From IMG/VR virus record IMGVR_UViG_3300032265_002598, positions 62,001-126,000 of that record: a stretch of 64,000 nucleotides of DNA; one strand, 5' to 3'. The translations under genes and the position numbers were made by a program. The stretch is from a virus. Below the pieces are notes generated by a model. The model made no database searches and was not told where the DNA came from. It saw nothing but the letters and a program-made list of their open reading frames with translations. This document shows positions 1 through 64,000 of the stretch, one piece after another (the stretch's first letter is position 1; each line of letters opens with the position of its first letter).

Positions 1-1
1 T

Positions 2-3000
2 AATGGAGACGTTAATCTTAATAGTGATAATTTAATAGTCAAAGATAATATTCCAGTTTTTGGAACAAATTCTTCTTCTATTCTTCCTAGCGAACCAAGA
101 GGATTTAGTTTCATTTATGGCGGAGCAACCCAAAGAACTGGTATTCTAGCTTACTATCCAGCACAACAAGAACTCAGACTAGTAACGAATATCACAGCTG
201 ATCCTGCTAATGTCAATGGAGGCACATCTACTAATGCTTTTGCAGATGATATAAATGGAGGAGACCAAAATGCTGTTTATCTGATGGGAAATTTAAATGG
301 TGATCCAAATATTGTTTTGTTTAGAGGAATAGCTGATAATATTTATATTAGTCGTCTCAATCCTCAAGTTGTTAGTGGATTAAAGAGATTTGCTGATGGA
401 ATTAGTGTTAACGGACAGGTATCTATTATTTCTAATGCTACACAGGGCGATCCTCCATTAAATATTGGTGGCAATAACAATATGGTAGTAAATCTTAATT
501 CTGATTTATTACATGGTCACCCAGGAACATATTATACAGAAGCGTTTAATATGACTGGATTATTTGATTATCGCAAAGTAGAATTTAATAGTCTAGAGGG
601 GGATCTAGGATATATTCCTAGATTTGATGAAAGAACTAGAGATCCTAGTCGTACTATTAGTAATTCATATATTCGTCAAACTGGTAATGTTATTCAAGTT
701 ACCTCAGATGCTAATGTCTCAATAGGTTCCACAAATACCGGATTGACTGATGCTAATAGATCTCTTCTTGTTGGAGCCAATAATAAGACCTATTCTGATA
801 ACGGATTAGCAGTAGGTAGTTATAATATTGTTTCTGGCAATAATAGTGTGGCTTTGAATGTTGGATCAAAAGCACTAAATTCAAGCTCTATAGCTGCTGG
901 TAATTATGGATACACATGGGCAAATAATCAGTTTAGTTTTGGAGCATTTTCTGAAACAGACACAGCAAACAATGCTTCAGCACAAGGACAATTCTCCACT
1001 ATAGCTCTTTATCTTAATGGAACAGAAACAAATGGCTCATGGTATACTATGAGTCCTCCAATATCTATACCTAAAAATAAAACAATAGCATATAATCTAG
1101 AAATTCTTTTAAATAAGGCTGCCGGAACAGGAGCAGCTCTTTTTTCTTTTTCTAGTGGTATTATTAAAAATAGTACTTTTAGAGATCCAAATAATATCAC
1201 TTCAATCATAAATATGACCTCTGTATTAAAAGATAGTACAAAGCAAGAGATATATAATGATTCCCAACAAAGAACACATTATTTTCATTACAAATTAGAC
1301 AATGACACAGAGATACAGAATGTTAAGGTTTCTAATCCTCCTCTACAAACACTACCAGTATTAGCTCAAAACACAGAATCTTTGTACAAGTATACGCCAG
1401 AATATTTAAGCTTGTCAGGGAATTATGTAAAAACAAACTCTGGCAATGTATTATTGTCTCTGCAAAAACCTCTTTCTAATGGTTGGTTTTATCAAAATAT
1501 TAATAATCCAAATCTTTTTATAAGATCATATAATCATGCACTAGTAACTGGTTGTGCGGTTAATTTAAATATGTTAACTGGTAGTATACGAAGACCATTA
1601 ACTAAACCATATACTGTTCTTAATATTATAGATAAACACAATTTTACAGTTGCCGAACATTCGTGGAAAGGTTATTTTCTAACTAATAATTTTTTTGTTT
1701 TAGACCCAAAAGAAGTTGCAGAAACTGATCAGATTAATTTGGTTAAAATATCTGGTAATATTTATACTGGTGGAAATACATTATCTTATACAACTACTAA
1801 TCCAATAGGTTCTATTTTTTCTGGTATGTTAGTTTCTTTTGGCCCAGATCCAGAAACCTATCCTGATAGCTTGGCTCAGACAGGTAAGATTATTAGTGTG
1901 ACTAGTGATACTATTACGTTTACTCCCAATTTTACTGGCATTTATGATGGCTTTTCAATTTATGGTCCAGGATTTTGTAAGATCACCAATCATAGTCGTT
2001 ATGTATTTGATAGTAGTCCAACTGTTCAGTTTAATTTAGGATCATATGGCTATGAGTCAGTACAGAATATTAGTGGAAGTATTGATACTATATATTGTGG
2101 ATATCCAACTATTGGCCTCTTCGTTAATGGATTGACTGCAAATTTTAGTGGTCAGCAAGCAATTATTAGTCCAGCTAGTATAAATTCTGGCACACTCTCT
2201 CTGATTCCTAGAAGAAATTATGTAGCCACATATAATAGACAAGAAACAAATTTTCATAAATATGAAGCCATATATACTCAGTATGTATCAAGTAATGGGT
2301 CTAGTAAAATTTCATTATTTGATAAAAATTTAGAAGCTATAGAATTACCCTCCACTCCATTTGTCTATTCTTTAGTTTGCGGACAAGGGAGTGATGATAA
2401 CTCTTCTTTTAGTATACAAAATGACAGACTAATATCTTCAGAATCTTTTGATTATGAGACTAAATCTTCTTACAAGATTAGAATAAGAAGTACAGATATG
2501 TCTGGTAGAAATAAAGAGAAATCTTTTACTATTAGTATTGGTGATATTACAGGTGCTGCATTTGATAATATTCATCTAAATGCTCCTAATGATTATTCTT
2601 TTAATTTAACAGACATAGTGCTTTCAAATAGTATAATTTCAGAAAACTCCCCAGTAGGAACAACTATTGGCAAAATCACTACTCTAGGTGGATATTCGCC
2701 TTATTTAGAATTTGCCACAGCATCCAATAGTTTTAGCGGAGTATTAGTTAGTGGAAGTAATATAATAAGTGAGTGTAATCCATTTTATAAAATATACTCT
2801 AATACTAATCCTTTACGAAATGCCTCTGTGTATGGAACACCTTATACTTTAATTACTGGTTTAACTATACACACTTCCCATACCGGCTTACTCTCTGCTA
2901 ATATCTCTGGTATTGCAGAATCTATTGCTGTTAATGGTTTTACTCAAACTAGTGGATATATTATTAGTGGTTGTTCACCATCTATAATTGGTTCTATTTT

Positions 3001-6000
3001 TTCTGGTATGAAATTATATTCTAATACATCTGGTTGGAACCCTGAATCTCGTGTACAAAGTATAACTTCTAATTCTATTACTCTTAATCTACCATTCACT
3101 GGAACACAGATCAGTCCAATCTCAATATCTGTTTCTACTCTTGGCAGAAGTTTTATTCTAGATGTCCCTTTCACTAATAGCGGTGTTGTTAATACTTTAG
3201 TCACATATAGCGGCATAATACCAAATACTAAAAACTATTATCCATCAGGTCTACAATATTTTTCTACTACAGAACAGTCTGGTTATTGTCCTGTTGACGT
3301 AACTAAATCTTATGTCTATGGTTTTTCAACACAGGCTGATCAGTACACGGTATCTCCTGGCTATTATTTAACTGGTCTTGTTTATTTTTATTCAAATACG
3401 GGCACTAGTCAAATTTCTGTAAATTTACCAGAAAATCTTTATTTAGAAGCAGACGAACCCAGCACATTCCTTAATTTTATTAGTTCTAATACTGGATCTA
3501 TTCCACTAGATGATAACTATACTAATCTTAGTGATCTGATAGAAACTGGATTTTCAGTCCAAAATGCTCATTTATATCCTAACGGTAATCCAAATTCCAC
3601 TGGTACAGTATTGGTTAGTATAGATAGAAACCATGGATTTAAAATAATAGACTCAAAAATACTAAATCAGATACCTGTTCAATTTGTTGATGCTCCATTC
3701 AATAACGCCAATAGAATTCCTAAAAATAATCTATTTGATATCTTAGGTATTAATGGTAATAAAATAACAATAAAAGATTCTCAAAACTATTTATTAACAG
3801 AAACTAATAAACCAAAATATTTTGAAAAATCTATCGAAGGTAGATATCGTATTGCTAATATCTTTAATTTTAGTGGAACAATATTTCATAATTATAATCG
3901 AATATTTAATATTGATAAGGCAGACATTACTTCTTATCTAAAGAAAAATAGTGTCATAGGAACAAATTCATCTTTATCTTATAATTCAAATCATATATTT
4001 CCAATTTCTATAACTAGAATAGATGAACCATTTAATTTTGGAACTAAGATTGTTCCAGGATCAAATATTGTAAAATACTGTGGAGAATCATTATGGCAAA
4101 CAAAAATATTCTCTGGGGTCAATTTATACTCCACAGATCCTTTAATTGGTAGTAATGGTTCTACAATAATTGATCATTTTATTAATCCAACATTAAGATC
4201 TGTATCATTAGATAAAACAAATTTTGAAGATCCACAACTATCTTATGATTTTTCTGCATCTTCTACTCCAAATACTGGCACAGACTATACTAAAAATTAT
4301 ATTGTTAGTGGTTGTAATGATGGATTTTTGAGTCTGTCTGGATATTGTTATTTTTATACTGTTAGCGGAGTAGGTTCCTATCCTAAAACCATTAACTTTG
4401 GTCCTTCTATTGGTGGTTTCACAGAGAACAGTGGATACGTTATTAGTGGCTGTTCACCATCTCCAATTAGTTCTCTTTCTGTTGGTATGAAGTTATATTC
4501 TACTACTTCTGGATGGAACCCAGATTCTATTGTACAAAGTTTAACCTCAGATTCTATTACTCTAGATTTACCTTTTACAGGAACACAGACTAGTCCAATT
4601 CCAATTGTAGTTACAGATATTAATAGAATTGCTTATGAAACACTATCCATGAATCCGAGCCAAGCTACTATTAAACGAATAAGTCCTAGTAGCAGTACAA
4701 ATACAGCTTTTAATACTACTTCATTATTACCAGCAAGCGTAGCAACTATTCATAACGGATCTATTTTAAATAGTATTCCTCCATACCCATTTTCAATAGA
4801 GAATACAAAGCCCTATGCTTCTGGAATGAAAATACCAGTTAGTATTAATATTCCTGTCAATTATCAAGATATATTAGAAATCAAAGCAACATCTGGGTCA
4901 GTTACTCATGTTGTGCCATCTCTTAATTCTAGTAATCAAATAATTTATACAACAGGTATTTATCCAATATATAACTTTTTTGACTTAAAAAATATCCAAG
5001 CTACCGGTATTATTCCTGATAAGTCCCTTGTCTTAGAAACCAACACCCCAAATCTTTACAATGCAGAAACTAGTTTGGTAGTTAATATTAAACCTAAAAT
5101 TTTTCTTAATAATAAAATATGTATAACAAATGGATATAATGGTCTTAGAAAAACTAATTCATATTTTTCTAATGGAGACTCTATTTATATAGATAATTTA
5201 TCTTTACCCAGAAGCTATTTAAATCCGGATGATCAACTAACTATTCTTAGCTATAATGGCAATAGTTCTTTTGGTTCCGGAGTAAGTAGAAATATAAGAA
5301 TTACAAATTCTAATCCAAGAGATACTGCTTTCAGTGGGGTTCCAGCAAATGGGAATAACAGTATTATATTAAATAAATATGGATCACCATGGTATAATCA
5401 GTATAGATTTACAAATCCGCTAGGTCTCACTTTGGACCAACAAATACAGCCAACAGGATATATATCATTTGTTGGTTCTGTTTCTGGGAATTGTAGTATC
5501 CCCTTTAATAATAACATATACTACCATTCACATGGTGGTTTTACAGCATCTTGGCCAAGAGATCCTTCTGGAACGAACGTACCTGCTCCACAGACGGGAA
5601 TATATACCATAGGAGTTCATAGTCAAAATTGTTCTTCTGGTACTCTATGCGTTAGAGTTGCAGTATATAATGATAATCAATTCCGTAATATACCAGATAT
5701 AGTTAATCGTCAAGATATTGGTAAACAATCGAATGTTACCAATACATCTAATGGTAGTGGCTATCTTAGACCATGGGGAGTTAACAAGAAATTCTATTTT
5801 GATTTTAGCGATGATACTCCAGAGCTTAATGGTAGCTATTATATTGCTGATAGTTTAGACTCAAATAATTTTACTCTTAATATGCCTTTTAATGCTGATT
5901 ATCTTGGTCGTAGTGGTTTAGTTTATATTATAGATAGCGATTATAATATTAAATCTAATAGAAATCCTAATATAGATAATGTTTTTCAAATATCTCAAGG

Positions 6001-9000
6001 AAATATTAATATAGGAACTAACTTAGTAGATTACTATATTAATTCATACAATGATCAGTCTCACAGATGGAAGCATTTGATCCATTTCAATAAAGATATT
6101 AATAATTTTGGAGGATATAGCGGCACTATACATTATGGACAAGCTGGCACACAATTGATATCCTTGCCTCCAGACCTTCTTAAGATTTCTCAAATTGAAT
6201 ATATGTTTAATGATGAGTCAGCATATAAAACTGTAACAGACAATAATGTCACTATTCCTTCTACTAAAAATCAAATTTATTTTAAATTTACAGTATCAAA
6301 TGGTGCTGGTAAATGGTCAGATAATCTACTCCGATCTGCTCCACGAATTAATATCTATGGATTTGGCTCATATAATATAGATTTTTCTAATATAATATAT
6401 ACTAATTCTACAAGACAATGGATGATTCCAGTAGTTATATCCGATGTAACACAGTATGTTAATAATAAAAAAATTACTATAACAGTAAATGATGAGAGTG
6501 GTACAGATTCTACGGATATATTTTTGACAACTAAAATATTGCCAAAAATAGGAAATGCCGGAACAACTTATGTATATAAAAATAGTTCTATTAATTGGAT
6601 ATTACCATTTGATATTAAAAATCTCTCATCAGATAGCCAAACCTATACCCTTTCAGTTGATAATTATCCAGGTTCTTATTACAATATTATTGATGAAGAA
6701 CTACTATATGCTTCTGGCACAAAAATAGTAGTTGGTTCTGCTGGCGCAAATACTGGTATATTTAATCCAATATTAAAAATTAGAGATTATGTAACATCTG
6801 AAATTTTAGCATCACAAAGTGGGACAGTAGTAGTTCTGGATTCTTCTCAATCTAAACCTATATACTCTATCAATCCGCAAGGCCTTGATAATGATATTTA
6901 TATTGATATTACAAATGCTAATGATGTAGCATCTTTTTCTTTCTTTATTCCAGCTGTTCTTGATTCTCAAAGTAATCCTGTTGTTAGCTTTACTAATACT
7001 TCTTCTTTATCTATCAGTTCTAGTATAGAATATAGTACTAGTTCTCAAAGATACAGAGTTACAGCATTAGTTAGTGGATTAGCAGGATACTATCCTTCTA
7101 TTAATGCTAATATTGCAATATCTCAACCAGTAATACAGAGTGATGACAGTATTAATTGGGTAAGATATACAAAAAATCAAGCATTCAATCTTACTTTATA
7201 CAAAAGAATATCGATTAACAAAACAGAACTTATAGAACCATTAGTTTATGACCCAGCAGGGCCTTGGGCTTTACAGTTCAAAATACAAAATGGTATAGGT
7301 TCTCATCGCAGTGATCTTCCTCCTAAAGTTAGATTATCTAATTTACCAACAATAGGAAATTATTCATCACAACCACTAGAGTATCTTCTTTTTACAAAAT
7401 ATGATGAGATTAATCATTTGTGGTTAGTGTCTGTTGATGGGAAAAAAGATATTTTTGGTAAAGAAACAGAGGTTTTAGGGTTTAGAGATATTCAAGTTTA
7501 CGCAGAAGATGGGGTGTCTAGCAGCACAAGCATCATTAGATTATTCTTTACAAAACAGCAATATTTAGATAATATCAAATCTATTATCTATGCAACACCT
7601 AATAATAGTTATCAATCTAATTTAGATATTAAACAAGCCCCGCCTCCACCAGAAGATCTCCCACAGGTCGCTGTAGCTGCCTCACCTCTTACAGAAAATA
7701 CTGTACAATTAACAAGGTCGTATGCTAAATATGATAAAGACTTATCTCTATGGGAATATGCGTATTCCGGTGCTCCATTAACTGCTAAATGGGATGCTTC
7801 TATTGATATTACTAATCAAAATACTTCATTAGGAGATAGTAGTTATTCTAGTCTATTAGTTAAATGCAAAGGTATTGCTACGGATAAAATTTATGGAGTT
7901 GGTAAACTTAGTTTAGTTGAATTAGATTCCTCATATTTAGCTAGTATTGGAGGCACAACAGTACCATTTCAGATAGTAGATATTCAAGATCCATATGAGG
8001 CCAAAGAAGGCTTTCCTTGGGAAGTGTCTTTTGGCACTATAGGAGGATTAGAGAATCCTAATTATCCTCCAACAATCTTATTATCTGGGTTTCCATCTTC
8101 ATGTTCAGGATATAATCCTAAAATTTCGATAGAAGATCAGGCAGCATGTTTTATTGGCAGAGCTTGGAATCCGGCAAAGAAAAAATGGACTTTCAGTTTT
8201 AGCGGACTTCCACTGTGTAATATCTCAGGCGCTAAACCAATTATTATTACTGCTATTGATACTGATACTACACAAAACTTATATTTGAGTTCAGATAAAG
8301 CACAAGCTATTATTTTATACAAATCATTAATAGAACAAGGCATAAGCCACCCTGGACCTACCATTAAAACAATGCAGGGCTCATCAGATAATATCGAATT
8401 ATCTCCACTATGTGGTCAAGCTCCAATTGATAGCTATTGGCAATTTTATACTAATACAAGAGCCCAATGCCCAGAAGCAACTGGAATATCAGGATGGATT
8501 GTTAGTGGCTCGTTACCTTCTGGTCTTCATTACACAGTATCATTCCCTGGAGGTACTCCAGTCTCTCCATATGATAATCTAGGTACTGGAACTTTAAGAA
8601 TATATGGGGAACCTCTAACATTTGCTAGTGGTGGTTCATATCCAGATATTTTCTTATTCAAAGTTGTTGATGCTAGAAATAAATATGCTATTAAAGAGAT
8701 AAAATTTACAGATATTTCTACAGCTAATCCAGCTTCTCCAATTAATTTGACAGTTTATTTTGATGGTACTAAACCAGCTTATACTCCAAGAGGCAATGAT
8801 ATAGGACAAGTTCAACAACCTTCCGGTACCAATCCGATAGACGCTGATGGTCAGCAAAATTACTGGCCGCCAGCTATATCAGACGCTCTAACATGTACCA
8901 GTATTTTACCTCATTCTAATTGCCAGACTTCTTCATTTAGCTATAGTGGAGGAAATTTTGCAGCAGGGGACTCTAATGTATATATTAATAATATTACCAA

Positions 9001-11170
9001 TACTAAACTAACTAATACTGTTGGTAGTCTACTATATATTGAATTCGATAATAATCCTTCTAATACTTTTAACAGTGCTTATATACTAAAACAAAGTGGA
9101 ATCCCCAGCATTAAATATATAACAATTCCAGGCCACAATTTTACCGTAGGATCTGGTAGATTTGTTCAGTCTGCTATTAAAGCAATAAATACTTCTAATT
9201 TAAATAATTTCAAAGGAACTGTAGATTCTAGTAGTAGTAAATCAATACTTGGTTGTGGCATAATTAAGCCTAGAAGCATATATGACCCTAACAATTATGG
9301 TTTATTTGGAAGAATGAGACCTTCATATTCTGCATCTTTACCGGTATCTGGATCTTTTCGTAATGATGATATCTTCTTTACTGGACTTAATATTTCTACT
9401 ATATCAGATTATAGTAGTTATCCTTCGGTATATACTATGAAAACTTCTAATTGTTGGGAAACTGGATATCTTAGAATTAGTGGTATTAGCGTTCCAAAAC
9501 CATCAGTAGAATTAACAAACCCTCCCCCAGCAGATACATTTGCTCCATTTTCATACAATAACCAAGCATATGCTGTTTTAAGTCGTTGCACATATGGTTC
9601 TTCTCAATACGAAAAAGATAAATCAGAAAATTATAGATCAACATCGATTAATTATTTTATTAAACATTGTGTTTCTGGAACTGTATTAAATAGTGGGTCT
9701 GTATCTAGTTTAGGTGCTGGCTCTAGTACTGGAGATACTATTCAATTCAATTATATTTTTAATTCTGGCGCTGTTCTTTCTATGTTTATAAATAAAGCAT
9801 CTGATAAATTTCCAACTTATAAATATAATGCTATGCCATATGCAGAAAATGAATATTTTTGGGTTCATAAAGGAGGAAATAGAGATGACAATCCTACTCA
9901 ATTAAGCTTTCCTCCGATTATTATTACTGGTATTAAAAATAGTATTAGCTGCATGAGCGGATCACCAATATCTGGATATAGTATTAGAGCAGTAGGTGGT
10001 TATATTCCATTTAGTGGAGGCAGTCAAAAAATACCTTTCTATCAATTATCAGATGGTACTGCTTGGGACTTGGTTGACTATCCTCCATTATTTACTGGTG
10101 TATTACAGAAAAAACTTAATGAGAAAATATTAACTGGAACATATCAACATTCTGGATTCTTTGGTGGAACTGACGGTCAAAAACTTAATATTTCTTTACC
10201 ATCTAATGCTAGTTCTATTTTCAAATCCACTGATTCTGTTTTAATAAATTTTAGTGGAGATAATATATCATTTACTACTGGAATGATTTTAAACGATAGC
10301 TATAACAGCACAATGACCTTGCCTTATGTATATAATGGAACATCTACAGTTGGAACAGTAACAATATACGATAAATGCTATATTCAATCAATAGATAGTA
10401 CATCAATACTTTTACATCATAATAATATTCCTTATAAAACAGGAGATTATATAGATATATCAGATAGTGGTTCTCTATCTACAGAGAACAATAATCTATT
10501 ACCATATAATTATAAGCTATCTATAATTTCTGGAGATAATAGCTCTATAACAGCATCTTTCAATGGACCTAGCAGTTATTCTTTTGCTGCTGGATTTAAT
10601 GTTAGCGGTTTTTATGATATTAAGAAAAATGAGTATAATCAAATCAAATTAAACAATATTCTATATAATAAAAAGGGAGAATGGAGATTTGGATTAAGTG
10701 GTACTCCAACAGGCCTATATAAAGACTATAAATATAAAATATTTTCTATGGAGAACAGTGGATTACCAGCATTCTCCGGTACTTCTTTAATTCCTAAAAA
10801 ATATATAACAGAATACCCTGTTTATATTAATAAACCACTCAAAATTATTCTTCCTCAATCTATCATTAACTCTGGTATTATTAATAATAATGGATCATGG
10901 AGTTTCAGTTTTGAAATTGATGGAGGTCTTAGGCCTATTTATAGTAATACTCCAGAAATTTTAGTTAACAATAGTATGTGCATTTTTTCTAGATCTTTAG
11001 ATACAGCTAATATGAGAGATAGCTATAATAGTACTACAGACAGATTAACTATTACTTTATCTAGTACTAATAGTGTAAATTATGATTGGAGATCTATACA
11101 GACTCTTAATATTAGAGCATATGATGATACTGGTTCCGATACAGTAACAGTAAACTTAAATCAACCATAA
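2..11170 (+). CDS. Giant multidomain fibre/adhesin-like protein (5' end outside window)
   Basis: The reading frame is open from base 2 without a stop, so the ATG at 284 is probably internal. At least 3,722 residues are encoded here and the true start lies upstream. The N-terminal part has a fibre-type motif (DLLHGHPGTYY, near 508-540) and a short stretch of YadA-head-like repeats (about 745-960). Around 2430-2690 there is cadherin-like sequence (FDYETKSSYKIRIRSTD, then ISENSPVGTTIGKI). A 66-residue module occurs twice (2936-3133, 4415-4612), with a more divergent relative near 1738-1970. Four copies of an Ig/cadherin-like domain, roughly W-x-F, then PP-x-I-x-L, ending in I-x-x-x-D-x-x-G, lie near 6267-6522, 7262-7550, 8012-8320 and 10891-11163. 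No enzyme motif was recognised. This architecture is typical of surface-binding virion proteins. Whether it sits on tail or capsid is not shown. It is first in the fibre cassette, 15 bases before the next gene. Confidence 0.75.
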   Translation, partial: NGDVNLNSDNLIVKDNIPVFGTNSSSILPSEPRGFSFIYGGATQRTGILAYYPAQQELRLVTNITADPANVNGGTSTNAFADDINGGDQNAVYLMGNLNGDPNIVLFRGIADNIYISRLNPQVVSGLKRFADGISVNGQVSIISNATQGDPPLNIGGNNNMVVNLNSDLLHGHPGTYYTEAFNMTGLFDYRKVEFNSLEGDLGYIPRFDERTRDPSRTISNSYIRQTGNVIQVTSDANVSIGSTNTGLTDANRSLLVGANNKTYSDNGLAVGSYNIVSGNNSVALNVGSKALNSSSIAAGNYGYTWANNQFSFGAFSETDTANNASAQGQFSTIALYLNGTETNGSWYTMSPPISIPKNKTIAYNLEILLNKAAGTGAALFSFSSGIIKNSTFRDPNNITSIINMTSVLKDSTKQEIYNDSQQRTHYFHYKLDNDTEIQNVKVSNPPLQTLPVLAQNTESLYKYTPEYLSLSGNYVKTNSGNVLLSLQKPLSNGWFYQNINNPNLFIRSYNHALVTGCAVNLNMLTGSIRRPLTKPYTVLNIIDKHNFTVAEHSWKGYFLTNNFFVLDPKEVAETDQINLVKISGNIYTGGNTLSYTTTNPIGSIFSGMLVSFGPDPETYPDSLAQTGKIISVTSDTITFTPNFTGIYDGFSIYGPGFCKITNHSRYVFDSSPTVQFNLGSYGYESVQNISGSIDTIYCGYPTIGLFVNGLTANFSGQQAIISPASINSGTLSLIPRRNYVATYNRQETNFHKYEAIYTQYVSSNGSSKISLFDKNLEAIELPSTPFVYSLVCGQGSDDNSSFSIQNDRLISSESFDYETKSSYKIRIRSTDMSGRNKEKSFTISIGDITGAAFDNIHLNAPNDYSFNLTDIVLSNSIISENSPVGTTIGKITTLGGYSPYLEFATASNSFSGVLVSGSNIISECNPFYKIYSNTNPLRNASVYGTPYTLITGLTIHTSHTGLLSANISGIAESIAVNGFTQTSGYIISGCSPSIIGSIFSGMKLYSNTSGWNPESRVQSITSNSITLNLPFTGTQISPISISVSTLGRSFILDVPFTNSGVVNTLVTYSGIIPNTKNYYPSGLQYFSTTEQSGYCPVDVTKSYVYGFSTQADQYTVSPGYYLTGLVYFYSNTGTSQISVNLPENLYLEADEPSTFLNFISSNTGSIPLDDNYTNLSDLIETGFSVQNAHLYPNGNPNSTGTVLVSIDRNHGFKIIDSKILNQIPVQFVDAPFNNANRIPKNNLFDILGINGNKITIKDSQNYLLTETNKPKYFEKSIEGRYRIANIFNFSGTIFHNYNRIFNIDKADITSYLKKNSVIGTNSSLSYNSNHIFPISITRIDEPFNFGTKIVPGSNIVKYCGESLWQTKIFSGVNLYSTDPLIGSNGSTIIDHFINPTLRSVSLDKTNFEDPQLSYDFSASSTPNTGTDYTKNYIVSGCNDGFLSLSGYCYFYTVSGVGSYPKTINFGPSIGGFTENSGYVISGCSPSPISSLSVGMKLYSTTSGWNPDSIVQSLTSDSITLDLPFTGTQTSPIPIVVTDINRIAYETLSMNPSQATIKRISPSSSTNTAFNTTSLLPASVATIHNGSILNSIPPYPFSIENTKPYASGMKIPVSINIPVNYQDILEIKATSGSVTHVVPSLNSSNQIIYTTGIYPIYNFFDLKNIQATGIIPDKSLVLETNTPNLYNAETSLVVNIKPKIFLNNKICITNGYNGLRKTNSYFSNGDSIYIDNLSLPRSYLNPDDQLTILSYNGNSSFGSGVSRNIRITNSNPRDTAFSGVPANGNNSIILNKYGSPWYNQYRFTNPLGLTLDQQIQPTGYISFVGSVSGNCSIPFNNNIYYHSHGGFTASWPRDPSGTNVPAPQTGIYTIGVHSQNCSSGTLCVRVAVYNDNQFRNIPDIVNRQDIGKQSNVTNTSNGSGYLRPWGVNKKFYFDFSDDTPELNGSYYIADSLDSNNFTLNMPFNADYLGRSGLVYIIDSDYNIKSNRNPNIDNVFQISQGNINIGTNLVDYYINSYNDQSHRWKHLIHFNKDINNFGGYSGTIHYGQAGTQLISLPPDLLKISQIEYMFNDESAYKTVTDNNVTIPSTKNQIYFKFTVSNGAGKWSDNLLRSAPRINIYGFGSYNIDFSNIIYTNSTRQWMIPVVISDVTQYVNNKKITITVNDESGTDSTDIFLTTKILPKIGNAGTTYVYKNSSINWILPFDIKNLSSDSQTYTLSVDNYPGSYYNIIDEELLYASGTKIVVGSAGANTGIFNPILKIRDYVTSEILASQSGTVVVLDSSQSKPIYSINPQGLDNDIYIDITNANDVASFSFFIPAVLDSQSNPVVSFTNTSSLSISSSIEYSTSSQRYRVTALVSGLAGYYPSINANIAISQPVIQSDDSINWVRYTKNQAFNLTLYKRISINKTELIEPLVYDPAGPWALQFKIQNGIGSHRSDLPPKVRLSNLPTIGNYSSQPLEYLLFTKYDEINHLWLVSVDGKKDIFGKETEVLGFRDIQVYAEDGVSSSTSIIRLFFTKQQYLDNIKSIIYATPNNSYQSNLDIKQAPPPPEDLPQVAVAASPLTENTVQLTRSYAKYDKDLSLWEYAYSGAPLTAKWDASIDITNQNTSLGDSSYSSLLVKCKGIATDKIYGVGKLSLVELDSSYLASIGGTTVPFQIVDIQDPYEAKEGFPWEVSFGTIGGLENPNYPPTILLSGFPSSCSGYNPKISIEDQAACFIGRAWNPAKKKWTFSFSGLPLCNISGAKPIIITAIDTDTTQNLYLSSDKAQAIILYKSLIEQGISHPGPTIKTMQGSSDNIELSPLCGQAPIDSYWQFYTNTRAQCPEATGISGWIVSGSLPSGLHYTVSFPGGTPVSPYDNLGTGTLRIYGEPLTFASGGSYPDIFLFKVVDARNKYAIKEIKFTDISTANPASPINLTVYFDGTKPAYTPRGNDIGQVQQPSGTNPIDADGQQNYWPPAISDALTCTSILPHSNCQTSSFSYSGGNFAAGDSNVYINNITNTKLTNTVGSLLYIEFDNNPSNTFNSAYILKQSGIPSIKYITIPGHNFTVGSGRFVQSAIKAINTSNLNNFKGTVDSSSSKSILGCGIIKPRSIYDPNNYGLFGRMRPSYSASLPVSGSFRNDDIFFTGLNISTISDYSSYPSVYTMKTSNCWETGYLRISGISVPKPSVELTNPPPADTFAPFSYNNQAYAVLSRCTYGSSQYEKDKSENYRSTSINYFIKHCVSGTVLNSGSVSSLGAGSSTGDTIQFNYIFNSGAVLSMFINKASDKFPTYKYNAMPYAENEYFWVHKGGNRDDNPTQLSFPPIIITGIKNSISCMSGSPISGYSIRAVGGYIPFSGGSQKIPFYQLSDGTAWDLVDYPPLFTGVLQKKLNEKILTGTYQHSGFFGGTDGQKLNISLPSNASSIFKSTDSVLINFSGDNISFTTGMILNDSYNSTMTLPYVYNGTSTVGTVTIYDKCYIQSIDSTSILLHHNNIPYKTGDYIDISDSGSLSTENNNLLPYNYKLSIISGDNSSITASFNGPSSYSFAAGFNVSGFYDIKKNEYNQIKLNNILYNKKGEWRFGLSGTPTGLYKDYKYKIFSMENSGLPAFSGTSLIPKKYITEYPVYINKPLKIILPQSIINSGIINNNGSWSFSFEIDGGLRPIYSNTPEILVNNSMCIFSRSLDTANMRDSYNSTTDRLTITLSSTNSVNYDWRSIQTLNIRAYDDTGSDTVTVNLNQP
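2936..3133 (+). repeat. 66-residue repeat module, copy 1, in the giant fibre gene
   Basis: This 198-base segment encodes a module that recurs at 4415-4612 at exactly the same length. Shared landmarks are SGYIISGCSPS, GMKLYS, SGWNP, QSITSNSITL and LPFTGTQ. The likeness is visible in both DNA and protein, so duplication is the simplest explanation. Confidence 0.9.
4415..4612 (+). repeat. 66-residue repeat module, copy 2, in the giant fibre gene
   Basis: Second copy of the module at 2936-3133. Landmarks are SGYVISGCSPS, GMKLYS, SGWNP, QSLTSDSITL and LPFTGTQ. Many differences are synonymous or conservative, which suggests the repeat is kept under selection as protein. Confidence 0.9.
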
Positions 11171-11185
11171 GGATATAAATAGATT

Positions 11186-12340
11186 ATGGCTACTGTTAAT
11201 ATCACTCCATCGTCTCCAAAAATTTTAGTTATCAATCAGTCTATAGCTGGATCTGATACTCCTAATGTAATTACTACAAATCTTAATATTATAGATGGTT
11301 TTGATAATACTGTTAGTGTAGTTTATGCTGAAAGAGGATTAACTGGATTAACTGGACCTAGCGGTTTGCGAGGAGAAACTGGTCCCGCAGGCCCTCAAGG
11401 AGAAATCGGTCCATCAGGTTTGCAAGGGCCTCCAGGCAGTGGGTTAACTAAATTAAATGTTGGAAATATCATTATAAAAGAAAATGATACTTTAAATATA
11501 GTTGGAGCAGGAGGAACTTCTGTCTCATTTTCTCCCAATACTAAAACAATTAATATTTTATCAGATAATTTAAGTTCACAGTATTCACCTTTGGGTCATC
11601 ATCATGTTTCAAGTGATATTAATAATTTCAATGAATCTGTTGACGATAGAGTTGCAGACTTATTAAAAGCAGGAACCTCTTTACAGCTTAATTATGCAGA
11701 TCAGGATTTTAATACTCTAACATTATCTGTTACTGGCTTAACTATTGGAACAGACATCCAAGCCTATAATGACAGATTAACACAATTAAGTAATTTACAG
11801 ATTACTCGAAATCAGCTTATTTACGGGACTGGAGTTGATAAATATGGAACAATACCTATTAGCGATGCTGGTAAAGCTCTAATTAATGACGTTTCAGCAT
11901 CTGCTCAAAGAAATACATTAGGTTTAGGAACTGTAGCAATTTTGTCAGCAGATCTTTTTGCTAGGCTTGAGGGAGGAAATAATTTTACAGGCACCCAATC
12001 TTTAGGAGACGGAGAGTTAACACGATTCTCAGCCTCTTTGCAAAATATTTCATCTTCTGGCTATAATATAACCCAAGCAGACAATGGTAAAGTTTTAACA
12101 TTTACTAATAATGATCATGCAATTAATATACAATTTAGTGATAATTTATCTCTAGGTTTTAATTGTTTGCTTTCTCAATTAGGTTCTGGTCAAGTTAGAG
12201 TCTCTGGAGTTGGATTATCTAACAGATTAGGTCACTCCAAATTAGTCGGACAATACTCAATTGCAACTCTTGTAAAAGCTGGAGTTAATACTGTAATATT
12301 ATCTGGAGATACTACTGATGCTAATGGTGGCCCAGATTAA
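11186..12340 (+). CDS. Collagen-like phage fibre protein
   Basis: This 384-residue protein has a short N-terminal domain, then an uninterrupted Gly-X-Y tract at about residues 50-86 (GLTGPSGLRGETGPAGPQGE and onward). Next comes the fibre signature SPLGHHHVSSDI at about residue 134. Collagen-like tracts form trimeric rods in phage fibres. GHxH motifs in phage tail spikes and fibres are known to bind metal at the trimer axis. The middle (NYADQDFNTLTLSVTGL, then TLGLGTVA) and the C-terminal domain look like ordinary fibre shaft and tip sequence. The start is supported by an AAGGA ribosome site 15 bases after the previous stop. No catalytic residues were recognised. Its place among other fibre genes supports a structural, receptor-facing role, but the receptor is unknown. 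Confidence 0.8.
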   Translation: MATVNITPSSPKILVINQSIAGSDTPNVITTNLNIIDGFDNTVSVVYAERGLTGLTGPSGLRGETGPAGPQGEIGPSGLQGPPGSGLTKLNVGNIIIKENDTLNIVGAGGTSVSFSPNTKTINILSDNLSSQYSPLGHHHVSSDINNFNESVDDRVADLLKAGTSLQLNYADQDFNTLTLSVTGLTIGTDIQAYNDRLTQLSNLQITRNQLIYGTGVDKYGTIPISDAGKALINDVSASAQRNTLGLGTVAILSADLFARLEGGNNFTGTQSLGDGELTRFSASLQNISSSGYNITQADNGKVLTFTNNDHAINIQFSDNLSLGFNCLLSQLGSGQVRVSGVGLSNRLGHSKLVGQYSIATLVKAGVNTVILSGDTTDANGGPD

Positions 12341-12351
12341 CGGAGAAAATC

Positions 12352-12543
12352 ATGATCTTACCTCCATTTTTTGGATATCCATTATCTTATAAAGACAGAG
12401 AAATTTACAGAATTTATTATTCATCTTTGGGTCATGATTTTTTAACATATAAAACTCCTGATTTTTCAGCATTGGTATCGTATGTTGCTGTAGAAGTATT
12501 ATTGTATGATCTTCCGTGTGACTTACAGATTTCAATAATTTAA
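12352..12543 (+). CDS. Small hypothetical protein, possibly frame-disrupted at its 3' end
   Basis: The 63-residue product starts with MILPPFFGYPLSYKDREIY and matches no family I know. The start lies 11 bases after the preceding stop, with a GGAG-like site. After the TAA at 12541 the sequence still reads as protein in other frames: frame 3 gives TDFNNLNRCIKSIGLY and stops at 12573, and frame 1 then gives DYIDQYNDHIKQYNSGLGD up to the next gene. One or two small indels could therefore have shortened a longer protein of about 75 or more residues. The gene may be real, decayed, or hit by an assembly error. An antisense reading frame over the same bases is less convincing because it has no ribosome site and no matching context. 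Confidence 0.45.
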   Translation: MILPPFFGYPLSYKDREIYRIYYSSLGHDFLTYKTPDFSALVSYVAVEVLLYDLPCDLQISII

Positions 12544-12624
12544 ACCGGTGTATTAAATCTATAGGACTATATTGACCAATATAATGATCATATTAAGCAA
12601 TATAATTCTGGTCTAGGAGATACT

Positions 12625-15066
12625 ATGGCTACTTTATTTTTTGAAGGCTTTGACAAAGGAGTAGTTTTTAATGAACTAGATCCTAAGTACTGGTCTACTC
12701 AATTCAAATATTTTCCCAAATACTCTTTTGGTGGATATGCTCCAACTACTATAGAAGATCAAGCTATGGATGGAATATTTGGAAACAATATAGGTGCAGA
12801 TAAATTGGCTTTCATATATAAATATTCTACTCCAGTATCTATCAATGGTTTGGTTCCTAGCGGAAGATATACCGACAATAGAGCTGTTTTAGATGGCCAA
12901 TATGGTAGCACAGCTTATACTAAAAATTCTTATCCTGGTTTTGGAAGTCCACCAGGATTTTTAGCATTTACTAATATAGAACTAGAAAATAGTACTAGTG
13001 TAGAATATCCAACATACTTACAGACTAGTGGATTTCCAGTTTCAACAGGAAACATATCATATCTGTCAATGAGATGTCTTGGTTTGGAATCAAAACACAC
13101 AGACTACTCTTCATATCCTTATCGACACACGCTATTCAGTTTTAATAGCGGAGATTTTCCTTCTTTAACTGTTAACATTGTTAAAATAACTGGAAATAAT
13201 TTATTATCCATTAATAATAAGAAAGAAACATTAGCAATAGAGATACAACAGAATGATCAAACTCTTGGTTATTTTGACCTTAATCTTTCTGGAATAATTA
13301 GTCGATACCAGATAAGTTCTATTTTTAATTCAAGCAATAATAAAATACTAACTATTACAGATACTAATAGAGGAGATGGATTTAGTGCTATGATTAGTAG
13401 ATGGTGTCATTTAGAATTTTCAGTAGATAAATCCACAAGTCCTCCTTTGTTATATATTAATGTCGAAGATATTAATTTACCAGTAGTAAATACAGGAATA
13501 GCTAAAGAACTATGGGATACTAGTCTACCAATCAGTGGTTTTAATTTTAATAACTTGCGTTTTTATAATAGAACATACTCTAGCTCTATAATGAATGGAG
13601 TTACTGCGTCTATCCAAGGACAAGATATATGGAAAGATTCATGGTATTACATGAATGGAAGAGTATGGTTGTTAGACGACCTGGCTCTGGTAGATAACAC
13701 AGATCCCCCTCCTTCATATTGGTTGGGGAGTACTGCTAAAGTGATGTCAATATATCCTGGCGTTAGTGGTAGCTTAGTAGATAATTATGGTTTTTCTGAT
13801 GGATTATTAAAATGGTTTAAAGATCCAAATGTTCGTTCTATATCAAGGACTGTTACTGATGATTCTACATATGTACAAACATATTCTGATTATAGTAGTC
13901 ATCGACGAGCTTTTTTAATTCCAGATGCTGATGGAAATAATATAGAAACTATAGATAGCGGTAATATTGATGCTATTATAATGACCAAACCAAACTATCT
14001 TTTAAATACCCTGTACAATTCTTTCGACACTGAATCAATTTGGAGAGGTAATTTTAATGATGCTATTGGAGGAATGAAAGTTTATAATAGTGCTAGAAAA
14101 AAATATCTTGATACAAAATTTATTAATGTATTATATTCAGGACAAAGCGATATTTATGAACCAAACATTTCTTTGCTTTTGCATGGAGATTCTAGTCCTA
14201 TCATAGATAATGCCACAATTCCAAAAACTCTTAATATTTATGGACAAACTAATTCTACAGCTTCAATTAGTAAAATGGGTACTCGTAGTATTAGTTTTCC
14301 AAATAAGAATTCTTACATATATTTAAATCATCCAGACCTATCATCTTCTCCTTTTACAATAGAGTCATGGGTTTATTTTCCAAATAACACAACATCTGTT
14401 TCTTTATTTGATAAAGTTTCTTTACCAGCATTAGATACTATTGTTGTTGATCCTCAAGATTTTAATTCTAAATTTTATTCTTTTAGTGCTAATATTAGTG
14501 GAATCCAGTATATATCTGATTATGCGAATAATTATAACCCACATAAAGTTATTAGACAATTAATTTTTCCAAGTAATGCATCCACTGGAGTTTGGCATCA
14601 TGTTGCTATTACTAGAAATTCTAGCAATAATATAGTATGCTATCTTGATGGTCAGTCAGGAAATTCGTATAAATTATCAACCAGTGGAAACTTTTTTGGT
14701 GGATCTGATTATGAAACAACAGGAACATTTAATACTATTTATACTATTCCGAATGCTGTATCTGATATATCATCTTATTTTATTTCCTATAACAGCACTA
14801 AACCATATCTTAGTATTGGTAAAGATGGATATATAGATGAATATAGAATAACTTCGGGCATTAATCGTTATCCAACTAATTTTAATGTTCCAACTTTACC
14901 ATTTAAAACTAAAGCAGATGACTATGTAGAGATTGGTCCTGCTCATAATGTTACTAAAACTAGCTATAAAACATATCAATATTATGTTAATCAAAATCCG
15001 ATCACACAACAAAACTGGATATTACCAGATGTTACTGGTTTAGTTTTTGGAGTCAAAAAACTATGA
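12625..15066 (+). CDS. LamG/concanavalin-like domain virion protein
   Basis: This 813-residue protein begins MATLFFEGFDKG. A C-terminal LamG/concanavalin A-like jellyroll lies at about residues 510-760 (nt 14160-14905). Diagnostic pieces are SISFPNKNSYIYL, FTIESWVYFP, GVWHHVAITRN, NIVCYLDGQ and GYIDEYRITSG. In this fold the WHHVA and YLDG strands are typical, and members bind carbohydrate or protein ligands. The N-terminal 500 residues are rich in beta-type sequence and carry no family I recognise. The start has a strong AGGAG site (TAGGAGATACTATG). The stop overlaps the start of the next fibre gene as ATGA. I infer a ligand-binding fibre or fibre-associated protein. Its location on the virion cannot be read from sequence. 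Confidence 0.75.
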   Translation: MATLFFEGFDKGVVFNELDPKYWSTQFKYFPKYSFGGYAPTTIEDQAMDGIFGNNIGADKLAFIYKYSTPVSINGLVPSGRYTDNRAVLDGQYGSTAYTKNSYPGFGSPPGFLAFTNIELENSTSVEYPTYLQTSGFPVSTGNISYLSMRCLGLESKHTDYSSYPYRHTLFSFNSGDFPSLTVNIVKITGNNLLSINNKKETLAIEIQQNDQTLGYFDLNLSGIISRYQISSIFNSSNNKILTITDTNRGDGFSAMISRWCHLEFSVDKSTSPPLLYINVEDINLPVVNTGIAKELWDTSLPISGFNFNNLRFYNRTYSSSIMNGVTASIQGQDIWKDSWYYMNGRVWLLDDLALVDNTDPPPSYWLGSTAKVMSIYPGVSGSLVDNYGFSDGLLKWFKDPNVRSISRTVTDDSTYVQTYSDYSSHRRAFLIPDADGNNIETIDSGNIDAIIMTKPNYLLNTLYNSFDTESIWRGNFNDAIGGMKVYNSARKKYLDTKFINVLYSGQSDIYEPNISLLLHGDSSPIIDNATIPKTLNIYGQTNSTASISKMGTRSISFPNKNSYIYLNHPDLSSSPFTIESWVYFPNNTTSVSLFDKVSLPALDTIVVDPQDFNSKFYSFSANISGIQYISDYANNYNPHKVIRQLIFPSNASTGVWHHVAITRNSSNNIVCYLDGQSGNSYKLSTSGNFFGGSDYETTGTFNTIYTIPNAVSDISSYFISYNSTKPYLSIGKDGYIDEYRITSGINRYPTNFNVPTLPFKTKADDYVEIGPAHNVTKTSYKTYQYYVNQNPITQQNWILPDVTGLVFGVKKL

Positions 15067-15995
15067 GTGAATACAAAAGAATAAGATTACGAAGAGCACA
15101 AAGCGGAGAATGGTTTTCAGCTAATCCAACTCTTGGTCTAGGAGAACCAGGATATGAAACCAATTCACAAAGATTAAAAATAGGAGATGGAATATCTGCA
15201 TGGTCTGGCTTAGACTATATAAAAGTTCATCCATCTTCTATATCATATCCTAATATTTTATTTTCTATTTATGATGGATCTGAACCTAGAATAAATCTGA
15301 ATCTATCTAGTGGAGACTATTTGAATGTTATAGGTTCCGGTGACACAGAAGTGAAATATAATGCTTTTAGTAACACAATGACTATTAATACTCAAGCAGG
15401 ATCTTCATTTCTTACTGCTGCTAATATAGCAGATAGATTAGGCTATGTGCCACAAAGATCTGGTCAGTATAGCTTATTGGGTCATACTCATATTATTTCA
15501 GAAATCAATGGATTATCTGGAATATTAGATAGCAAACAGCCTAGTGGCAATTATGCTTCTAGTGGACATATTCATACTTTCTCTATAGGAGATGGGACTG
15601 CCAGTAGAATTAATTATAATTCTAATGAGAGGCTAGATATTATTGGTGATGGATATACGAATATAAATTATAATAATGCTAACAATAGTATTACTATCAG
15701 TTCAATTGGTAATAGTGGAGTAGTATCTTTTAATAACAGAACAGGAGTGGTAAATCTTTCTTTTCCTGATGTAACAGGAGCATTAAATTATACCCCTCAA
15801 CCAGTTGGTAATTATGCTCTTTCTGGCCATCATCATCCAGTATCCGATATTACAGGATGGAATCAATTTCCATTTAGAACCCCACCAGCTTCTTTATCAC
15901 AAGGAATAGCAGGAGAAATTTGTTGGGATTCATCTTATCTATATATTTGTATAGCTAGTAATCTATGGCATAGAATACCTCACTATGGCTGGTAA
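15063..15995 (+). CDS. Tail fibre with Mtd-like N-terminal domain
   Basis: This 310-residue protein opens with a domain typical of many phage fibres and of the major tropism determinant N-terminus: IRLRRAQSGEWFSANPTLGL, then GEPGYET and LKIGDGISAW (residues about 6-48). The family is a virion-attachment module. Three GHxH-type fibre motifs follow (LGHTHIISEI, SGHIHTF, SGHHHPVSDI). Between them are short beta repeats of the form SRINYN and LDIIGDG, and the protein ends in ICWDSSYLYICIASNLW. The ATG overlaps the previous stop by four bases (ATGA), so the two are probably translationally coupled. A role as receptor-binding or accessory fibre is inferred from the family. No variable repeat or reverse transcriptase is present nearby. 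Confidence 0.8.
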   Translation: MSEYKRIRLRRAQSGEWFSANPTLGLGEPGYETNSQRLKIGDGISAWSGLDYIKVHPSSISYPNILFSIYDGSEPRINLNLSSGDYLNVIGSGDTEVKYNAFSNTMTINTQAGSSFLTAANIADRLGYVPQRSGQYSLLGHTHIISEINGLSGILDSKQPSGNYASSGHIHTFSIGDGTASRINYNSNERLDIIGDGYTNINYNNANNSITISSIGNSGVVSFNNRTGVVNLSFPDVTGALNYTPQPVGNYALSGHHHPVSDITGWNQFPFRTPPASLSQGIAGEICWDSSYLYICIASNLWHRIPHYGW

Positions 15996-16038
15996 GGTGT
16001 AATTAATAATAAGCAATTATTCTTTTGAGGAAAATATT

Positions 16039-16572
16039 ATGGCCAACCCTTTTGAAGCTTTGATATCTCCAGAATTTAAAACGCTGTATAATCAAGCAAT
16101 TGATGCAATATTGGCTAATACTGCGCTCTCCGTTCCTTGCATTATATCCTATGGATCTTCTAATAACTCATTATGTAATAATTGTTTATATGATCCTATG
16201 TCTCAAAGATCTTTACATAAATATAATGGAACTGGTCCGGTAGCTTTTGCTGATAGTAGTATTTGTCCAGTTTGTAATGGATATGGATTGATTGATAAAG
16301 CTAAGGAAGAAACTATTTACATGGCAGTTCTTTTTGATAGTAAATACTGGTTTAATTGGTCAACCAAACCAGATGCTATTAATATATCAGATGGTATGGT
16401 ACAGACAATATGCCCGATAGCATTATTGCCAAAAATAAAAAATGCTCAATATATTACAATTGATAAAAATATAGAAAATTATGGTGGTTATACATATGTC
16501 ACTGCTGGAGATCCTCAACCTTGTGGTTTAGGAGAGAATAGATACATTGTTACTATGTGGTCAAGAGCATGA
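16039..16572 (+). CDS. Zinc-ribbon-like virion/neck-region protein
   Basis: This 177-residue protein has paired cysteines at C46/C49 and C76/C79 (CNNC, then CPVCNGYG), which makes a zinc ribbon likely. The second half resembles the CxxCxGxG units of DnaJ-type zinc fingers. A hydrophobic helix (FKTLYNQAIDAILANTALS) lies before it. I do not recognise a named family. The gene has a GAGGAAAA ribosome site 44 bases after the fibre cassette, and its stop overlaps the next start. It is the first of three coupled genes leading to the tail tube gene, so a neck, connector or tail-completion role is plausible from position alone. Confidence 0.6.
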   Translation: MANPFEALISPEFKTLYNQAIDAILANTALSVPCIISYGSSNNSLCNNCLYDPMSQRSLHKYNGTGPVAFADSSICPVCNGYGLIDKAKEETIYMAVLFDSKYWFNWSTKPDAINISDGMVQTICPIALLPKIKNAQYITIDKNIENYGGYTYVTAGDPQPCGLGENRYIVTMWSRA

Positions 16573-17213
16573 GAATAACAGCAAAAATACTAGAGTCTGA
16601 CTCATATATTAGAAATCAGATACTAACCAGTATTAAAGAACATATGGAGCAGGCTTTTAAAAAAGCCGTACCTGCTCTATCTAAATCTATACCACAAATA
16701 GTTTATAAGGTAATAGTAGGAGAACCAGAATATCAATCTTTATTATCTGGTAAATTAAAGTACGAATTCGGCATACCTTCATCTGCTCAAAAGGTAAATG
16801 ACATTGTTGATATATGGACTAAAAATATTACTATCAATGCCACTCCAATAACCATGTCATCCTCTGGTTTGAGAGGTGGATTTAACATCAATATGATTAA
16901 AGATAATTATGAAGATGTACTAACTAGTGACTCAGCTTTAGTCACAGACAGCACTAGCCAAGCTGTACTTCCATGGTTAGAGTGGCTATTATTATATGGA
17001 GATAAAATTATTGTTAGAAACTATGAGGTGGTAATTGGTCCTAGTCCATATTCAAGAACTGGATTAGCTATTATGAAACCATCTAAAAAGAATTGGAGAG
17101 TTCCACCAGAATTTGCTGGTACAAAAAATAGCAATTGGATTACTAGAGCATTAGAAAAATTAGATGAATCCATACCCGATCTTATTCAAAAAGAAATTGA
17201 GAACCAGATATGA
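16569..17213 (+). CDS. Putative neck / tail-completion protein (HK97 gp10-like position)
   Basis: I take the ATG at 16569, which forms an ATGA overlap with the previous stop, over a GTG four codons upstream; this gives 214 residues. The N-terminal half is helical (ILTSIKEHMEQAFKKAVPAL). The C-terminal part holds a pattern often seen in HK97-gp10-type minor tail or neck proteins: MKPSKKNWRVPPEFAGT, then NWITRALEKL. The middle has WLEWLLLYGDKIIV. Its position directly before the tail-terminator-like gene and the tail tube gene fits a head-tail joining role. The family assignment is tentative. The gene overlaps the following start by four bases. Confidence 0.5.
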   Translation: MRITAKILESDSYIRNQILTSIKEHMEQAFKKAVPALSKSIPQIVYKVIVGEPEYQSLLSGKLKYEFGIPSSAQKVNDIVDIWTKNITINATPITMSSSGLRGGFNINMIKDNYEDVLTSDSALVTDSTSQAVLPWLEWLLLYGDKIIVRNYEVVIGPSPYSRTGLAIMKPSKKNWRVPPEFAGTKNSNWITRALEKLDESIPDLIQKEIENQI

Positions 17214-18172
17214 GTTGTGAAAATTATACTAAATTTAATAATGTTACTAAAATAGGAGATAATTATTTACTTAGTCAATTAGAAGAAAACCTTAAAGCTT
17301 TTTTAGATTGGGGTTTCTTAAATATTGGTGGATTTATTAATGTAAAAATTCCTACTAGTGGTTTATATGGTGGCACTTTTCATGAACTAAAAACATCAGA
17401 TCAAGCTGGTTTTACAAAAGGACAAGTTTGGCAAACGCCAAAAAAAGAATGGGTATGGGAAACGGGAGTGGTATATAATAATACTCAACCAAAAAATATT
17501 AGTAGTATTAAAGTAAATAATGTAGATTATCCAGCACCAACTGGTAGTGGTTCTATATCATACCATATTAATTATCCTCTTGGACAAGTAGTATTTGATA
17601 AACCATTGCAAGCAAATGCATCTGTTAGTATGGAGTATGCTTATAGATGGTGTCAAGTATATAAAAGTACAACAGATCCTTATTGGACAGAATTACAAGG
17701 TGCTACATATGATCCTACGCCAGCCATAGGACAAAGAGATAAAGGATATTATCAATTATCTTCTAATCATAGGATACAAATGCCATGTATAGTCATAGAA
17801 CCCATAGCTTCTAGTTCTTCTAAAGCTTGGCAAATTGGTGGAACAGATTTTATAATTTCTCAAGATATACTATTACATGTATTTGCAGAAAATGCTCAGG
17901 ATCAAAATAAAATAACAGATATTCTTAGATTACAAAAAGAAAAAACCATTTGGTTATATGATGTAAATAAAGTGGTCAATAGTGGAGTAAATCCATTAAA
18001 CTATCAAGGATCTTTAAATAATAATGGTAAAATTTATTGTGATCTAGCTACAAATCCGACATATCAATGGCGAAGATGTTTTTTTAAAGACATAGTTATA
18101 ACTGATATGGAAAGTCGAAATAAAAATTTATATTGGTGTACAATAAGATTAACGACCGAAGTTATCATTTAG
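17210..18172 (+). CDS. Putative tail terminator/completion-type structural protein
   Basis: This 320-residue protein begins MSCENYTKFNNV and was not assigned to a named family. It contains a beta-rich N-terminal portion with SYHINYPLGQVVFDKPL, which resembles small jellyroll or Ig-like structural domains. A later part (DFIISQDILLHVFAENAQD, then ILRLQKEKTIWLYD) has the alternation expected of tail-terminator or completion folds. The gene is ATGA-coupled to its upstream neighbour and lies 22 bases before the tail tube gene, a slot usually held by a terminator protein in siphoviruses. The role is therefore inferred from order. Confidence 0.45.
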   Translation: MSCENYTKFNNVTKIGDNYLLSQLEENLKAFLDWGFLNIGGFINVKIPTSGLYGGTFHELKTSDQAGFTKGQVWQTPKKEWVWETGVVYNNTQPKNISSIKVNNVDYPAPTGSGSISYHINYPLGQVVFDKPLQANASVSMEYAYRWCQVYKSTTDPYWTELQGATYDPTPAIGQRDKGYYQLSSNHRIQMPCIVIEPIASSSSKAWQIGGTDFIISQDILLHVFAENAQDQNKITDILRLQKEKTIWLYDVNKVVNSGVNPLNYQGSLNNNGKIYCDLATNPTYQWRRCFFKDIVITDMESRNKNLYWCTIRLTTEVII

Positions 18173-18194
18173 CCAAATTTAATGGAGACATCTC

Positions 18195-19292
18195 ATGGCC
18201 AACCGTATTTATTATGCCTGCCAATCTGTTCAAATTAACGGACCAAGTGGTACATTATCTGGCAAAAATCCAGCATACGACACCATACAAGGTTTACAAA
18301 GTGTTGGTATGAATACCAACTTTAATCTAGAGCCAGTTTATCAAATGGGTCAGATTCAACTATATGATAACTATGAAGAAATTCCAGAAGTTGAAATCAC
18401 TCTTAGCAAGGTTCTTGATGGTTATCCCACAATTTACTCAATGGCTATGGGCACAGGCACACTAGCTAATTTGGCTAATAATCGTTGTGGTGTAAGAATG
18501 CAGCTATTCCCTGATACTCAAACAGTAGCTACTGGAACACCATTAGCTTCAGTTGAATGTGCTCCAGCTTACGTTTCTTCAGTAAGCTACAAGTTTCCAA
18601 CAGAAGGCAACTTTACAGAGGACGTTACACTAGTATCTAATGATAAGTATTGGGCTACTGGTACTTTAAGTAATACAGATGCTGTACTAGTTACTGAAAG
18701 TCCAAATCCAGATGTTGGCATTTTACGCAGAGGTTTATGGAGCAAGAACAGTGTTCTTCCCAATTCAGGTATTGGCTCAACTATTTCTGGTATTTATTCA
18801 TCTAATAGTGGTGGTATTCCTTCTGGTTCCAAAATTAATAACGTTACTGTTAGCATGAATCTTGGTCGTGAACAGATTCGTGAACTTGGTAGTAGAACCC
18901 CCTATTATCGTTATATCAAATTCCCTGTTGAAATTACAACAGAAATTGAAGTAACAGCTATTGGTGGTGATATGGTTGGTGTTTATGGATCAAGTAATGC
19001 AACTTGCAGTAATCCTAAAGCACTAACTAATAAACAAATTATTATTAGATTGTGCGATGGTACTACTCTTGATCTTGGTAGCAAGAACAAGCTAACCAGC
19101 GTTAATTTCACCGGTGGTGATACTGGCGGCTCAAATGCAACAATCACCTATAGCTATACTACTTATAGTGAGTTCACTTATACTGGACCAACAGGAACTA
19201 CAGGCTATCAATCTCCTGGTTCAGGGCTTGCCTATAATGATCCAAGTGGCGTAGTAGAAAGTGGTCTACCAGTTGCAGGCGTAGATTATTAA
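18195..19292 (+). CDS. Probable major tail tube protein
   Basis: This 365-residue protein contains segments typical of tail tube subunits: GLQSVGMNTNFNLEPVYQMG, then QIQLYDNYEEIPEVEITLSK, and later SVSYKFPTEGNFTEDVTLVS. A tube protein would form the stacked hexameric rings around the tape measure. Codon choice is visibly different from the neighbouring fibre genes, with more C-ending codons and more G+C at third positions, as expected for a highly expressed gene. It has a clear GGAG ribosome site (AATGGAGACATCTC before ATG). The C-terminal part (VNFTGGDTGGSNATITYSY) may be an extra Ig-like surface domain. The order of neck genes, tube, chaperone-like genes and tape measure strongly supports the call. 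A sheath is unlikely because no second large conserved tail gene lies upstream. Confidence 0.75.
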   Translation: MANRIYYACQSVQINGPSGTLSGKNPAYDTIQGLQSVGMNTNFNLEPVYQMGQIQLYDNYEEIPEVEITLSKVLDGYPTIYSMAMGTGTLANLANNRCGVRMQLFPDTQTVATGTPLASVECAPAYVSSVSYKFPTEGNFTEDVTLVSNDKYWATGTLSNTDAVLVTESPNPDVGILRRGLWSKNSVLPNSGIGSTISGIYSSNSGGIPSGSKINNVTVSMNLGREQIRELGSRTPYYRYIKFPVEITTEIEVTAIGGDMVGVYGSSNATCSNPKALTNKQIIIRLCDGTTLDLGSKNKLTSVNFTGGDTGGSNATITYSYTTYSEFTYTGPTGTTGYQSPGSGLAYNDPSGVVESGLPVAGVDY

Positions 19293-19330
19293 TAGTTAAT
19301 TTAACATAAGACACAGGTTCGAGGACTAAT

Positions 19331-19465
19331 ATGGAAGATATTTTTTCAGTAATAGGTAAGCTTTATTTAGAGCTACTACAAAGTCAAAAAGTAATAGAAA
19401 GTCTGCAAAAAAAACTAGACGAAATGTCTAATTTGCAGACTTCTGTTATTTCTACAGATAACTAA
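19331..19465 (+). CDS. 44-residue coiled-coil small protein
   Basis: A complete short frame runs from ATG to TAA between the tail tube gene and the next gene. It has a GAGGA ribosome site just upstream. The product starts MEDIFSVIGKLYLELLQSQK and continues VIESLQKKLDEMSNLQ, an amphipathic helix with leucine/isoleucine spacing typical of a coiled coil. It is followed after two bases by the GTG of the next gene, so the two are probably co-translated. Position between tube and tape measure suggests a helper in tail assembly. No family is recognised. Confidence 0.6.
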   Translation: MEDIFSVIGKLYLELLQSQKVIESLQKKLDEMSNLQTSVISTDN

Positions 19466-19467
19466 AT

Positions 19468-20514
19468 GTGAATGAAACTAGGAAATATGAAATACTAGTT
19501 CATAGGATATTGTCAGGAAAGCAAATTTTTTCTCATAATAACAATACTTATGAGCTTAGGAAACCCTCTTTATCTTTAAAGATGAAAGCAGACTTATTAT
19601 ATATTTCTGCTTATGAAAATAATATTTATAGTGATTTTATTCTGATGGAAGATATTGATGAGCTATTATTTGAGACAAATATTATTAGCAGAGATCATAA
19701 AAAAATCTTAGCTAAGATAGAAAAAAGTTTAGATAATCAAAAAATCAGTCTTTATAAATCATATTATGATAATACTCAAAAAAATAAAATCAAACAAAAA
19801 ATAAAAAACACTAGAGAAGATATTAATAAATTTTACCAAGAGCAACATAGTTTAGATTATCTAACCCTAGAACATTATTGTGATAATATTAAGAATGAAT
19901 TCATTATTACAAATTCTTTATATCACTGTGACTCTGATAAATTAGTTTTTGATTATAATATTCCTATATCATTTAATCTTTTTAATAGTATCATGTCTAT
20001 TATTTCTCATAATGTTATTGATGTTTCCACATACAAAGCAATAGCTCGTAGCGATTATTGGAAAAATTATTGGAATAATAATAAAACAAATATATTAGAT
20101 GAACCAGTTAAAGAATGGTCAGAAGAACAAAAAAGTTTGATTAATATTTCTTGTATGTATGATAAAATACATGAACATCCAGAGTGTCCTAAAGATGATA
20201 TTATAGATGATGATGATGCTCTTGATGGATGGATGTTAGTTCAAAGACAAGAAAATGAGAAACAAAAAAAGGAAAAAGGTGTAGATAGTATGTTGAGTGG
20301 CAAGATAAGGGATTCTGCGGAAGTATTTTTGATGGCTGGAAATAGAGAACAAGCACAGGATATATTTAGTCTTAACTCGGAACAAGGATTACGAACAATA
20401 CAAGATAAAATGAACATGGTCATATCTAGTGATGTTCCAGTACGAGATGCAGAATTACCGGATGTAAAAGCTAGGATATTTAATCAATTAAAGGAACAAC
20501 AGAAACGAGGTTAG
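19468..20514 (+). CDS. Tail-assembly-chaperone-position protein (hypothetical)
   Basis: The likely start is GTG, read as MNETRKYEILVHRI, two bases after the preceding small gene. The ATG at 19472 is out of frame and no better start is seen. The 348-residue product is highly charged and mostly helical. An acidic tract (DDIIDDDDALDGW) follows EWSEEQKSLINISCMYDKIH, and a lysine/glutamate helix (QRQENEKQKKEKG) comes next. The C-terminus (ELPDVKARIFNQLKEQQKRG) looks like a short docking helix. Genes in this position, between tube and tape measure, usually encode chaperones that coat the tape measure. I see no slippery sequence joining it to the next gene, so the classical G/GT frameshift is not evident. 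Function is inferred from order only. Confidence 0.55.
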   Translation: MNETRKYEILVHRILSGKQIFSHNNNTYELRKPSLSLKMKADLLYISAYENNIYSDFILMEDIDELLFETNIISRDHKKILAKIEKSLDNQKISLYKSYYDNTQKNKIKQKIKNTREDINKFYQEQHSLDYLTLEHYCDNIKNEFIITNSLYHCDSDKLVFDYNIPISFNLFNSIMSIISHNVIDVSTYKAIARSDYWKNYWNNNKTNILDEPVKEWSEEQKSLINISCMYDKIHEHPECPKDDIIDDDDALDGWMLVQRQENEKQKKEKGVDSMLSGKIRDSAEVFLMAGNREQAQDIFSLNSEQGLRTIQDKMNMVISSDVPVRDAELPDVKARIFNQLKEQQKRG

Positions 20515-20515
20515 T

Positions 20516-20830
20516 ATGTACGATCCAGATAGACTTAAATTTTATATGGAAAGAAGAATTCAAACAACAATGATTGGAGCATTAGCTCGTATTGAAGAAA
20601 ACCTTGGATTTTTATGGGGACAACATAAAGATGGTGAGCTTACAAAAGAAGAAGAAGAATTTGCTGACATTTGGGATTTTACCAGAAATCAAATTTTGAA
20701 TAATGGTAATAATCAAATTAGACAAATTAAAGAAGACTTTTATAGATATGGTGGTATATTTAAATCAAGATATCACTATAATTTCCCAGTAACAAAAAAT
20801 CAAGATAATCAAAACTCTCAGGAAGGATAA
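20516..20830 (+). CDS. Small helical protein in the tail-assembly set
   Basis: This 104-residue product begins MYDPDRLKFYMERR and is almost entirely helical and charged (ENLGFLWGQHKDGELTKEEE, then FADIWDFTRNQIL). It ends in a polar tail (NQDNQNSQEG). The ATG lies one base after the stop of the gene upstream, and the next gene starts three bases after its stop, so it is part of a tightly coupled set. I do not recognise a family. A chaperone or adaptor role for tail assembly is suggested by position. Confidence 0.55.
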   Translation: MYDPDRLKFYMERRIQTTMIGALARIEENLGFLWGQHKDGELTKEEEEFADIWDFTRNQILNNGNNQIRQIKEDFYRYGGIFKSRYHYNFPVTKNQDNQNSQEG

Positions 20831-20833
20831 ATA

Positions 20834-21727
20834 ATGAAAACTGAAAATTTTAGTGTTGTAGTTGATGGTGTCGAAAAGCATTTTACTGTTAGATCACCTT
20901 CTTTAAATGATCAAAGAGAAGGACAGAAAGCATACAATCAAGCTTTTACAGACGCTATCAAGTCTAAATCTGTTGTTAGGGCCAAGATGGACGATCTCCT
21001 TGAAGAACAAGGTTTGTGGAATCCGGAAAAGCAAAGAAAATTTGCCGATTTGCAACAAGAATTAATAGACGGAGAAAAGAAACTTGCCAAAGGTGGTTTC
21101 GGTCTTAAAGATGCTAAAGGACTGGCTTTAAGAATGAAAGAAATTAGATCAGAAATTAGAGATCTAATTAGTGTTCGTACCTCTTTAGATAACCATAGTG
21201 CAGAAGGTCAAGCTGATAATGCTAGATTTAATTATTTAGTCTCGGCTTGTGTGGTGTATAAAGATACAAATGATCCCTATTTTCGCAGTTTAGAAGAGTA
21301 CTTAAATAAGGCCGACGATCCTGTTGCCTTGATGGGTGCTCAGAAATTGGCCAGTATGATTTATGGTTTAGATAATAATTTTGAAAAGAATTTACCTGAA
21401 AATAAATTCCTTCAAAAGTATAAATTTGTTGATGAGAAACTAAGACTGGTAGACAAGAGAGGTCGGTTGGTAGATGCTGATGGTCGATTAATTGACGAAC
21501 AAGGTCGATTTATTGATGAGGAAGGCAACTACATTGATAAGAATGGTAATAGAGTCGACAGAGATGGTGATTATGTTGTCGATGCTGAACCATTTTTAGA
21601 TGAAGAAGGAAAACCTGTAGTTTTAGAACAAGACACCAAACCCGAAGTGACTAAAGATGAGACAACTACAACTACAGTATCAGAACCAGTCCCAGCAGAA
21701 ACCCCAGTACCCCCTGCAACTACTTGA
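20834..21727 (+). CDS. Tail-assembly-position protein with six Asp/Gly heptad repeats
   Basis: This 297-residue protein has a helical first two thirds (QREGQKAYNQAFTDAIKSK, FADLQQELIDGEKKLAKGG, LRMKEIRSEIRDLISVR). Six tandem seven-residue repeats follow (21443-21568) of the form [RN]-x-[VI]-D-x-x-G. The acidic tail is low in complexity and rich in Thr, Val and Pro (TKPEVTKDETTTTTVSEPVP). It starts with a strong GGAAGGA ribosome site. It is the last gene before a terminator and the tape measure. The heptads may form a small beta-solenoid or calcium-binding ladder, but this is inference. Its position fits a tail assembly chaperone or a minor tail protein. Confidence 0.6.
   Translation: MKTENFSVVVDGVEKHFTVRSPSLNDQREGQKAYNQAFTDAIKSKSVVRAKMDDLLEEQGLWNPEKQRKFADLQQELIDGEKKLAKGGFGLKDAKGLALRMKEIRSEIRDLISVRTSLDNHSAEGQADNARFNYLVSACVVYKDTNDPYFRSLEEYLNKADDPVALMGAQKLASMIYGLDNNFEKNLPENKFLQKYKFVDEKLRLVDKRGRLVDADGRLIDEQGRFIDEEGNYIDKNGNRVDRDGDYVVDAEPFLDEEGKPVVLEQDTKPEVTKDETTTTTVSEPVPAETPVPPATT
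21443..21568 (+). repeat. Six tandem 21-base (7-residue) repeats
   Basis: Successive units read RLVDKRG, RLVDADG, RLIDEQG, RFIDEEG, NYIDKNG and NRVDRDG. The Asp at position 4 and Gly at position 7 are invariant, and position 3 is always Val or Ile. At DNA level the units are similar but not identical, so the array is not a recent expansion. Confidence 0.95.
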
Positions 21728-21755
21728 TAATTTATTTACATCTTTTTTCACCATC

Positions 21756-21797
21756 GAAACACCATGTTGTATCATTGCAGCGTGGTGTTTCTTTTTT
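21756..21797 (+). terminator. Rho-independent terminator before the tape measure gene
   Basis: An 11-bp stem pairs GAAACACCATG (21756-21766) with CGTGGTGTTTC (21781-21791), with one T-G wobble and a 14-base loop. Six Ts follow at once (21792-21797). It sits 11 bases before the tape measure ATG, and the GAGG ribosome site follows the T tract directly. It probably ends or attenuates transcripts of the abundant tail tube and chaperone genes. Confidence 0.85.
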
Positions 21798-21808
21798 GAG
21801 GTACAATA

Positions 21809-24800
21809 ATGGCTAAAGGATTTAATTTAACAGCACAAATTAATTTACAGGGACCATCTAATATTAATGTTATTGTATCTAACATTAAAAAACAATTAGG
21901 CACCATTTCAGCTAATGTTAATTTAAAGATAGACCCAGCATCGGCTAAAACAGTTGCCAGCTTAAATTCTTCTTTAAATCAACTTAACTTAACCCTTAAA
22001 GCGACGGCATCTTCTGCAACAAATGCTGCTGATGCAGTTAGGGATTTACTATCAGCTATGAATGGTGTTGCATCTGTAAAGTTGCCCAGTCAAGCAGCAC
22101 AAGTATCTTCATCTCTTAATAATGTAGCAGCTTCTTCTGCTAGCGCCCAAAAAGCACTATCTGCTTCAAGAACAGAGATAGAAGAATTTGGTAATCAAGC
22201 TGGTTTGGCAGTAAGAAGATTTGCTGCATTCAGCACTGTAACATCAGTAATATATGGATTAACAGGAGCAATTAGAGGTGGAATATCCGATTTTATTGAT
22301 TTTGATAAACAATTAACTAGAATCGCTCAGGTTACTGGTGAAAGTAAAGACGGATTAGGTAGACTAAAAGGAACCATAACAGAATTATCTACAGGTCTTG
22401 GTGTTACAGCTAAAGACTTAGCTGGCGTATCAGTTACACTATCTCAGGCTGGTCTTACCGCTAGAGATACTGAAAAAGCATTAAGAGCATTGGCTCTTAG
22501 CGCCCTAACAGCATCATTTGATGATATGAATCAGACGGTAGAAGGTTCTATTGCTTTGATGAGACAGTTCAAGATCGGATCTAATGAATTAGAAGCGGCT
22601 CTAGGATCTATCAATGCTGTATCAGCAAAGTTTGCAGTAGAATCTAGTGATATTATTGCTGCTATTCAGCGTACTGGTGGTGTGTTTGCCGCAGCTAGTA
22701 GAGGAGTTAGTGAAGGTAAAGATGCTCTCAATGAATTTATTGCTGTCTTTACTAGCGTTAGAGCAACAACCAGAGAAAGTGCTGAAACAATTGCTACTGG
22801 TTTAAGAACTATCTTTACCAGACTCCAAAGAGGAGACACTATTGAGGCCCTTAAAGAATATGGTGTTAATCTTACAGATTTAGATGGCAAATTCGTTGGT
22901 GCTTATAAAGCTGTTCAGTTATTAGCTGAAGGTTTAGGACAGATCGACCCTAGAGACCTTAAATTCTCCAAGATTGTTGAAGAGCTTGGTGGTTTTAGAC
23001 AGATTGGTAAGGTTATTCCATTAATCCAAGAGTTCACAACGGCACAACAAGCACTACAAGTTGCTCAAGCTGGACAAGGCTCATTAGCTTCTGATGCTGC
23101 TAAAGGACAATTAGCATTAGCAGTACAAATTAGTAAAACAAAACAAGAATTTTTATCTTTGATTCGTAGTATTGGAGATACTGATAGTTTTCAAAAAATG
23201 GTTACTGTTGGTCTTAGTTTAGCTAGTGCTTTAATTAAGGTAGCCGACGCTGCTAAAGGCATTATCCCATTAATAGGATTATTTGCCGCATTCAAGGGTG
23301 CTTCAGCTATACGACAGTTTAGTGCTGGATTTGGAACTGGCTTTGGTGGAGGAGCAGCTAAACAAAATAATAGACCATTAGGTTTTGCTACCGGTGGTTT
23401 AGTTCCCGGACAAGGTAATTCTGATAGTGTATCAGCAAGACTAACTCCTGGTGAGTTTGTTGTGAGAAAAAGTGCTGTTAAAGCTATTGGCTCAAATAAT
23501 CTACATAGAATGAATAGATATACAACTGGTGGAATTGTTAATCAAATAGGTGGTGTTCCAGGAAAAACAATAGTTCAAAATAGCAAAAATCAATTAGTAG
23601 GATTTAGTCCAAAAGACACCTATTCTATATCAGATGGTTCTGAAAATCTTATTATTAAATATGATAGTAAAAAACAAAATTATAGAGCTAGAGGTAAAAT
23701 ACTTGATCCTTCTTTAGTTAATCGTCTTTTTAAAAACAATTTTCAATCTACTGTGTCTTGGGAAGAAATTGTTGCCAAAAGCTATAATGGTAGATTAGTA
23801 AATGGAAAAAATGATAAATTCCCAATAGATATTATTGCTGGAAATACTTTAATAGATGCTAAATTTAGGCCAGAAGAATCATATAAGCCTATGGATGCTT
23901 TAGGAAAAGCATTAAGTTATCGTCTATATAAAGCATCGGGAGGTAGATACAACTATGAAAATAATGGACAACAAAAACTTAAACTTAATAGTTTAGTTAG
24001 AAATACTCTTACAGAAAATCAAGATAATATTAAAGATTCTGGTCAGATAAAATTTGTTTATCCAGAATTTCAAGATATTCCCACAGACTTACCCGGAATT
24101 AAGTCTAATGTAACAAAACGACAAGCTCAATTATCTAGCAAAAGAACAAGTTCAATGCAGAGGGGGTATGCTCAAAGTTCAATTGACATATTCGGTGGAT
24201 CTACTTTCAGTGGAAATAAAACAGATATTAATACTTTAAGCCCCTACGATAAAAAAAGTAGATTGTTTGGAGGAGGATCAGTTCGTAAATTTGAAAATGC
24301 GGGCTTAGTTACTCCAACAGCAGGAACAGCAGCTAATGCTAGTGAAATATTAAAAGTACTTACTTTGCCAGGAGCAATGGCAGCTAGTGGAGCAAGTGCT
24401 GGGGATATACTGAAAATACTAAAGAAAAAAAATGTACTTACTCCAAAAGAACAAGATATCAAAAATAAAATTTTAGGAGCATATACTAAAAAAACTTCTG
24501 GTATTAGATTAGCAGAGAATGCAGATATACAGAAGGCAATTACCGAAGGTCTTTTATTTGGTGCTGCTGGATTTAAAGGTAGAGCTTTTCCTATCACACC
24601 AAGAATGGATATTCCAGGATTAAAGAATGCAGTTAAGGTTAGAATTACTAGTGGTGTTTTAGATTCAGAGATGTCTAAAAAACTATTAAAGAAAATGACA
24701 GTGGGACTTAATAGTGTCGCTAATAAAACTTCAAGAAATATCATGATTAAAGATATCTTGAAACAAACTGGTCCATTATATGCTGATTTTGATAGAACAT

Positions 24801-27800
24801 TAGCCTTCGGTGCTGATAAAATTTTAGGAGATCCAACAAAGCCAAAATATAGTGAATTCTCTGATAGAAGCAAAGTTGCTGGGGCTTTAAGAACAGCTAA
24901 TCTTAGCATTTTAGGTAAAGCTATTGCTAGTACAGTAAGAAAAACCCCAGAATTTGCTAATAACCTAAATGTAATTTCTGCTAGACCACAATCAACAATG
25001 GATTTAATAGCCGGATGGTTAGCTAGCAAGGGCATTCCAATTCCATTAAATAGAATAAAGGGTGTTGGTGGGCCACAAGTTACTCCAGAACAGATTGCTA
25101 GTTTAAAGGCTGACTTGATGAATCCAGAGGGGGCCTTTGTTGACGATGATCCTAGAAATATTGCAGAATCAGAAAGAAGAGGAATCCGATCATATCTATA
25201 TAAAAAACAAAATGTTGGACCAACAGGAAGAAAAAAGCTTGGAGAAGCAAATGCTAAGGGTTATTTAGCCGAAAGAGTAATTCATGAGCTGGGCGGTCCA
25301 ATAGCTAATAAAGCTGCGACTAACTATGGTATCGACTTCCCAGATGGTTTAAAAAGTGCCGCGAAATACTTTGGTATTCCATCAGATATTCCAACAGACG
25401 CTAAACTTACTTTAAATGGTCCTGCTGAACTGAAGAGCCAGATTGGCAATTATCTCAAGGTGAGAGGATATGCTGGTGGTGGTTCTGTTACAGCAGACTA
25501 TTATAGCTTAGAAAAAAGTAGTGGATTAAAAAGTTTTGAATTTGATAATGCTGTAAAGTTTGCTAAAACTATGAATTATAGCATGTCAGAATTTCAAACA
25601 TATCTAAAGAAACTGCAAGTAGAAAAACAGAATAAATCTGGTGTTAAGACAGATAAAGATGCTCTAAGAAAATCTTTAATATCTGGAACCCCAACTGCTA
25701 CATCTAGACAAATGTCATTAGCAGAATCACTAAAAGGTCCAGCAGATGCTGGCTATAGACCAATATTAACAGAAGCTCAAAGAGTTGCTGCTGCTCGTGC
25801 AGATGTGAGAAATGCAACAAGAGGATTTGCTTCTGGTGGACTTGTTCCCGGAGTTGGTAATCAGGATACTGTTCCTGCTAATCTCAATGTGGGTGACTTT
25901 GTTATTCGTAAAAAAGCAGTATCTACTATTGGTGCTAGTAATCTAAGTTCATTAAATAAAAGAGCTAGTGGCGGAGAAATAAGCAACACCGTCCCTGCAC
26001 TATTAACTCCTGGTGAGTTTGTTATAAATAGAAAAACTGCTAGTAGCATAGGAACAGCAACACTTAATAGATTAAACTATGCAGATAAGGCTTCTAAATT
26101 TAATAATGGTGGCCCAGTAGGAACTGTTCAAGAGTTTGCAATAGGTGGAGCTGTACAAAGACTATTCTTTGGTGGTCCAAGCTTACCAGCTAAACCCTCT
26201 AATCCTACAGAGGGTAATGTTCAAATTTCTACTACTGTTGGTGACCAGCTTAGAGGTATGGTAACCGCTTTAAATGACTTAGGAATATCTTCATCTAAAA
26301 CAGCAGAGATTATTAAAAAGGGTGGACAGATCAGTTATCAAGCTGCTATAAAAGCTTATTCTGCTGATATCCAAAAAATGAGATTAAATGGTGCATCTGC
26401 GATACAAGTTGCAGACGCAGAGAGAAAGCTTAGAGATATTAGAGCAGACGCAGCAAAGAATATCGAAACTAGAAAAAAACTCTCTGGAGTTGGTGCAGAT
26501 CAATTACAGAACATAGATACCTCAGCACAGTTTGAGAAAGAAAGATTAACAAATCAAAAGAGAAATAGTTTAAGAAAAAAAGGAATTACTGGAGAAGCAG
26601 CGGATAAAGTATTAGAAGGTAGTGCTGCTAATATTGAAAAAATAGCATATCAAAGTGCAGCAAAATCACAAGGTGTTGATCTTAAAGGTATGGGTCTAAA
26701 TGGTCAGGATATGCAAAAATATATCCAACGATCAATGATGGATGCAAAAACTTTACAGCAAATGAATGCTCAATATTTACAAACTAGAAAGAAAGATTTA
26801 GAAGCAGTAGGACATAGTGCAGCAGAAGCTCATAAAATAGCTCAAAAAGAAATCAAAGAAAGAGAAGCCATACTTAGAGATGTTGCCAAGTCTCGTGGAA
26901 TGGCAGATCCTACAGGGAAGGGATCGTCTGAAAAACTCAGCCAAAGAATGATGATGGCCGGTTTTATGCTTCCTATGATAGGTAGTGCAGCATCTAGTCT
27001 TATTAATCCTGAAAGTAGTGCAGCGAGTGCTGCAACATCTGCTGGTATTCAAGGAGTAACTAATACAGTTGGTATGGGATTAGGCACAATGAGTATGATA
27101 CCTCTTGAAAAACTAGGTAAATTTGGTGGAATACTAGGTATGGCAGCAGTTGCAGCAGCAGCTGTTGGTCAAGCTATGATAGATGCTCGTAATGCTACTA
27201 TAGAGTTTGAGAAAAAGATGGGTCAGAATAAAGCAGAAAAAGCTTTAGAAGAAGTAGGTAAAACTTTTGAAAAACTTGAAAAAGATATAAAGAATATAAA
27301 TCTTCAGAAAATTATTATAACTAAACTAGCAGAAGCTAGTACAAATATCAAAAGTAGTGTAGAAGCTGATGTTAAAAGAGCTAAAGCATATTGGACTAAT
27401 TTATTAGATGCTTATTTCGGTGGAGCAGGAACATCGCAAGGAAATAGGGAAGCAGCAGAAAGAAGTAAAATTTTAGAAAAAGGAGGAGTAGGTAAATATT
27501 TTCAAGCTACAGGTTTTGGTCAAGCTATGATGGGTAATGTTTCTGGTGCTGATGCAGCAGCTAGTGCGTCAAGATCTGCACAAATAAGAGGTTATGCTCC
27601 AGAAACAGCACAGCAAAATGCCAAAATATTTGCTGATACTGCTAGCCAAATTAATCGTCTTATAGAACAAAAATTTAAAGGCGGAGAAAGCTTAGAAAGT
27701 ATTTTAACAAGCATTACAGATGCTTCACAACCAGAATTTCAACAGTTTGCAGAAGTCTTAGCTAAATCTAATGCTGTTATAGGACAACAAATTTTGTATA

Positions 27801-30800
27801 TAGAGTCTGATATACATCTTAAAGCCGATCAGAAAAAAGCACAAATAGAAGCTATACAAGCTACCTACGCTGAAGCAGAGGCCAGAAGAATCTATGGTGT
27901 TGTTGCTAGACAAAAAGAAATAAAATCTTTAGAACAATCGACTGGCTTATTTAGTCGTAGTCTTGAAAGAATGTATCAGAATATGGAACAGTCCATAAAT
28001 AGGACTATCTTTACTTTAGACAAAATGAGTAAAGAATTAGACTTAGTAGTTTCTTCTTTTAAGGGTGAAGCTACAGTAGGCCAAGGCTCATTAGACAGTA
28101 TTAATATGCTACAGAATCCTCGTGCTTATTCTAAGAATGATAGAGAATCTGCTCGTGATCAAGCTTCTAGTTTCTTTTCTGGTAATAGAGATCTAGTTAA
28201 AGGATTATTAAATGCTGGGGATAATTTAGAACAAGTTATTATGACCACTTTAAGTAATACTTTTAGAGATAATCCAGCAGCTAACAACGAACAAATTGGT
28301 ATTGCTATAGAAAGAAATGTTAAAGATCAACTAGCTAATTTATCTTTACCATCTGATGTTGGAGATAAGCTTGCTGCTGAAGTTCAAAAGGCTTTGGGAG
28401 ATTTAAGAAAAGAAGATAATAGTAAAGTTGATTTTGCTCAGTTAGCAGAAAAAATACCTCAATTATCAAAAGTTATTGAGAGTGCAAAAAGAGCACAAGA
28501 AGTAGCAATAAAAGCATTAGAAAATTGGCAAAATGCATTAAATAACTACTCTACTAGAACTAATCAGCTTGTTGATTTGCAAGTAGACACTAATAATAGA
28601 CTGAGAAAGTCAACTCAAATTTTAGCTGATAGTCAAATAGATTTAGCAAAATCTCTTGGTCAAGAAATAGGAGTATCTGATACTAGAAGAGTAGCAGAAT
28701 CTAAAACAGGACAACTAACTGGTGGATTAATAAGTCCAAAAGATATAACTGATAATATCTTAAATCTTGAAGGAAATAGAAGAGCACAAGAAACTGGATC
28801 TAATATTGCTAGAAATAGAGGAGCTAGTGGAGTAGATGATTTTATGAATATGCAGAAGGGTCTAAAAGACACAAATACTGCATTAAGAGAAAACTATGAA
28901 GCTCTCAAAAACTTAGCAGATAATTCAGATGTAGCATCAGCTGCTTTAGGTAAAATTCAAGAAGCTCAACAAAAAAATCAGGGACGAGTTAGTTTTATCG
29001 AAAAATTAGTCACCAGTACACCAGATGAAATGGATGGTTTAGGTAAAGCACTCGGTAGACTACAAACTAATATGAATGGTCAAGTTAATACTATTCAACG
29101 ATCACAAGGAGCACAGCAGGCTTATTATGAAGCTTTACAAAATGGAGCTTCTGGCTTTGAGGCTATGAGAGCTGCTCAAACTGCATTTGCTAATGAGAGA
29201 AAAGAAACGCTAGGTGCTCTTAATGATATTATGCCTTTCTTAGGAAATAATAAACAAAGCAATAATATTAAAGCTAATGTATTAGAAGGTATGTTAAAAG
29301 AATCTGGTCAGGGTGTTTCTCCAATAATGCAACAGGTATTAACTACCCTCAGAAATCCACAAGCTGATCCAGAAACCCAAGCAGCTATGGCTCAGTATCA
29401 ACAGGCCACCAACTTACAATCAGAAGCTAATAGACAATTAGCTATGTTAAATACTAATTTAGCTGGTCAAATAGCAGACGCTTCTGCAAAAGCTTTGAAA
29501 GACGCATTAACTGGAACAGCACTAACTTTCCAAAATGCAGAATTAACAAATATTCGAGACGATGTGGCTATTATCAAGAATTTAATAGGAGCAGGAACGA
29601 CTACACCGACAACCAAAGCTTCTGGAGGTGTTATATATGCTGCTGCTGGTATGGGTATTGATTTTTCTCCAAAGGGTACTGATACTGTTCCAGCAATGTT
29701 GACCCCCGGAGAATTTGTGGTTAATAGAGCAGCTACCCAGAGAAATCTCCCACTATTACGTTCTATCAATAGTCAAAAACATAGTAGTGGTGGTCCTGTT
29801 AGATATTATGCTGGTGGTGGATATGTTAGTAGTATTATGAAGGATCAAACAGATCTTAGGGGAGAAGGACTTAAAGTAACAGATAAAAACTATTTAGATC
29901 CAGATAGTGAAGATTTTAAAAATCTAGTTAGTGATAAATCTCCAACAGTATTTAGTGGATGGAAAAACTATACTAGAAGTCAGGCATCTGGAGAAGGAAG
30001 AAAAGAAGGAGATAACATATATGCTCCTGCTCGTTGGTGGTATGGAATAGCTGGGATGGGTCCTGGAGAAATTGCTTTTAATAACAGAGGGGCTTTATTA
30101 GCGGGTGCTGCTCCAAAAATTGAAGTAACTCCTGATGGATATTTCCAATATACCGCTACTCAACCAACTACAGTAGATCCTATTAATCAAGTTCAACCTA
30201 TGGGTCTTTTGATGTCTAAGGGTGTTATAGGAACAAGACCTATTCGACAAGATCAAATAATAAAATATAAAGAGAAAATTTTAGCAATTAAAAGAAATAT
30301 GGGGGCTCAGGCTTGGGGAGATGACCCATCAGATTTTGATATAGGATCACTTGAAGATATCAATGGTGTGCAAGGGAAAAGTGGTGGGCCAGGTAAAGAG
30401 TACGATCCTAATATCAGTATTGGTAAAAATATTGGTATAATTATTTCTCCCAATAAAAATAGGCCAATAATTACTCCAGTATTTCCTTCTGAAGAAACTA
30501 CAGATATACAAAAAGTTTGGTTGGAAATGACTACAGCTGCTAGTCTTGTTCCAACAGGATATTATGGAACTATAGTTTCTCCACACGCAGTTGAGACAGG
30601 AGGGACGTTAAGAACAGACAACAGCGAAACAGTTCCGGGTGCTAATAATAGTAACGCTGGTCAAGATATTAGAGATAAGGGATTAAAAATTGATTTACTT
30701 AGTACCCCAAGAACTAGCGTTGTTCCAAACGCAGCTATGGCTACAGTAGAAGCTAATTGGGTTAGAGCAAAAGCAGATATTGATGCTAAAATTAATTCTC

Positions 30801-33800
30801 AGAGAATAAATACAACATTTTATAAGGATACTTTAGCTTCTGTTGAAGCTGATAATTTTAAATTTGTAAGAACAAAGGTTAACAATAGACTAGATCAATT
30901 ACAAAAACAACTACAAAATCTATACGAAAACCGTAGTTTGGTAGAAGATATTGGCCCATCTAAAGAGTTTCTTGATTTAGAGCCTTTAAATGCTCCAGAT
31001 CCTATTGTAGATTTGCATGTTTTATCAGCTACTAAAAATAATGAATTACGACAAAAAATAAAAGAACTTCAAGCTATTTCTCCTACTATTCGTGAAGATA
31101 AAGGTTGGAGAGGATTAAATGTTGGTACTATAGGAGCAGCATTTGGTGAAAAATGGATGGACGGTAATGCTATAGATATTCAAGATGAAATGGCAGCTGG
31201 ACCCTTAAAAGAATTTCCTTGGATTGCTAATCTTGATCCAACCATTCTTTTAGCTAATTTAGCTGCTGATATAAGAAGGAAACAAGAAGACTTAGCTAGT
31301 GGTAAAGAGTATGGATTTAATGTTAGTCAAATTACTCATTCTGTTAATGAAAAATTACCAGCACCACTAGATCAATATTCTCTAAAGCATACCGAACAAT
31401 ATTTAAAATATACTGGTCCTCTTTGGAATCCTGATGATCCTAATGCTGATCCTTCTGGTTTCTTGACAGACAATCCTCTTAAAGATTACTTTGTTGTTAA
31501 ACCCTCTCCAGCTAAAGAAGACATGTTTCAATATGCCGGAGAGGCATTTAAAAATCAAAGAAATTTTGCTAGTAAGAATAAACCATTTGATCTTTCTGAT
31601 TTAATCTCTAAATTACAGCCAGCACAAACTCAAACTATAGCAGATTATATTAAGAATCCTACTGACCCACAATTAACCACTGATCTTAAGAATATTGCTG
31701 TTGGAGTTAATCCTAGTTTAATAACAGCTAAAACTGTCGGTGTTAGTAAACCAATTGGATTAGAAGGTTTTGATTTATTTTCTCAAGAAGATAATACTCC
31801 AATTAATCTTAATATTGGTAGTTATTTAACTCATGCAATTGAAGAGTTAGCACAAGAACAAAAAAGAAAAGCTTTAGGAGTAACTGGAGAAATAGATAAT
31901 GCTAAGGGGCTTAGTATTGGTATTGCAGATACTGATAAACAAAAGGCTTCTGTTAATCTAACTCGTGGAGCATTAAATGTTTTTGGTAGATCAAAGATTC
32001 CGGGATTTGCTAATGGATGGTTAGCCAGATATATTGGTAGAATGCCAAGCATATTAGGTATGGCTAAAAATAATAATATTGTAAAATCTGGTACTTCATA
32101 TATAGCCAATGTTTTCAATGAGGCTGGTGCTTATGCTAGTAAATTATTTCAAATGGCTCGTAATCCTCAACAATATAATGCTCTCAAAGAAGCATATGTG
32201 ATGATCTCTGGGGCTACCAGCGCTTTTAATGGATTATCCAATGGAGATACAAGGTTCTTAAAACTACTACAAGACCAAGGAGACTATTCAGCTCTATTTA
32301 GATCTTTAGGAGCAAGTTCTAGTTTCCAAAAAGCAGCAAATAATGAACTAACAGCAGACTATCAAGCTCAATTGGGTCAGGAACTTAAGGGATCAAAGAT
32401 TAGAAAAGTCGGTGCTGATGGTTCACTAAGTTACGCTGATTTCAATAATTCTGTACCAAAAACTTATCAAGACTTAGTAGATACAGCACTTAATCCATAT
32501 AATGAATTTACTAGTCCTTCTATTCGTAAGGGATTGATTAATACATTAATTGCTGATATTTCTAATGGTAAAGATAGTTTAGGAATGCCATTCTTTGATA
32601 AAAGAACTTTGGACTATATTAATAATAATCTTAGAACTCTACAGTCTTGGTACGGTGGTGATGGTAATGCATGGCCCGGACAAGACTCTTTTTATGACGA
32701 AACTTTAGATGCTAAGATCAGAACTGATAGTGTTATAAATGCTCTAAATAATAATGCTGCTGGTGGATTATTAGATCAGGCTAATTTAGCTAATACACAA
32801 TTGGGTGTTGCTACTAAATTTGGTAACTTGCCAAGTGCTCAATGGTTTGAGGCCAGAAAGATTGCACAACCTCAATTTAGAGCTACTGGCGGCATGATCT
32901 ATGCTTCTGAAGGCCAGATGATTAATTTTCAGCCCCGTGGCACAGATACCGTTCCAGCAATGTTAACTCCCGGCGAATTTGTTGTCAATAGACAAGCCAC
33001 CCAAAAGAACCTCCCATTGCTACAATCTATTAATAATGGTAATCATTATTCTAAGGGTGGTCCTGTTAATTATCTATCAGATGGTGGAGAAGCTGCCCCA
33101 TTTAATGCTATAACTGGCAATAGAGTCAAAGAAAAACCAGAAGATAAAGATTCTCCACTAACTAAATATAAAATCAGCTCAGTACTTTATCCCTATGTTA
33201 GTTATCCATTTGATGAGAGAGGATATTCTCAGGATTTACCTCCAGAACTAAAAATGCTTAATACTTTAGGGGGTTATGGCGGTGGAATAGGATATACAAA
33301 TATTTTCTTTGATACTGATTTAGCTAAAAGTTTGCGGTCTATCAGAAGTAATAAAAATAATCAGTATGCAACTAGTACAGCAGTAAATAACAGTTCTGCT
33401 GAGTTTATTAAACAGTTTAAATTTAGAGATATTGATAATAATGATAAATTAACTGGCTTTGATTTTTCTAGCTTTTTATCTGATAGTGATAATATTTTAG
33501 GTTTAATAGATCCAGATTTAGGTGATGGATTTGCTCCTAAAAATCTAATAGCATGGAAAAAAGCAGAAGATAGAGTCAAGGCCAGATCATCTGCTAAGGC
33601 TGTTATTGCTAATTTAACACCAGACTTAGAAAATATTAAAGCTGTTATACAAGATCAACATCCAGTAGATGGTTCAAATAATACTAATGATCGTAATTCT
33701 TATGGGGCTCAAGGTCAAGCTGCAATAGCAATGAGGATGTTGATTTACAATGTAATAGAAACATGGAAAAAAGATTCTATAGAAAGTATAGAGGGTCTTG

Positions 33801-36800
33801 GATCAGATAATGCTCAAGTCAATTCTCAACAAGTAGCAGAAGATATCTATAAAGGTAATAAAACGCCTTTGACGAAAAAATTAGTAGATTGGTTAGATAA
33901 AAAAGAAGGAGCTAAAACTTTAGTTGAAAAAGCTAAAGAATTATTTCCTGGTAGATCCCCTGATGATGCTCCAAATGACAAATTTTTAGCATCAGATTTT
34001 GCTCAAATAGGCGATTTATTTAGAAATGCTCCTAAGTTTATTGAGGCACTATATAAAGGTGAAACTCCATTAGCTAAGGGAAAGAAACATATTTTTTCTC
34101 TATTATCTCAAGGAGCCAGAGTTAAAGGCATTGAGGCTTTAATTAAAGCAAGAACATTATTTTCCGGTTCTGACCAATCAGTACTTGGTGAAAGAACAGT
34201 TTATGCTGATCCTTCAAGAACTCCAGAGAATACTATTGGAAGAGACAAATTAGTATATAGAAACAATCCAATGGGATCGGTATTTGGAGCTGATAGAGAT
34301 CAATCTGGTTTAACTGCCGCAGAAAAAGCTAAAATAGAAGAAAGACTTAGAGAACATGATTGGGCAGGATCATTAGATAATACGGGTTCCTCTCCATCTC
34401 ACGCCATGAGAGATCCTAGGTTTACAACTACTGTTGGTAATGATCTTAATTGGGATAAAGATGGTGATGGAAGAGTATCTAAAGAAGAGTGGTTAGAAAA
34501 ATTTAGTGGCATGGATAATGGTGGAAAAAGATTATTTAGTAAATATGATCTTAATAATAATGGATTTTTAGAGCTTAAAGAATTTACTAAATTTTATAAT
34601 GAGTCCAAGGGTACTCTTGGTCCAGAAAACGATGCGGCAGCTGTAGATTTGGGAAGGTCTATTAATGAAAGACACGCAAATAGAGTAAAACCAGTTGATG
34701 CTTTGAAGGCAATGTTTGAAGATAAAAAAATAAGAGAAGCATTAACAACGAATGCTAAATATTCTATTACAGAGACTTTTATACCTAAAAATCTAAAGAA
34801 TATATCTCAAAATGAAATTGATGAACCAAAAATTCTTAAAGAATTACAGGATAAATATAGCGAATTATATCCTAAGAGAACCACAATACCTGATATATTA
34901 AACAATGAATTACCTTTACCAAAATATATAGATGATAAATTTGCAGATTTATTTGCTGATAGGGCTGAATTTGCTCCCTTAGGTGTTTTAAATAATTATC
35001 ATATAGAAGACCTTCATAAAGTTATTAGAGAACCATTTCATTTTACCAATAAAAATACTTCACGTAATTTACTATTAGAAAAGAATTTTGATTTCAATAA
35101 AGAGCCGTGGAAAGAACTGGTTAAACCATACGAAAAATCTCCCTATCAATTACCGTTTGGCTTTCAATCAGCGACCCAGTTACTCAAATCTAATGCTGAC
35201 CATTGGTTTGACACAACAATATTTCCAGAAAATAATTGGAACAATCCTAGAAGTTGGAGAGATGATAAATATAGTATTGGAGTCATCCCATACGACCCCA
35301 AATCTGTACAACAAGGTCAATGGTCAATACCTCCCGGTCAACAAGTCGGTAACTCTGTTCCACCAGGGCAACAAGCAGGAACACCAGCTAGTCAAGCTGG
35401 AACAGTACCTCCCGGTCAACCACCAACCGGGACATCGGGATCAACAGTTCCTCCTAATAAACCAGTAGAAAACAAGTTAGTTGGCTCTACTATTAGAGAC
35501 AAATACTATGATGAATTAACATATAAAGAATATTTAGCTTCTTTAATCAAAGCTGAAAAAGCTCCAGAAGCTCCAGATAAAAAGTTATTCACAACACCAG
35601 CTTTCTATACTATCGGCCCAGATGGTCAAAAAGTTCGTGATACAGCTTATGACACTAGAGAAACACAAAGAAGAATTGGCGGAGGAAAGCCAATTGATAA
35701 AGATGATATTAATCATGCCATGGTGTCAACATTAGCTAATGATATTTATAATGATTACAATAATGTTCAATCTCATTTAGGAACATTTAAGAATCCAAGA
35801 AGTGATGCTAATGTTAAAGACCAATCTTTATCTGGAATAGAATTAGGCTATGGTAATTTAGTAAATAACTTAACAAAACTTAGCACACTAACTAATCTTT
35901 CCAAGATGAAAAATAAACCCATCATGGTCGGAGAAGCTAAAAATATTCCATTTAGTATTGATGATGTTGTTGATAGACTAAGAGTAATGAGAGAGATATA
36001 TAATAATGAAATCCTATCTAAGAAGAAAGAAAAACTTGGTAAAATTAATGATTCTATTCTCGACGATTTCTTCTCGTCTACTGCAAAAATCACTGAAACC
36101 AACAATGTTCCAACTCCTGCTGATGGCAAGCCATTTAGTGGAAAAGAAGTAAGAACAAATAGAGGTATTCCAGGGCCTATAAGAATGCCTGTTAGAGGTA
36201 TGACTGGAGTAGAAACTCAATATAAAAATTCTTATAATCACTATAGACGTATTTTAGGAGAATATAATTATCATCAGATGGTGGGTAGAGGCAAAAGATA
36301 TGCTCAAGGACATAAAACAACTACTAGAGTAGCTAAAACACTATCTTCTGGTGGAATGGTATATGCTAGTAATGGAATGTTAATTCCTTATGCTCCAAAA
36401 GGAACTGATACTGTACCAGCCATGTTAACTCCAGGAGAATTTGTTGTTAACCGAGCAGCTACTCAAGCTAATTTGCCATTATTACAGAGTATTAATAAAA
36501 ATAAGGGTGGAGAAATCAGTTATTATGCTACTGGTGGAATGGCTGCTCCTGATACTGCTAGTATTTCATACGACATTAGACAACAAGAAGCTAATACTCT
36601 TAATAATCAAAAAACCTCTATGAATAGCAGTAAAACATTGAATGCTATAATAGATACACAAAAAACAACCCAAAATATACAAAGTTCCACACAACAATTT
36701 ATTCCAAGTGTTAATAGTAGCTTTTCTTCTTTGTTTGTAGAATCAAAAAATATTTCAAAAGGAGTTCAAGGAGTAAGAAGAGATATTACAAATGTTGATT

Positions 36801-38848
36801 CTTCAATTTTAAAATCCAAAGATGAAACAAATCAGAATATAACTAGTCTTGCAAAATACAATTCTTCTAGTGCTAACTCTGTTGGAAATAGCATTGGAGC
36901 AATTGGTCAGCAGGTTGTAATGAAGTCAAATGATAATATTAAACACGTTTCTAAAGGTGGTACAGTATATGCTGCTGAAGGTCAATTAATTAATTTCCAG
37001 CCTCATGGCACAGACACTATTCCTGCGATGCTAACTCCTGGAGAATTTGTTGTTAACGCTAGAGCAACACAACAGAATCTTCAATTATTACAGGCTATTA
37101 ATAAAAATAAAGGAGGAATGGTTTATGCTCAAGATGGTATATTAGTACCTAATTCTAGAGAGCTTCAACAATATGGGGATATAAAACAGGACACATTTGA
37201 CCCATCAAAAGCAACAACTCCTAGTTCTGATAAGCGAAAAGCTAAAAGAAGTGAGTATTTACAGAAACAAATAGAGAGAGAAGAAGCAAAAGAATTTAAT
37301 AAATTAGGAATTAACTATAATAATAGTACTACCATAGAAGATATACTAAAAGCTTTGAAAAAACAAAGAAATTACCAAGAAAAAAACGATTACTATCTAC
37401 GTCAATTTATTTCGGATGAATCATTAGGATTAAGACTAAAAAGATTTCCAAAAATTAGCAAAGCAATTGAAACTATAAAAGAACAATCGACTATAAATCC
37501 ATTCGATCCTCCAACAACAGATCCTCTTAATCCTGCCAAACCATCTACAGTTGATGAGCCAAAAGTATATTATAAAGGTGTCGAAACAAAAGCAAATGGA
37601 GGAATGATCTACGCTGCTGAAGGAAAATTAATCAATTTCCAGCCTCGTGGTACTGATACTGTTCCCGCTATGTTAACTCCTGGAGAGTTTGTTGTTAATC
37701 GTCAAGCCACCCAACAAAATCTCTCTTTACTAAAAACTATTAATAGTGGTAATTATAAGGAATCTTCTAAAGGATACTCTCATGGGGGAGTAATATATCT
37801 GGAAAAGGGTGCTCAAGTTCCCCCAGAGTTGCGGGGACTTGAAAATAGTGCTGTTGGTCAAATAATATTAAAAGTCAAAGCTCAAGCTGAAAGTTATCCT
37901 AATCTTTTTGAGGCTCTTGATGATAAAGCTATAAATCAAAATCTTAAAAAAGATGAATTAGTGACAAAGTACGAAGATGCTTGGAAAACTATGGATCCTA
38001 GTGCTAGATATTCATCGGCCCAACAACAATTTAAAACAGATAAAGCTAGAGTAGATTATTTAGAAGAAATATATACTAACAGTATGAATGCTTATGATAG
38101 TATTTTGAAAAGTACTCTATCTCCAAGAGCTAACTATATTAAAGTAAAAGATAAAAGTATAATAGAAATACTGCTTGGACAAAAAGTAGCTAAATTAGAA
38201 CACGATGTAATACATGAAACTTGGGTTGAATTATTCAAAAAGCATCCAGAATTTCGTAGTGGTCCTATTAATGCTGGAGCAACCCAGGCCGCTGGAACAG
38301 GTACTGTAGCAGGACAAACAACGGTAGCAGCAGCAGGAAAACAATATGGTGGTATGATTTATGCTAATCATGGTATGATGATTCCTTATATTCCAAGAGG
38401 TAGTGATACTGTTCCTGCTATGTTAACACCGGGCGAATTTGTTGTTAATAGAGCATCAACCCAGCAAAATCTACCTTTATTACAAGCTATTAACAATAAT
38501 CGATATAGTCGTGGCGGCAGTGTTAAGTATTTAGCTCATGGTGCAATGGCTGATGAGTCTGGTGCTGGTGGTGGTGTATCTAATGGTGGAGGCTCATCCT
38601 CACCCAATATGGATGGATTAAGCCAGTTTACGACAAAATTTGAAGAATTTATTGGCCAATTAAAAGCAATAAACTTACCACCAATTATTAATGTTATGGG
38701 TAATCATAAGGTTGAGGTAGTATTTAATGGAGCAGAAGTATTGAAACAACTCAGTGAAACAGCCATCAGTGATATGGTTGTTGCAGAAGTTGGTAGAGCT
38801 ATGGGTACTCTTAGTGATCAAACAGAAGGCGCTTTAGGGAGAAAATAA
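21809..38848 (+). CDS. Tail tape measure protein, 5,679 residues, with embedded enzyme-like domains
   Basis: Residues about 130-510 match the TP901-type tape measure core (LSTGLGVTAKDLAGVSVTLS, RESAETIATGLRTIFTRLQR, KIVEELGGFRQIGKVIPLI). Beyond it lie unusual parts: a PD-(D/E)XK-like segment (about 580-760), a HAD-phosphatase-like segment (about 980-1135), long helical stretches, hydrophobic segments at about 1714-1788 that could enter a membrane, a degenerate EF-hand at 3874, an EF-hand pair at 4216-4258, and a Pro/Gln/Gly-rich linker (about 4500-4555). Nine copies of a TPGEFVVN-type motif punctuate it. The protein would fix tail length inside the tube and leave through it into the cell. At about 0.15 nm per residue it predicts a tail near 0.85 micrometre if all of it is extended. 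No peptidoglycan hydrolase motif was recognised. It is preceded by a terminator, and its TAATG overlaps the next start. Confidence 0.9.
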   Translation: MAKGFNLTAQINLQGPSNINVIVSNIKKQLGTISANVNLKIDPASAKTVASLNSSLNQLNLTLKATASSATNAADAVRDLLSAMNGVASVKLPSQAAQVSSSLNNVAASSASAQKALSASRTEIEEFGNQAGLAVRRFAAFSTVTSVIYGLTGAIRGGISDFIDFDKQLTRIAQVTGESKDGLGRLKGTITELSTGLGVTAKDLAGVSVTLSQAGLTARDTEKALRALALSALTASFDDMNQTVEGSIALMRQFKIGSNELEAALGSINAVSAKFAVESSDIIAAIQRTGGVFAAASRGVSEGKDALNEFIAVFTSVRATTRESAETIATGLRTIFTRLQRGDTIEALKEYGVNLTDLDGKFVGAYKAVQLLAEGLGQIDPRDLKFSKIVEELGGFRQIGKVIPLIQEFTTAQQALQVAQAGQGSLASDAAKGQLALAVQISKTKQEFLSLIRSIGDTDSFQKMVTVGLSLASALIKVADAAKGIIPLIGLFAAFKGASAIRQFSAGFGTGFGGGAAKQNNRPLGFATGGLVPGQGNSDSVSARLTPGEFVVRKSAVKAIGSNNLHRMNRYTTGGIVNQIGGVPGKTIVQNSKNQLVGFSPKDTYSISDGSENLIIKYDSKKQNYRARGKILDPSLVNRLFKNNFQSTVSWEEIVAKSYNGRLVNGKNDKFPIDIIAGNTLIDAKFRPEESYKPMDALGKALSYRLYKASGGRYNYENNGQQKLKLNSLVRNTLTENQDNIKDSGQIKFVYPEFQDIPTDLPGIKSNVTKRQAQLSSKRTSSMQRGYAQSSIDIFGGSTFSGNKTDINTLSPYDKKSRLFGGGSVRKFENAGLVTPTAGTAANASEILKVLTLPGAMAASGASAGDILKILKKKNVLTPKEQDIKNKILGAYTKKTSGIRLAENADIQKAITEGLLFGAAGFKGRAFPITPRMDIPGLKNAVKVRITSGVLDSEMSKKLLKKMTVGLNSVANKTSRNIMIKDILKQTGPLYADFDRTLAFGADKILGDPTKPKYSEFSDRSKVAGALRTANLSILGKAIASTVRKTPEFANNLNVISARPQSTMDLIAGWLASKGIPIPLNRIKGVGGPQVTPEQIASLKADLMNPEGAFVDDDPRNIAESERRGIRSYLYKKQNVGPTGRKKLGEANAKGYLAERVIHELGGPIANKAATNYGIDFPDGLKSAAKYFGIPSDIPTDAKLTLNGPAELKSQIGNYLKVRGYAGGGSVTADYYSLEKSSGLKSFEFDNAVKFAKTMNYSMSEFQTYLKKLQVEKQNKSGVKTDKDALRKSLISGTPTATSRQMSLAESLKGPADAGYRPILTEAQRVAAARADVRNATRGFASGGLVPGVGNQDTVPANLNVGDFVIRKKAVSTIGASNLSSLNKRASGGEISNTVPALLTPGEFVINRKTASSIGTATLNRLNYADKASKFNNGGPVGTVQEFAIGGAVQRLFFGGPSLPAKPSNPTEGNVQISTTVGDQLRGMVTALNDLGISSSKTAEIIKKGGQISYQAAIKAYSADIQKMRLNGASAIQVADAERKLRDIRADAAKNIETRKKLSGVGADQLQNIDTSAQFEKERLTNQKRNSLRKKGITGEAADKVLEGSAANIEKIAYQSAAKSQGVDLKGMGLNGQDMQKYIQRSMMDAKTLQQMNAQYLQTRKKDLEAVGHSAAEAHKIAQKEIKEREAILRDVAKSRGMADPTGKGSSEKLSQRMMMAGFMLPMIGSAASSLINPESSAASAATSAGIQGVTNTVGMGLGTMSMIPLEKLGKFGGILGMAAVAAAAVGQAMIDARNATIEFEKKMGQNKAEKALEEVGKTFEKLEKDIKNINLQKIIITKLAEASTNIKSSVEADVKRAKAYWTNLLDAYFGGAGTSQGNREAAERSKILEKGGVGKYFQATGFGQAMMGNVSGADAAASASRSAQIRGYAPETAQQNAKIFADTASQINRLIEQKFKGGESLESILTSITDASQPEFQQFAEVLAKSNAVIGQQILYIESDIHLKADQKKAQIEAIQATYAEAEARRIYGVVARQKEIKSLEQSTGLFSRSLERMYQNMEQSINRTIFTLDKMSKELDLVVSSFKGEATVGQGSLDSINMLQNPRAYSKNDRESARDQASSFFSGNRDLVKGLLNAGDNLEQVIMTTLSNTFRDNPAANNEQIGIAIERNVKDQLANLSLPSDVGDKLAAEVQKALGDLRKEDNSKVDFAQLAEKIPQLSKVIESAKRAQEVAIKALENWQNALNNYSTRTNQLVDLQVDTNNRLRKSTQILADSQIDLAKSLGQEIGVSDTRRVAESKTGQLTGGLISPKDITDNILNLEGNRRAQETGSNIARNRGASGVDDFMNMQKGLKDTNTALRENYEALKNLADNSDVASAALGKIQEAQQKNQGRVSFIEKLVTSTPDEMDGLGKALGRLQTNMNGQVNTIQRSQGAQQAYYEALQNGASGFEAMRAAQTAFANERKETLGALNDIMPFLGNNKQSNNIKANVLEGMLKESGQGVSPIMQQVLTTLRNPQADPETQAAMAQYQQATNLQSEANRQLAMLNTNLAGQIADASAKALKDALTGTALTFQNAELTNIRDDVAIIKNLIGAGTTTPTTKASGGVIYAAAGMGIDFSPKGTDTVPAMLTPGEFVVNRAATQRNLPLLRSINSQKHSSGGPVRYYAGGGYVSSIMKDQTDLRGEGLKVTDKNYLDPDSEDFKNLVSDKSPTVFSGWKNYTRSQASGEGRKEGDNIYAPARWWYGIAGMGPGEIAFNNRGALLAGAAPKIEVTPDGYFQYTATQPTTVDPINQVQPMGLLMSKGVIGTRPIRQDQIIKYKEKILAIKRNMGAQAWGDDPSDFDIGSLEDINGVQGKSGGPGKEYDPNISIGKNIGIIISPNKNRPIITPVFPSEETTDIQKVWLEMTTAASLVPTGYYGTIVSPHAVETGGTLRTDNSETVPGANNSNAGQDIRDKGLKIDLLSTPRTSVVPNAAMATVEANWVRAKADIDAKINSQRINTTFYKDTLASVEADNFKFVRTKVNNRLDQLQKQLQNLYENRSLVEDIGPSKEFLDLEPLNAPDPIVDLHVLSATKNNELRQKIKELQAISPTIREDKGWRGLNVGTIGAAFGEKWMDGNAIDIQDEMAAGPLKEFPWIANLDPTILLANLAADIRRKQEDLASGKEYGFNVSQITHSVNEKLPAPLDQYSLKHTEQYLKYTGPLWNPDDPNADPSGFLTDNPLKDYFVVKPSPAKEDMFQYAGEAFKNQRNFASKNKPFDLSDLISKLQPAQTQTIADYIKNPTDPQLTTDLKNIAVGVNPSLITAKTVGVSKPIGLEGFDLFSQEDNTPINLNIGSYLTHAIEELAQEQKRKALGVTGEIDNAKGLSIGIADTDKQKASVNLTRGALNVFGRSKIPGFANGWLARYIGRMPSILGMAKNNNIVKSGTSYIANVFNEAGAYASKLFQMARNPQQYNALKEAYVMISGATSAFNGLSNGDTRFLKLLQDQGDYSALFRSLGASSSFQKAANNELTADYQAQLGQELKGSKIRKVGADGSLSYADFNNSVPKTYQDLVDTALNPYNEFTSPSIRKGLINTLIADISNGKDSLGMPFFDKRTLDYINNNLRTLQSWYGGDGNAWPGQDSFYDETLDAKIRTDSVINALNNNAAGGLLDQANLANTQLGVATKFGNLPSAQWFEARKIAQPQFRATGGMIYASEGQMINFQPRGTDTVPAMLTPGEFVVNRQATQKNLPLLQSINNGNHYSKGGPVNYLSDGGEAAPFNAITGNRVKEKPEDKDSPLTKYKISSVLYPYVSYPFDERGYSQDLPPELKMLNTLGGYGGGIGYTNIFFDTDLAKSLRSIRSNKNNQYATSTAVNNSSAEFIKQFKFRDIDNNDKLTGFDFSSFLSDSDNILGLIDPDLGDGFAPKNLIAWKKAEDRVKARSSAKAVIANLTPDLENIKAVIQDQHPVDGSNNTNDRNSYGAQGQAAIAMRMLIYNVIETWKKDSIESIEGLGSDNAQVNSQQVAEDIYKGNKTPLTKKLVDWLDKKEGAKTLVEKAKELFPGRSPDDAPNDKFLASDFAQIGDLFRNAPKFIEALYKGETPLAKGKKHIFSLLSQGARVKGIEALIKARTLFSGSDQSVLGERTVYADPSRTPENTIGRDKLVYRNNPMGSVFGADRDQSGLTAAEKAKIEERLREHDWAGSLDNTGSSPSHAMRDPRFTTTVGNDLNWDKDGDGRVSKEEWLEKFSGMDNGGKRLFSKYDLNNNGFLELKEFTKFYNESKGTLGPENDAAAVDLGRSINERHANRVKPVDALKAMFEDKKIREALTTNAKYSITETFIPKNLKNISQNEIDEPKILKELQDKYSELYPKRTTIPDILNNELPLPKYIDDKFADLFADRAEFAPLGVLNNYHIEDLHKVIREPFHFTNKNTSRNLLLEKNFDFNKEPWKELVKPYEKSPYQLPFGFQSATQLLKSNADHWFDTTIFPENNWNNPRSWRDDKYSIGVIPYDPKSVQQGQWSIPPGQQVGNSVPPGQQAGTPASQAGTVPPGQPPTGTSGSTVPPNKPVENKLVGSTIRDKYYDELTYKEYLASLIKAEKAPEAPDKKLFTTPAFYTIGPDGQKVRDTAYDTRETQRRIGGGKPIDKDDINHAMVSTLANDIYNDYNNVQSHLGTFKNPRSDANVKDQSLSGIELGYGNLVNNLTKLSTLTNLSKMKNKPIMVGEAKNIPFSIDDVVDRLRVMREIYNNEILSKKKEKLGKINDSILDDFFSSTAKITETNNVPTPADGKPFSGKEVRTNRGIPGPIRMPVRGMTGVETQYKNSYNHYRRILGEYNYHQMVGRGKRYAQGHKTTTRVAKTLSSGGMVYASNGMLIPYAPKGTDTVPAMLTPGEFVVNRAATQANLPLLQSINKNKGGEISYYATGGMAAPDTASISYDIRQQEANTLNNQKTSMNSSKTLNAIIDTQKTTQNIQSSTQQFIPSVNSSFSSLFVESKNISKGVQGVRRDITNVDSSILKSKDETNQNITSLAKYNSSSANSVGNSIGAIGQQVVMKSNDNIKHVSKGGTVYAAEGQLINFQPHGTDTIPAMLTPGEFVVNARATQQNLQLLQAINKNKGGMVYAQDGILVPNSRELQQYGDIKQDTFDPSKATTPSSDKRKAKRSEYLQKQIEREEAKEFNKLGINYNNSTTIEDILKALKKQRNYQEKNDYYLRQFISDESLGLRLKRFPKISKAIETIKEQSTINPFDPPTTDPLNPAKPSTVDEPKVYYKGVETKANGGMIYAAEGKLINFQPRGTDTVPAMLTPGEFVVNRQATQQNLSLLKTINSGNYKESSKGYSHGGVIYLEKGAQVPPELRGLENSAVGQIILKVKAQAESYPNLFEALDDKAINQNLKKDELVTKYEDAWKTMDPSARYSSAQQQFKTDKARVDYLEEIYTNSMNAYDSILKSTLSPRANYIKVKDKSIIEILLGQKVAKLEHDVIHETWVELFKKHPEFRSGPINAGATQAAGTGTVAGQTTVAAAGKQYGGMIYANHGMMIPYIPRGSDTVPAMLTPGEFVVNRASTQQNLPLLQAINNNRYSRGGSVKYLAHGAMADESGAGGGVSNGGGSSSPNMDGLSQFTTKFEEFIGQLKAINLPPIINVMGNHKVEVVFNGAEVLKQLSETAISDMVVAEVGRAMGTLSDQTEGALGRK
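23540..24080 (+). other. PD-(D/E)XK nuclease-like segment inside the tape measure
   Basis: After the first motif copy the sequence turns into a mixed alpha/beta domain. It reads E652/E653 (SWEEIVAKSYNG), then P672-I-D674, IIAGNTLI, then D683-A-K685, and a following helix (MDALGKALSYRLY). This matches the order E...PD...(D/E)xK of PD-(D/E)XK nuclease folds. Activity is not demonstrated, and D-x-K in place of E-x-K is an accepted variant. Confidence is moderate because the motif is short. Confidence 0.5.
24740..25215 (+). other. HAD-superfamily phosphatase-like segment inside the tape measure
   Basis: All four HAD motifs appear in order: motif I D993-F-D995-R-T997 (YADFDRTLAFGAD), motif II S1057 in VISARP, a candidate motif III K1084 in RIKGVGG, and motif IV D1112-D1113-D1114 (GAFVDDDPRN). 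The helix between II and III (STMDLIAGWLASKGIPIP) is also typical of nucleotidase or polynucleotide phosphatase relatives. The key catalytic residues are present, so activity is plausible. Confidence 0.7.
33428..33463 (+). other. Degenerate EF-hand-like loop in the tape measure
   Basis: Residues 3874-3885 read DIDNNDKLTGFD. Acidic or amide residues occupy loop positions 1, 3, 5, 6 and 12, with Leu at position 8. It departs from the canonical loop at position 6 (Asp for Gly) and position 12 (Asp for Glu), so calcium binding is uncertain. Confidence 0.4.
34454..34582 (+). other. EF-hand pair in the tape measure
   Basis: Loop 1 (residues 4216-4227, DKDGDGRVSKEE) is canonical, with D1, D3, D5, G6, V8 and E12. 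Loop 2 (4247-4258, DLNNNGFLELKE) has D1, N3, N5, G6, L8 and E12. The 19 residues between the loops contain a helix (WLEKFSGM, then KRLFSKY), as in paired EF-hands. Calcium binding is strongly suggested by the family. Confidence 0.75.
35310..35470 (+). other. Pro/Gln/Gly-rich linker in the tape measure
   Basis: The segment encodes repeated PPGQQ and PPGQPP units with GTPASQAG and GTSGSTVPP. This is a low-complexity, probably disordered spacer between helical segments. The same bases keep an open frame on another register (35088-35468), which is a by-product of base composition. Confidence 0.8.
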
Positions 38849-41800
38849 TGGCTGACACAACAATTTCGGGTACACTAAATGTTGGTTCTGGTACAACTCC
38901 GGATATAAAACTATCAGATACCGCTGGTATCTCTAGCTCTTTTAATATTAACAAATTAGATATTGACTTTAGTATTAAAGGAACGGGTAATGGTTTGATG
39001 TATTTCGATGCCTCAACAGGAAGAGTTGGTATCGGAACCGGTGTGCCTGACGCTGTTTTGCACGTTGTTGCTCCATGCGCCAAAGACGGATTGATTATTG
39101 AAAGTGTAACCAATTGTCCAACTGGCGTAACTCTATTGTTAGTTCATAACCCCCAAACTGCTCCAGTATCAGGTAGTTATCCTGCTATAATTAATCTTGC
39201 TGGTCGTGATACTAATTATAATAAAATAGCATATGGACAAATTGTGTCTAAAATACTAGATCCTATCACAGGATATACTAGTGGAGAAATTCTTTTTACA
39301 GTTGATAATCGTGGTACTAATACTCCAGTATTTAAAGCTAATGTAAAAAATATAGTATTGGGAGGTAATAATAGCGTATCTGGTTATTCATATACTGTTA
39401 TTGGCGGTAGTAATGCTGTAACAGGCGTAGGTATCACTAGTATTGGAGCTTACAATAGTGGACTATCTAATAGTGGTCTAATTATTGGAAATGCCAATAT
39501 TTTTAATGGCACTAAAATTGTTGCCTTAGTAAATAATTCTAAATTTGTTGGAGCCAATAATATTGCTATGGGAGATACTGTAGCTATTACTGGTTTATCT
39601 AATATTTTTATAGGCAACTCAAATCTCCTTAGCGGATCAAATAATATTTTGATGGGAGATAACAATTCTTTTAATGGAGATATGAGTATTGGTTTAACTC
39701 AATTATCTTCAAATACCGGGTCATCAGGCATTATTTTTGGAGCTTATGCTACTAATAGTGGAAATAATAATATATACATAGGTAATCTTAATAATTTGAT
39801 TGGTAATTCTAATAATGTTGTTGGCTCCCTAGTTTCTGTTACAGGAGACAGCAATAATATTTATGGCAGTTCTGATTCTATCTTAGGATCTAAATTAATT
39901 TCTATAGGATCAAATCAGTTTTTAAATACTGTAACTAGTGGTATTTTTATTGGTAATGATATGTCATTATCTAATTCTAATAAACTTTTATTTTTAGGTA
40001 TGGGCAATACCAATACAAAAGATGGTCTAGCAAAAAGCATTTTGATTGGTATCAACAATAATCTAAGTAATGGTACCCCAGATCAAATTTTATTGATTGG
40101 TCAATCAAATATTATACAAAACATTACAGGTTCTGTTGTACTAGGTAATACTAATAATGTTAGCGGGTCTGTTTCTAATAATTTAGTTATGGGTAATTCC
40201 AATGCTGTATCATTAATTAGCACAAATAATTTAGTTTTAGGAATATTAAACAATCAAACTGGTATTTATATTGATTCTGCTGGTAGTATAACAGGATCAG
40301 GTAAAAGACCAGCTGGAACTGTTATTAATTCTATAGTTGCTGGTATAAATAATGTAGTATATGCTGGAAATAGTCATATTGTAGTTGGTAATAAAAATGC
40401 TATATCGGGTTCTAGTAGTAATACTTTAGGATCATATAATAATCTTCAAAATAGTACAAATGCTTATAATATTGGTAATTCTAACTTTTTAGTAGGTAGT
40501 CAACTAGCTACAGTTGGTAGTAAAATTAATTTGATTGGTCAAGAATCAGTGGTATTCAACACATCCAATCAACAAATGAATGTTTTTGGTAGTGGTAACA
40601 TTGTTTTAGGATACAACCAAGTTGTTAATAATGGTATTGCTGTAGGTACTTCTAATAGATTAGATGGCTTAAATAATATTGTTTATGGTCGTAATAATAC
40701 ACTGGGATATACCAGAAATACATGCTTTATGACTGATGCTGGTGGCACTACTATTACTATTCCAACTAAAGGAATGTTAGCCCAGTATTTACAGGGAGAT
40801 AAAATATTAGTTTCTTTTCAGAATCCCCCATCAACATCTAACACTTTTGTAAGAACTATTTCGGCAATTGTAGAAGATACAATTGAGCCAAAAACCTATA
40901 TTACTCTTGATATTCCAGTGATTCTTGATTATGGAAATGGTTATTATTCTATAAATAATGCATTTGATGATAATAATAGTCCTTCAAATGTTGTTAGTGG
41001 GCTTATCATGCCATACCAAAGAATGGGTGGTGCTGGTGGAGCAGAACTTAATCCTGTATATGGATCTAATAATATTATTGTTGGATCTAATAATAGATAT
41101 CCTTTTACTAGTGGTTTAATTTTAGGCTATAATAACTATATGTCTGGTGTGAGAAATATAGCTATTGGATATGGTTTGACCGGAGTTGCAGATGATACTC
41201 TATATTTGGGTACTAATAATAGTAATAAGATGATTCTTGATAATTATAAGATTGTTTTTAATTCCGGTAAACTACAACAGAATCTTATTGTTAAGTCTGC
41301 TTCAGATTCTACTAGTGTTCTCAATGCTAATCTTAATAATAATAGAGTTGGCATTAATACAGATTCTCCAACATCTGATTTTTCTGTTAGTGGACTTTTA
41401 ACCACTACAGATTTTAAATTAGGATTTTCTTCTCCAGATGCTTATGTATTAACCAGTAATACTAATGGAGTTGGAACATGGCAGCTACCAGTTAGATTAT
41501 CTGGTACTAATGGAGGCATGTTATTTAAGATTACTGATAAAGGAGCAAGTGGTATTGCAGAAATTGGATATGATCCCAATAATAAACAATTAGGATTTAA
41601 TTTAGGTGGTAATAATGAACTCTATATTAATAGTACTGGTTTATTTCTAAATGATCAGGCTTTAGCTTATAAAGTAAGAATTCGCGGTAGTGGTGGTGTA
41701 GATTTTGCAAGAATATTATTTGATACTGACTATCCTAATCATAGAATTAATTTTTATAATATCGGCGGTAATTCTGGTAATTTCAATAATTTTACTTTAA

Positions 41801-43218
41801 ATAGTGGATTAACTTTACCTATTAGTTTAACTGGAACTTATTTATATGTTAATAATAGTGGTAAATTATCTTCTTATGTAACTAGACCTAACAGTATTCT
41901 ATTCTCTAATAATGCTTCATATTCTACAGGAAATAGTAGCCTACGCTGGATCAATTCACAACAAGTTATGGCTATGGGAGCATCAGTTGATGTTACAGAA
42001 GATACAGTACCTACTAATGGCTATGATAGTTACTATAACATATTATTAAGTTCTAATTCACAAGTAGACACAGTATTTAATAATCGTGGATTCAATAATA
42101 GATTTGCTGTTTTAAATTCTGGCAATGATAGGACTATAGGTTTTCATATTGGTCCAACTGGTGCTGTAGCTATTAATACAGCATTGTCAAATTTATCATC
42201 TGTCAATCCAAAAGCAGCTCTTTATGTTAATGGTAAAACTTGGGTAACAGAACTAAAAATAGGAAATGATTCTGCTCCATCAGGATATTATTTAAGAACA
42301 GATGCTTCTGGAAATATTCGTTTTAGTAATCTTGATATTAATAATCAGTTTACTGCATATTCTACTGATGCTATTACTAATAGTTATCCTATTAACGTAA
42401 TTTCTACTACACAGGGTGTAGATGGTTCATTTATTACTAATTTTGGTTTTACCAAAAGAAACTCAAATGGAAATCCATTTACAGCAAGTGATGATGGAGC
42501 ATATGTTGCATATAATGGTTTAGCTTGGGTTACTGCTAGTGGTCTTAAAGCGTATCAAACCCAGCTGGAAACAGGTAATCCACAAAGTTCTCCTGGTATA
42601 GCTATTGGTTATAAACCTTCAGTAACTAGTACATTTAATACTCATGCATTCGCTGGCGGTTCATTTAGTCATACTAGCAAAACATATGATGGATCATCCC
42701 AATATGTTCAGTATTATTTAAGAACCCGCACAACAGGCCCAAGTAATACAACCAATCCTCTAGTTACTAATTGGTCAAAAACTAATGTTGTATCAGATGA
42801 AAGTCCTAATAACTGTATTAATTTTAATGATTTTTATGCTTTAGACTCTTATAGTCCTGGATATGATAGAGTTTGGGCATATAAAATTAGCGTTTCAGTA
42901 TTATGGCAAAATAGTACACAATCCACACCCAATAATACTGCTAGAAGATATGCTGGAACATATCAAATTGAGGGCGGTGTATATAGATCAGCCGATGGTT
43001 CTAATTTTTATAAGTTTGGTAATGAAAGCGTTAAATATTATGGAGATGCTATGCCATCTTTTATGGGATTATCTACTGAAGTTAGAAATACAAGTAGTAT
43101 TCCGAGACTCAGTATAGTTGCTAGTGGTGTTGGCGGATATACTGCTCTTTGGTCAGCTACCGCTAGAATTAATCAACTTAACCATCCCGGAGATCTTACT
43201 TTATACGGAACAGTTTAG
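38848..43218 (+). CDS. Fibre with YadA-head-like beta-roll repeats
   Basis: This 1,456-residue protein starts MADTTISGTLNVGSG and carries the common fibre motif GRVGIGTGVPDAVLHV at about residues 54-69. From about residue 168 to 778 it consists of repeats of roughly 14 residues with the pattern NNI-x-[IVL]-G-x-x-N-x-[IVL]-x-G, as in trimeric autotransporter (YadA/Hep-Hag) heads, which form left-handed beta-rolls. Another RVGINTDSPTSDFSVSG motif follows near residue 832. The rest is beta-rich tip sequence without a recognised chaperone or S74 peptidase end. Its start overlaps the tape measure stop (TAATG). It may be a tail-tip or side fibre. It is separated from the 5' fibre cassette by about 23 kb. 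Confidence 0.75.
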   Translation: MADTTISGTLNVGSGTTPDIKLSDTAGISSSFNINKLDIDFSIKGTGNGLMYFDASTGRVGIGTGVPDAVLHVVAPCAKDGLIIESVTNCPTGVTLLLVHNPQTAPVSGSYPAIINLAGRDTNYNKIAYGQIVSKILDPITGYTSGEILFTVDNRGTNTPVFKANVKNIVLGGNNSVSGYSYTVIGGSNAVTGVGITSIGAYNSGLSNSGLIIGNANIFNGTKIVALVNNSKFVGANNIAMGDTVAITGLSNIFIGNSNLLSGSNNILMGDNNSFNGDMSIGLTQLSSNTGSSGIIFGAYATNSGNNNIYIGNLNNLIGNSNNVVGSLVSVTGDSNNIYGSSDSILGSKLISIGSNQFLNTVTSGIFIGNDMSLSNSNKLLFLGMGNTNTKDGLAKSILIGINNNLSNGTPDQILLIGQSNIIQNITGSVVLGNTNNVSGSVSNNLVMGNSNAVSLISTNNLVLGILNNQTGIYIDSAGSITGSGKRPAGTVINSIVAGINNVVYAGNSHIVVGNKNAISGSSSNTLGSYNNLQNSTNAYNIGNSNFLVGSQLATVGSKINLIGQESVVFNTSNQQMNVFGSGNIVLGYNQVVNNGIAVGTSNRLDGLNNIVYGRNNTLGYTRNTCFMTDAGGTTITIPTKGMLAQYLQGDKILVSFQNPPSTSNTFVRTISAIVEDTIEPKTYITLDIPVILDYGNGYYSINNAFDDNNSPSNVVSGLIMPYQRMGGAGGAELNPVYGSNNIIVGSNNRYPFTSGLILGYNNYMSGVRNIAIGYGLTGVADDTLYLGTNNSNKMILDNYKIVFNSGKLQQNLIVKSASDSTSVLNANLNNNRVGINTDSPTSDFSVSGLLTTTDFKLGFSSPDAYVLTSNTNGVGTWQLPVRLSGTNGGMLFKITDKGASGIAEIGYDPNNKQLGFNLGGNNELYINSTGLFLNDQALAYKVRIRGSGGVDFARILFDTDYPNHRINFYNIGGNSGNFNNFTLNSGLTLPISLTGTYLYVNNSGKLSSYVTRPNSILFSNNASYSTGNSSLRWINSQQVMAMGASVDVTEDTVPTNGYDSYYNILLSSNSQVDTVFNNRGFNNRFAVLNSGNDRTIGFHIGPTGAVAINTALSNLSSVNPKAALYVNGKTWVTELKIGNDSAPSGYYLRTDASGNIRFSNLDINNQFTAYSTDAITNSYPINVISTTQGVDGSFITNFGFTKRNSNGNPFTASDDGAYVAYNGLAWVTASGLKAYQTQLETGNPQSSPGIAIGYKPSVTSTFNTHAFAGGSFSHTSKTYDGSSQYVQYYLRTRTTGPSNTTNPLVTNWSKTNVVSDESPNNCINFNDFYALDSYSPGYDRVWAYKISVSVLWQNSTQSTPNNTARRYAGTYQIEGGVYRSADGSNFYKFGNESVKYYGDAMPSFMGLSTEVRNTSSIPRLSIVASGVGGYTALWSATARINQLNHPGDLTLYGTV
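39350..41190 (+). repeat. YadA-head-like repeat region (about 14-residue period)
   Basis: Consecutive units include NIFIGNSNLLSGS, NNILMGDNNSFNGD, NNIYIGNLNNLIGN, NNVVGSLVSVTGD and NNIYGSSDSILGS. Spacing is close to 14 residues, with occasional longer loops. Near 40,700-41,050 a stretch of about 100 residues interrupts the pattern and may form an inserted domain. Confidence 0.75.
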
Positions 43219-43240
43219 TTTTTAGGAAAGGATATTTATT

Positions 43241-44842
43241 ATGGCTACGTCAGCATTTCTTAGTTATGGTTCTTTTAGTTTTTCAGGAGTTAGTGGGTAT
43301 CCTATACCGGCTATTTCTATTTCCAAAGAATACCAAAGAAATGGAGCTGGAAAAACTATTGGAGCAACAACATCAGTAAATTTAGAAGGCAAATTATTTA
43401 CTGGTAGTGGAAATAGTGGACTTCCTCAATTATTAATACTAGAGAGTGGTCTTAGATCGGTTTTTATTGACGGAGGAACATTGACTTTTGGTTGTGGATC
43501 AACTAGTGGATCTTTTTCTGGAGGTAAAATATCAAGGTATTCTGCTAATAAAACAGATAATAATTGGACTACAACTATTGATTATAGTATTGATTTGCAA
43601 TTTGAAAATACTGTCACAACTGGCAATAATCCATTTTATGTTAGTAGTACTCAAGATGAATGGAGTATGGAAACTTTAGATGAGACAGCATTTGCTAGAG
43701 GGCCATTTAGTCTTGGTAATTATTTGCCAGGATATGGAAATCCTGCGCTTAATTTCAATCAAGGACAAAACTATCCTTTTTATAGAATTAGTCGCACTTT
43801 GGGAGCAGTTGGTAAATACATTCCATTTACAGGAGGTAGTGGAATTAGTGCTATTCAAAATGCTAAAGGTTGGGTTAATTATCAATTGGGAGATCAGCCA
43901 ACTTATAGTGGTGTAATCGGATTAACGTTGTATAATTTTGTCAGAAGCTTAAGCGTTAGTGAAGTTGAAGGATCTTTTAGATTAACAGATAATTGGATAG
44001 GAGTACCTACTGGAGTAACAATACCATATATAGAAACTTTTAATATTGATAGTTCATTAGATTCAGAACTTTTAAGAACAGTAACAATACAAGGAACAGT
44101 AAAGGGATTAGAACCATTTAATAGTGGTAATATATACAATTCTAATTTACTATCATATCTTAGTGGTTCTTTAAGTGGATCATTAAATCCTTTGTATAAT
44201 GATAATACTCATATAAATGGTATTAATAGTACTAAATTTATAAATGCATTAAGTGGATATGCTCAGATAAAATCTGGTTTACTTAATAGAATAAGCAGTG
44301 CTTTTGCTACTGGTACTTTAACTACTCTTGGTTATTCTACTTCTGCTACTAGTGGACTTTTGCCAATTAATCCTCTTCCAATGAGTATTACGGAAGGTAT
44401 GAATCCGGCAGAAGGTACAGTGACATACAATTGGGTTTTTAATAATAGACCAAGACCATATATAAACGGAGCTCTTAATGAGTCATTAACTATAGATGAT
44501 CGTCATGCTACTCCTATTATAGCTTCTATTTTCGTATTAGGGCGTAAATTAGGACCTATTTTACAAGACCTAGGAACTTTTAACGCATCAAGTAGAACAG
44601 TAAATTTTGAAGTGGTATTTCCTAAACCTAGTAGTTTAGTAGATATCGTATTCCCAGGAAACCATTACAATACTATAACAGGTGTAGTAGAGAGATTTAA
44701 TCCTGCTAGTTTTACAATTGGATATGCTGGTACAGTAGGAATTAAATCATATGTTACAGCTAATACTAGTAATTGGAATCCAAAAGAAGGACGAATCAGT
44801 GTTAGTAAAACCTGGGACTGGGTAAGATGTATAGAACAATAA
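43241..44842 (+). CDS. Probable distal tail / tail-tip structural protein
   Basis: This 533-residue protein begins MATSAFLSYGSFSFSGVSGY. Segments such as EVEGSFRLTDNWIGVP, ETFNIDSSLDSELLRTVTIQ and GTVKGLEPF look like beta-sandwich tail-tip sequence. The C-terminal half mentions a repeated framework (EGTVTYNWVFNNRPRPYING, then FNPASFTIGYAGTVGI). I recall similar proteins next to hub proteins in uncultured marine phages, but cannot name a family. It has an AGGAAAGGA ribosome site and lies directly before the hub gene. A role in the ring that joins tube to hub is inferred from order. Confidence 0.5.
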   Translation: MATSAFLSYGSFSFSGVSGYPIPAISISKEYQRNGAGKTIGATTSVNLEGKLFTGSGNSGLPQLLILESGLRSVFIDGGTLTFGCGSTSGSFSGGKISRYSANKTDNNWTTTIDYSIDLQFENTVTTGNNPFYVSSTQDEWSMETLDETAFARGPFSLGNYLPGYGNPALNFNQGQNYPFYRISRTLGAVGKYIPFTGGSGISAIQNAKGWVNYQLGDQPTYSGVIGLTLYNFVRSLSVSEVEGSFRLTDNWIGVPTGVTIPYIETFNIDSSLDSELLRTVTIQGTVKGLEPFNSGNIYNSNLLSYLSGSLSGSLNPLYNDNTHINGINSTKFINALSGYAQIKSGLLNRISSAFATGTLTTLGYSTSATSGLLPINPLPMSITEGMNPAEGTVTYNWVFNNRPRPYINGALNESLTIDDRHATPIIASIFVLGRKLGPILQDLGTFNASSRTVNFEVVFPKPSSLVDIVFPGNHYNTITGVVERFNPASFTIGYAGTVGIKSYVTANTSNWNPKEGRISVSKTWDWVRCIEQ

Positions 44843-44862
44843 TTTAGATATAAGGACAACAA

Positions 44863-47800
44863 ATGCCTCAACAGAATCCATTTACATGTTCTGGATCGTA
44901 TGAAGAAGTAGGGCCATATAATCAGACATTATTTTTAGGATGTAGTTTAACTAATTTTAATATTAATCTAGGTTGGGGAGCTGACGCTAGCTCTATAACA
45001 ATTGGTTTAGTATCAGACCCAGCATTTCATCCTGTATCACAAAGATATGGTCCACTCAACGCTTTAGTAAGTAGTACCAATGCTAATAATAATACTCCAT
45101 CTACAGCTTTAAGACAAAATGCAGATGGTTCAATTAGTGACACTGATGCTGGCAGAAACTTATTTAAAACTATATCTCCACAAATAACAGATCAAAATCA
45201 ATATAATGATTTGGGAAAAGTTTATTGGGATATTAATAATAGGAAAAAATATTGGACTGATCCTGATCCTGGATTTTTAGGATTAGCCAAATACCAACCA
45301 GATGGACAATTAGTTCGTAAAGCTTACGATATTATTGGTGTCCCAGCCTTTTTTAGATTTTCTTCTGGATTATCTTTTGGAGGTATGATTTCAGATTGGA
45401 AAGCTAATGGTGGTCAAGGAGGAAGTGGATTATTTGAAGTTACATTAAAAAGTTATTCCAGTTTATTAGCTGGTTGTTATTTGATTATTGATGATTATGT
45501 TGGTTCAATATCAACTTCAATTAATACTGATATTGCTGTTCCTTCAAATACTACTGGTGTTTATACCTCAGATATAGTTAAAGGAAATATACCAAATGTA
45601 TTTAATATTTTTGGATATTTAGAAGACAAAGGATTTGGATACGCTGGTAAAACAGATTCTGGAGTTTCAGCTCTACAGATTTATTATGCTTTACAGGATT
45701 TAACAGGAGGAACAGATTGTCCATTTTCCCCATATGGAGCATTGATTGCTAAACATCCGTTAACTATGGATGGCACTGTTGTTGACGTAACCAACCAAAC
45801 AGTATCTAGTCTTATTTCTTCTAATAACACTATGACTTTACAAGAGTGTGGCTTATGTCCTAATATTAATGCCACAGATGGTATAAAAAGGACAAAACTT
45901 AAACTAGATTTAAGTGAAGTACCAATACCTCCTAATGATTTATTTTTAAATACTGGTCCATATATTACTATATTAGATTTTATTAGCAAATTATGTGCTG
46001 GTGCCGGTTTTGATTTTTATGTTGATTTTCGTCTTCCGGAACAAAATGAAATCGGAAATTTTTCTGGAGTTATTGTTATCAGAACAGTAAGCAAAAGAAA
46101 TCAACCTCCAAGAGAAATTATTAAAAATATAGTAGCGAATTTGGTTAATGCTGGAGCAAAAGTCAGCTCTTACACATATGGACAAGAATATAATGATAAA
46201 GATATCAGAGCTATGTATATTGGTAGCAAACAACAAAGATTATTACAAGTCAGATCTGTAAATTTATCGATTAAACAAAGTAGTTTAGTTTTTGATCCAT
46301 ACTATAACAATGGTGTTGGTCATTTTATTGATTTTAATGCTAAAAATAATTCGAATGCTGGTAATGCCAATATCAATAAATATGAAAACTATTTTAGAAT
46401 CCCAGACCCAGGAAGCACAAGATATTCTCAGACTGCTACAGACGGAGGATCAGCAGTTGGTCAAATTAACGACTGGGATATTTTTCAATCCGTAGTACAT
46501 TTTGGTCCAAATTCTTTAGGTATTTTAAGAGGTAATTATTTTCCTACAGAAGAACAAGATCCAGCTTCTCTTTATCAAGGAAATCCCAATCCTGCTTTTG
46601 CAAATAATGAGAGCTATCCACTATATAACGATCTGATTAGTCCATATTTTGGTTACCATGGTCAAGATACGACTGCGACCACAGTACCATCTGCTATCGA
46701 TTGGCACGAACCAAGAAAAGTATATTTGGATCGTAAAATGGGTCAATTACAAATTGTTTTTAGAAATAATGATATTACTTCTTTATTAACAAAAGCTTTT
46801 ACATCTAGTGGTGAATTTGTTGTTTTAGAGAACGAAATCAGAGCAGCTGGAGGAGGATTTGAAGCTTGGTTTTCGTATTGTTTTGATAATATATTTAATA
46901 CAGATATTGCAGATTTGATGTACTCAGCATTTTGTGCTCAATACCCAGTTTTTGGAAATAGAAGAAATTTTCTAGCTGGTTTAAATATTATTAACTGGGA
47001 TGCTGTTAATAAAACTCCAGTTACTCAAACAAAAGAAACTAGAGCGTATACTATTAGTATAGAAAATGCTCAACCATATGTTCAATTTTTATATGCAGAT
47101 CTAAAAAAGATTCATTCTTTTTTTTCGGATATTTGTAACAACTATTATGCTAAAAAATTTATGGTTAAAACACCTAGAATGAGATGGTATCAAACATCTC
47201 CTTTTAGTAATAGCGAAGGTGAGACATTTGTTAAGTATCCAGATCCAAATGGTAATAATTTTGCTTATTCAGCTTCTAGTAGATTTTTTACAAATTGGGA
47301 AATATCCACAGATGGAGCATGGGAAGAAGAAGGTAATTTTATAGATGATACTATTGTTGTTGGATCTACTCAAGCAAGCTTATTTTCAGACAACGATAAT
47401 AAAATACAGCCTATTTTAGGATTTAATGCCAATGGAGATTTTGCTTCTAGAGACTTTTGGTCTCAAACATATTTAGCTAATCGTAGTAATCCTAATTCAT
47501 TAACTGCTTTAATGCTATCTAGATCACAACCTTTTGGATCAGCAGTAGATAGAGGATTATATTTTCATTTTCCTTTAGATCATAATATGGATCCTTCAGA
47601 TTATACCTATGTTCCATATATAAATCCAACATTAACTAATTTAGGTTTAACTAATCTGACTAATACTTTGGTTGGACAAACTTTAGCTCCAACAACTGCT
47701 CATGGAGAACCAGTTCCTTCTAATTGGCAATATAAAATGTATGCTAAGGCCGAAGTTGAGCCTAAAGTAATTTTCATAAAAGATGTTGATGATATTTATC

Positions 47801-50349
47801 GACCTAGAGCCATACTGTCTCTACAAAGTCCATTATATTTAGGAGGAGGTAAATCTGATACACAAGATTCTTTGTCGTACGTTCAATTACATGATGCTTT
47901 AATGATAATGAATAGAGGATCTTCCCAGCCACCAAATAATATATCTCGTACAAATAATTCTTTAAAAGTTACTTCCAATCCAATGAATTGGAAAGCTATT
48001 CTTTGTGCTTGGGGATTTTCTAGCACTATGAAATTAATTGGTGGTTACCATGGTGTGTCTATCAATAATTCAGCAGAAAATGTGTCTATTGTTAAAAAAG
48101 CTACTTGTCCAGAGTTTGCGGCAATACCTATTAAATTTAATAGAGCTACTTATGGTCCTTGGATAAATCATCCTGGGCTTCAAGGTGTTTCTTCATTAAT
48201 ATTTATTACTACAGATCCTAATGGATATGATCAAAATACTCTCAATAATTTAGTTAATAATTTAGTAGGTGGAGTTAAAGTAAATATTGATGATGGTCTT
48301 AATCCTTGGAGTTATGGAGGAACAAATGCTTTAGATGCTGTAGTTATGAATCAAATTAAAGATGATGTTAATTACCAGCAAGTTACTGAACATGGAAGTA
48401 TTAATGCTGTAGGTATGCTATTGAACGATCCTAATGGAAAACCATATAGTATAGGTAGCGTATTAAAATTAACTGCGGCAGATACAGCAGGACCAATAGT
48501 AACTAATTTGGGTCTCAGTTTAAATAATGGTGGTATTAGTTCTAACTATAATATGAGAACATATGTTAAGAAAATAGGATTTTTTAATAAAGAAAATTCT
48601 GATAGAATTAAAGACACAAGTCTAGAGTTTATGAGAAGACGCAGAGATACGAATAATAGTATCAATAATGCTTTAAATAAAATTAAACCAAATATTTTTC
48701 CTAATACTAGCAATAGTTTACTTGGAGGTTCAGATACTCCTAAGCCATTGAGATGGAGTCCTTTTGAAGTTTTAGCTGGAGCGGCATATCCGCAATTAAA
48801 TTTTAAAAGTTCTGTTGGAGATATTTATTCTGATTTAGGATTTTCTCCATCGTGGTCTAAATTACCATATTCTAAAGGAACAAGTTTCAATACTAAAGAT
48901 ATGTTGAGATATTTAACAAATGTCTCTGTTCAAGATATTCAAGAATTACCCAGAGAACTTAAAGATGATTATTCCCAAAAATCATTTATGAGCTTAGATG
49001 GATTATTATCTCCTATTTCTTTTTATCCAACTTTATATGGATCTACTTATAATATTACAAAATATCCTAGAGATCATTGTGAATTTTGTCGTGGAAGCGG
49101 AACTTATACTTGGGAAAAATTTGATATTCCTAGAGATTCAGGGTCTCAGCCGTCTGGTTTTGCGGGTTTAGTGCAGTTGAAGTCGAGTAAAACTGATACC
49201 TGTCCTTTCTGCGAAACTGCTTCTGATAAAGCTAAAAGATCTTATAAAAGCGCCTCCCCAAAACAAACTAATCCTCCATATATTCTAGCGAGTGGAGATG
49301 ATTTAACTATTATTTCTAAAAATGCTAATACTGGACAACCATCTGGTGAAAATAATCAAAATACAATTATTAATTATTCTACTTTAAATCCTGTAATATT
49401 AATTAGTGGTGAATTTAGTTGTTTTCAAAATAGACAATCCGGAGACCTAACCGGACATAGTATTGACTTGATTGGTTTTGGTTCAACAGTTCCAGAAACT
49501 GGTAATTCTTTAAAATTAGCTTATTCATCAACTATAGAGAAAAACTTTTTAGACTATGATCAAAACTATATCGATCATTGTACAGCACATTCTGTTCCTG
49601 GACCTACAGGTGCTTCGGGCACTCCAGCGAATAATGCAAGATTCTTTGGATTACGAGGACCACTAATGGTTCATGCTTGGGGATATGATTTAGAAGGATT
49701 CCCAGTGCCTAATTCTTCTGGTGAGCCAAAATTAGATTCTAATGGTGATATTGTTAAAGATGGTAGTGGTAATATAATATATAAAAATCAAATCCAAAAT
49801 TCTGATCAAACTTGGACACAGCCATATAAAGAAAATTCATTCTACAAAGGCTGGGGACAATTACCAGGAACATGGCCAGTTGGTCCCGTTGATCTTAGAT
49901 GGGATGATATTGCTGGAGTTTGGGTTGCTGGAGGCAATGGCTATAAGCCAATTTGGGTAGTTATAGAAACAGATTTAGTAGGAAATCAGCCATCTCGTGG
50001 CGAAATAGTAGATGACTCTTATAGTAATCAACCATTAGCTAGTGGATTACGTCGTTTAGTTTTTGTGAAAGATCCAATTGGAGTTAATGGTGCTCCAAGA
50101 GGTGCTCATATTTACTGCAATTATAATAGTCAAAATGGATTTTATGAACCAATTTATAATAAAGTAAGTTTAAGTTCAGGTATTATTAGAGGAGCAAATT
50201 CTGTAGATATGTATAATATGTATCGGAATACTAGTGGAATATATCTTACAACTTTTTCTAATCCTTTAGATTTTAATGTTAATGTTGGAGACGCAGGATT
50301 ATTTACTTTTATAGGTAGTGGATGGGTTTTACAATCTTATAGGTGTTGA
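44863..50349 (+). CDS. Probable tail hub protein with CxxC...CxxC zinc site
   Basis: This 1,828-residue protein has an N-terminal region like tail hub proteins (gp27/Dit-hub type): VPAFFRFSSGLSFGGMISDW, then LFEVTLKSYSSLLAGCYLII, then DDYVGSIS and NVFNIFGYLEDKGFGYAGK. Such proteins form the trimeric hub beneath the tube that anchors the tail-tip fibres. A zinc-ribbon-like pair lies at C1406/C1409 and C1447/C1450 (HCEFCRGSG, then TCPFCETA). The middle part is unassigned. The C-terminal 250 residues contain GPTGASGTP and QPSRGEIVDDSYSNQPLASG. The length is far above a minimal hub, so extra domains are present. The gene follows the distal-tail-like gene and precedes the 2,612-residue gene by six bases. 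Confidence 0.6.
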   Translation: MPQQNPFTCSGSYEEVGPYNQTLFLGCSLTNFNINLGWGADASSITIGLVSDPAFHPVSQRYGPLNALVSSTNANNNTPSTALRQNADGSISDTDAGRNLFKTISPQITDQNQYNDLGKVYWDINNRKKYWTDPDPGFLGLAKYQPDGQLVRKAYDIIGVPAFFRFSSGLSFGGMISDWKANGGQGGSGLFEVTLKSYSSLLAGCYLIIDDYVGSISTSINTDIAVPSNTTGVYTSDIVKGNIPNVFNIFGYLEDKGFGYAGKTDSGVSALQIYYALQDLTGGTDCPFSPYGALIAKHPLTMDGTVVDVTNQTVSSLISSNNTMTLQECGLCPNINATDGIKRTKLKLDLSEVPIPPNDLFLNTGPYITILDFISKLCAGAGFDFYVDFRLPEQNEIGNFSGVIVIRTVSKRNQPPREIIKNIVANLVNAGAKVSSYTYGQEYNDKDIRAMYIGSKQQRLLQVRSVNLSIKQSSLVFDPYYNNGVGHFIDFNAKNNSNAGNANINKYENYFRIPDPGSTRYSQTATDGGSAVGQINDWDIFQSVVHFGPNSLGILRGNYFPTEEQDPASLYQGNPNPAFANNESYPLYNDLISPYFGYHGQDTTATTVPSAIDWHEPRKVYLDRKMGQLQIVFRNNDITSLLTKAFTSSGEFVVLENEIRAAGGGFEAWFSYCFDNIFNTDIADLMYSAFCAQYPVFGNRRNFLAGLNIINWDAVNKTPVTQTKETRAYTISIENAQPYVQFLYADLKKIHSFFSDICNNYYAKKFMVKTPRMRWYQTSPFSNSEGETFVKYPDPNGNNFAYSASSRFFTNWEISTDGAWEEEGNFIDDTIVVGSTQASLFSDNDNKIQPILGFNANGDFASRDFWSQTYLANRSNPNSLTALMLSRSQPFGSAVDRGLYFHFPLDHNMDPSDYTYVPYINPTLTNLGLTNLTNTLVGQTLAPTTAHGEPVPSNWQYKMYAKAEVEPKVIFIKDVDDIYRPRAILSLQSPLYLGGGKSDTQDSLSYVQLHDALMIMNRGSSQPPNNISRTNNSLKVTSNPMNWKAILCAWGFSSTMKLIGGYHGVSINNSAENVSIVKKATCPEFAAIPIKFNRATYGPWINHPGLQGVSSLIFITTDPNGYDQNTLNNLVNNLVGGVKVNIDDGLNPWSYGGTNALDAVVMNQIKDDVNYQQVTEHGSINAVGMLLNDPNGKPYSIGSVLKLTAADTAGPIVTNLGLSLNNGGISSNYNMRTYVKKIGFFNKENSDRIKDTSLEFMRRRRDTNNSINNALNKIKPNIFPNTSNSLLGGSDTPKPLRWSPFEVLAGAAYPQLNFKSSVGDIYSDLGFSPSWSKLPYSKGTSFNTKDMLRYLTNVSVQDIQELPRELKDDYSQKSFMSLDGLLSPISFYPTLYGSTYNITKYPRDHCEFCRGSGTYTWEKFDIPRDSGSQPSGFAGLVQLKSSKTDTCPFCETASDKAKRSYKSASPKQTNPPYILASGDDLTIISKNANTGQPSGENNQNTIINYSTLNPVILISGEFSCFQNRQSGDLTGHSIDLIGFGSTVPETGNSLKLAYSSTIEKNFLDYDQNYIDHCTAHSVPGPTGASGTPANNARFFGLRGPLMVHAWGYDLEGFPVPNSSGEPKLDSNGDIVKDGSGNIIYKNQIQNSDQTWTQPYKENSFYKGWGQLPGTWPVGPVDLRWDDIAGVWVAGGNGYKPIWVVIETDLVGNQPSRGEIVDDSYSNQPLASGLRRLVFVKDPIGVNGAPRGAHIYCNYNSQNGFYEPIYNKVSLSSGIIRGANSVDMYNMYRNTSGIYLTTFSNPLDFNVNVGDAGLFTFIGSGWVLQSYRC

Positions 50350-50355
50350 TATCAA

Positions 50356-53300
50356 ATGAGTTGCTGTACGTTATTTAATAGATCTTTATTCACTGAAGCT
50401 ACCTTAACCGGACTTAGTGTTGAAGTAGATATATCAAGTCTCAAGAATCTAATTCCTGCTTTCAATTCTGGAACCAGCGGACTATGGAGACCAATTATTG
50501 TTAGTGGAAATGTTTCAAATCATAATTATGTTGATTTGTTGACTCAGCCCCAAACAACTTTGCGTCAAGCTTTTGATCCATTCAATTGTTCATCTGCTAT
50601 TACTTATGCTGGAGACTATAATGATTTGGAAAAACCAATTTTTGGTTTAGATTGCGGTTATTGCAATCCATTAGAACCTATTGATACTATTTGTTGTACA
50701 GGATCTGGTTCGTGTGATAATAGAATGTTGAAAGATGATTATCTACCTAAAATACCATTATTAAATCAAAAATATCTGAATGAATTTTATGACTGGAAAT
50801 ATTATAATCAATTTCCATCAGTATCTAATAAACCATTAGGTCTTGAGCATTTTATTAAATTGTCTAATTTAAAGAATTTTACTATTACTAGTAGTAATAA
50901 TCAATCTAATACATCTGAAGCAAAAATGATGATCGATTGGTCTTTAAAAGAAAGAATGGGAGAGATACCTTATGATAAAGAAACATCTCAATATGATAAT
51001 ATAGATGATCATAATAAAGCATATGCTAAGTTTTTACAAGTTGGTAAGACTTGTGGAAATTTTATACTCACAAACCTTGAACCTGATGGATCTGGATATA
51101 ATCCATATTATCCTATATTTAGTGGACTGATAGGACCTACTGGACAAAATATTCCTTGGCCAAATTGGAGAGATGTTTTACCAACTCCCCAAGAATTTTC
51201 TGCAATACCTTATGGTTTTAATAATAAAACTTATGACAATATTTTTGTAAAACATAATAAACTTGGATCTCATTGGAAATGGAATTATACTTCAGGAATA
51301 TTAGGTTGGTACAGATATTACCAAACAGGAATTGTCAATGATCCTAGAGCAATTTCTGGTGTTGATCTTTATATTTCTCCAGGCGATGTATTTTATGCTA
51401 CAAATGATGGTCCAGAATATTCTCCATATAATGGAAATAGAACAACAGGCACAAAGTTTTGTCCATCTGGATTAAAATTAATTCAAAATAATAGTGTTGT
51501 TGGAATTATCCCTAGTGGTTCTAAATTCACATATATTTCTAATAATCTATATGATAGATTTTATAGTATTTATACGGCACTAGATTTTATTAATGAAGAA
51601 GATAATACTAGAAATTCTAATGTTAATCTATTAAGTCCTATAGAAATATTTGAGCTATCCGCATTATTATGTACTTCTCCAGAATATGATCAAATTACAA
51701 TAGATCTATTAAAAAGAAATCTGGATCAAAATTATATTCTTAATGAGTATAGACAACTATCTGGATTTAATAGTGATATGTCGGCTAGTAAAATTGGTTC
51801 AATTAGTAAACTAGATTTCGTACAAACAACTGGGGATCTAATAACAGCATTAGCCAATAAGTATGGAGCATATGTTTGGTTTCCTCCGCAGGCTACAACT
51901 ACACTAGAATTTACTAAAGATATTGATGCTGCGTGTTATATAGATTTAGATTTTGATATGGCTGTAAAATTATCAGATACTTATGCAATATCTTTCCCAG
52001 GATCTAATGGTATGAATGATTGTTCAGAGCCTTCTTTTTCAAAGAATTTTGATTATTCTCAATCTTTACAATTAGCTAATTTAACATTAGAAAGCAGAAG
52101 AGATATCAGAACCAGATTTGATCAGACTTGTAATAGTGGAATAATAAATATATCTAAAGTTGCAAAAATGGCTGGTATTTATTTCAATAATAATCTTATT
52201 AAAGAAATAGTTTATTCCACAGGAATAGAGCATTTTTATAATAAATATCCTAAAGCTGAATTAAGTAGAAAATATAAAGCTACTGCTGCTAATCTAAGAA
52301 TTGATAAAGCTGCTTTTCATAATCAAGGAGGAGTATATTATGATAGTAAAATATTTGGAGCAGATAATAGTACTATATTCGTTAATAATGTTTCGTTAAA
52401 TTTTTCTAATACACCAAGAGCTAAGATCAAATTTACTACCAAAGATGCTGGTATTAAACTTTATGGTTTAAAAATTGAAAAATTAAGAGGATCAACTTCT
52501 GGAACTTATGAATGTAGAGCTTTTCCTAATAAAAATAGTTGTGGATGTTTTGGATTATTAACTTTTCCAGAATATCCATACATCTGTAATGATAGTTCTG
52601 TAGTTTTCACTAATGATCCCTTACGATATACTCCTGGATTATCTACTGCAAATAGTCCAATCTTAAAATCATACGGAGGTTATTCAGCTAGCTATATAAG
52701 TGGAATATTAGGAAGCCAAACGATACCAAACCATCCAGCAGTAGGAACTTCATTGACTGCTGTTAATAAAAAAATTGATCCAGAAATGCCTTATGGTTGT
52801 GAACAATCTATTCAAGTTAGTCTACCTAATTATGTATATAGTTCGTGGTCTTTGTCTTTACCTAGTTATGATACTGTCCATGCAGATATTTGGGCACAAG
52901 TTTTAGAAAATGTTGATTTATTTAGAACTACATTATCGTGGCAAAATCCAGACAATCCAGACGGTGGATTCGATTCTATTCCAAATCCAGGATATCAAAG
53001 GTTTGCTAGCCAAGTAAATATTAATGATAATATTTCTGTATATGATAAACAAAAGAAAATAGTTGTACAAAAGGGGGACGGAGTTACTAATATAGGAGTT
53101 AAAATTACTAATCCATATTTATCAGCTATTTTAGAAAACACTCATGTCTTATATCCTCCAAATGGAAATTCTTGTCTTGCTAGTAATACAATTGGCGGAG
53201 ATGAGAATATTTTGGTTCCTATTAAATTTAGTAGAATACCCAGAAAACAATTAATCAATTTTGCTATTCCATCTACAACTGGTATGGGAGTTTTAAAAAG

Positions 53301-56300
53301 AGGATTTTTTCATCCTAATAGTGGACTTACATATAAAACCAATTTAAATATTAATGGAAATAATACTATAAAAAATAGCCCAATAGATTATTCAAGACAA
53401 TCGCCATATATCTCTTATGACCAAGAACTTTTTAATTCTGGTGCTCCATATAATTCTGGTTCTATATTAATAGGAAATTTTACGGATGATGTTAAAAACA
53501 TATTATCTCAAATAAATGGTTTTGGATCTCATAAAAAACCCAGATTATATTTGCAACTAGGTAATAGATGGTATGAGTATAATACTGATGACACTTTTGG
53601 ATTTAAAAAAGATAACACTACATATATTGGAGAACCATATCTATTTAAATATTCTAGTCAAGATTCTTTTGAAAAAGTTGATGGTCCAATAATACCAGTA
53701 TCTCCAAAAGGACACATTAACTTTAGTTTCATGTATAATTTCATTCCAAGTGGCAATAAAATTACACATCACTCAGAAAGAAAATATCCTTTCCTATATA
53801 CTGATTTCATTTCAAATCCAAACGATATTAGGACAGCCAAATTAAATGGAATAAGACTATATTTTCTATTAGGAGAAAATGATACGGCACTAATTACATC
53901 ATATGATTCTATTAGTCTTTTGACAGATGATGACCAAAATAAGATTACTGCAACATATCCCGAATTAGTATTGGCTAATGGAGAAAGATGGAAATATAGA
54001 GGAAATGGAGCAAAAAATAATCCTAATTCTTATGCTCTAGTAGACTATAATCGTTTATATACGAATTTTAGTGATTTGCATATTGACTATGAAAAAAGAA
54101 ATAGACAGGGATATATTTACGATACTAAAAAGAAATGCAATCAAACTGTTAAAATTTATAATAAAAAAAATCCATCACAAAATTATGATGCTAAAATTAT
54201 TGAAAAAAGTTTATATCATATAACCGTAGATAAAAATAAAAATAAAATTGTAAGAAAAAAGAATCTTATTAATGAGTATAGAAATTTTTACACAGAAATT
54301 AAATTTGATCAAGATATACGATATGCTCAATGCTATATAGATTTTAGTTTATTAGGTTTAGATTCATCTAATCAAGAAGGAGCGGATTCATTTTTTGTTT
54401 ATCAGAATCAACCTACTTTAAAAGGTGAGATTGATAGTTTATTAGTCAATGGAAATTATTCAACGAAATGGTCTGATATTTTTAATTTTGATGGTAAATT
54501 AACTAATGATCTATCTCAATATTTTCATGGGTCTGATTATTTGAATAGCATATATCCATCTAGTCTTTATGATAATAACTTTTTTAAGATTATTATCAAT
54601 AATGCTGACTATAAAATTCATAGATATAATATTAATCTAAATAACAATAGTCTATTTGTTACTCATTCTGGTTTAGCAAATTATGCTATACATCAACAAT
54701 ACAATATCGGTTTAGATATTTTAACTAATGGATCTATGGAAGATTATCAAAATTATCTTTCTTTTATAGATATTAATATTCCTCAGTCTGGTGATAATGT
54801 AAAAAATGATTTTAGAGATAAAATTCAACCTTATTTACAAAAAATGATTGATGATAATAAAATACCTTTGGGATCTATTAAAATTAGTGGTATTTTAGCA
54901 AATTTGGGATCAACACATACTTATGACAATGATTTTATTTCACCTACCGCTAATTTATTTTGGGTAAATTTAAAAGGTGGAAAATTACTAGAATCTGCTT
55001 TTATGATAAATCCTGGCAAAACTTTTTATACAAACACATTGAGGGTAGATAGTTCTCCTTTTCAACTTTCACAAATTAATTCTGCAACGAAAGTAAATTC
55101 AAATGGTTGTTATAAAGTTTTTTATCCATCGACTCCTACAAATACCCAAACTTTCGCAGATAACGTACTAGAATTTGATCATTTCAAACAAGTTCCTTAT
55201 ACTGGTGGTATTTTTTCTAGACTTCCAGTATATTGTGATACAGATAATCTTCCGGCCGGAGGATGTTCAAGTTTGGCTTGCGGAATGAATACTGCTGGAT
55301 ACGTTTCATATAGTGGAACATATAATATACAAGTTAATAAAACAAAAACATTAGAAGAATCAAACGATATTCCTTATATATTATCATATGATGGAGGTTT
55401 TTATAATCCAATAGGCAATACTGGCTTAAAATATATTCAAAGATTAGAATTATCTCCAAACAATACTCTATATCCTGTATCTAATTGTGATATCAATGTT
55501 TCTCCCAGACCAATAAATAATAGAATTTCAGTACTTAACGAAGAATATCAACAGTTAATGGGTAATAGTATAGTAAATGATCATACAACATTAGTTCAAA
55601 ATACTGATATATTAGCTAATGAAATGTTTTTTAGATTAATATATGGAGAAAAACAAAAAATTAATTTAAATACTATAGATAATGTTAATGATTCAATTTC
55701 TTTTAAAGATTTGATTAAATACAATTATCCTAAGATAGAAGCTAAAGATGTATATAAAAATATCCCATATGATTTGGATAAATTAGCAGATACTAGTAAT
55801 AGAAAAATTTCTGGTAATTTATCTATAAGAGGCATTTTAAAAGTTGGTGATTCTATTACAGCACAAATTGCTGATAAACAAATTGATATTTCAATAGTAA
55901 GACAAGATGGTAAGATAATGTCTGTAGCAACAGTAGATGGGAAAAGTGTGTCGGGGGTGATATATACTGAATTTTCTACTACTAACAATTTAATAGTTAG
56001 TAATAAAATACTTTCTGGATATACTTTTTTGAAAGCGTGCGTAGAATTAGAAAGAAGAAATCTTGGATTTTTACACGCCTTTACTTCAGGGAAAATTAAT
56101 GGAGAAAAAGACTGTGATGGTAATCAACTTGTTTACCCTTGGTGGCCTATTATGGATAGAACAGCATGGCTAGCAATTGCTCAAATAGAGAAAGATGCTC
56201 AAGCAGCTAGAAATGCAGGAAATAATGATCTTGCAGATTTATTATCGAAAAGTGCTCAAGATAAGTATAAACCATATGCTTGTCCATTCCCATCAGATTT

Positions 56301-58194
56301 TAATCAACAAATATATTTTAATACTCATTTTTATACTTGCAGTCCGGAGTTTCTCGATGTTCAAGGAAGAAAAATTCCAGAGTCGCCATTTCCTGCTGGT
56401 GCTGGTGGTTGTGCTTATACAAGTAGTGCGGGGCCACCAGTTAGAAACTGCACCAATTGGGGAGTTGGCCTTGGTGTAGATGCTTTAGATTCAAATATAT
56501 ACACAGTCTTAAGTACTAAATCTAAAAAGGTAAAATTAGGAGGAATTGCAAGAGGAATTTTTGGTTTAACCAAACCATGTTTCATGGAAGGAGCAAGCAT
56601 TAATCTTACTAGAAATGGATATGGTGATATTGAAGATCGTATAGGAGGAGGGGCTATTGCTAGTCCAGGAGCTATAGGTAGTAAAATTACTTCTACAACT
56701 AGTCCATGTGGAACCTGTTATACATTAGATTATAAAGATCCATTAACTGGATATAATTATTATGATCCAATAAAGAAAAAATCAGTACCTCCATCTGATG
56801 GAAATCTTGAGGATAATTGTGAATGTGCAAATTGGGATTATGGCTATTGTAGAAATTCTAATAATTCTAGTTGTTTATGTAGTACTGATTCATATGATTA
56901 TGATGAATTTGATTATAATTTTGAATATTGTAGATATAATATTTCTTTAAAAGCACACAAAAGAAAAATAAAACAAAATTCTAATGCAACATCCTCTTCA
57001 GCAGCTAAACCCTGTCAAAACACAACTCCGGGTGGAACAATAGGTGGAGCTAGTGTTAATGTAGGAGAAGTACAAGAGGAATTTAGTTTCTTGGAGAGTT
57101 CTGCTGGAGCCCCAGCAATATGGTATATACATAACGCAGAAAGAGTTTTTACAAACCCTGCATATGATCCTCAATGTCCAGATGACCTATGTTCTATTGA
57201 GTATGATAATAATACATTAACTATTACTATGCCGAGTGGCCCTAGTTTATGTATTAATAATAGTATTAGAAATAATTGTCCAATTATAAATATTACTGTT
57301 CCAAATAATACTTATACAGTATCTGATTCTATAAGTAGCAGTTGTGATAATTGCGGAGTTGAACCTAATAAAATTAGTATGGTTGATCAAAAACAAAATT
57401 GGGAAATTATTACTGAGACTAGAACATGTATATTAGGAACTATATTAAGTGCTGGAAATCCAAATGAAAATGGGCCTATAGAGATGGGTTGTCAAACAAT
57501 AGGTTGTGGATACTGTAACATATGTTGTACTGATCAATGTTGTAATGATGATTATACTAATTGTGGACAAGGATTAGCTCTTCAAGAAGCTCCAGACTCT
57601 TTTCCTTGGAGTGTTTGTATAACATATTCTGAACCAGTTGTTTGTATCGGTGGTAATAGTAAAGGTTCATTGGTTGGTGGTTGTGATATACCAATAGTAT
57701 ATCCTATTATAACATCTAATAATGCTGCAAATAATAGATATATAAAATTATGGAAAGATCAAATGAGCCAAAAAAGACTCAATACTGCTCCATGCTTTAA
57801 TAATAAAACGATAGATGTTAATGATATAGTAGAAGGTGTTGTTCCAGGATCTTGTAGCGATATTAATTTTACTACAGTTGTTTATAATGGTATGAAATAT
57901 AGAGCAACTATGGGAGATCCAGCAATCGGCTCAAATCCTGTAACATTCACAGTTGCTTCTTATACTTACCAGTATCGTAGACCAAAAACTATACAAGATA
58001 TTTTTAAAGGAGATGAATTAACAGCAAAATGTAATAATGTTGTAGCTTCATGTCCGTCAACAACCCCATTAAATATGACAGAAAGAATTAAAACACTAGA
58101 TTGCAACACTACTCCAACATGTTATGATAATAATATTCCAACATGCGATAATGATAATTATTGTTGTAGAACAGGAAAGACTTCAATATCATGA
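50356..58194 (+). CDS. Very large tail-tip protein with Cys-rich C-terminus
   Basis: The product has 2,612 residues and begins MSCCTLFNRSLFTEATLTGL. It was not assigned to a family. Residues 1-1990 are mostly beta-type, tyrosine- and asparagine-rich sequence with scattered Cys pairs (DCGYCNPLEPIDTICC near residue 100). From about residue 2015 to the end I count about 39 cysteines by hand, in clusters such as GCGYCNICCTDQCC and CECANWDYGYC. These could be disulfide- or metal-stabilised knots. It lies last among the large tail genes, after the hub gene, which suggests a tail-tip or central-fibre function. The stop overlaps the next start as ATGA. No hydrolase motif was found. Confidence 0.55.
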   Translation: MSCCTLFNRSLFTEATLTGLSVEVDISSLKNLIPAFNSGTSGLWRPIIVSGNVSNHNYVDLLTQPQTTLRQAFDPFNCSSAITYAGDYNDLEKPIFGLDCGYCNPLEPIDTICCTGSGSCDNRMLKDDYLPKIPLLNQKYLNEFYDWKYYNQFPSVSNKPLGLEHFIKLSNLKNFTITSSNNQSNTSEAKMMIDWSLKERMGEIPYDKETSQYDNIDDHNKAYAKFLQVGKTCGNFILTNLEPDGSGYNPYYPIFSGLIGPTGQNIPWPNWRDVLPTPQEFSAIPYGFNNKTYDNIFVKHNKLGSHWKWNYTSGILGWYRYYQTGIVNDPRAISGVDLYISPGDVFYATNDGPEYSPYNGNRTTGTKFCPSGLKLIQNNSVVGIIPSGSKFTYISNNLYDRFYSIYTALDFINEEDNTRNSNVNLLSPIEIFELSALLCTSPEYDQITIDLLKRNLDQNYILNEYRQLSGFNSDMSASKIGSISKLDFVQTTGDLITALANKYGAYVWFPPQATTTLEFTKDIDAACYIDLDFDMAVKLSDTYAISFPGSNGMNDCSEPSFSKNFDYSQSLQLANLTLESRRDIRTRFDQTCNSGIINISKVAKMAGIYFNNNLIKEIVYSTGIEHFYNKYPKAELSRKYKATAANLRIDKAAFHNQGGVYYDSKIFGADNSTIFVNNVSLNFSNTPRAKIKFTTKDAGIKLYGLKIEKLRGSTSGTYECRAFPNKNSCGCFGLLTFPEYPYICNDSSVVFTNDPLRYTPGLSTANSPILKSYGGYSASYISGILGSQTIPNHPAVGTSLTAVNKKIDPEMPYGCEQSIQVSLPNYVYSSWSLSLPSYDTVHADIWAQVLENVDLFRTTLSWQNPDNPDGGFDSIPNPGYQRFASQVNINDNISVYDKQKKIVVQKGDGVTNIGVKITNPYLSAILENTHVLYPPNGNSCLASNTIGGDENILVPIKFSRIPRKQLINFAIPSTTGMGVLKRGFFHPNSGLTYKTNLNINGNNTIKNSPIDYSRQSPYISYDQELFNSGAPYNSGSILIGNFTDDVKNILSQINGFGSHKKPRLYLQLGNRWYEYNTDDTFGFKKDNTTYIGEPYLFKYSSQDSFEKVDGPIIPVSPKGHINFSFMYNFIPSGNKITHHSERKYPFLYTDFISNPNDIRTAKLNGIRLYFLLGENDTALITSYDSISLLTDDDQNKITATYPELVLANGERWKYRGNGAKNNPNSYALVDYNRLYTNFSDLHIDYEKRNRQGYIYDTKKKCNQTVKIYNKKNPSQNYDAKIIEKSLYHITVDKNKNKIVRKKNLINEYRNFYTEIKFDQDIRYAQCYIDFSLLGLDSSNQEGADSFFVYQNQPTLKGEIDSLLVNGNYSTKWSDIFNFDGKLTNDLSQYFHGSDYLNSIYPSSLYDNNFFKIIINNADYKIHRYNINLNNNSLFVTHSGLANYAIHQQYNIGLDILTNGSMEDYQNYLSFIDINIPQSGDNVKNDFRDKIQPYLQKMIDDNKIPLGSIKISGILANLGSTHTYDNDFISPTANLFWVNLKGGKLLESAFMINPGKTFYTNTLRVDSSPFQLSQINSATKVNSNGCYKVFYPSTPTNTQTFADNVLEFDHFKQVPYTGGIFSRLPVYCDTDNLPAGGCSSLACGMNTAGYVSYSGTYNIQVNKTKTLEESNDIPYILSYDGGFYNPIGNTGLKYIQRLELSPNNTLYPVSNCDINVSPRPINNRISVLNEEYQQLMGNSIVNDHTTLVQNTDILANEMFFRLIYGEKQKINLNTIDNVNDSISFKDLIKYNYPKIEAKDVYKNIPYDLDKLADTSNRKISGNLSIRGILKVGDSITAQIADKQIDISIVRQDGKIMSVATVDGKSVSGVIYTEFSTTNNLIVSNKILSGYTFLKACVELERRNLGFLHAFTSGKINGEKDCDGNQLVYPWWPIMDRTAWLAIAQIEKDAQAARNAGNNDLADLLSKSAQDKYKPYACPFPSDFNQQIYFNTHFYTCSPEFLDVQGRKIPESPFPAGAGGCAYTSSAGPPVRNCTNWGVGLGVDALDSNIYTVLSTKSKKVKLGGIARGIFGLTKPCFMEGASINLTRNGYGDIEDRIGGGAIASPGAIGSKITSTTSPCGTCYTLDYKDPLTGYNYYDPIKKKSVPPSDGNLEDNCECANWDYGYCRNSNNSSCLCSTDSYDYDEFDYNFEYCRYNISLKAHKRKIKQNSNATSSSAAKPCQNTTPGGTIGGASVNVGEVQEEFSFLESSAGAPAIWYIHNAERVFTNPAYDPQCPDDLCSIEYDNNTLTITMPSGPSLCINNSIRNNCPIINITVPNNTYTVSDSISSSCDNCGVEPNKISMVDQKQNWEIITETRTCILGTILSAGNPNENGPIEMGCQTIGCGYCNICCTDQCCNDDYTNCGQGLALQEAPDSFPWSVCITYSEPVVCIGGNSKGSLVGGCDIPIVYPIITSNNAANNRYIKLWKDQMSQKRLNTAPCFNNKTIDVNDIVEGVVPGSCSDINFTTVVYNGMKYRATMGDPAIGSNPVTFTVASYTYQYRRPKTIQDIFKGDELTAKCNNVVASCPSTTPLNMTERIKTLDCNTTPTCYDNNIPTCDNDNYCCRTGKTSIS

Positions 58195-58685
58195 ATAACA
58201 CAGCATATTGCGATTTAGAACTTCTAGATAGCACATTTAATAATAAACCACTTTATAAATGTAAATATTGTGATCTAACAGTTGCATTAGAAGATCCAGA
58301 AACTAAAATTATGTGTTTTAAAAAAATAGAAGATATAGCACATAAAATACATCAAAATCATACTGGTAATTTTGATTCAAAACCACCAATTCATATATCT
58401 GGTCAGCAAAACATTAAAGACGTGGTACTAGAAGAAACCAAAAAAGATGCAATAAAAAGAACTGCAAATTCTGGAACAGAAATATCTAGTAAGATGTGTT
58501 CAGAAAATGAGATAGCCGGAAGGCTAGCTATTTGTAATTCTTGCGAATACTTTAAAGAAAACTCTTGTTTATTATGTGGCTGTACGGTTATAAGAGAAGC
58601 AAATTATAAGAATAAATTAGCTTATAAAAATCAAAAATGTCCTGCTGATAAATGGGGACCTATTATTAGTTCCGAACCCTATTAA
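58191..58685 (+). CDS. Small zinc-ribbon protein (DUF6171-like)
   Basis: This 164-residue protein has an N-terminal CKYCDL pair with H-x-H residues nearby (HKIHQNH), which resembles a C2H2-like finger. A C-terminal zinc-ribbon module runs CSENEIAGRLAICNSCEYFK, then CLLCGC, and ends KCPADKWG. The C-terminal pattern (C-x2-C, C-x2-C-x-C, then C-P-x-x-K-W) occurs in small phage and bacterial proteins of the DUF6171 type, whose function is unknown to me. Its start is coupled to the giant gene upstream. Its last 20 bases overlap the convergent gene on the other strand. Confidence 0.65.
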   Translation: MNNTAYCDLELLDSTFNNKPLYKCKYCDLTVALEDPETKIMCFKKIEDIAHKIHQNHTGNFDSKPPIHISGQQNIKDVVLEETKKDAIKRTANSGTEISSKMCSENEIAGRLAICNSCEYFKENSCLLCGCTVIREANYKNKLAYKNQKCPADKWGPIISSEPY

Positions 58686-59646
58686 ATCTTGCAACTTCCT
58701 TCATAGCCATACCGTAAACACACTCAGTTTGTAAGACTTTTGTTTCTCCATCAACTTTAATTATTAGAGTAACCGATACAGATCGAGATCCAGACCAATT
58801 TCTAAAGTTATGAAGAGACACAACAAACTCCCCATAAGGGGAATGTCCAGTAGGCCAAAACACATTCTCTACAGGTTTATCTGTTAAATGATATCTATTG
58901 GCATTCATATCTACATCTAGCATTCCACCACAAACTCCATGTCTGTTAGTCCAAGAAATATATGAATTTTGACCGAATGACCTAAAATGCACATGAACAT
59001 CTATATCATCAACAGTATTCCAACCTATACTCACTTGAACATCTCCTGTCTTGGCTCCCGCAGCATTTAGCCTACGACCAATGTCAAGGGCTGCTCCAGT
59101 CTCTCCAAAGCCATTGTTTAATCCATTAGAACCTGAAGTGGGTATGTTTTTAATAAGCTCTCCCAGCACCCCGGTAGCTTCATTTTGATTATTAGATGAT
59201 CGATTTTGTGATGCGGGAGATTCCTCAACTAGTTGAGTAGATAAATTTTCTATTGATATATCAGAGATTAAATTTAAAAAAGAATTATCTCTTGGTTCTT
59301 CAAAAGGTTCTGGTAAAATTTCTTCTGTTAGAGTTTCTGTGGTGCTATTTGCAGCTATAGCCTCTTCTAATAGCTCACTTTCATCAGAACCAGAAGCAGA
59401 CACTTCGGCATCAAAGTTTATTTCTACTGGTTCATCTAAGGAGATTCCAGCAACTTCACTTTCAAATGATATTTCTAAACTAATCTTTTTAGGAAGACTA
59501 GCAGATATTGATAAAGAAAGAATCAATAATATAGAAGTATGCCATATTATACTATGAAACATACCAATTCTATATAAATAGTTTACTGTTCTATTTAAAG
59601 AGCTGGGATAATTGTCTAGCTCTTCTCGCCCTGATTCTTTTGCCAT
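58666..59646 (-). CDS. Membrane-anchored YfaP/DUF2135-like protein
   Basis: I take the ATG at 59646 over an in-frame TTG three codons upstream, giving 326 residues. There is one transmembrane helix at about residues 29-50 (FHSIIWHTSILLILSLSISA), then an acidic, serine/glutamate-rich linker. The C-terminal domain at about 190-305 resembles YfaP/DUF2135: VSIGWNTVDDIDVHVHF, then GGMLDVDMNAN, then PVENVFWPTGHSP and GEFVVSLHNF. In this family D-D-I-D-x-H and the D-x-D-x-N turn suggest metal or sugar binding. To my knowledge related proteins are common in Planctomycetes, often with a secretion or surface theme. The N-terminal helix and linker recall TonB-like spanning proteins, but no TonB C-terminus is present. 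Last gene of the minus-strand operon. Confidence 0.6.
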   Translation of the reverse strand: MAKESGREELDNYPSSLNRTVNYLYRIGMFHSIIWHTSILLILSLSISASLPKKISLEISFESEVAGISLDEPVEINFDAEVSASGSDESELLEEAIAANSTTETLTEEILPEPFEEPRDNSFLNLISDISIENLSTQLVEESPASQNRSSNNQNEATGVLGELIKNIPTSGSNGLNNGFGETGAALDIGRRLNAAGAKTGDVQVSIGWNTVDDIDVHVHFRSFGQNSYISWTNRHGVCGGMLDVDMNANRYHLTDKPVENVFWPTGHSPYGEFVVSLHNFRNWSGSRSVSVTLIIKVDGETKVLQTECVYGMAMKEVARFNRVRN

Positions 59647-59948
59647 TTGTGCCAACCATTATTTGGTAACCAATTGTTTTCGTCATCTTTACGCTTGGGA
59701 AATAGGGTACCACCCTTTTTATGCTGACCGAAAGACAATACTGCCCCACAGTCCATACATCTTAGTTCATAATAATCGTTACCTTCGACATTACGAACTA
59801 TAAACTTAAGATTAGTACTCTTACACAGCCCGCACTTATCTTCTGAAAAGATTTCCTGAATTAAGGCTAATTCCTTAAAAATTTCCTTTTGTCCAGCAGC
59901 TTCTAATTCAAAAGATAGTTTGTCATTGGCCGTATAAGTTACTTTCAT
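59616..59948 (-). CDS. Zinc-ribbon protein linked to a recombination gene
   Basis: This 110-residue protein has an N-terminal helical part (GQKEIFKELALIQEIFSED), then a zinc ribbon C39-x2-C42 and C64-x2-C67 (DKCGLCKS, then LRCMDCGA). Next is the motif LSFGQHKKGGTLFPKR and a tryptophan-rich tail. I recall the GQHKKGGTLFPKR block in small phage proteins near single-strand annealing proteins. Their function is unknown to me. The ATG has a GGAAG ribosome site and lies four bases after the stop of the Rad52-like gene. The C-terminal end overlaps the start of the next gene by about 30 bases. A DNA-binding helper role is plausible. Confidence 0.6.
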   Translation of the reverse strand: MKVTYTANDKLSFELEAAGQKEIFKELALIQEIFSEDKCGLCKSTNLKFIVRNVEGNDYYELRCMDCGAVLSFGQHKKGGTLFPKRKDDENNWLPNNGWHKWQKNQGEKS

Positions 59949-59952
59949 AATA

Positions 59953-60681
59953 TCACTTCCAGTTTGGTAAGTACCCCGTTAATTCTTCTGTAATTTTACT
60001 CATATCTTGCTGATACGAAGTCAAGTGCTTGATCACACCAACTGCGTCCTCATGTGAGATATTATATATGTTCTCTTCAGCAATTGCAAGTGATTTTATT
60101 AAATTACTCACATTAACATTTAGTCTTTGAGCAATTACATCTATAAAATTAATTTGATTAACACTAATCTTAGATACTGAATTTTCATCTGGATGATCCT
60201 CAATATCTTTTGCAATTTCTTCAGCAGCAACAACTTTTCTTAGTTTCAGACCTCTTCTTAATGCACGACCTTCTGCTCTCGTTTCTGCAACAGCAGTGGG
60301 GTGGTTGCGATAGATCTTATCACAGTTGCCCCAATAAACGTCAGCAGCACCCGTAACAGCCCGATATTTAACTTCGTCTAGTGATGAGGAATCACCTTTT
60401 AATACATAACGAATAGTATGGGTAGCAGTTGCTCTTTTTTCATTTTCTGGGCTGGGAGCTTGAACAATTTCTGTAATAGCTTCAATAACATCACAATTTA
60501 AAGCTACTTCAAATATTCTCCTTAAACCATCAGTAGTAGGATTGCCAGAAATTTTTTCATCATCTGACAATAATCCTAATACATAGTCTGTCCATCCTAG
60601 ATCATTAGGTGTAACTTTTGCTGGTATTGATTCTGTTGATTCCACAACTACTTCTGCAACTTTCTTTTCCTTAACCATCAT
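59953..60681 (-). CDS. Rad52/Erf-like single-strand annealing protein candidate
   Basis: This 242-residue protein has a core with GNPTTDGLRRIFEVAL (residues about 46-61), ATATHTIRYVLKG, and VTGAADVYWGN. The characteristic helix TAVAETRAEGRALRRGLKLR is at about 129-148. The last resembles the A-x-x-x-A-x-T-x-A-x-x-R-A helix of Rad52/Erf/DdrA proteins. The C-terminal region (VNQINFIDVIAQRLNVN, then EDAVGVIKHLTSYQ) is like the small helical tail of Erf-type proteins. Such proteins anneal complementary single strands during phage replication. The start is ATG at 60681, overlapping the endonuclease stop as ATGA. The adjacent zinc-ribbon gene supports a DNA-handling role. The assignment is by motif only. 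Confidence 0.5.
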   Translation of the reverse strand: MMVKEKKVAEVVVESTESIPAKVTPNDLGWTDYVLGLLSDDEKISGNPTTDGLRRIFEVALNCDVIEAITEIVQAPSPENEKRATATHTIRYVLKGDSSSLDEVKYRAVTGAADVYWGNCDKIYRNHPTAVAETRAEGRALRRGLKLRKVVAAEEIAKDIEDHPDENSVSKISVNQINFIDVIAQRLNVNVSNLIKSLAIAEENIYNISHEDAVGVIKHLTSYQQDMSKITEELTGYLPNWK

Positions 60682-61469
60682 TCATCCTCTATTTCTAATA
60701 CGGTTCCTAAATTATATTTTTTGTTTTTAAGACAATCTATTAGTCTAGAATAAATCAAATTTGCTCTAGCTGTAGAAAAGTCTTTTTGTTGTTTAACCCT
60801 AATTAATCCTAATCCCTTACCTATAAGAAGACCATTCTTCTTTTCATCATATTTCTGATTTTTCTTAAATGTTTCTTCTCCCCATATGGGAGAAAAATGA
60901 GATGGACCATCAACCTCAATCGCTAAGTTCATTGTAGGCAGAAAGAGGTCCACTTGCAACTTGGTATTTGATAACATTTGCTCTTTATGGAATTCTACAA
61001 CATAACCATCAGCTAGCAACTTTTCCAAAAGAAACTTTTCTAATTTAGATCCTGTTTTACTACTTAGTCTAGCTGCTGTATTTGCAGACTTAACAATATT
61101 AGCTTTTTCTTCTGAGCTTAAATTATTCCAATTCGCCCGACTTTTCTCTTTTCTTTGGTCTAGTTCATCCTTGCTTAGATTGTTCCAAGAATCCATAACC
61201 CCCATACCAATCTTCTCTTTGGTCTCTGTGCTTCTTTCAGATCCTTTAGTTGGGTGTTTATGTTTACCACTACTTAAAGCATTCTTTTGTGCCTGACTTT
61301 TATCTCTGATAGGAATTTCAAACTTTTTAGCATCTCTTCTTATTTGATTGGCATATGTATTATATTTTAAAGCAATATCTTGAAAGCTTAACTTTTCTAG
61401 TACATAGTATTTATTCAAAATATCTTTTTTAGCAGAGTCAGATAGTTGTTTGTACTTTATCGATGACAT
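60678..61469 (-). CDS. Vsr/EDxHD-type endonuclease (probable free-standing homing endonuclease)
   Basis: This 263-residue protein opens with a helix-turn-helix (LSFQDIALKYNTYANQIRRD) and a NUMOD3-like block (GKHKHPTKGSERS, then ETKEKIG at about 68-88). A nuclease domain follows with E144, D174, E185-V-D187, H191 and D208 (LQVDLFLPT, AIEVDGPSHF, then NQKYDEKKN). The arrangement resembles the EDxHD/Vsr-like family of phage homing endonucleases. It would cut DNA at a specific site. It lies directly upstream of the Rad52-like gene with a four-base overlap, and no intron is apparent around it. It overlaps the upstream gene by about 30 bases. A simple mobile endonuclease is more likely than a repair enzyme. 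Confidence 0.65.
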   Translation of the reverse strand: MSSIKYKQLSDSAKKDILNKYYVLEKLSFQDIALKYNTYANQIRRDAKKFEIPIRDKSQAQKNALSSGKHKHPTKGSERSTETKEKIGMGVMDSWNNLSKDELDQRKEKSRANWNNLSSEEKANIVKSANTAARLSSKTGSKLEKFLLEKLLADGYVVEFHKEQMLSNTKLQVDLFLPTMNLAIEVDGPSHFSPIWGEETFKKNQKYDEKKNGLLIGKGLGLIRVKQQKDFSTARANLIYSRLIDCLKNKKYNLGTVLEIEDE

Positions 61470-61917
61470 TTTTAATTTCCTTACTGTCTATTTTTTTAAT
61501 TAAACTGAGTGGTGTTTTCCAACAAATCTTGCATAATTCATATGTATCAATACTATCTGTGATTATTTCCATATTATCCTTCATATACATATTATACCAA
61601 AAACCATATGGAAGAGAAGAATTTTTATTCCATTCAACTTCCGTCATATACAAAATTTGTTTTTTTGGAACAGGAAATGTTTGTGTTAGCATTGCGCTCT
61701 TGGTATCAAAGACAAATAATATCCCATCAAAATATTTAGCTTGCTGTATATGTAAAGTATAATATTTATTGTTCATATTAATTCTATTATATTGATCATT
61801 AAACAATACAATATTGTCATATGGACATGACTTACATAAATCATTTAACGCTGTAAGAATATTATTTTGTGCTGGTACGTTTGGTAAAATATCTAGTAAA
61901 TAAAAGCCTATGTCCAT
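61438..61917 (-). CDS. Hypothetical protein in the putative glycan operon
   Basis: This 159-residue product (MDIGFYLLDILPNVPAQNNI) matches no family known to me. It looks like a compact alpha/beta protein with a hydrophobic strand (FDGILFVFDTKSAML) and an aromatic stretch (NKNSSLPYGFWYNMYMKD). It begins two bases before the stop of the GT-B-like gene and ends inside the start region of the endonuclease gene. No catalytic motif is visible. An accessory role to the surrounding glycosyltransferase-like genes is only a guess from position. Confidence 0.45.
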   Translation of the reverse strand: MDIGFYLLDILPNVPAQNNILTALNDLCKSCPYDNIVLFNDQYNRINMNNKYYTLHIQQAKYFDGILFVFDTKSAMLTQTFPVPKKQILYMTEVEWNKNSSLPYGFWYNMYMKDNMEIITDSIDTYELCKICWKTPLSLIKKIDSKEIKNVIDKVQTTI

Positions 61918-61919
61918 AA

Positions 61920-62702
61920 TTAACCCTCAAGAATTGTTGGTAAGAATTGATTTTGAATATAATATTTAAATGATGAAGTGTCTAAATCATATTGTGTATT
62001 TTTCAAAATCTTATTAGCTATATTAGAAGAAATATCATTTTCTATTTCAATATTATCTATTCCACAAACTTGTGCTTCAATAGAATATTTATCATCTAAA
62101 TCTATTAGACACATATAGGTATTAAGTATTAAACAAGCATCATATTGGTTTAGCATTCCTACATTTTGTGCAGGATTGAATGTTGGTGAATTAAATAATA
62201 CAAGTTTTTCATTACTATAAGGATACAACATGGGTCCTATTATGTCAATATTTTTTTGATTATTTTCTGATAACATTACAGCAATTTTATCATTCCTCGG
62301 TTTATTAGGATCTATTCTATAAAAAATATTGCTATCATACAATTTAGAATAGAGAAGAGGATTTTCTAAAACCGTAATTAGACATTGTTTTTTACCAGCT
62401 AGTATAATTTTATTTATATTCCAATATTCAATCAATTGTTCATCTGGGATATTAACATTAACAAAAATTATTATTTTACAGGATTTATTATGTTCATTAA
62501 TGAAGTCATGAAATTCTTGAGTATATTCATTTGCTGGTAAAATTACTATATTTGGCTTATGAGCATAAAATAATTCAAATAAATTACCATGAACACTAAG
62601 AGCTATAATTTCATTATCATCTGAGATGATAGGGTTTAAATTTTGAATGAAAGAGATATATTCATTTTCTTTTGCCACATGTATTAAAATTTTGTTTTTC
62701 AT
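61920..62702 (-). CDS. Divergent GT-B-like glycosyltransferase candidate
   Basis: This 260-residue protein has two Rossmann-like halves: KILIHVAKENEYISF and KPNIVILPA, then CKIIIFVNVNIPDEQ in the first, and DKIAVMLSENNQ, then YDACLILNTYMCLID in the second. The stretch SIEAQVCGIDNIEIENDI resembles the A-x-A-x-G-x-P region of GT-B transferases, but the usual donor-binding residues are not clearly conserved. The protein is shorter than the family norm of 350 or more residues. It is the fourth gene in a run of overlapping or abutting genes. Enzymatic activity is uncertain; a non-catalytic relative is possible. Confidence 0.4.
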   Translation of the reverse strand: MKNKILIHVAKENEYISFIQNLNPIISDDNEIIALSVHGNLFELFYAHKPNIVILPANEYTQEFHDFINEHNKSCKIIIFVNVNIPDEQLIEYWNINKIILAGKKQCLITVLENPLLYSKLYDSNIFYRIDPNKPRNDKIAVMLSENNQKNIDIIGPMLYPYSNEKLVLFNSPTFNPAQNVGMLNQYDACLILNTYMCLIDLDDKYSIEAQVCGIDNIEIENDISSNIANKILKNTQYDLDTSSFKYYIQNQFLPTILEG

Positions 62703-62705
62703 TAT

Positions 62706-63398
62706 TTAATCTTTAATTTTATGTTTATCTTTCATTCCTATTATATTGATAACTGAATCATTGTTTACAATAACTTGTTCGTATTTAGCATCATTACTGA
62801 TAGACTTATTTATTATTTCAAATAAAAACATATTATCATAATAAGATGCAATATTATTTTTTATCAAAGAAATATCTTCATTACAAATATAAACACTATC
62901 ACACCAAGCATAATCTCCAATATCATAAAAAATGTAATCTACTTGTCCTTTATTATCTGTCCTAGCTCCTAAAAACTTTGTATTTTGTTGAGATTTTTTG
63001 ATCGACTTGGAAAGGATCCATGATTTTTTTGTAGAAAGATTTTTGTGTGGTGATAAGTTTCTAATTAGCGTACCACTATTGATAATAAAAATTCCGTCAT
63101 AGCTGTCTAGTTCATAGTTAGCTAAAATGAGTTTTAATGCATATCCTTGGTTCTTAGTATCAAATTCATCATTACTTATTGTTTTGATATCTGTGGGTAT
63201 TTTTTTATGGAGTTTCTCTCCCCCAAATCCAGAAATAATAGATATATCTGTTTTTGGGAAAAGATTTTTTAAATTATTAATTTGACACAAAATTAATTCT
63301 CTATTGAATCCACTAGATTTTAAAAGTCCAATTGGTCCAAAAGATTTCATTCCTTTTGTTATCTCATAAGATAAAATAAAACATGCTATTCTGTTCAT
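62706..63398 (-). CDS. Sugar-nucleotidyltransferase-like protein (degenerate loop)
   Basis: This 230-residue protein follows the NTP-transferase (GT-A-like) pattern. The N-terminal strand ACFILSYEITKGMKSFGPIG aligns with the usual AAGxGTRM loop, but the glycines are changed. Then come LILCQINNLKNLFPKTDISI, ISGFGGEKL, NQGYALKLIL, and YDGIFIINSGTLI, which stands where G-D-x-x-F is expected. The family activates sugars as NDP-sugars. Loss of the canonical loop and of the metal-binding Asp makes catalysis doubtful, though such forms could still be active on other substrates. It is coupled to the methyltransferase-like gene by ATGA. Confidence 0.5.
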   Translation of the reverse strand: MNRIACFILSYEITKGMKSFGPIGLLKSSGFNRELILCQINNLKNLFPKTDISIISGFGGEKLHKKIPTDIKTISNDEFDTKNQGYALKLILANYELDSYDGIFIINSGTLIRNLSPHKNLSTKKSWILSKSIKKSQQNTKFLGARTDNKGQVDYIFYDIGDYAWCDSVYICNEDISLIKNNIASYYDNMFLFEIINKSISNDAKYEQVIVNNDSVINIIGMKDKHKIKD

Positions 63399-63811
63399 TT
63401 ACTTTTTTCAATTACTGCAATAGAATAAACGTCCTCATGGATATGTTTTAATAGATTAAACCCATTTAAACCAGACACAAATCCGAGAAAATCACTTTCC
63501 ATCCAGGATGATCTTAAATCATTAACCAGGGAAGAGAATCCTTCACTCGATAAACTACCGTTTTTAATTTTATGGGCTAGTGCATCTGGATTTAAAAACT
63601 TAACCGTTATAGAACCACCATGATTTAATTTTTTACATAGTTCCATAAAAATTTTATTTCTATTTTCTTGATCCACTTTATCAATAGTTGTAAAAACAAT
63701 ATTATTAACATAACCATTAGTAATCTGAAAAATATTCTCTATTCCTATATTAGAATATCCTGTAACAATATCTTTCTCTTTATCTACAACAATATTGATT
63801 TGATTAATCAT
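63395..63811 (-). CDS. Truncated or degenerate class I methyltransferase-like protein
   Basis: This 138-residue product has the second half of a class I SAM-dependent methyltransferase fold: VNNIVFTTIDKVDQENR, then ELCKKLNHGGSITVKFLNPD, then GFNLLKHIHEDVYSIAVIE. The N-terminal G-x-G-x-G SAM-binding motif is missing, and the protein is about half the usual length. The ATG overlaps the stop of the glycosyltransferase upstream (ATGA), so this start looks correct and the shortness is real. It may be a non-catalytic relative. Confidence 0.4.
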   Translation of the reverse strand: MINQINIVVDKEKDIVTGYSNIGIENIFQITNGYVNNIVFTTIDKVDQENRNKIFMELCKKLNHGGSITVKFLNPDALAHKIKNGSLSSEGFSSLVNDLRSSWMESDFLGFVSGLNGFNLLKHIHEDVYSIAVIEKSK

Positions 63812-64000
63812 AGCGTAAATGCCTCTCTATTAGCTTTTTGTATTATATTACTCATAATGTTACTAAAATTATTAAAATCAAATTCTTTCAATATAATTTC
63901 TGAATTATTTTTTCTTTCTTCATCGTTTATATCAAGCATTTGGGATAATGCAGGAAAGATTTCTTCTATATTATTTATGAATGTCAATCCATTAATATTT
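63808..64000 (-). CDS. Glycosyltransferase C-terminus (partial)
   Basis: The frame is open from the window edge to a TGA at 63808-63810. Its 63 visible residues include GLTFINNIEEIFPALSQML, then INDEERKNNSEIILKEFDFN and NFSNIMSNIIQKA. This matches the C-terminal helical pattern of GT4-type glycosyltransferases (residues such as N-x-x-E, then FS/FD-W/F-x-x-I). The N-terminal part lies outside the window. It is the most upstream gene visible of the minus-strand operon. Confidence 0.5.
   Translation of the reverse strand, partial: NINGLTFINNIEEIFPALSQMLDINDEERKNNSEIILKEFDFNNFSNIMSNIIQKANREAFTL

What the first reader, a model, noticed from the sequence alone, without database searches (positions are those of the whole stretch)
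24740..25215. HAD-phosphatase-like domain embedded in a tape measure protein
All four HAD motifs lie in order with catalytic-type residues intact (D993, D995, T997, S1057, K1084, D1112-D1114). A tape measure leaves through the tail into the host, so an attached phosphatase or nucleotidase could be delivered at infection. I am not aware of this being an established cargo.
Basis: partly seen in the sequence, partly recalled or inferred. Interest (0 to 1): 0.8.

Follow-up and report, generated by a model that had tools for sequence, protein, structure and literature searches.

The report
Phage tail ruler carrying enzyme cargo
A giant phage protein that measures tail length and is thought to enter the host during infection carries, in its middle, a genuine phosphatase-fold enzyme with all catalytic residues conserved; relatives carry the same enzyme beside swappable nuclease, ADP-ribosyltransferase and nucleotidyltransferase modules, which suggests (but does not prove) that these phages use the tail ruler to deliver enzymes into bacteria.

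Summary
The 5,679-aa ORF at 21809-38848 is a tape measure protein (PhageMin_Tail, E 1e-23), and residues ~988-1130 form a HAD domain. Twenty distinct modules (the window's and 19 relatives, 32-85% identical to it) sit in ORFs that share the tape-measure N-domain. AlphaFold2 on the 20-row alignment gives a confident HAD core (mostly pLDDT 90+). Foldseek finds HAD phosphatases, including T4 Pnkp 3'-phosphatase and phage PNKP-type domains. Codon comparisons show purifying selection. One relative keeps both flanks of the module but lacks the HAD, so the HAD is separable.

The larger finding is that these tape measures (~3,500-7,700 aa) carry shuffled enzyme modules next to the HAD: SNase, ADP-ribosyltransferase, HxGH nucleotidyltransferase, and likely PD-(D/E)XK and P-loop domains. 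Best reading: a tape measure doubling as a multi-effector carrier, like 'polyvalent' injected proteins and TMP-related CIS effectors, but in phages. Catalysis is very likely; delivery and substrate are inferred. I found no earlier report in the open-access library.

The parts
21809..38848 (+). Giant tape measure protein ORF, 5,679 aa
   Evidence: Single uninterrupted ORF; PHROG tail length tape measure 6e-27; PF10145 PhageMin_Tail 1.2e-23
22109..23254 (+). Conserved tape-measure N-domain (aa 101-482) present in all 21 related ORFs
   Evidence: Custom HMM, E 1e-119 or better in every ORF; PF10145 at aa 189-382
23393..23506 (+). First copy of the 'GGLVPGxGxxDxVxAxLTPGEFVV' repeat; cargo begins after it
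   Evidence: further copies at aa ~1356, 1396, 2628, 3716, 4870, 5072, 5286, 5536
23744..23929 (+). PD-(D/E)XK nuclease-like module (E...PID...DAK), aa 646-707
   Evidence: Custom profile match 8e-22 (the window sequence is one of the profile's seeds); E, P-D and K columns invariant in 8-row alignment A9; no Pfam hit and no PDB profile hit, so assignment is by motif only
24284..24769 (+). N-terminal flank of the HAD module (mostly helical), aa 826-987
   Evidence: Conserved in relatives (A4), and retained in L061, which lacks the HAD
24770..25198 (+). HAD phosphatase-fold domain, aa 988-1130
   Evidence: AF2 pLDDT mostly 90+ in the core; Foldseek to HAD structures; hhalign to phage PNKP-type HADs E 2.3e-5; NCBIfam HAD-SF-IA-v3 in 5 of 20 members, best 6e-4
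24785..24799 (+). HAD motif I DFDRT (D993 nucleophile, D995 acid/base)
   Evidence: D, F, D, T invariant in 20/20
24977..24985 (+). HAD motif II S-A-R (S1057)
   Evidence: S/T at 1057 in 20/20, A and R invariant
25106..25108 (+).
   Evidence: Invariant 20/20; K1084 only 12/20
25142..25147 (+). HAD motif IV D1112-D1113 (Mg2+ ligands)
   Evidence: Invariant 20/20; D1114 is D in 14, N in 5, S in 1
25244..25486 (+). Domain following the HAD (G..DFPxGL...PTDxKxT), possibly a second PD-(D/E)XK-like fold
   Evidence: Most strongly conserved part of the module; model confidence low here (pLDDT ~41-80), so fold unproven
26948..27190 (+). Hydrophobic, membrane-segment-like stretches (aa 1714-1794) typical of tape measures
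   Evidence: Hydropathy scan
34454..34600 (+). EF-hand pair (aa 4216-4264)
   Evidence: PF13202 2e-6, above cut-off

Best explanation
The segment is a real, catalytically competent HAD-superfamily phosphatase domain, nearest in fold to PNKP-type 3'-phosphatases and class B acid phosphatases. It sits in a mid-protein cargo region of a giant tape measure protein (TMP), between the TMP N-domain and the hydrophobic segments. In this phage group the TMP works as tail ruler plus carrier of exchangeable effector enzymes: the HAD is the near-constant module, while nuclease (PD-(D/E)XK or SNase), P-loop, HxGH nucleotidyltransferase and ADP-ribosyltransferase modules come and go around it. Proposed action: the TMP leaves through the tail at genome injection and cargo domains fold or are released on the host side. 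D993 then attacks a phosphomonoester to form an aspartyl-phosphate, with D995 as acid/base, S1057 and K1100 holding the phosphate, and D1112/D1113 binding Mg2+. The likeliest substrates are nucleic-acid 3' ends or nucleotides, to repair host-inflicted nucleic-acid damage or remove defence nucleotides. Shown: fold, catalytic residues, embedding in a TMP, modularity, purifying selection. Inferred: catalytic activity itself, delivery, substrate and benefit to the phage.
For: Residues verified and invariant in 20 modules. AF2 pLDDT 78 and pTM 0.73 overall, with the core mostly above 90 and motifs I, II and IV at strand ends. Foldseek PDB hits are HAD proteins: AphA, phosphoserine phosphatase, T4 Pnkp 3'-phosphatase (TMt 0.62-0.64), and drimenol synthase, which from my own knowledge carries a HAD domain. 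Viral library hits are dominated by PNKP phosphatase domains, TMt up to 0.70. hhalign to standalone PNKP-type phage HADs aligns motifs I, II and IV in register, E 2.3e-5, probability 76%. NCBIfam HAD-IA in 5 members. All 21 ORFs carry the TMP N-domain and 20 of 21 the HAD. L061 has both flanks without the HAD. Neighbouring modules pass Pfam cut-offs: SNase 6.5e-6, ADPrib_exo_Tox 1e-10, 8.4e-7, 7.6e-7 and 2.9e-5, HIGH_NTase1_ass 1.7e-7. pN/pS 0.13-0.57 in the HAD. TMPs being ejected and acting at the inner membrane: PMC13190303, PMC13277306.
Against: No virion or infection data exist for these uncultivated phages. A folded HAD is about as wide as a tail-tube lumen (general knowledge), so it would have to be threaded unfolded or sit elsewhere. 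No Pfam HAD model matches, so the family is divergent and the substrate class is weakly constrained. HAD_PNKP (PF25109) itself does not match these genomes at E 0.001. No RNA/DNA ligase partner was recognised in the TMP segments scanned. The whole-chain TM-scores are modest (TMq 0.3-0.4), partly because the query includes the helical flank and the C-terminal domain.
Confidence: 0.6

Rival explanations
1. The HAD is an active enzyme but works in the producing cell: the giant polyprotein is cut during late infection and the cargo domains act there (nucleotide salvage, end processing), so nothing is delivered.
For: A fold that must pass a narrow tube favours removal before assembly. L061 carries an HExxH zincin-like motif in the same ORF, and polyvalent proteins are thought to be processed by such peptidases (PMC5512222).
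Against: The cargo lies between the TMP N-domain and the hydrophobic segments, so cutting it out would split the ruler. No peptidase is recognised in the window's TMP by Pfam.
Confidence: 0.2
2. Structural use only: an old HAD fold kept as a plug, length spacer or baseplate contact, with no catalysis.
For: TMPs tolerate inserts; related TMP ORFs range from about 3,500 to 7,700 aa.
Against: All HAD catalytic residues are invariant across sequences down to 32% identity while neighbouring residues such as 1084 and 1114 vary. The domain is absent in L061, so it is not strictly needed for the tail.
Confidence: 0.1
3. The HAD belongs to a nucleotide or NAD-pathway set: with P-loop and HxGH nucleotidyltransferase modules it remodels NAD+/nucleotide pools to defeat NAD-depleting or nucleotide-signalling defences, rather than repairing nucleic-acid ends.
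For: Relatives L033, L034, L035, L057, L058 and L063 carry P-loop, NTase and HAD in one ORF, with PF16581 over cut-off in L058 and ARTs in several.
Against: Most TMPs with the HAD, including the window's, lack recognised P-loop and NTase modules. The best-matching folds include 3'-phosphatases and acid phosphatases.
Confidence: 0.25
4. Assembly or annotation artefact: the HAD gene was fused to the TMP by error.
For: Metagenomic contigs only; no isolate matches in the phage collection.
Against: The same uninterrupted fusion occurs in 20 distinct modules on more than 20 contigs from different metagenomes with different flanking modules.
Confidence: 0.01

Closest known systems
Polyvalent proteins of phages and conjugative elements (Iyer et al. 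2017, PMC5512222)
   Same: Very large polypeptides combining unrelated effector enzymes (ARTs, nucleases, NTases, kinases, peptidases), predicted to be injected with the DNA; domains vary between relatives.
   Different: The backbone here is a tape measure protein; that paper never mentions tape measures. Its section list and the passages read show no HAD phosphatase module.
TMP-related effectors of contractile injection systems: Tme (PMC11126660) and Sle1 (PMC13277306)
   Same: Remote tape-measure homologues carrying variable functional domains, loaded in a tail-like tube and ejected; Tme's C-terminal domain is an endonuclease.
   Different: Those are bacterial nanomachine effectors with a C-terminal functional domain. 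Here an apparently complete phage TMP carries several internal enzyme modules and a HAD.
Tape measure proteins with a cell-wall hydrolase (mycobacteriophage TM4; SPbeta YomI annotated as transglycosylase)
   Same: An enzyme domain embedded in the TMP that helps infection; the SPbeta TMP is among the nearest isolate TMPs by sequence.
   Different: Those act on peptidoglycan during entry; these modules are cytosolic-type enzymes acting on phosphates, nucleic acids or proteins.
T4 Pnkp 3'-phosphatase and phage PNKP-type HADs (PF25109)
   Same: Fold, motif order and DxDxT...S/T...K...DD residues; Foldseek TMt 0.62-0.70, hhalign E 2.3e-5.
   Different: Those are stand-alone or kinase-fused soluble enzymes; PF25109 does not match the TMP domain.
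Head-packaged ADP-ribosyltransferases (T4 Alt; NAD/ADPr survey PMC9503650)
   Same: Virion-delivered effector enzymes; ARTs also occur in the relatives' TMPs.
   Different: Those are head-packaged proteins or MuF/portal fusions, not tail-ruler fusions; the survey does not mention tape measures.

Membership tests
HAD superfamily phosphatase | Motif I DxD(x)T with nucleophile and acid/base Asp | tested here: met
   D993, D995, T997 invariant 20/20
HAD superfamily phosphatase | Motif II S/T at the end of a strand | tested here: met
   1057 is S/T in 20/20, at the end of strand E106-110 of the model
HAD superfamily phosphatase | Motif III Lys and motif IV acidic pair | tested here: met
   K1100, D1112, D1113 invariant 20/20
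HAD superfamily phosphatase | Rossmann-like HAD fold | tested here: met
   AF2; Foldseek to HAD structures
HAD superfamily phosphatase | Phosphohydrolase activity | not testable with these tools
   Needs biochemistry
PNKP-type 3'-phosphatase (PF25109) | Match to the family HMM | tested here: not met
   No match in G000 or 7 relatives at E 0.001, nor in 20 modules; so 'works like', not 'is'
PNKP-type 3'-phosphatase (PF25109) | Fold closest to PNKP phosphatase domains | tested here: inconclusive
   PNKP-type structures among the best, but AphA and phosphoserine phosphatase score similarly
Phage tape measure protein | PhageMin_Tail/TMP N-domain, hydrophobic segments, very long ORF in the tail gene region | tested here: met
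   tail-fibre-type genes upstream
Polyvalent (multi-effector) protein | Several unrelated enzyme domains in one polypeptide, varying between relatives | tested here: met
   Architecture table of 21 ORFs with Pfam support; in the window itself only the HAD is firmly identified, plus a PD-(D/E)XK-like segment by motif
Polyvalent (multi-effector) protein | Transfer into the host with the DNA | not testable with these tools
   No virion or infection data
PD-(D/E)XK nuclease (segment aa 646-707) | E...P-D...(D/E)xK motif | tested here: met
   A9 invariant E, P, D, K; (D/E)xK in all rows
PD-(D/E)XK nuclease (segment aa 646-707) | Restriction-endonuclease fold | tested here: inconclusive

The most novel reading that the evidence does not exclude
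In a group of uncultivated phages (longest contigs about 190-240 kb), the tape measure protein is a polymorphic multi-effector delivery chassis: a near-constant HAD phosphatase plus exchangeable nuclease, ADP-ribosyltransferase, nucleotidyltransferase and P-loop modules ride inside the tail tube and act in the host ahead of or with the genome. Phage tails would then be true protein-effector injectors like CIS/T6SS, and TMP length would not simply set tail length.
Probability: 0.45. Interest if true: 0.87.

Novelty: new variant of a known kind. Interest (0 to 1): 0.74.

Why it matters
[quoted passage not shown] These phages would supply the missing counterpart: apparently complete phage tape measures bearing arrays of effector enzymes. 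They also offer a test of whether tail length follows TMP length when cargo is inserted (related TMPs range from ~3,500 to 7,737 aa), and a new pool of early-acting counter-defence enzymes, including a HAD present in 20 of the 21 ORFs examined (a biased count, since the ORFs were collected with HAD-containing queries).

Tried and rejected
Pfam on the HAD segment alone and on 20 members: no HAD model. tblastn of the HAD region in isolate phages: none even at E 10. Single-sequence and profile searches of PDB sequences: only a chance-level 2i6x HAD hit at E 1.1 and nothing useful with profiles. First AlphaFold2 job on three near-identical rows failed (pLDDT 36) and is not counted as evidence against. 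Two scans of bacterial/archaeal genomes found no relative, so the module appears virus-borne in these collections. The tail sheath family was not detected in 8 related records; tail type left open. The antisense ORF at 24244-25035 was set aside as mechanical.
Full report
OBSERVATION. The ORF at 21809-38848 encodes 5,679 aa. Its N-terminus is a tape measure: PHROG 'tail length tape measure protein' 6e-27 and Pfam PhageMin_Tail 1.2e-23. The stated residues are all present at the stated positions. The window lies in a 201-kb IMG/VR record.

RELATIVES. Successive scans of viral contigs with growing alignments gave 20 distinct modules including the window's; the relatives are 85% to 32% identical to it. 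The last scan added one locus, so the set is near saturation for this method. Bacterial/archaeal genomes gave none, and isolate phages gave none for the HAD region. The nearest isolate TMP N-domains are in SPbeta-like and Rhodococcus phages at 22-27% identity.

IS IT A HAD? Across the 20 rows D993, D995, T997, K1100, D1112, D1113 and N1117 are invariant and 1057 is S or T; K1084 and D1114 vary. Chance of five named catalytic columns falling among 28 invariant columns of 279 is about 7e-6 (a rough guide, since columns are not independent). AlphaFold2 on this alignment gave pLDDT 78 and pTM 0.73; the HAD core is mostly above 90, and motifs I, II and IV lie at strand ends. Foldseek against the PDB returned class B acid phosphatase AphA, phosphoserine phosphatase, T4 Pnkp 3'-phosphatase and other HAD proteins; the top-ranked hits are drimenol synthases, which from my own knowledge carry a HAD domain. 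Against viral structures it returned mainly PNKP phosphatase domains. A profile comparison with standalone phage PNKP-type HADs (one of them L062, PF25109 3.3e-10) put motifs I, II and IV in register with E 2.3e-5 for that single comparison. NCBIfam recognises HAD-IA in 5 of 20 members (best 6e-4), whereas Pfam recognises none. It is therefore a divergent but real HAD.

IS IT UNDER SELECTION? pN/pS in the HAD is 0.13-0.57 over nine pairs, comparable to or stricter than the TMP N-domain in most of them. In several pairs synonymous divergence is clearly lower in the HAD than in the TMP N-domain (for example 0.37 against 1.69 for L054/L056), which fits exchange of the cargo region between phages by recombination; this is inference.

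ARCHITECTURE. With profiles built from these sequences (seeds match their own profiles by construction), all 21 ORFs carry the TMP N-domain and then the first 'LTPGEFVV'-type repeat. Next come variable modules: PD-(D/E)XK-like (window, L021, L023, L025, L026, L030, L031, L035, L054, L056, L058, L061), SNase (L037, L063), P-loop plus HxGH nucleotidyltransferase (L033, L034, L035, L057, L058, L061, L063) and ADP-ribosyltransferase (L028, L033, L034, L054 twice, L057). The HAD is followed by a conserved C-terminal domain. Module order varies: in L057 the P-loop/NTase pair follows the HAD, in L063 it precedes it. L061 keeps both flanks but no HAD. Independent Pfam support over cut-off: SNase 6.5e-6 in L037; ADPrib_exo_Tox 8.4e-7 in L028 and 2.9e-5 in L034, 1e-10 in L057 and 7.6e-7 in L054; HIGH_NTase1_ass 1.7e-7 in L058. 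The PD-(D/E)XK and P-loop assignments rest on motifs only. In the window the firmly identified enzyme is the HAD; the PD-(D/E)XK-like segment is by motif.

MECHANISM. Shown: fold, catalytic set, embedding, modularity, selection. Established for other phages: TMPs leave the tail and act at the inner membrane during genome entry (lambda gpH, PMC13190303; summarised in PMC13277306). Inferred: the HAD region travels with the TMP and acts in the host. Substrate is open. PNKP-like fold and nuclease neighbours favour nucleic-acid ends; P-loop and NTase neighbours in some relatives would suit nucleotide or NAD remodelling. The main physical objection is passage of a folded domain through the tube; threading unfolded, or proteolytic release, would be needed.

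KNOWN CONTEXT. The closest concept is the polyvalent protein (PMC5512222), which does not mention tape measures. The closest carriers are TMP-related CIS effectors Tme and Sle1. Literature searches for tape measure with HAD, haloacid dehalogenase, polyvalent, toxin or cargo terms found no prior report of this arrangement; only open-access papers were searched. Hence 'new variant of a known kind'.

LIMITS. Uncultivated phages; no virion data; host unknown; tail type undetermined (no sheath family detected); confidence in the C-terminal domain and the PD-(D/E)XK-like fold is low.

Noticed in passing
window 23744-23929 (aa 646-707): PD-(D/E)XK-like motif set (E...FPID...IDAKF) upstream of the HAD; the same slot holds SNase or unrelated segments in relatives.
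   Followed up: partly
window 34454-34600 (aa 4216-4264): EF-hand pair inside the tape measure (PF13202 2e-6), unusual for a TMP.
   Followed up: no
window aa ~1356, 1396, 2628, 3716, 4870, 5072, 5286, 5536 of the TMP: Repeated 'GTDTVPAMLTPGEFVVNRxATQ' element punctuating the TMP, as if separating modules; function unknown.
   Followed up: partly
L034 (record G003): Related TMP sits in an open frame of 7,737 aa, longer than any TMP I recall.
   Followed up: no
L056, upstream of the HAD module in the same ORF: Kinase-like motifs (GIDLHNDNIGYR...AIIDG) in the TMP cargo region; Pfam did not recognise them.
   Followed up: no
L061, downstream of the module: Zincin-like LAHETGHLAD motif in the same ORF; possible self-processing peptidase.
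   Followed up: no
window 38848-43218: 1,456-aa ORF with a beta-roll ice-binding-like stretch just under the Pfam cut-off (28.8 vs 30 bits).
   Followed up: no
window 284-11170, 44863-50349, 50356-58194: Giant ORFs (3,628, 1,828 and 2,612 aa) with no PHROG match.
   Followed up: no
BFVD hits A0A6J5R419 and A0A6J7WLI9: HAD-like folds matched in proteins named prohead protease and XkdF, hinting at HADs fused to other virion proteins.
   Followed up: no
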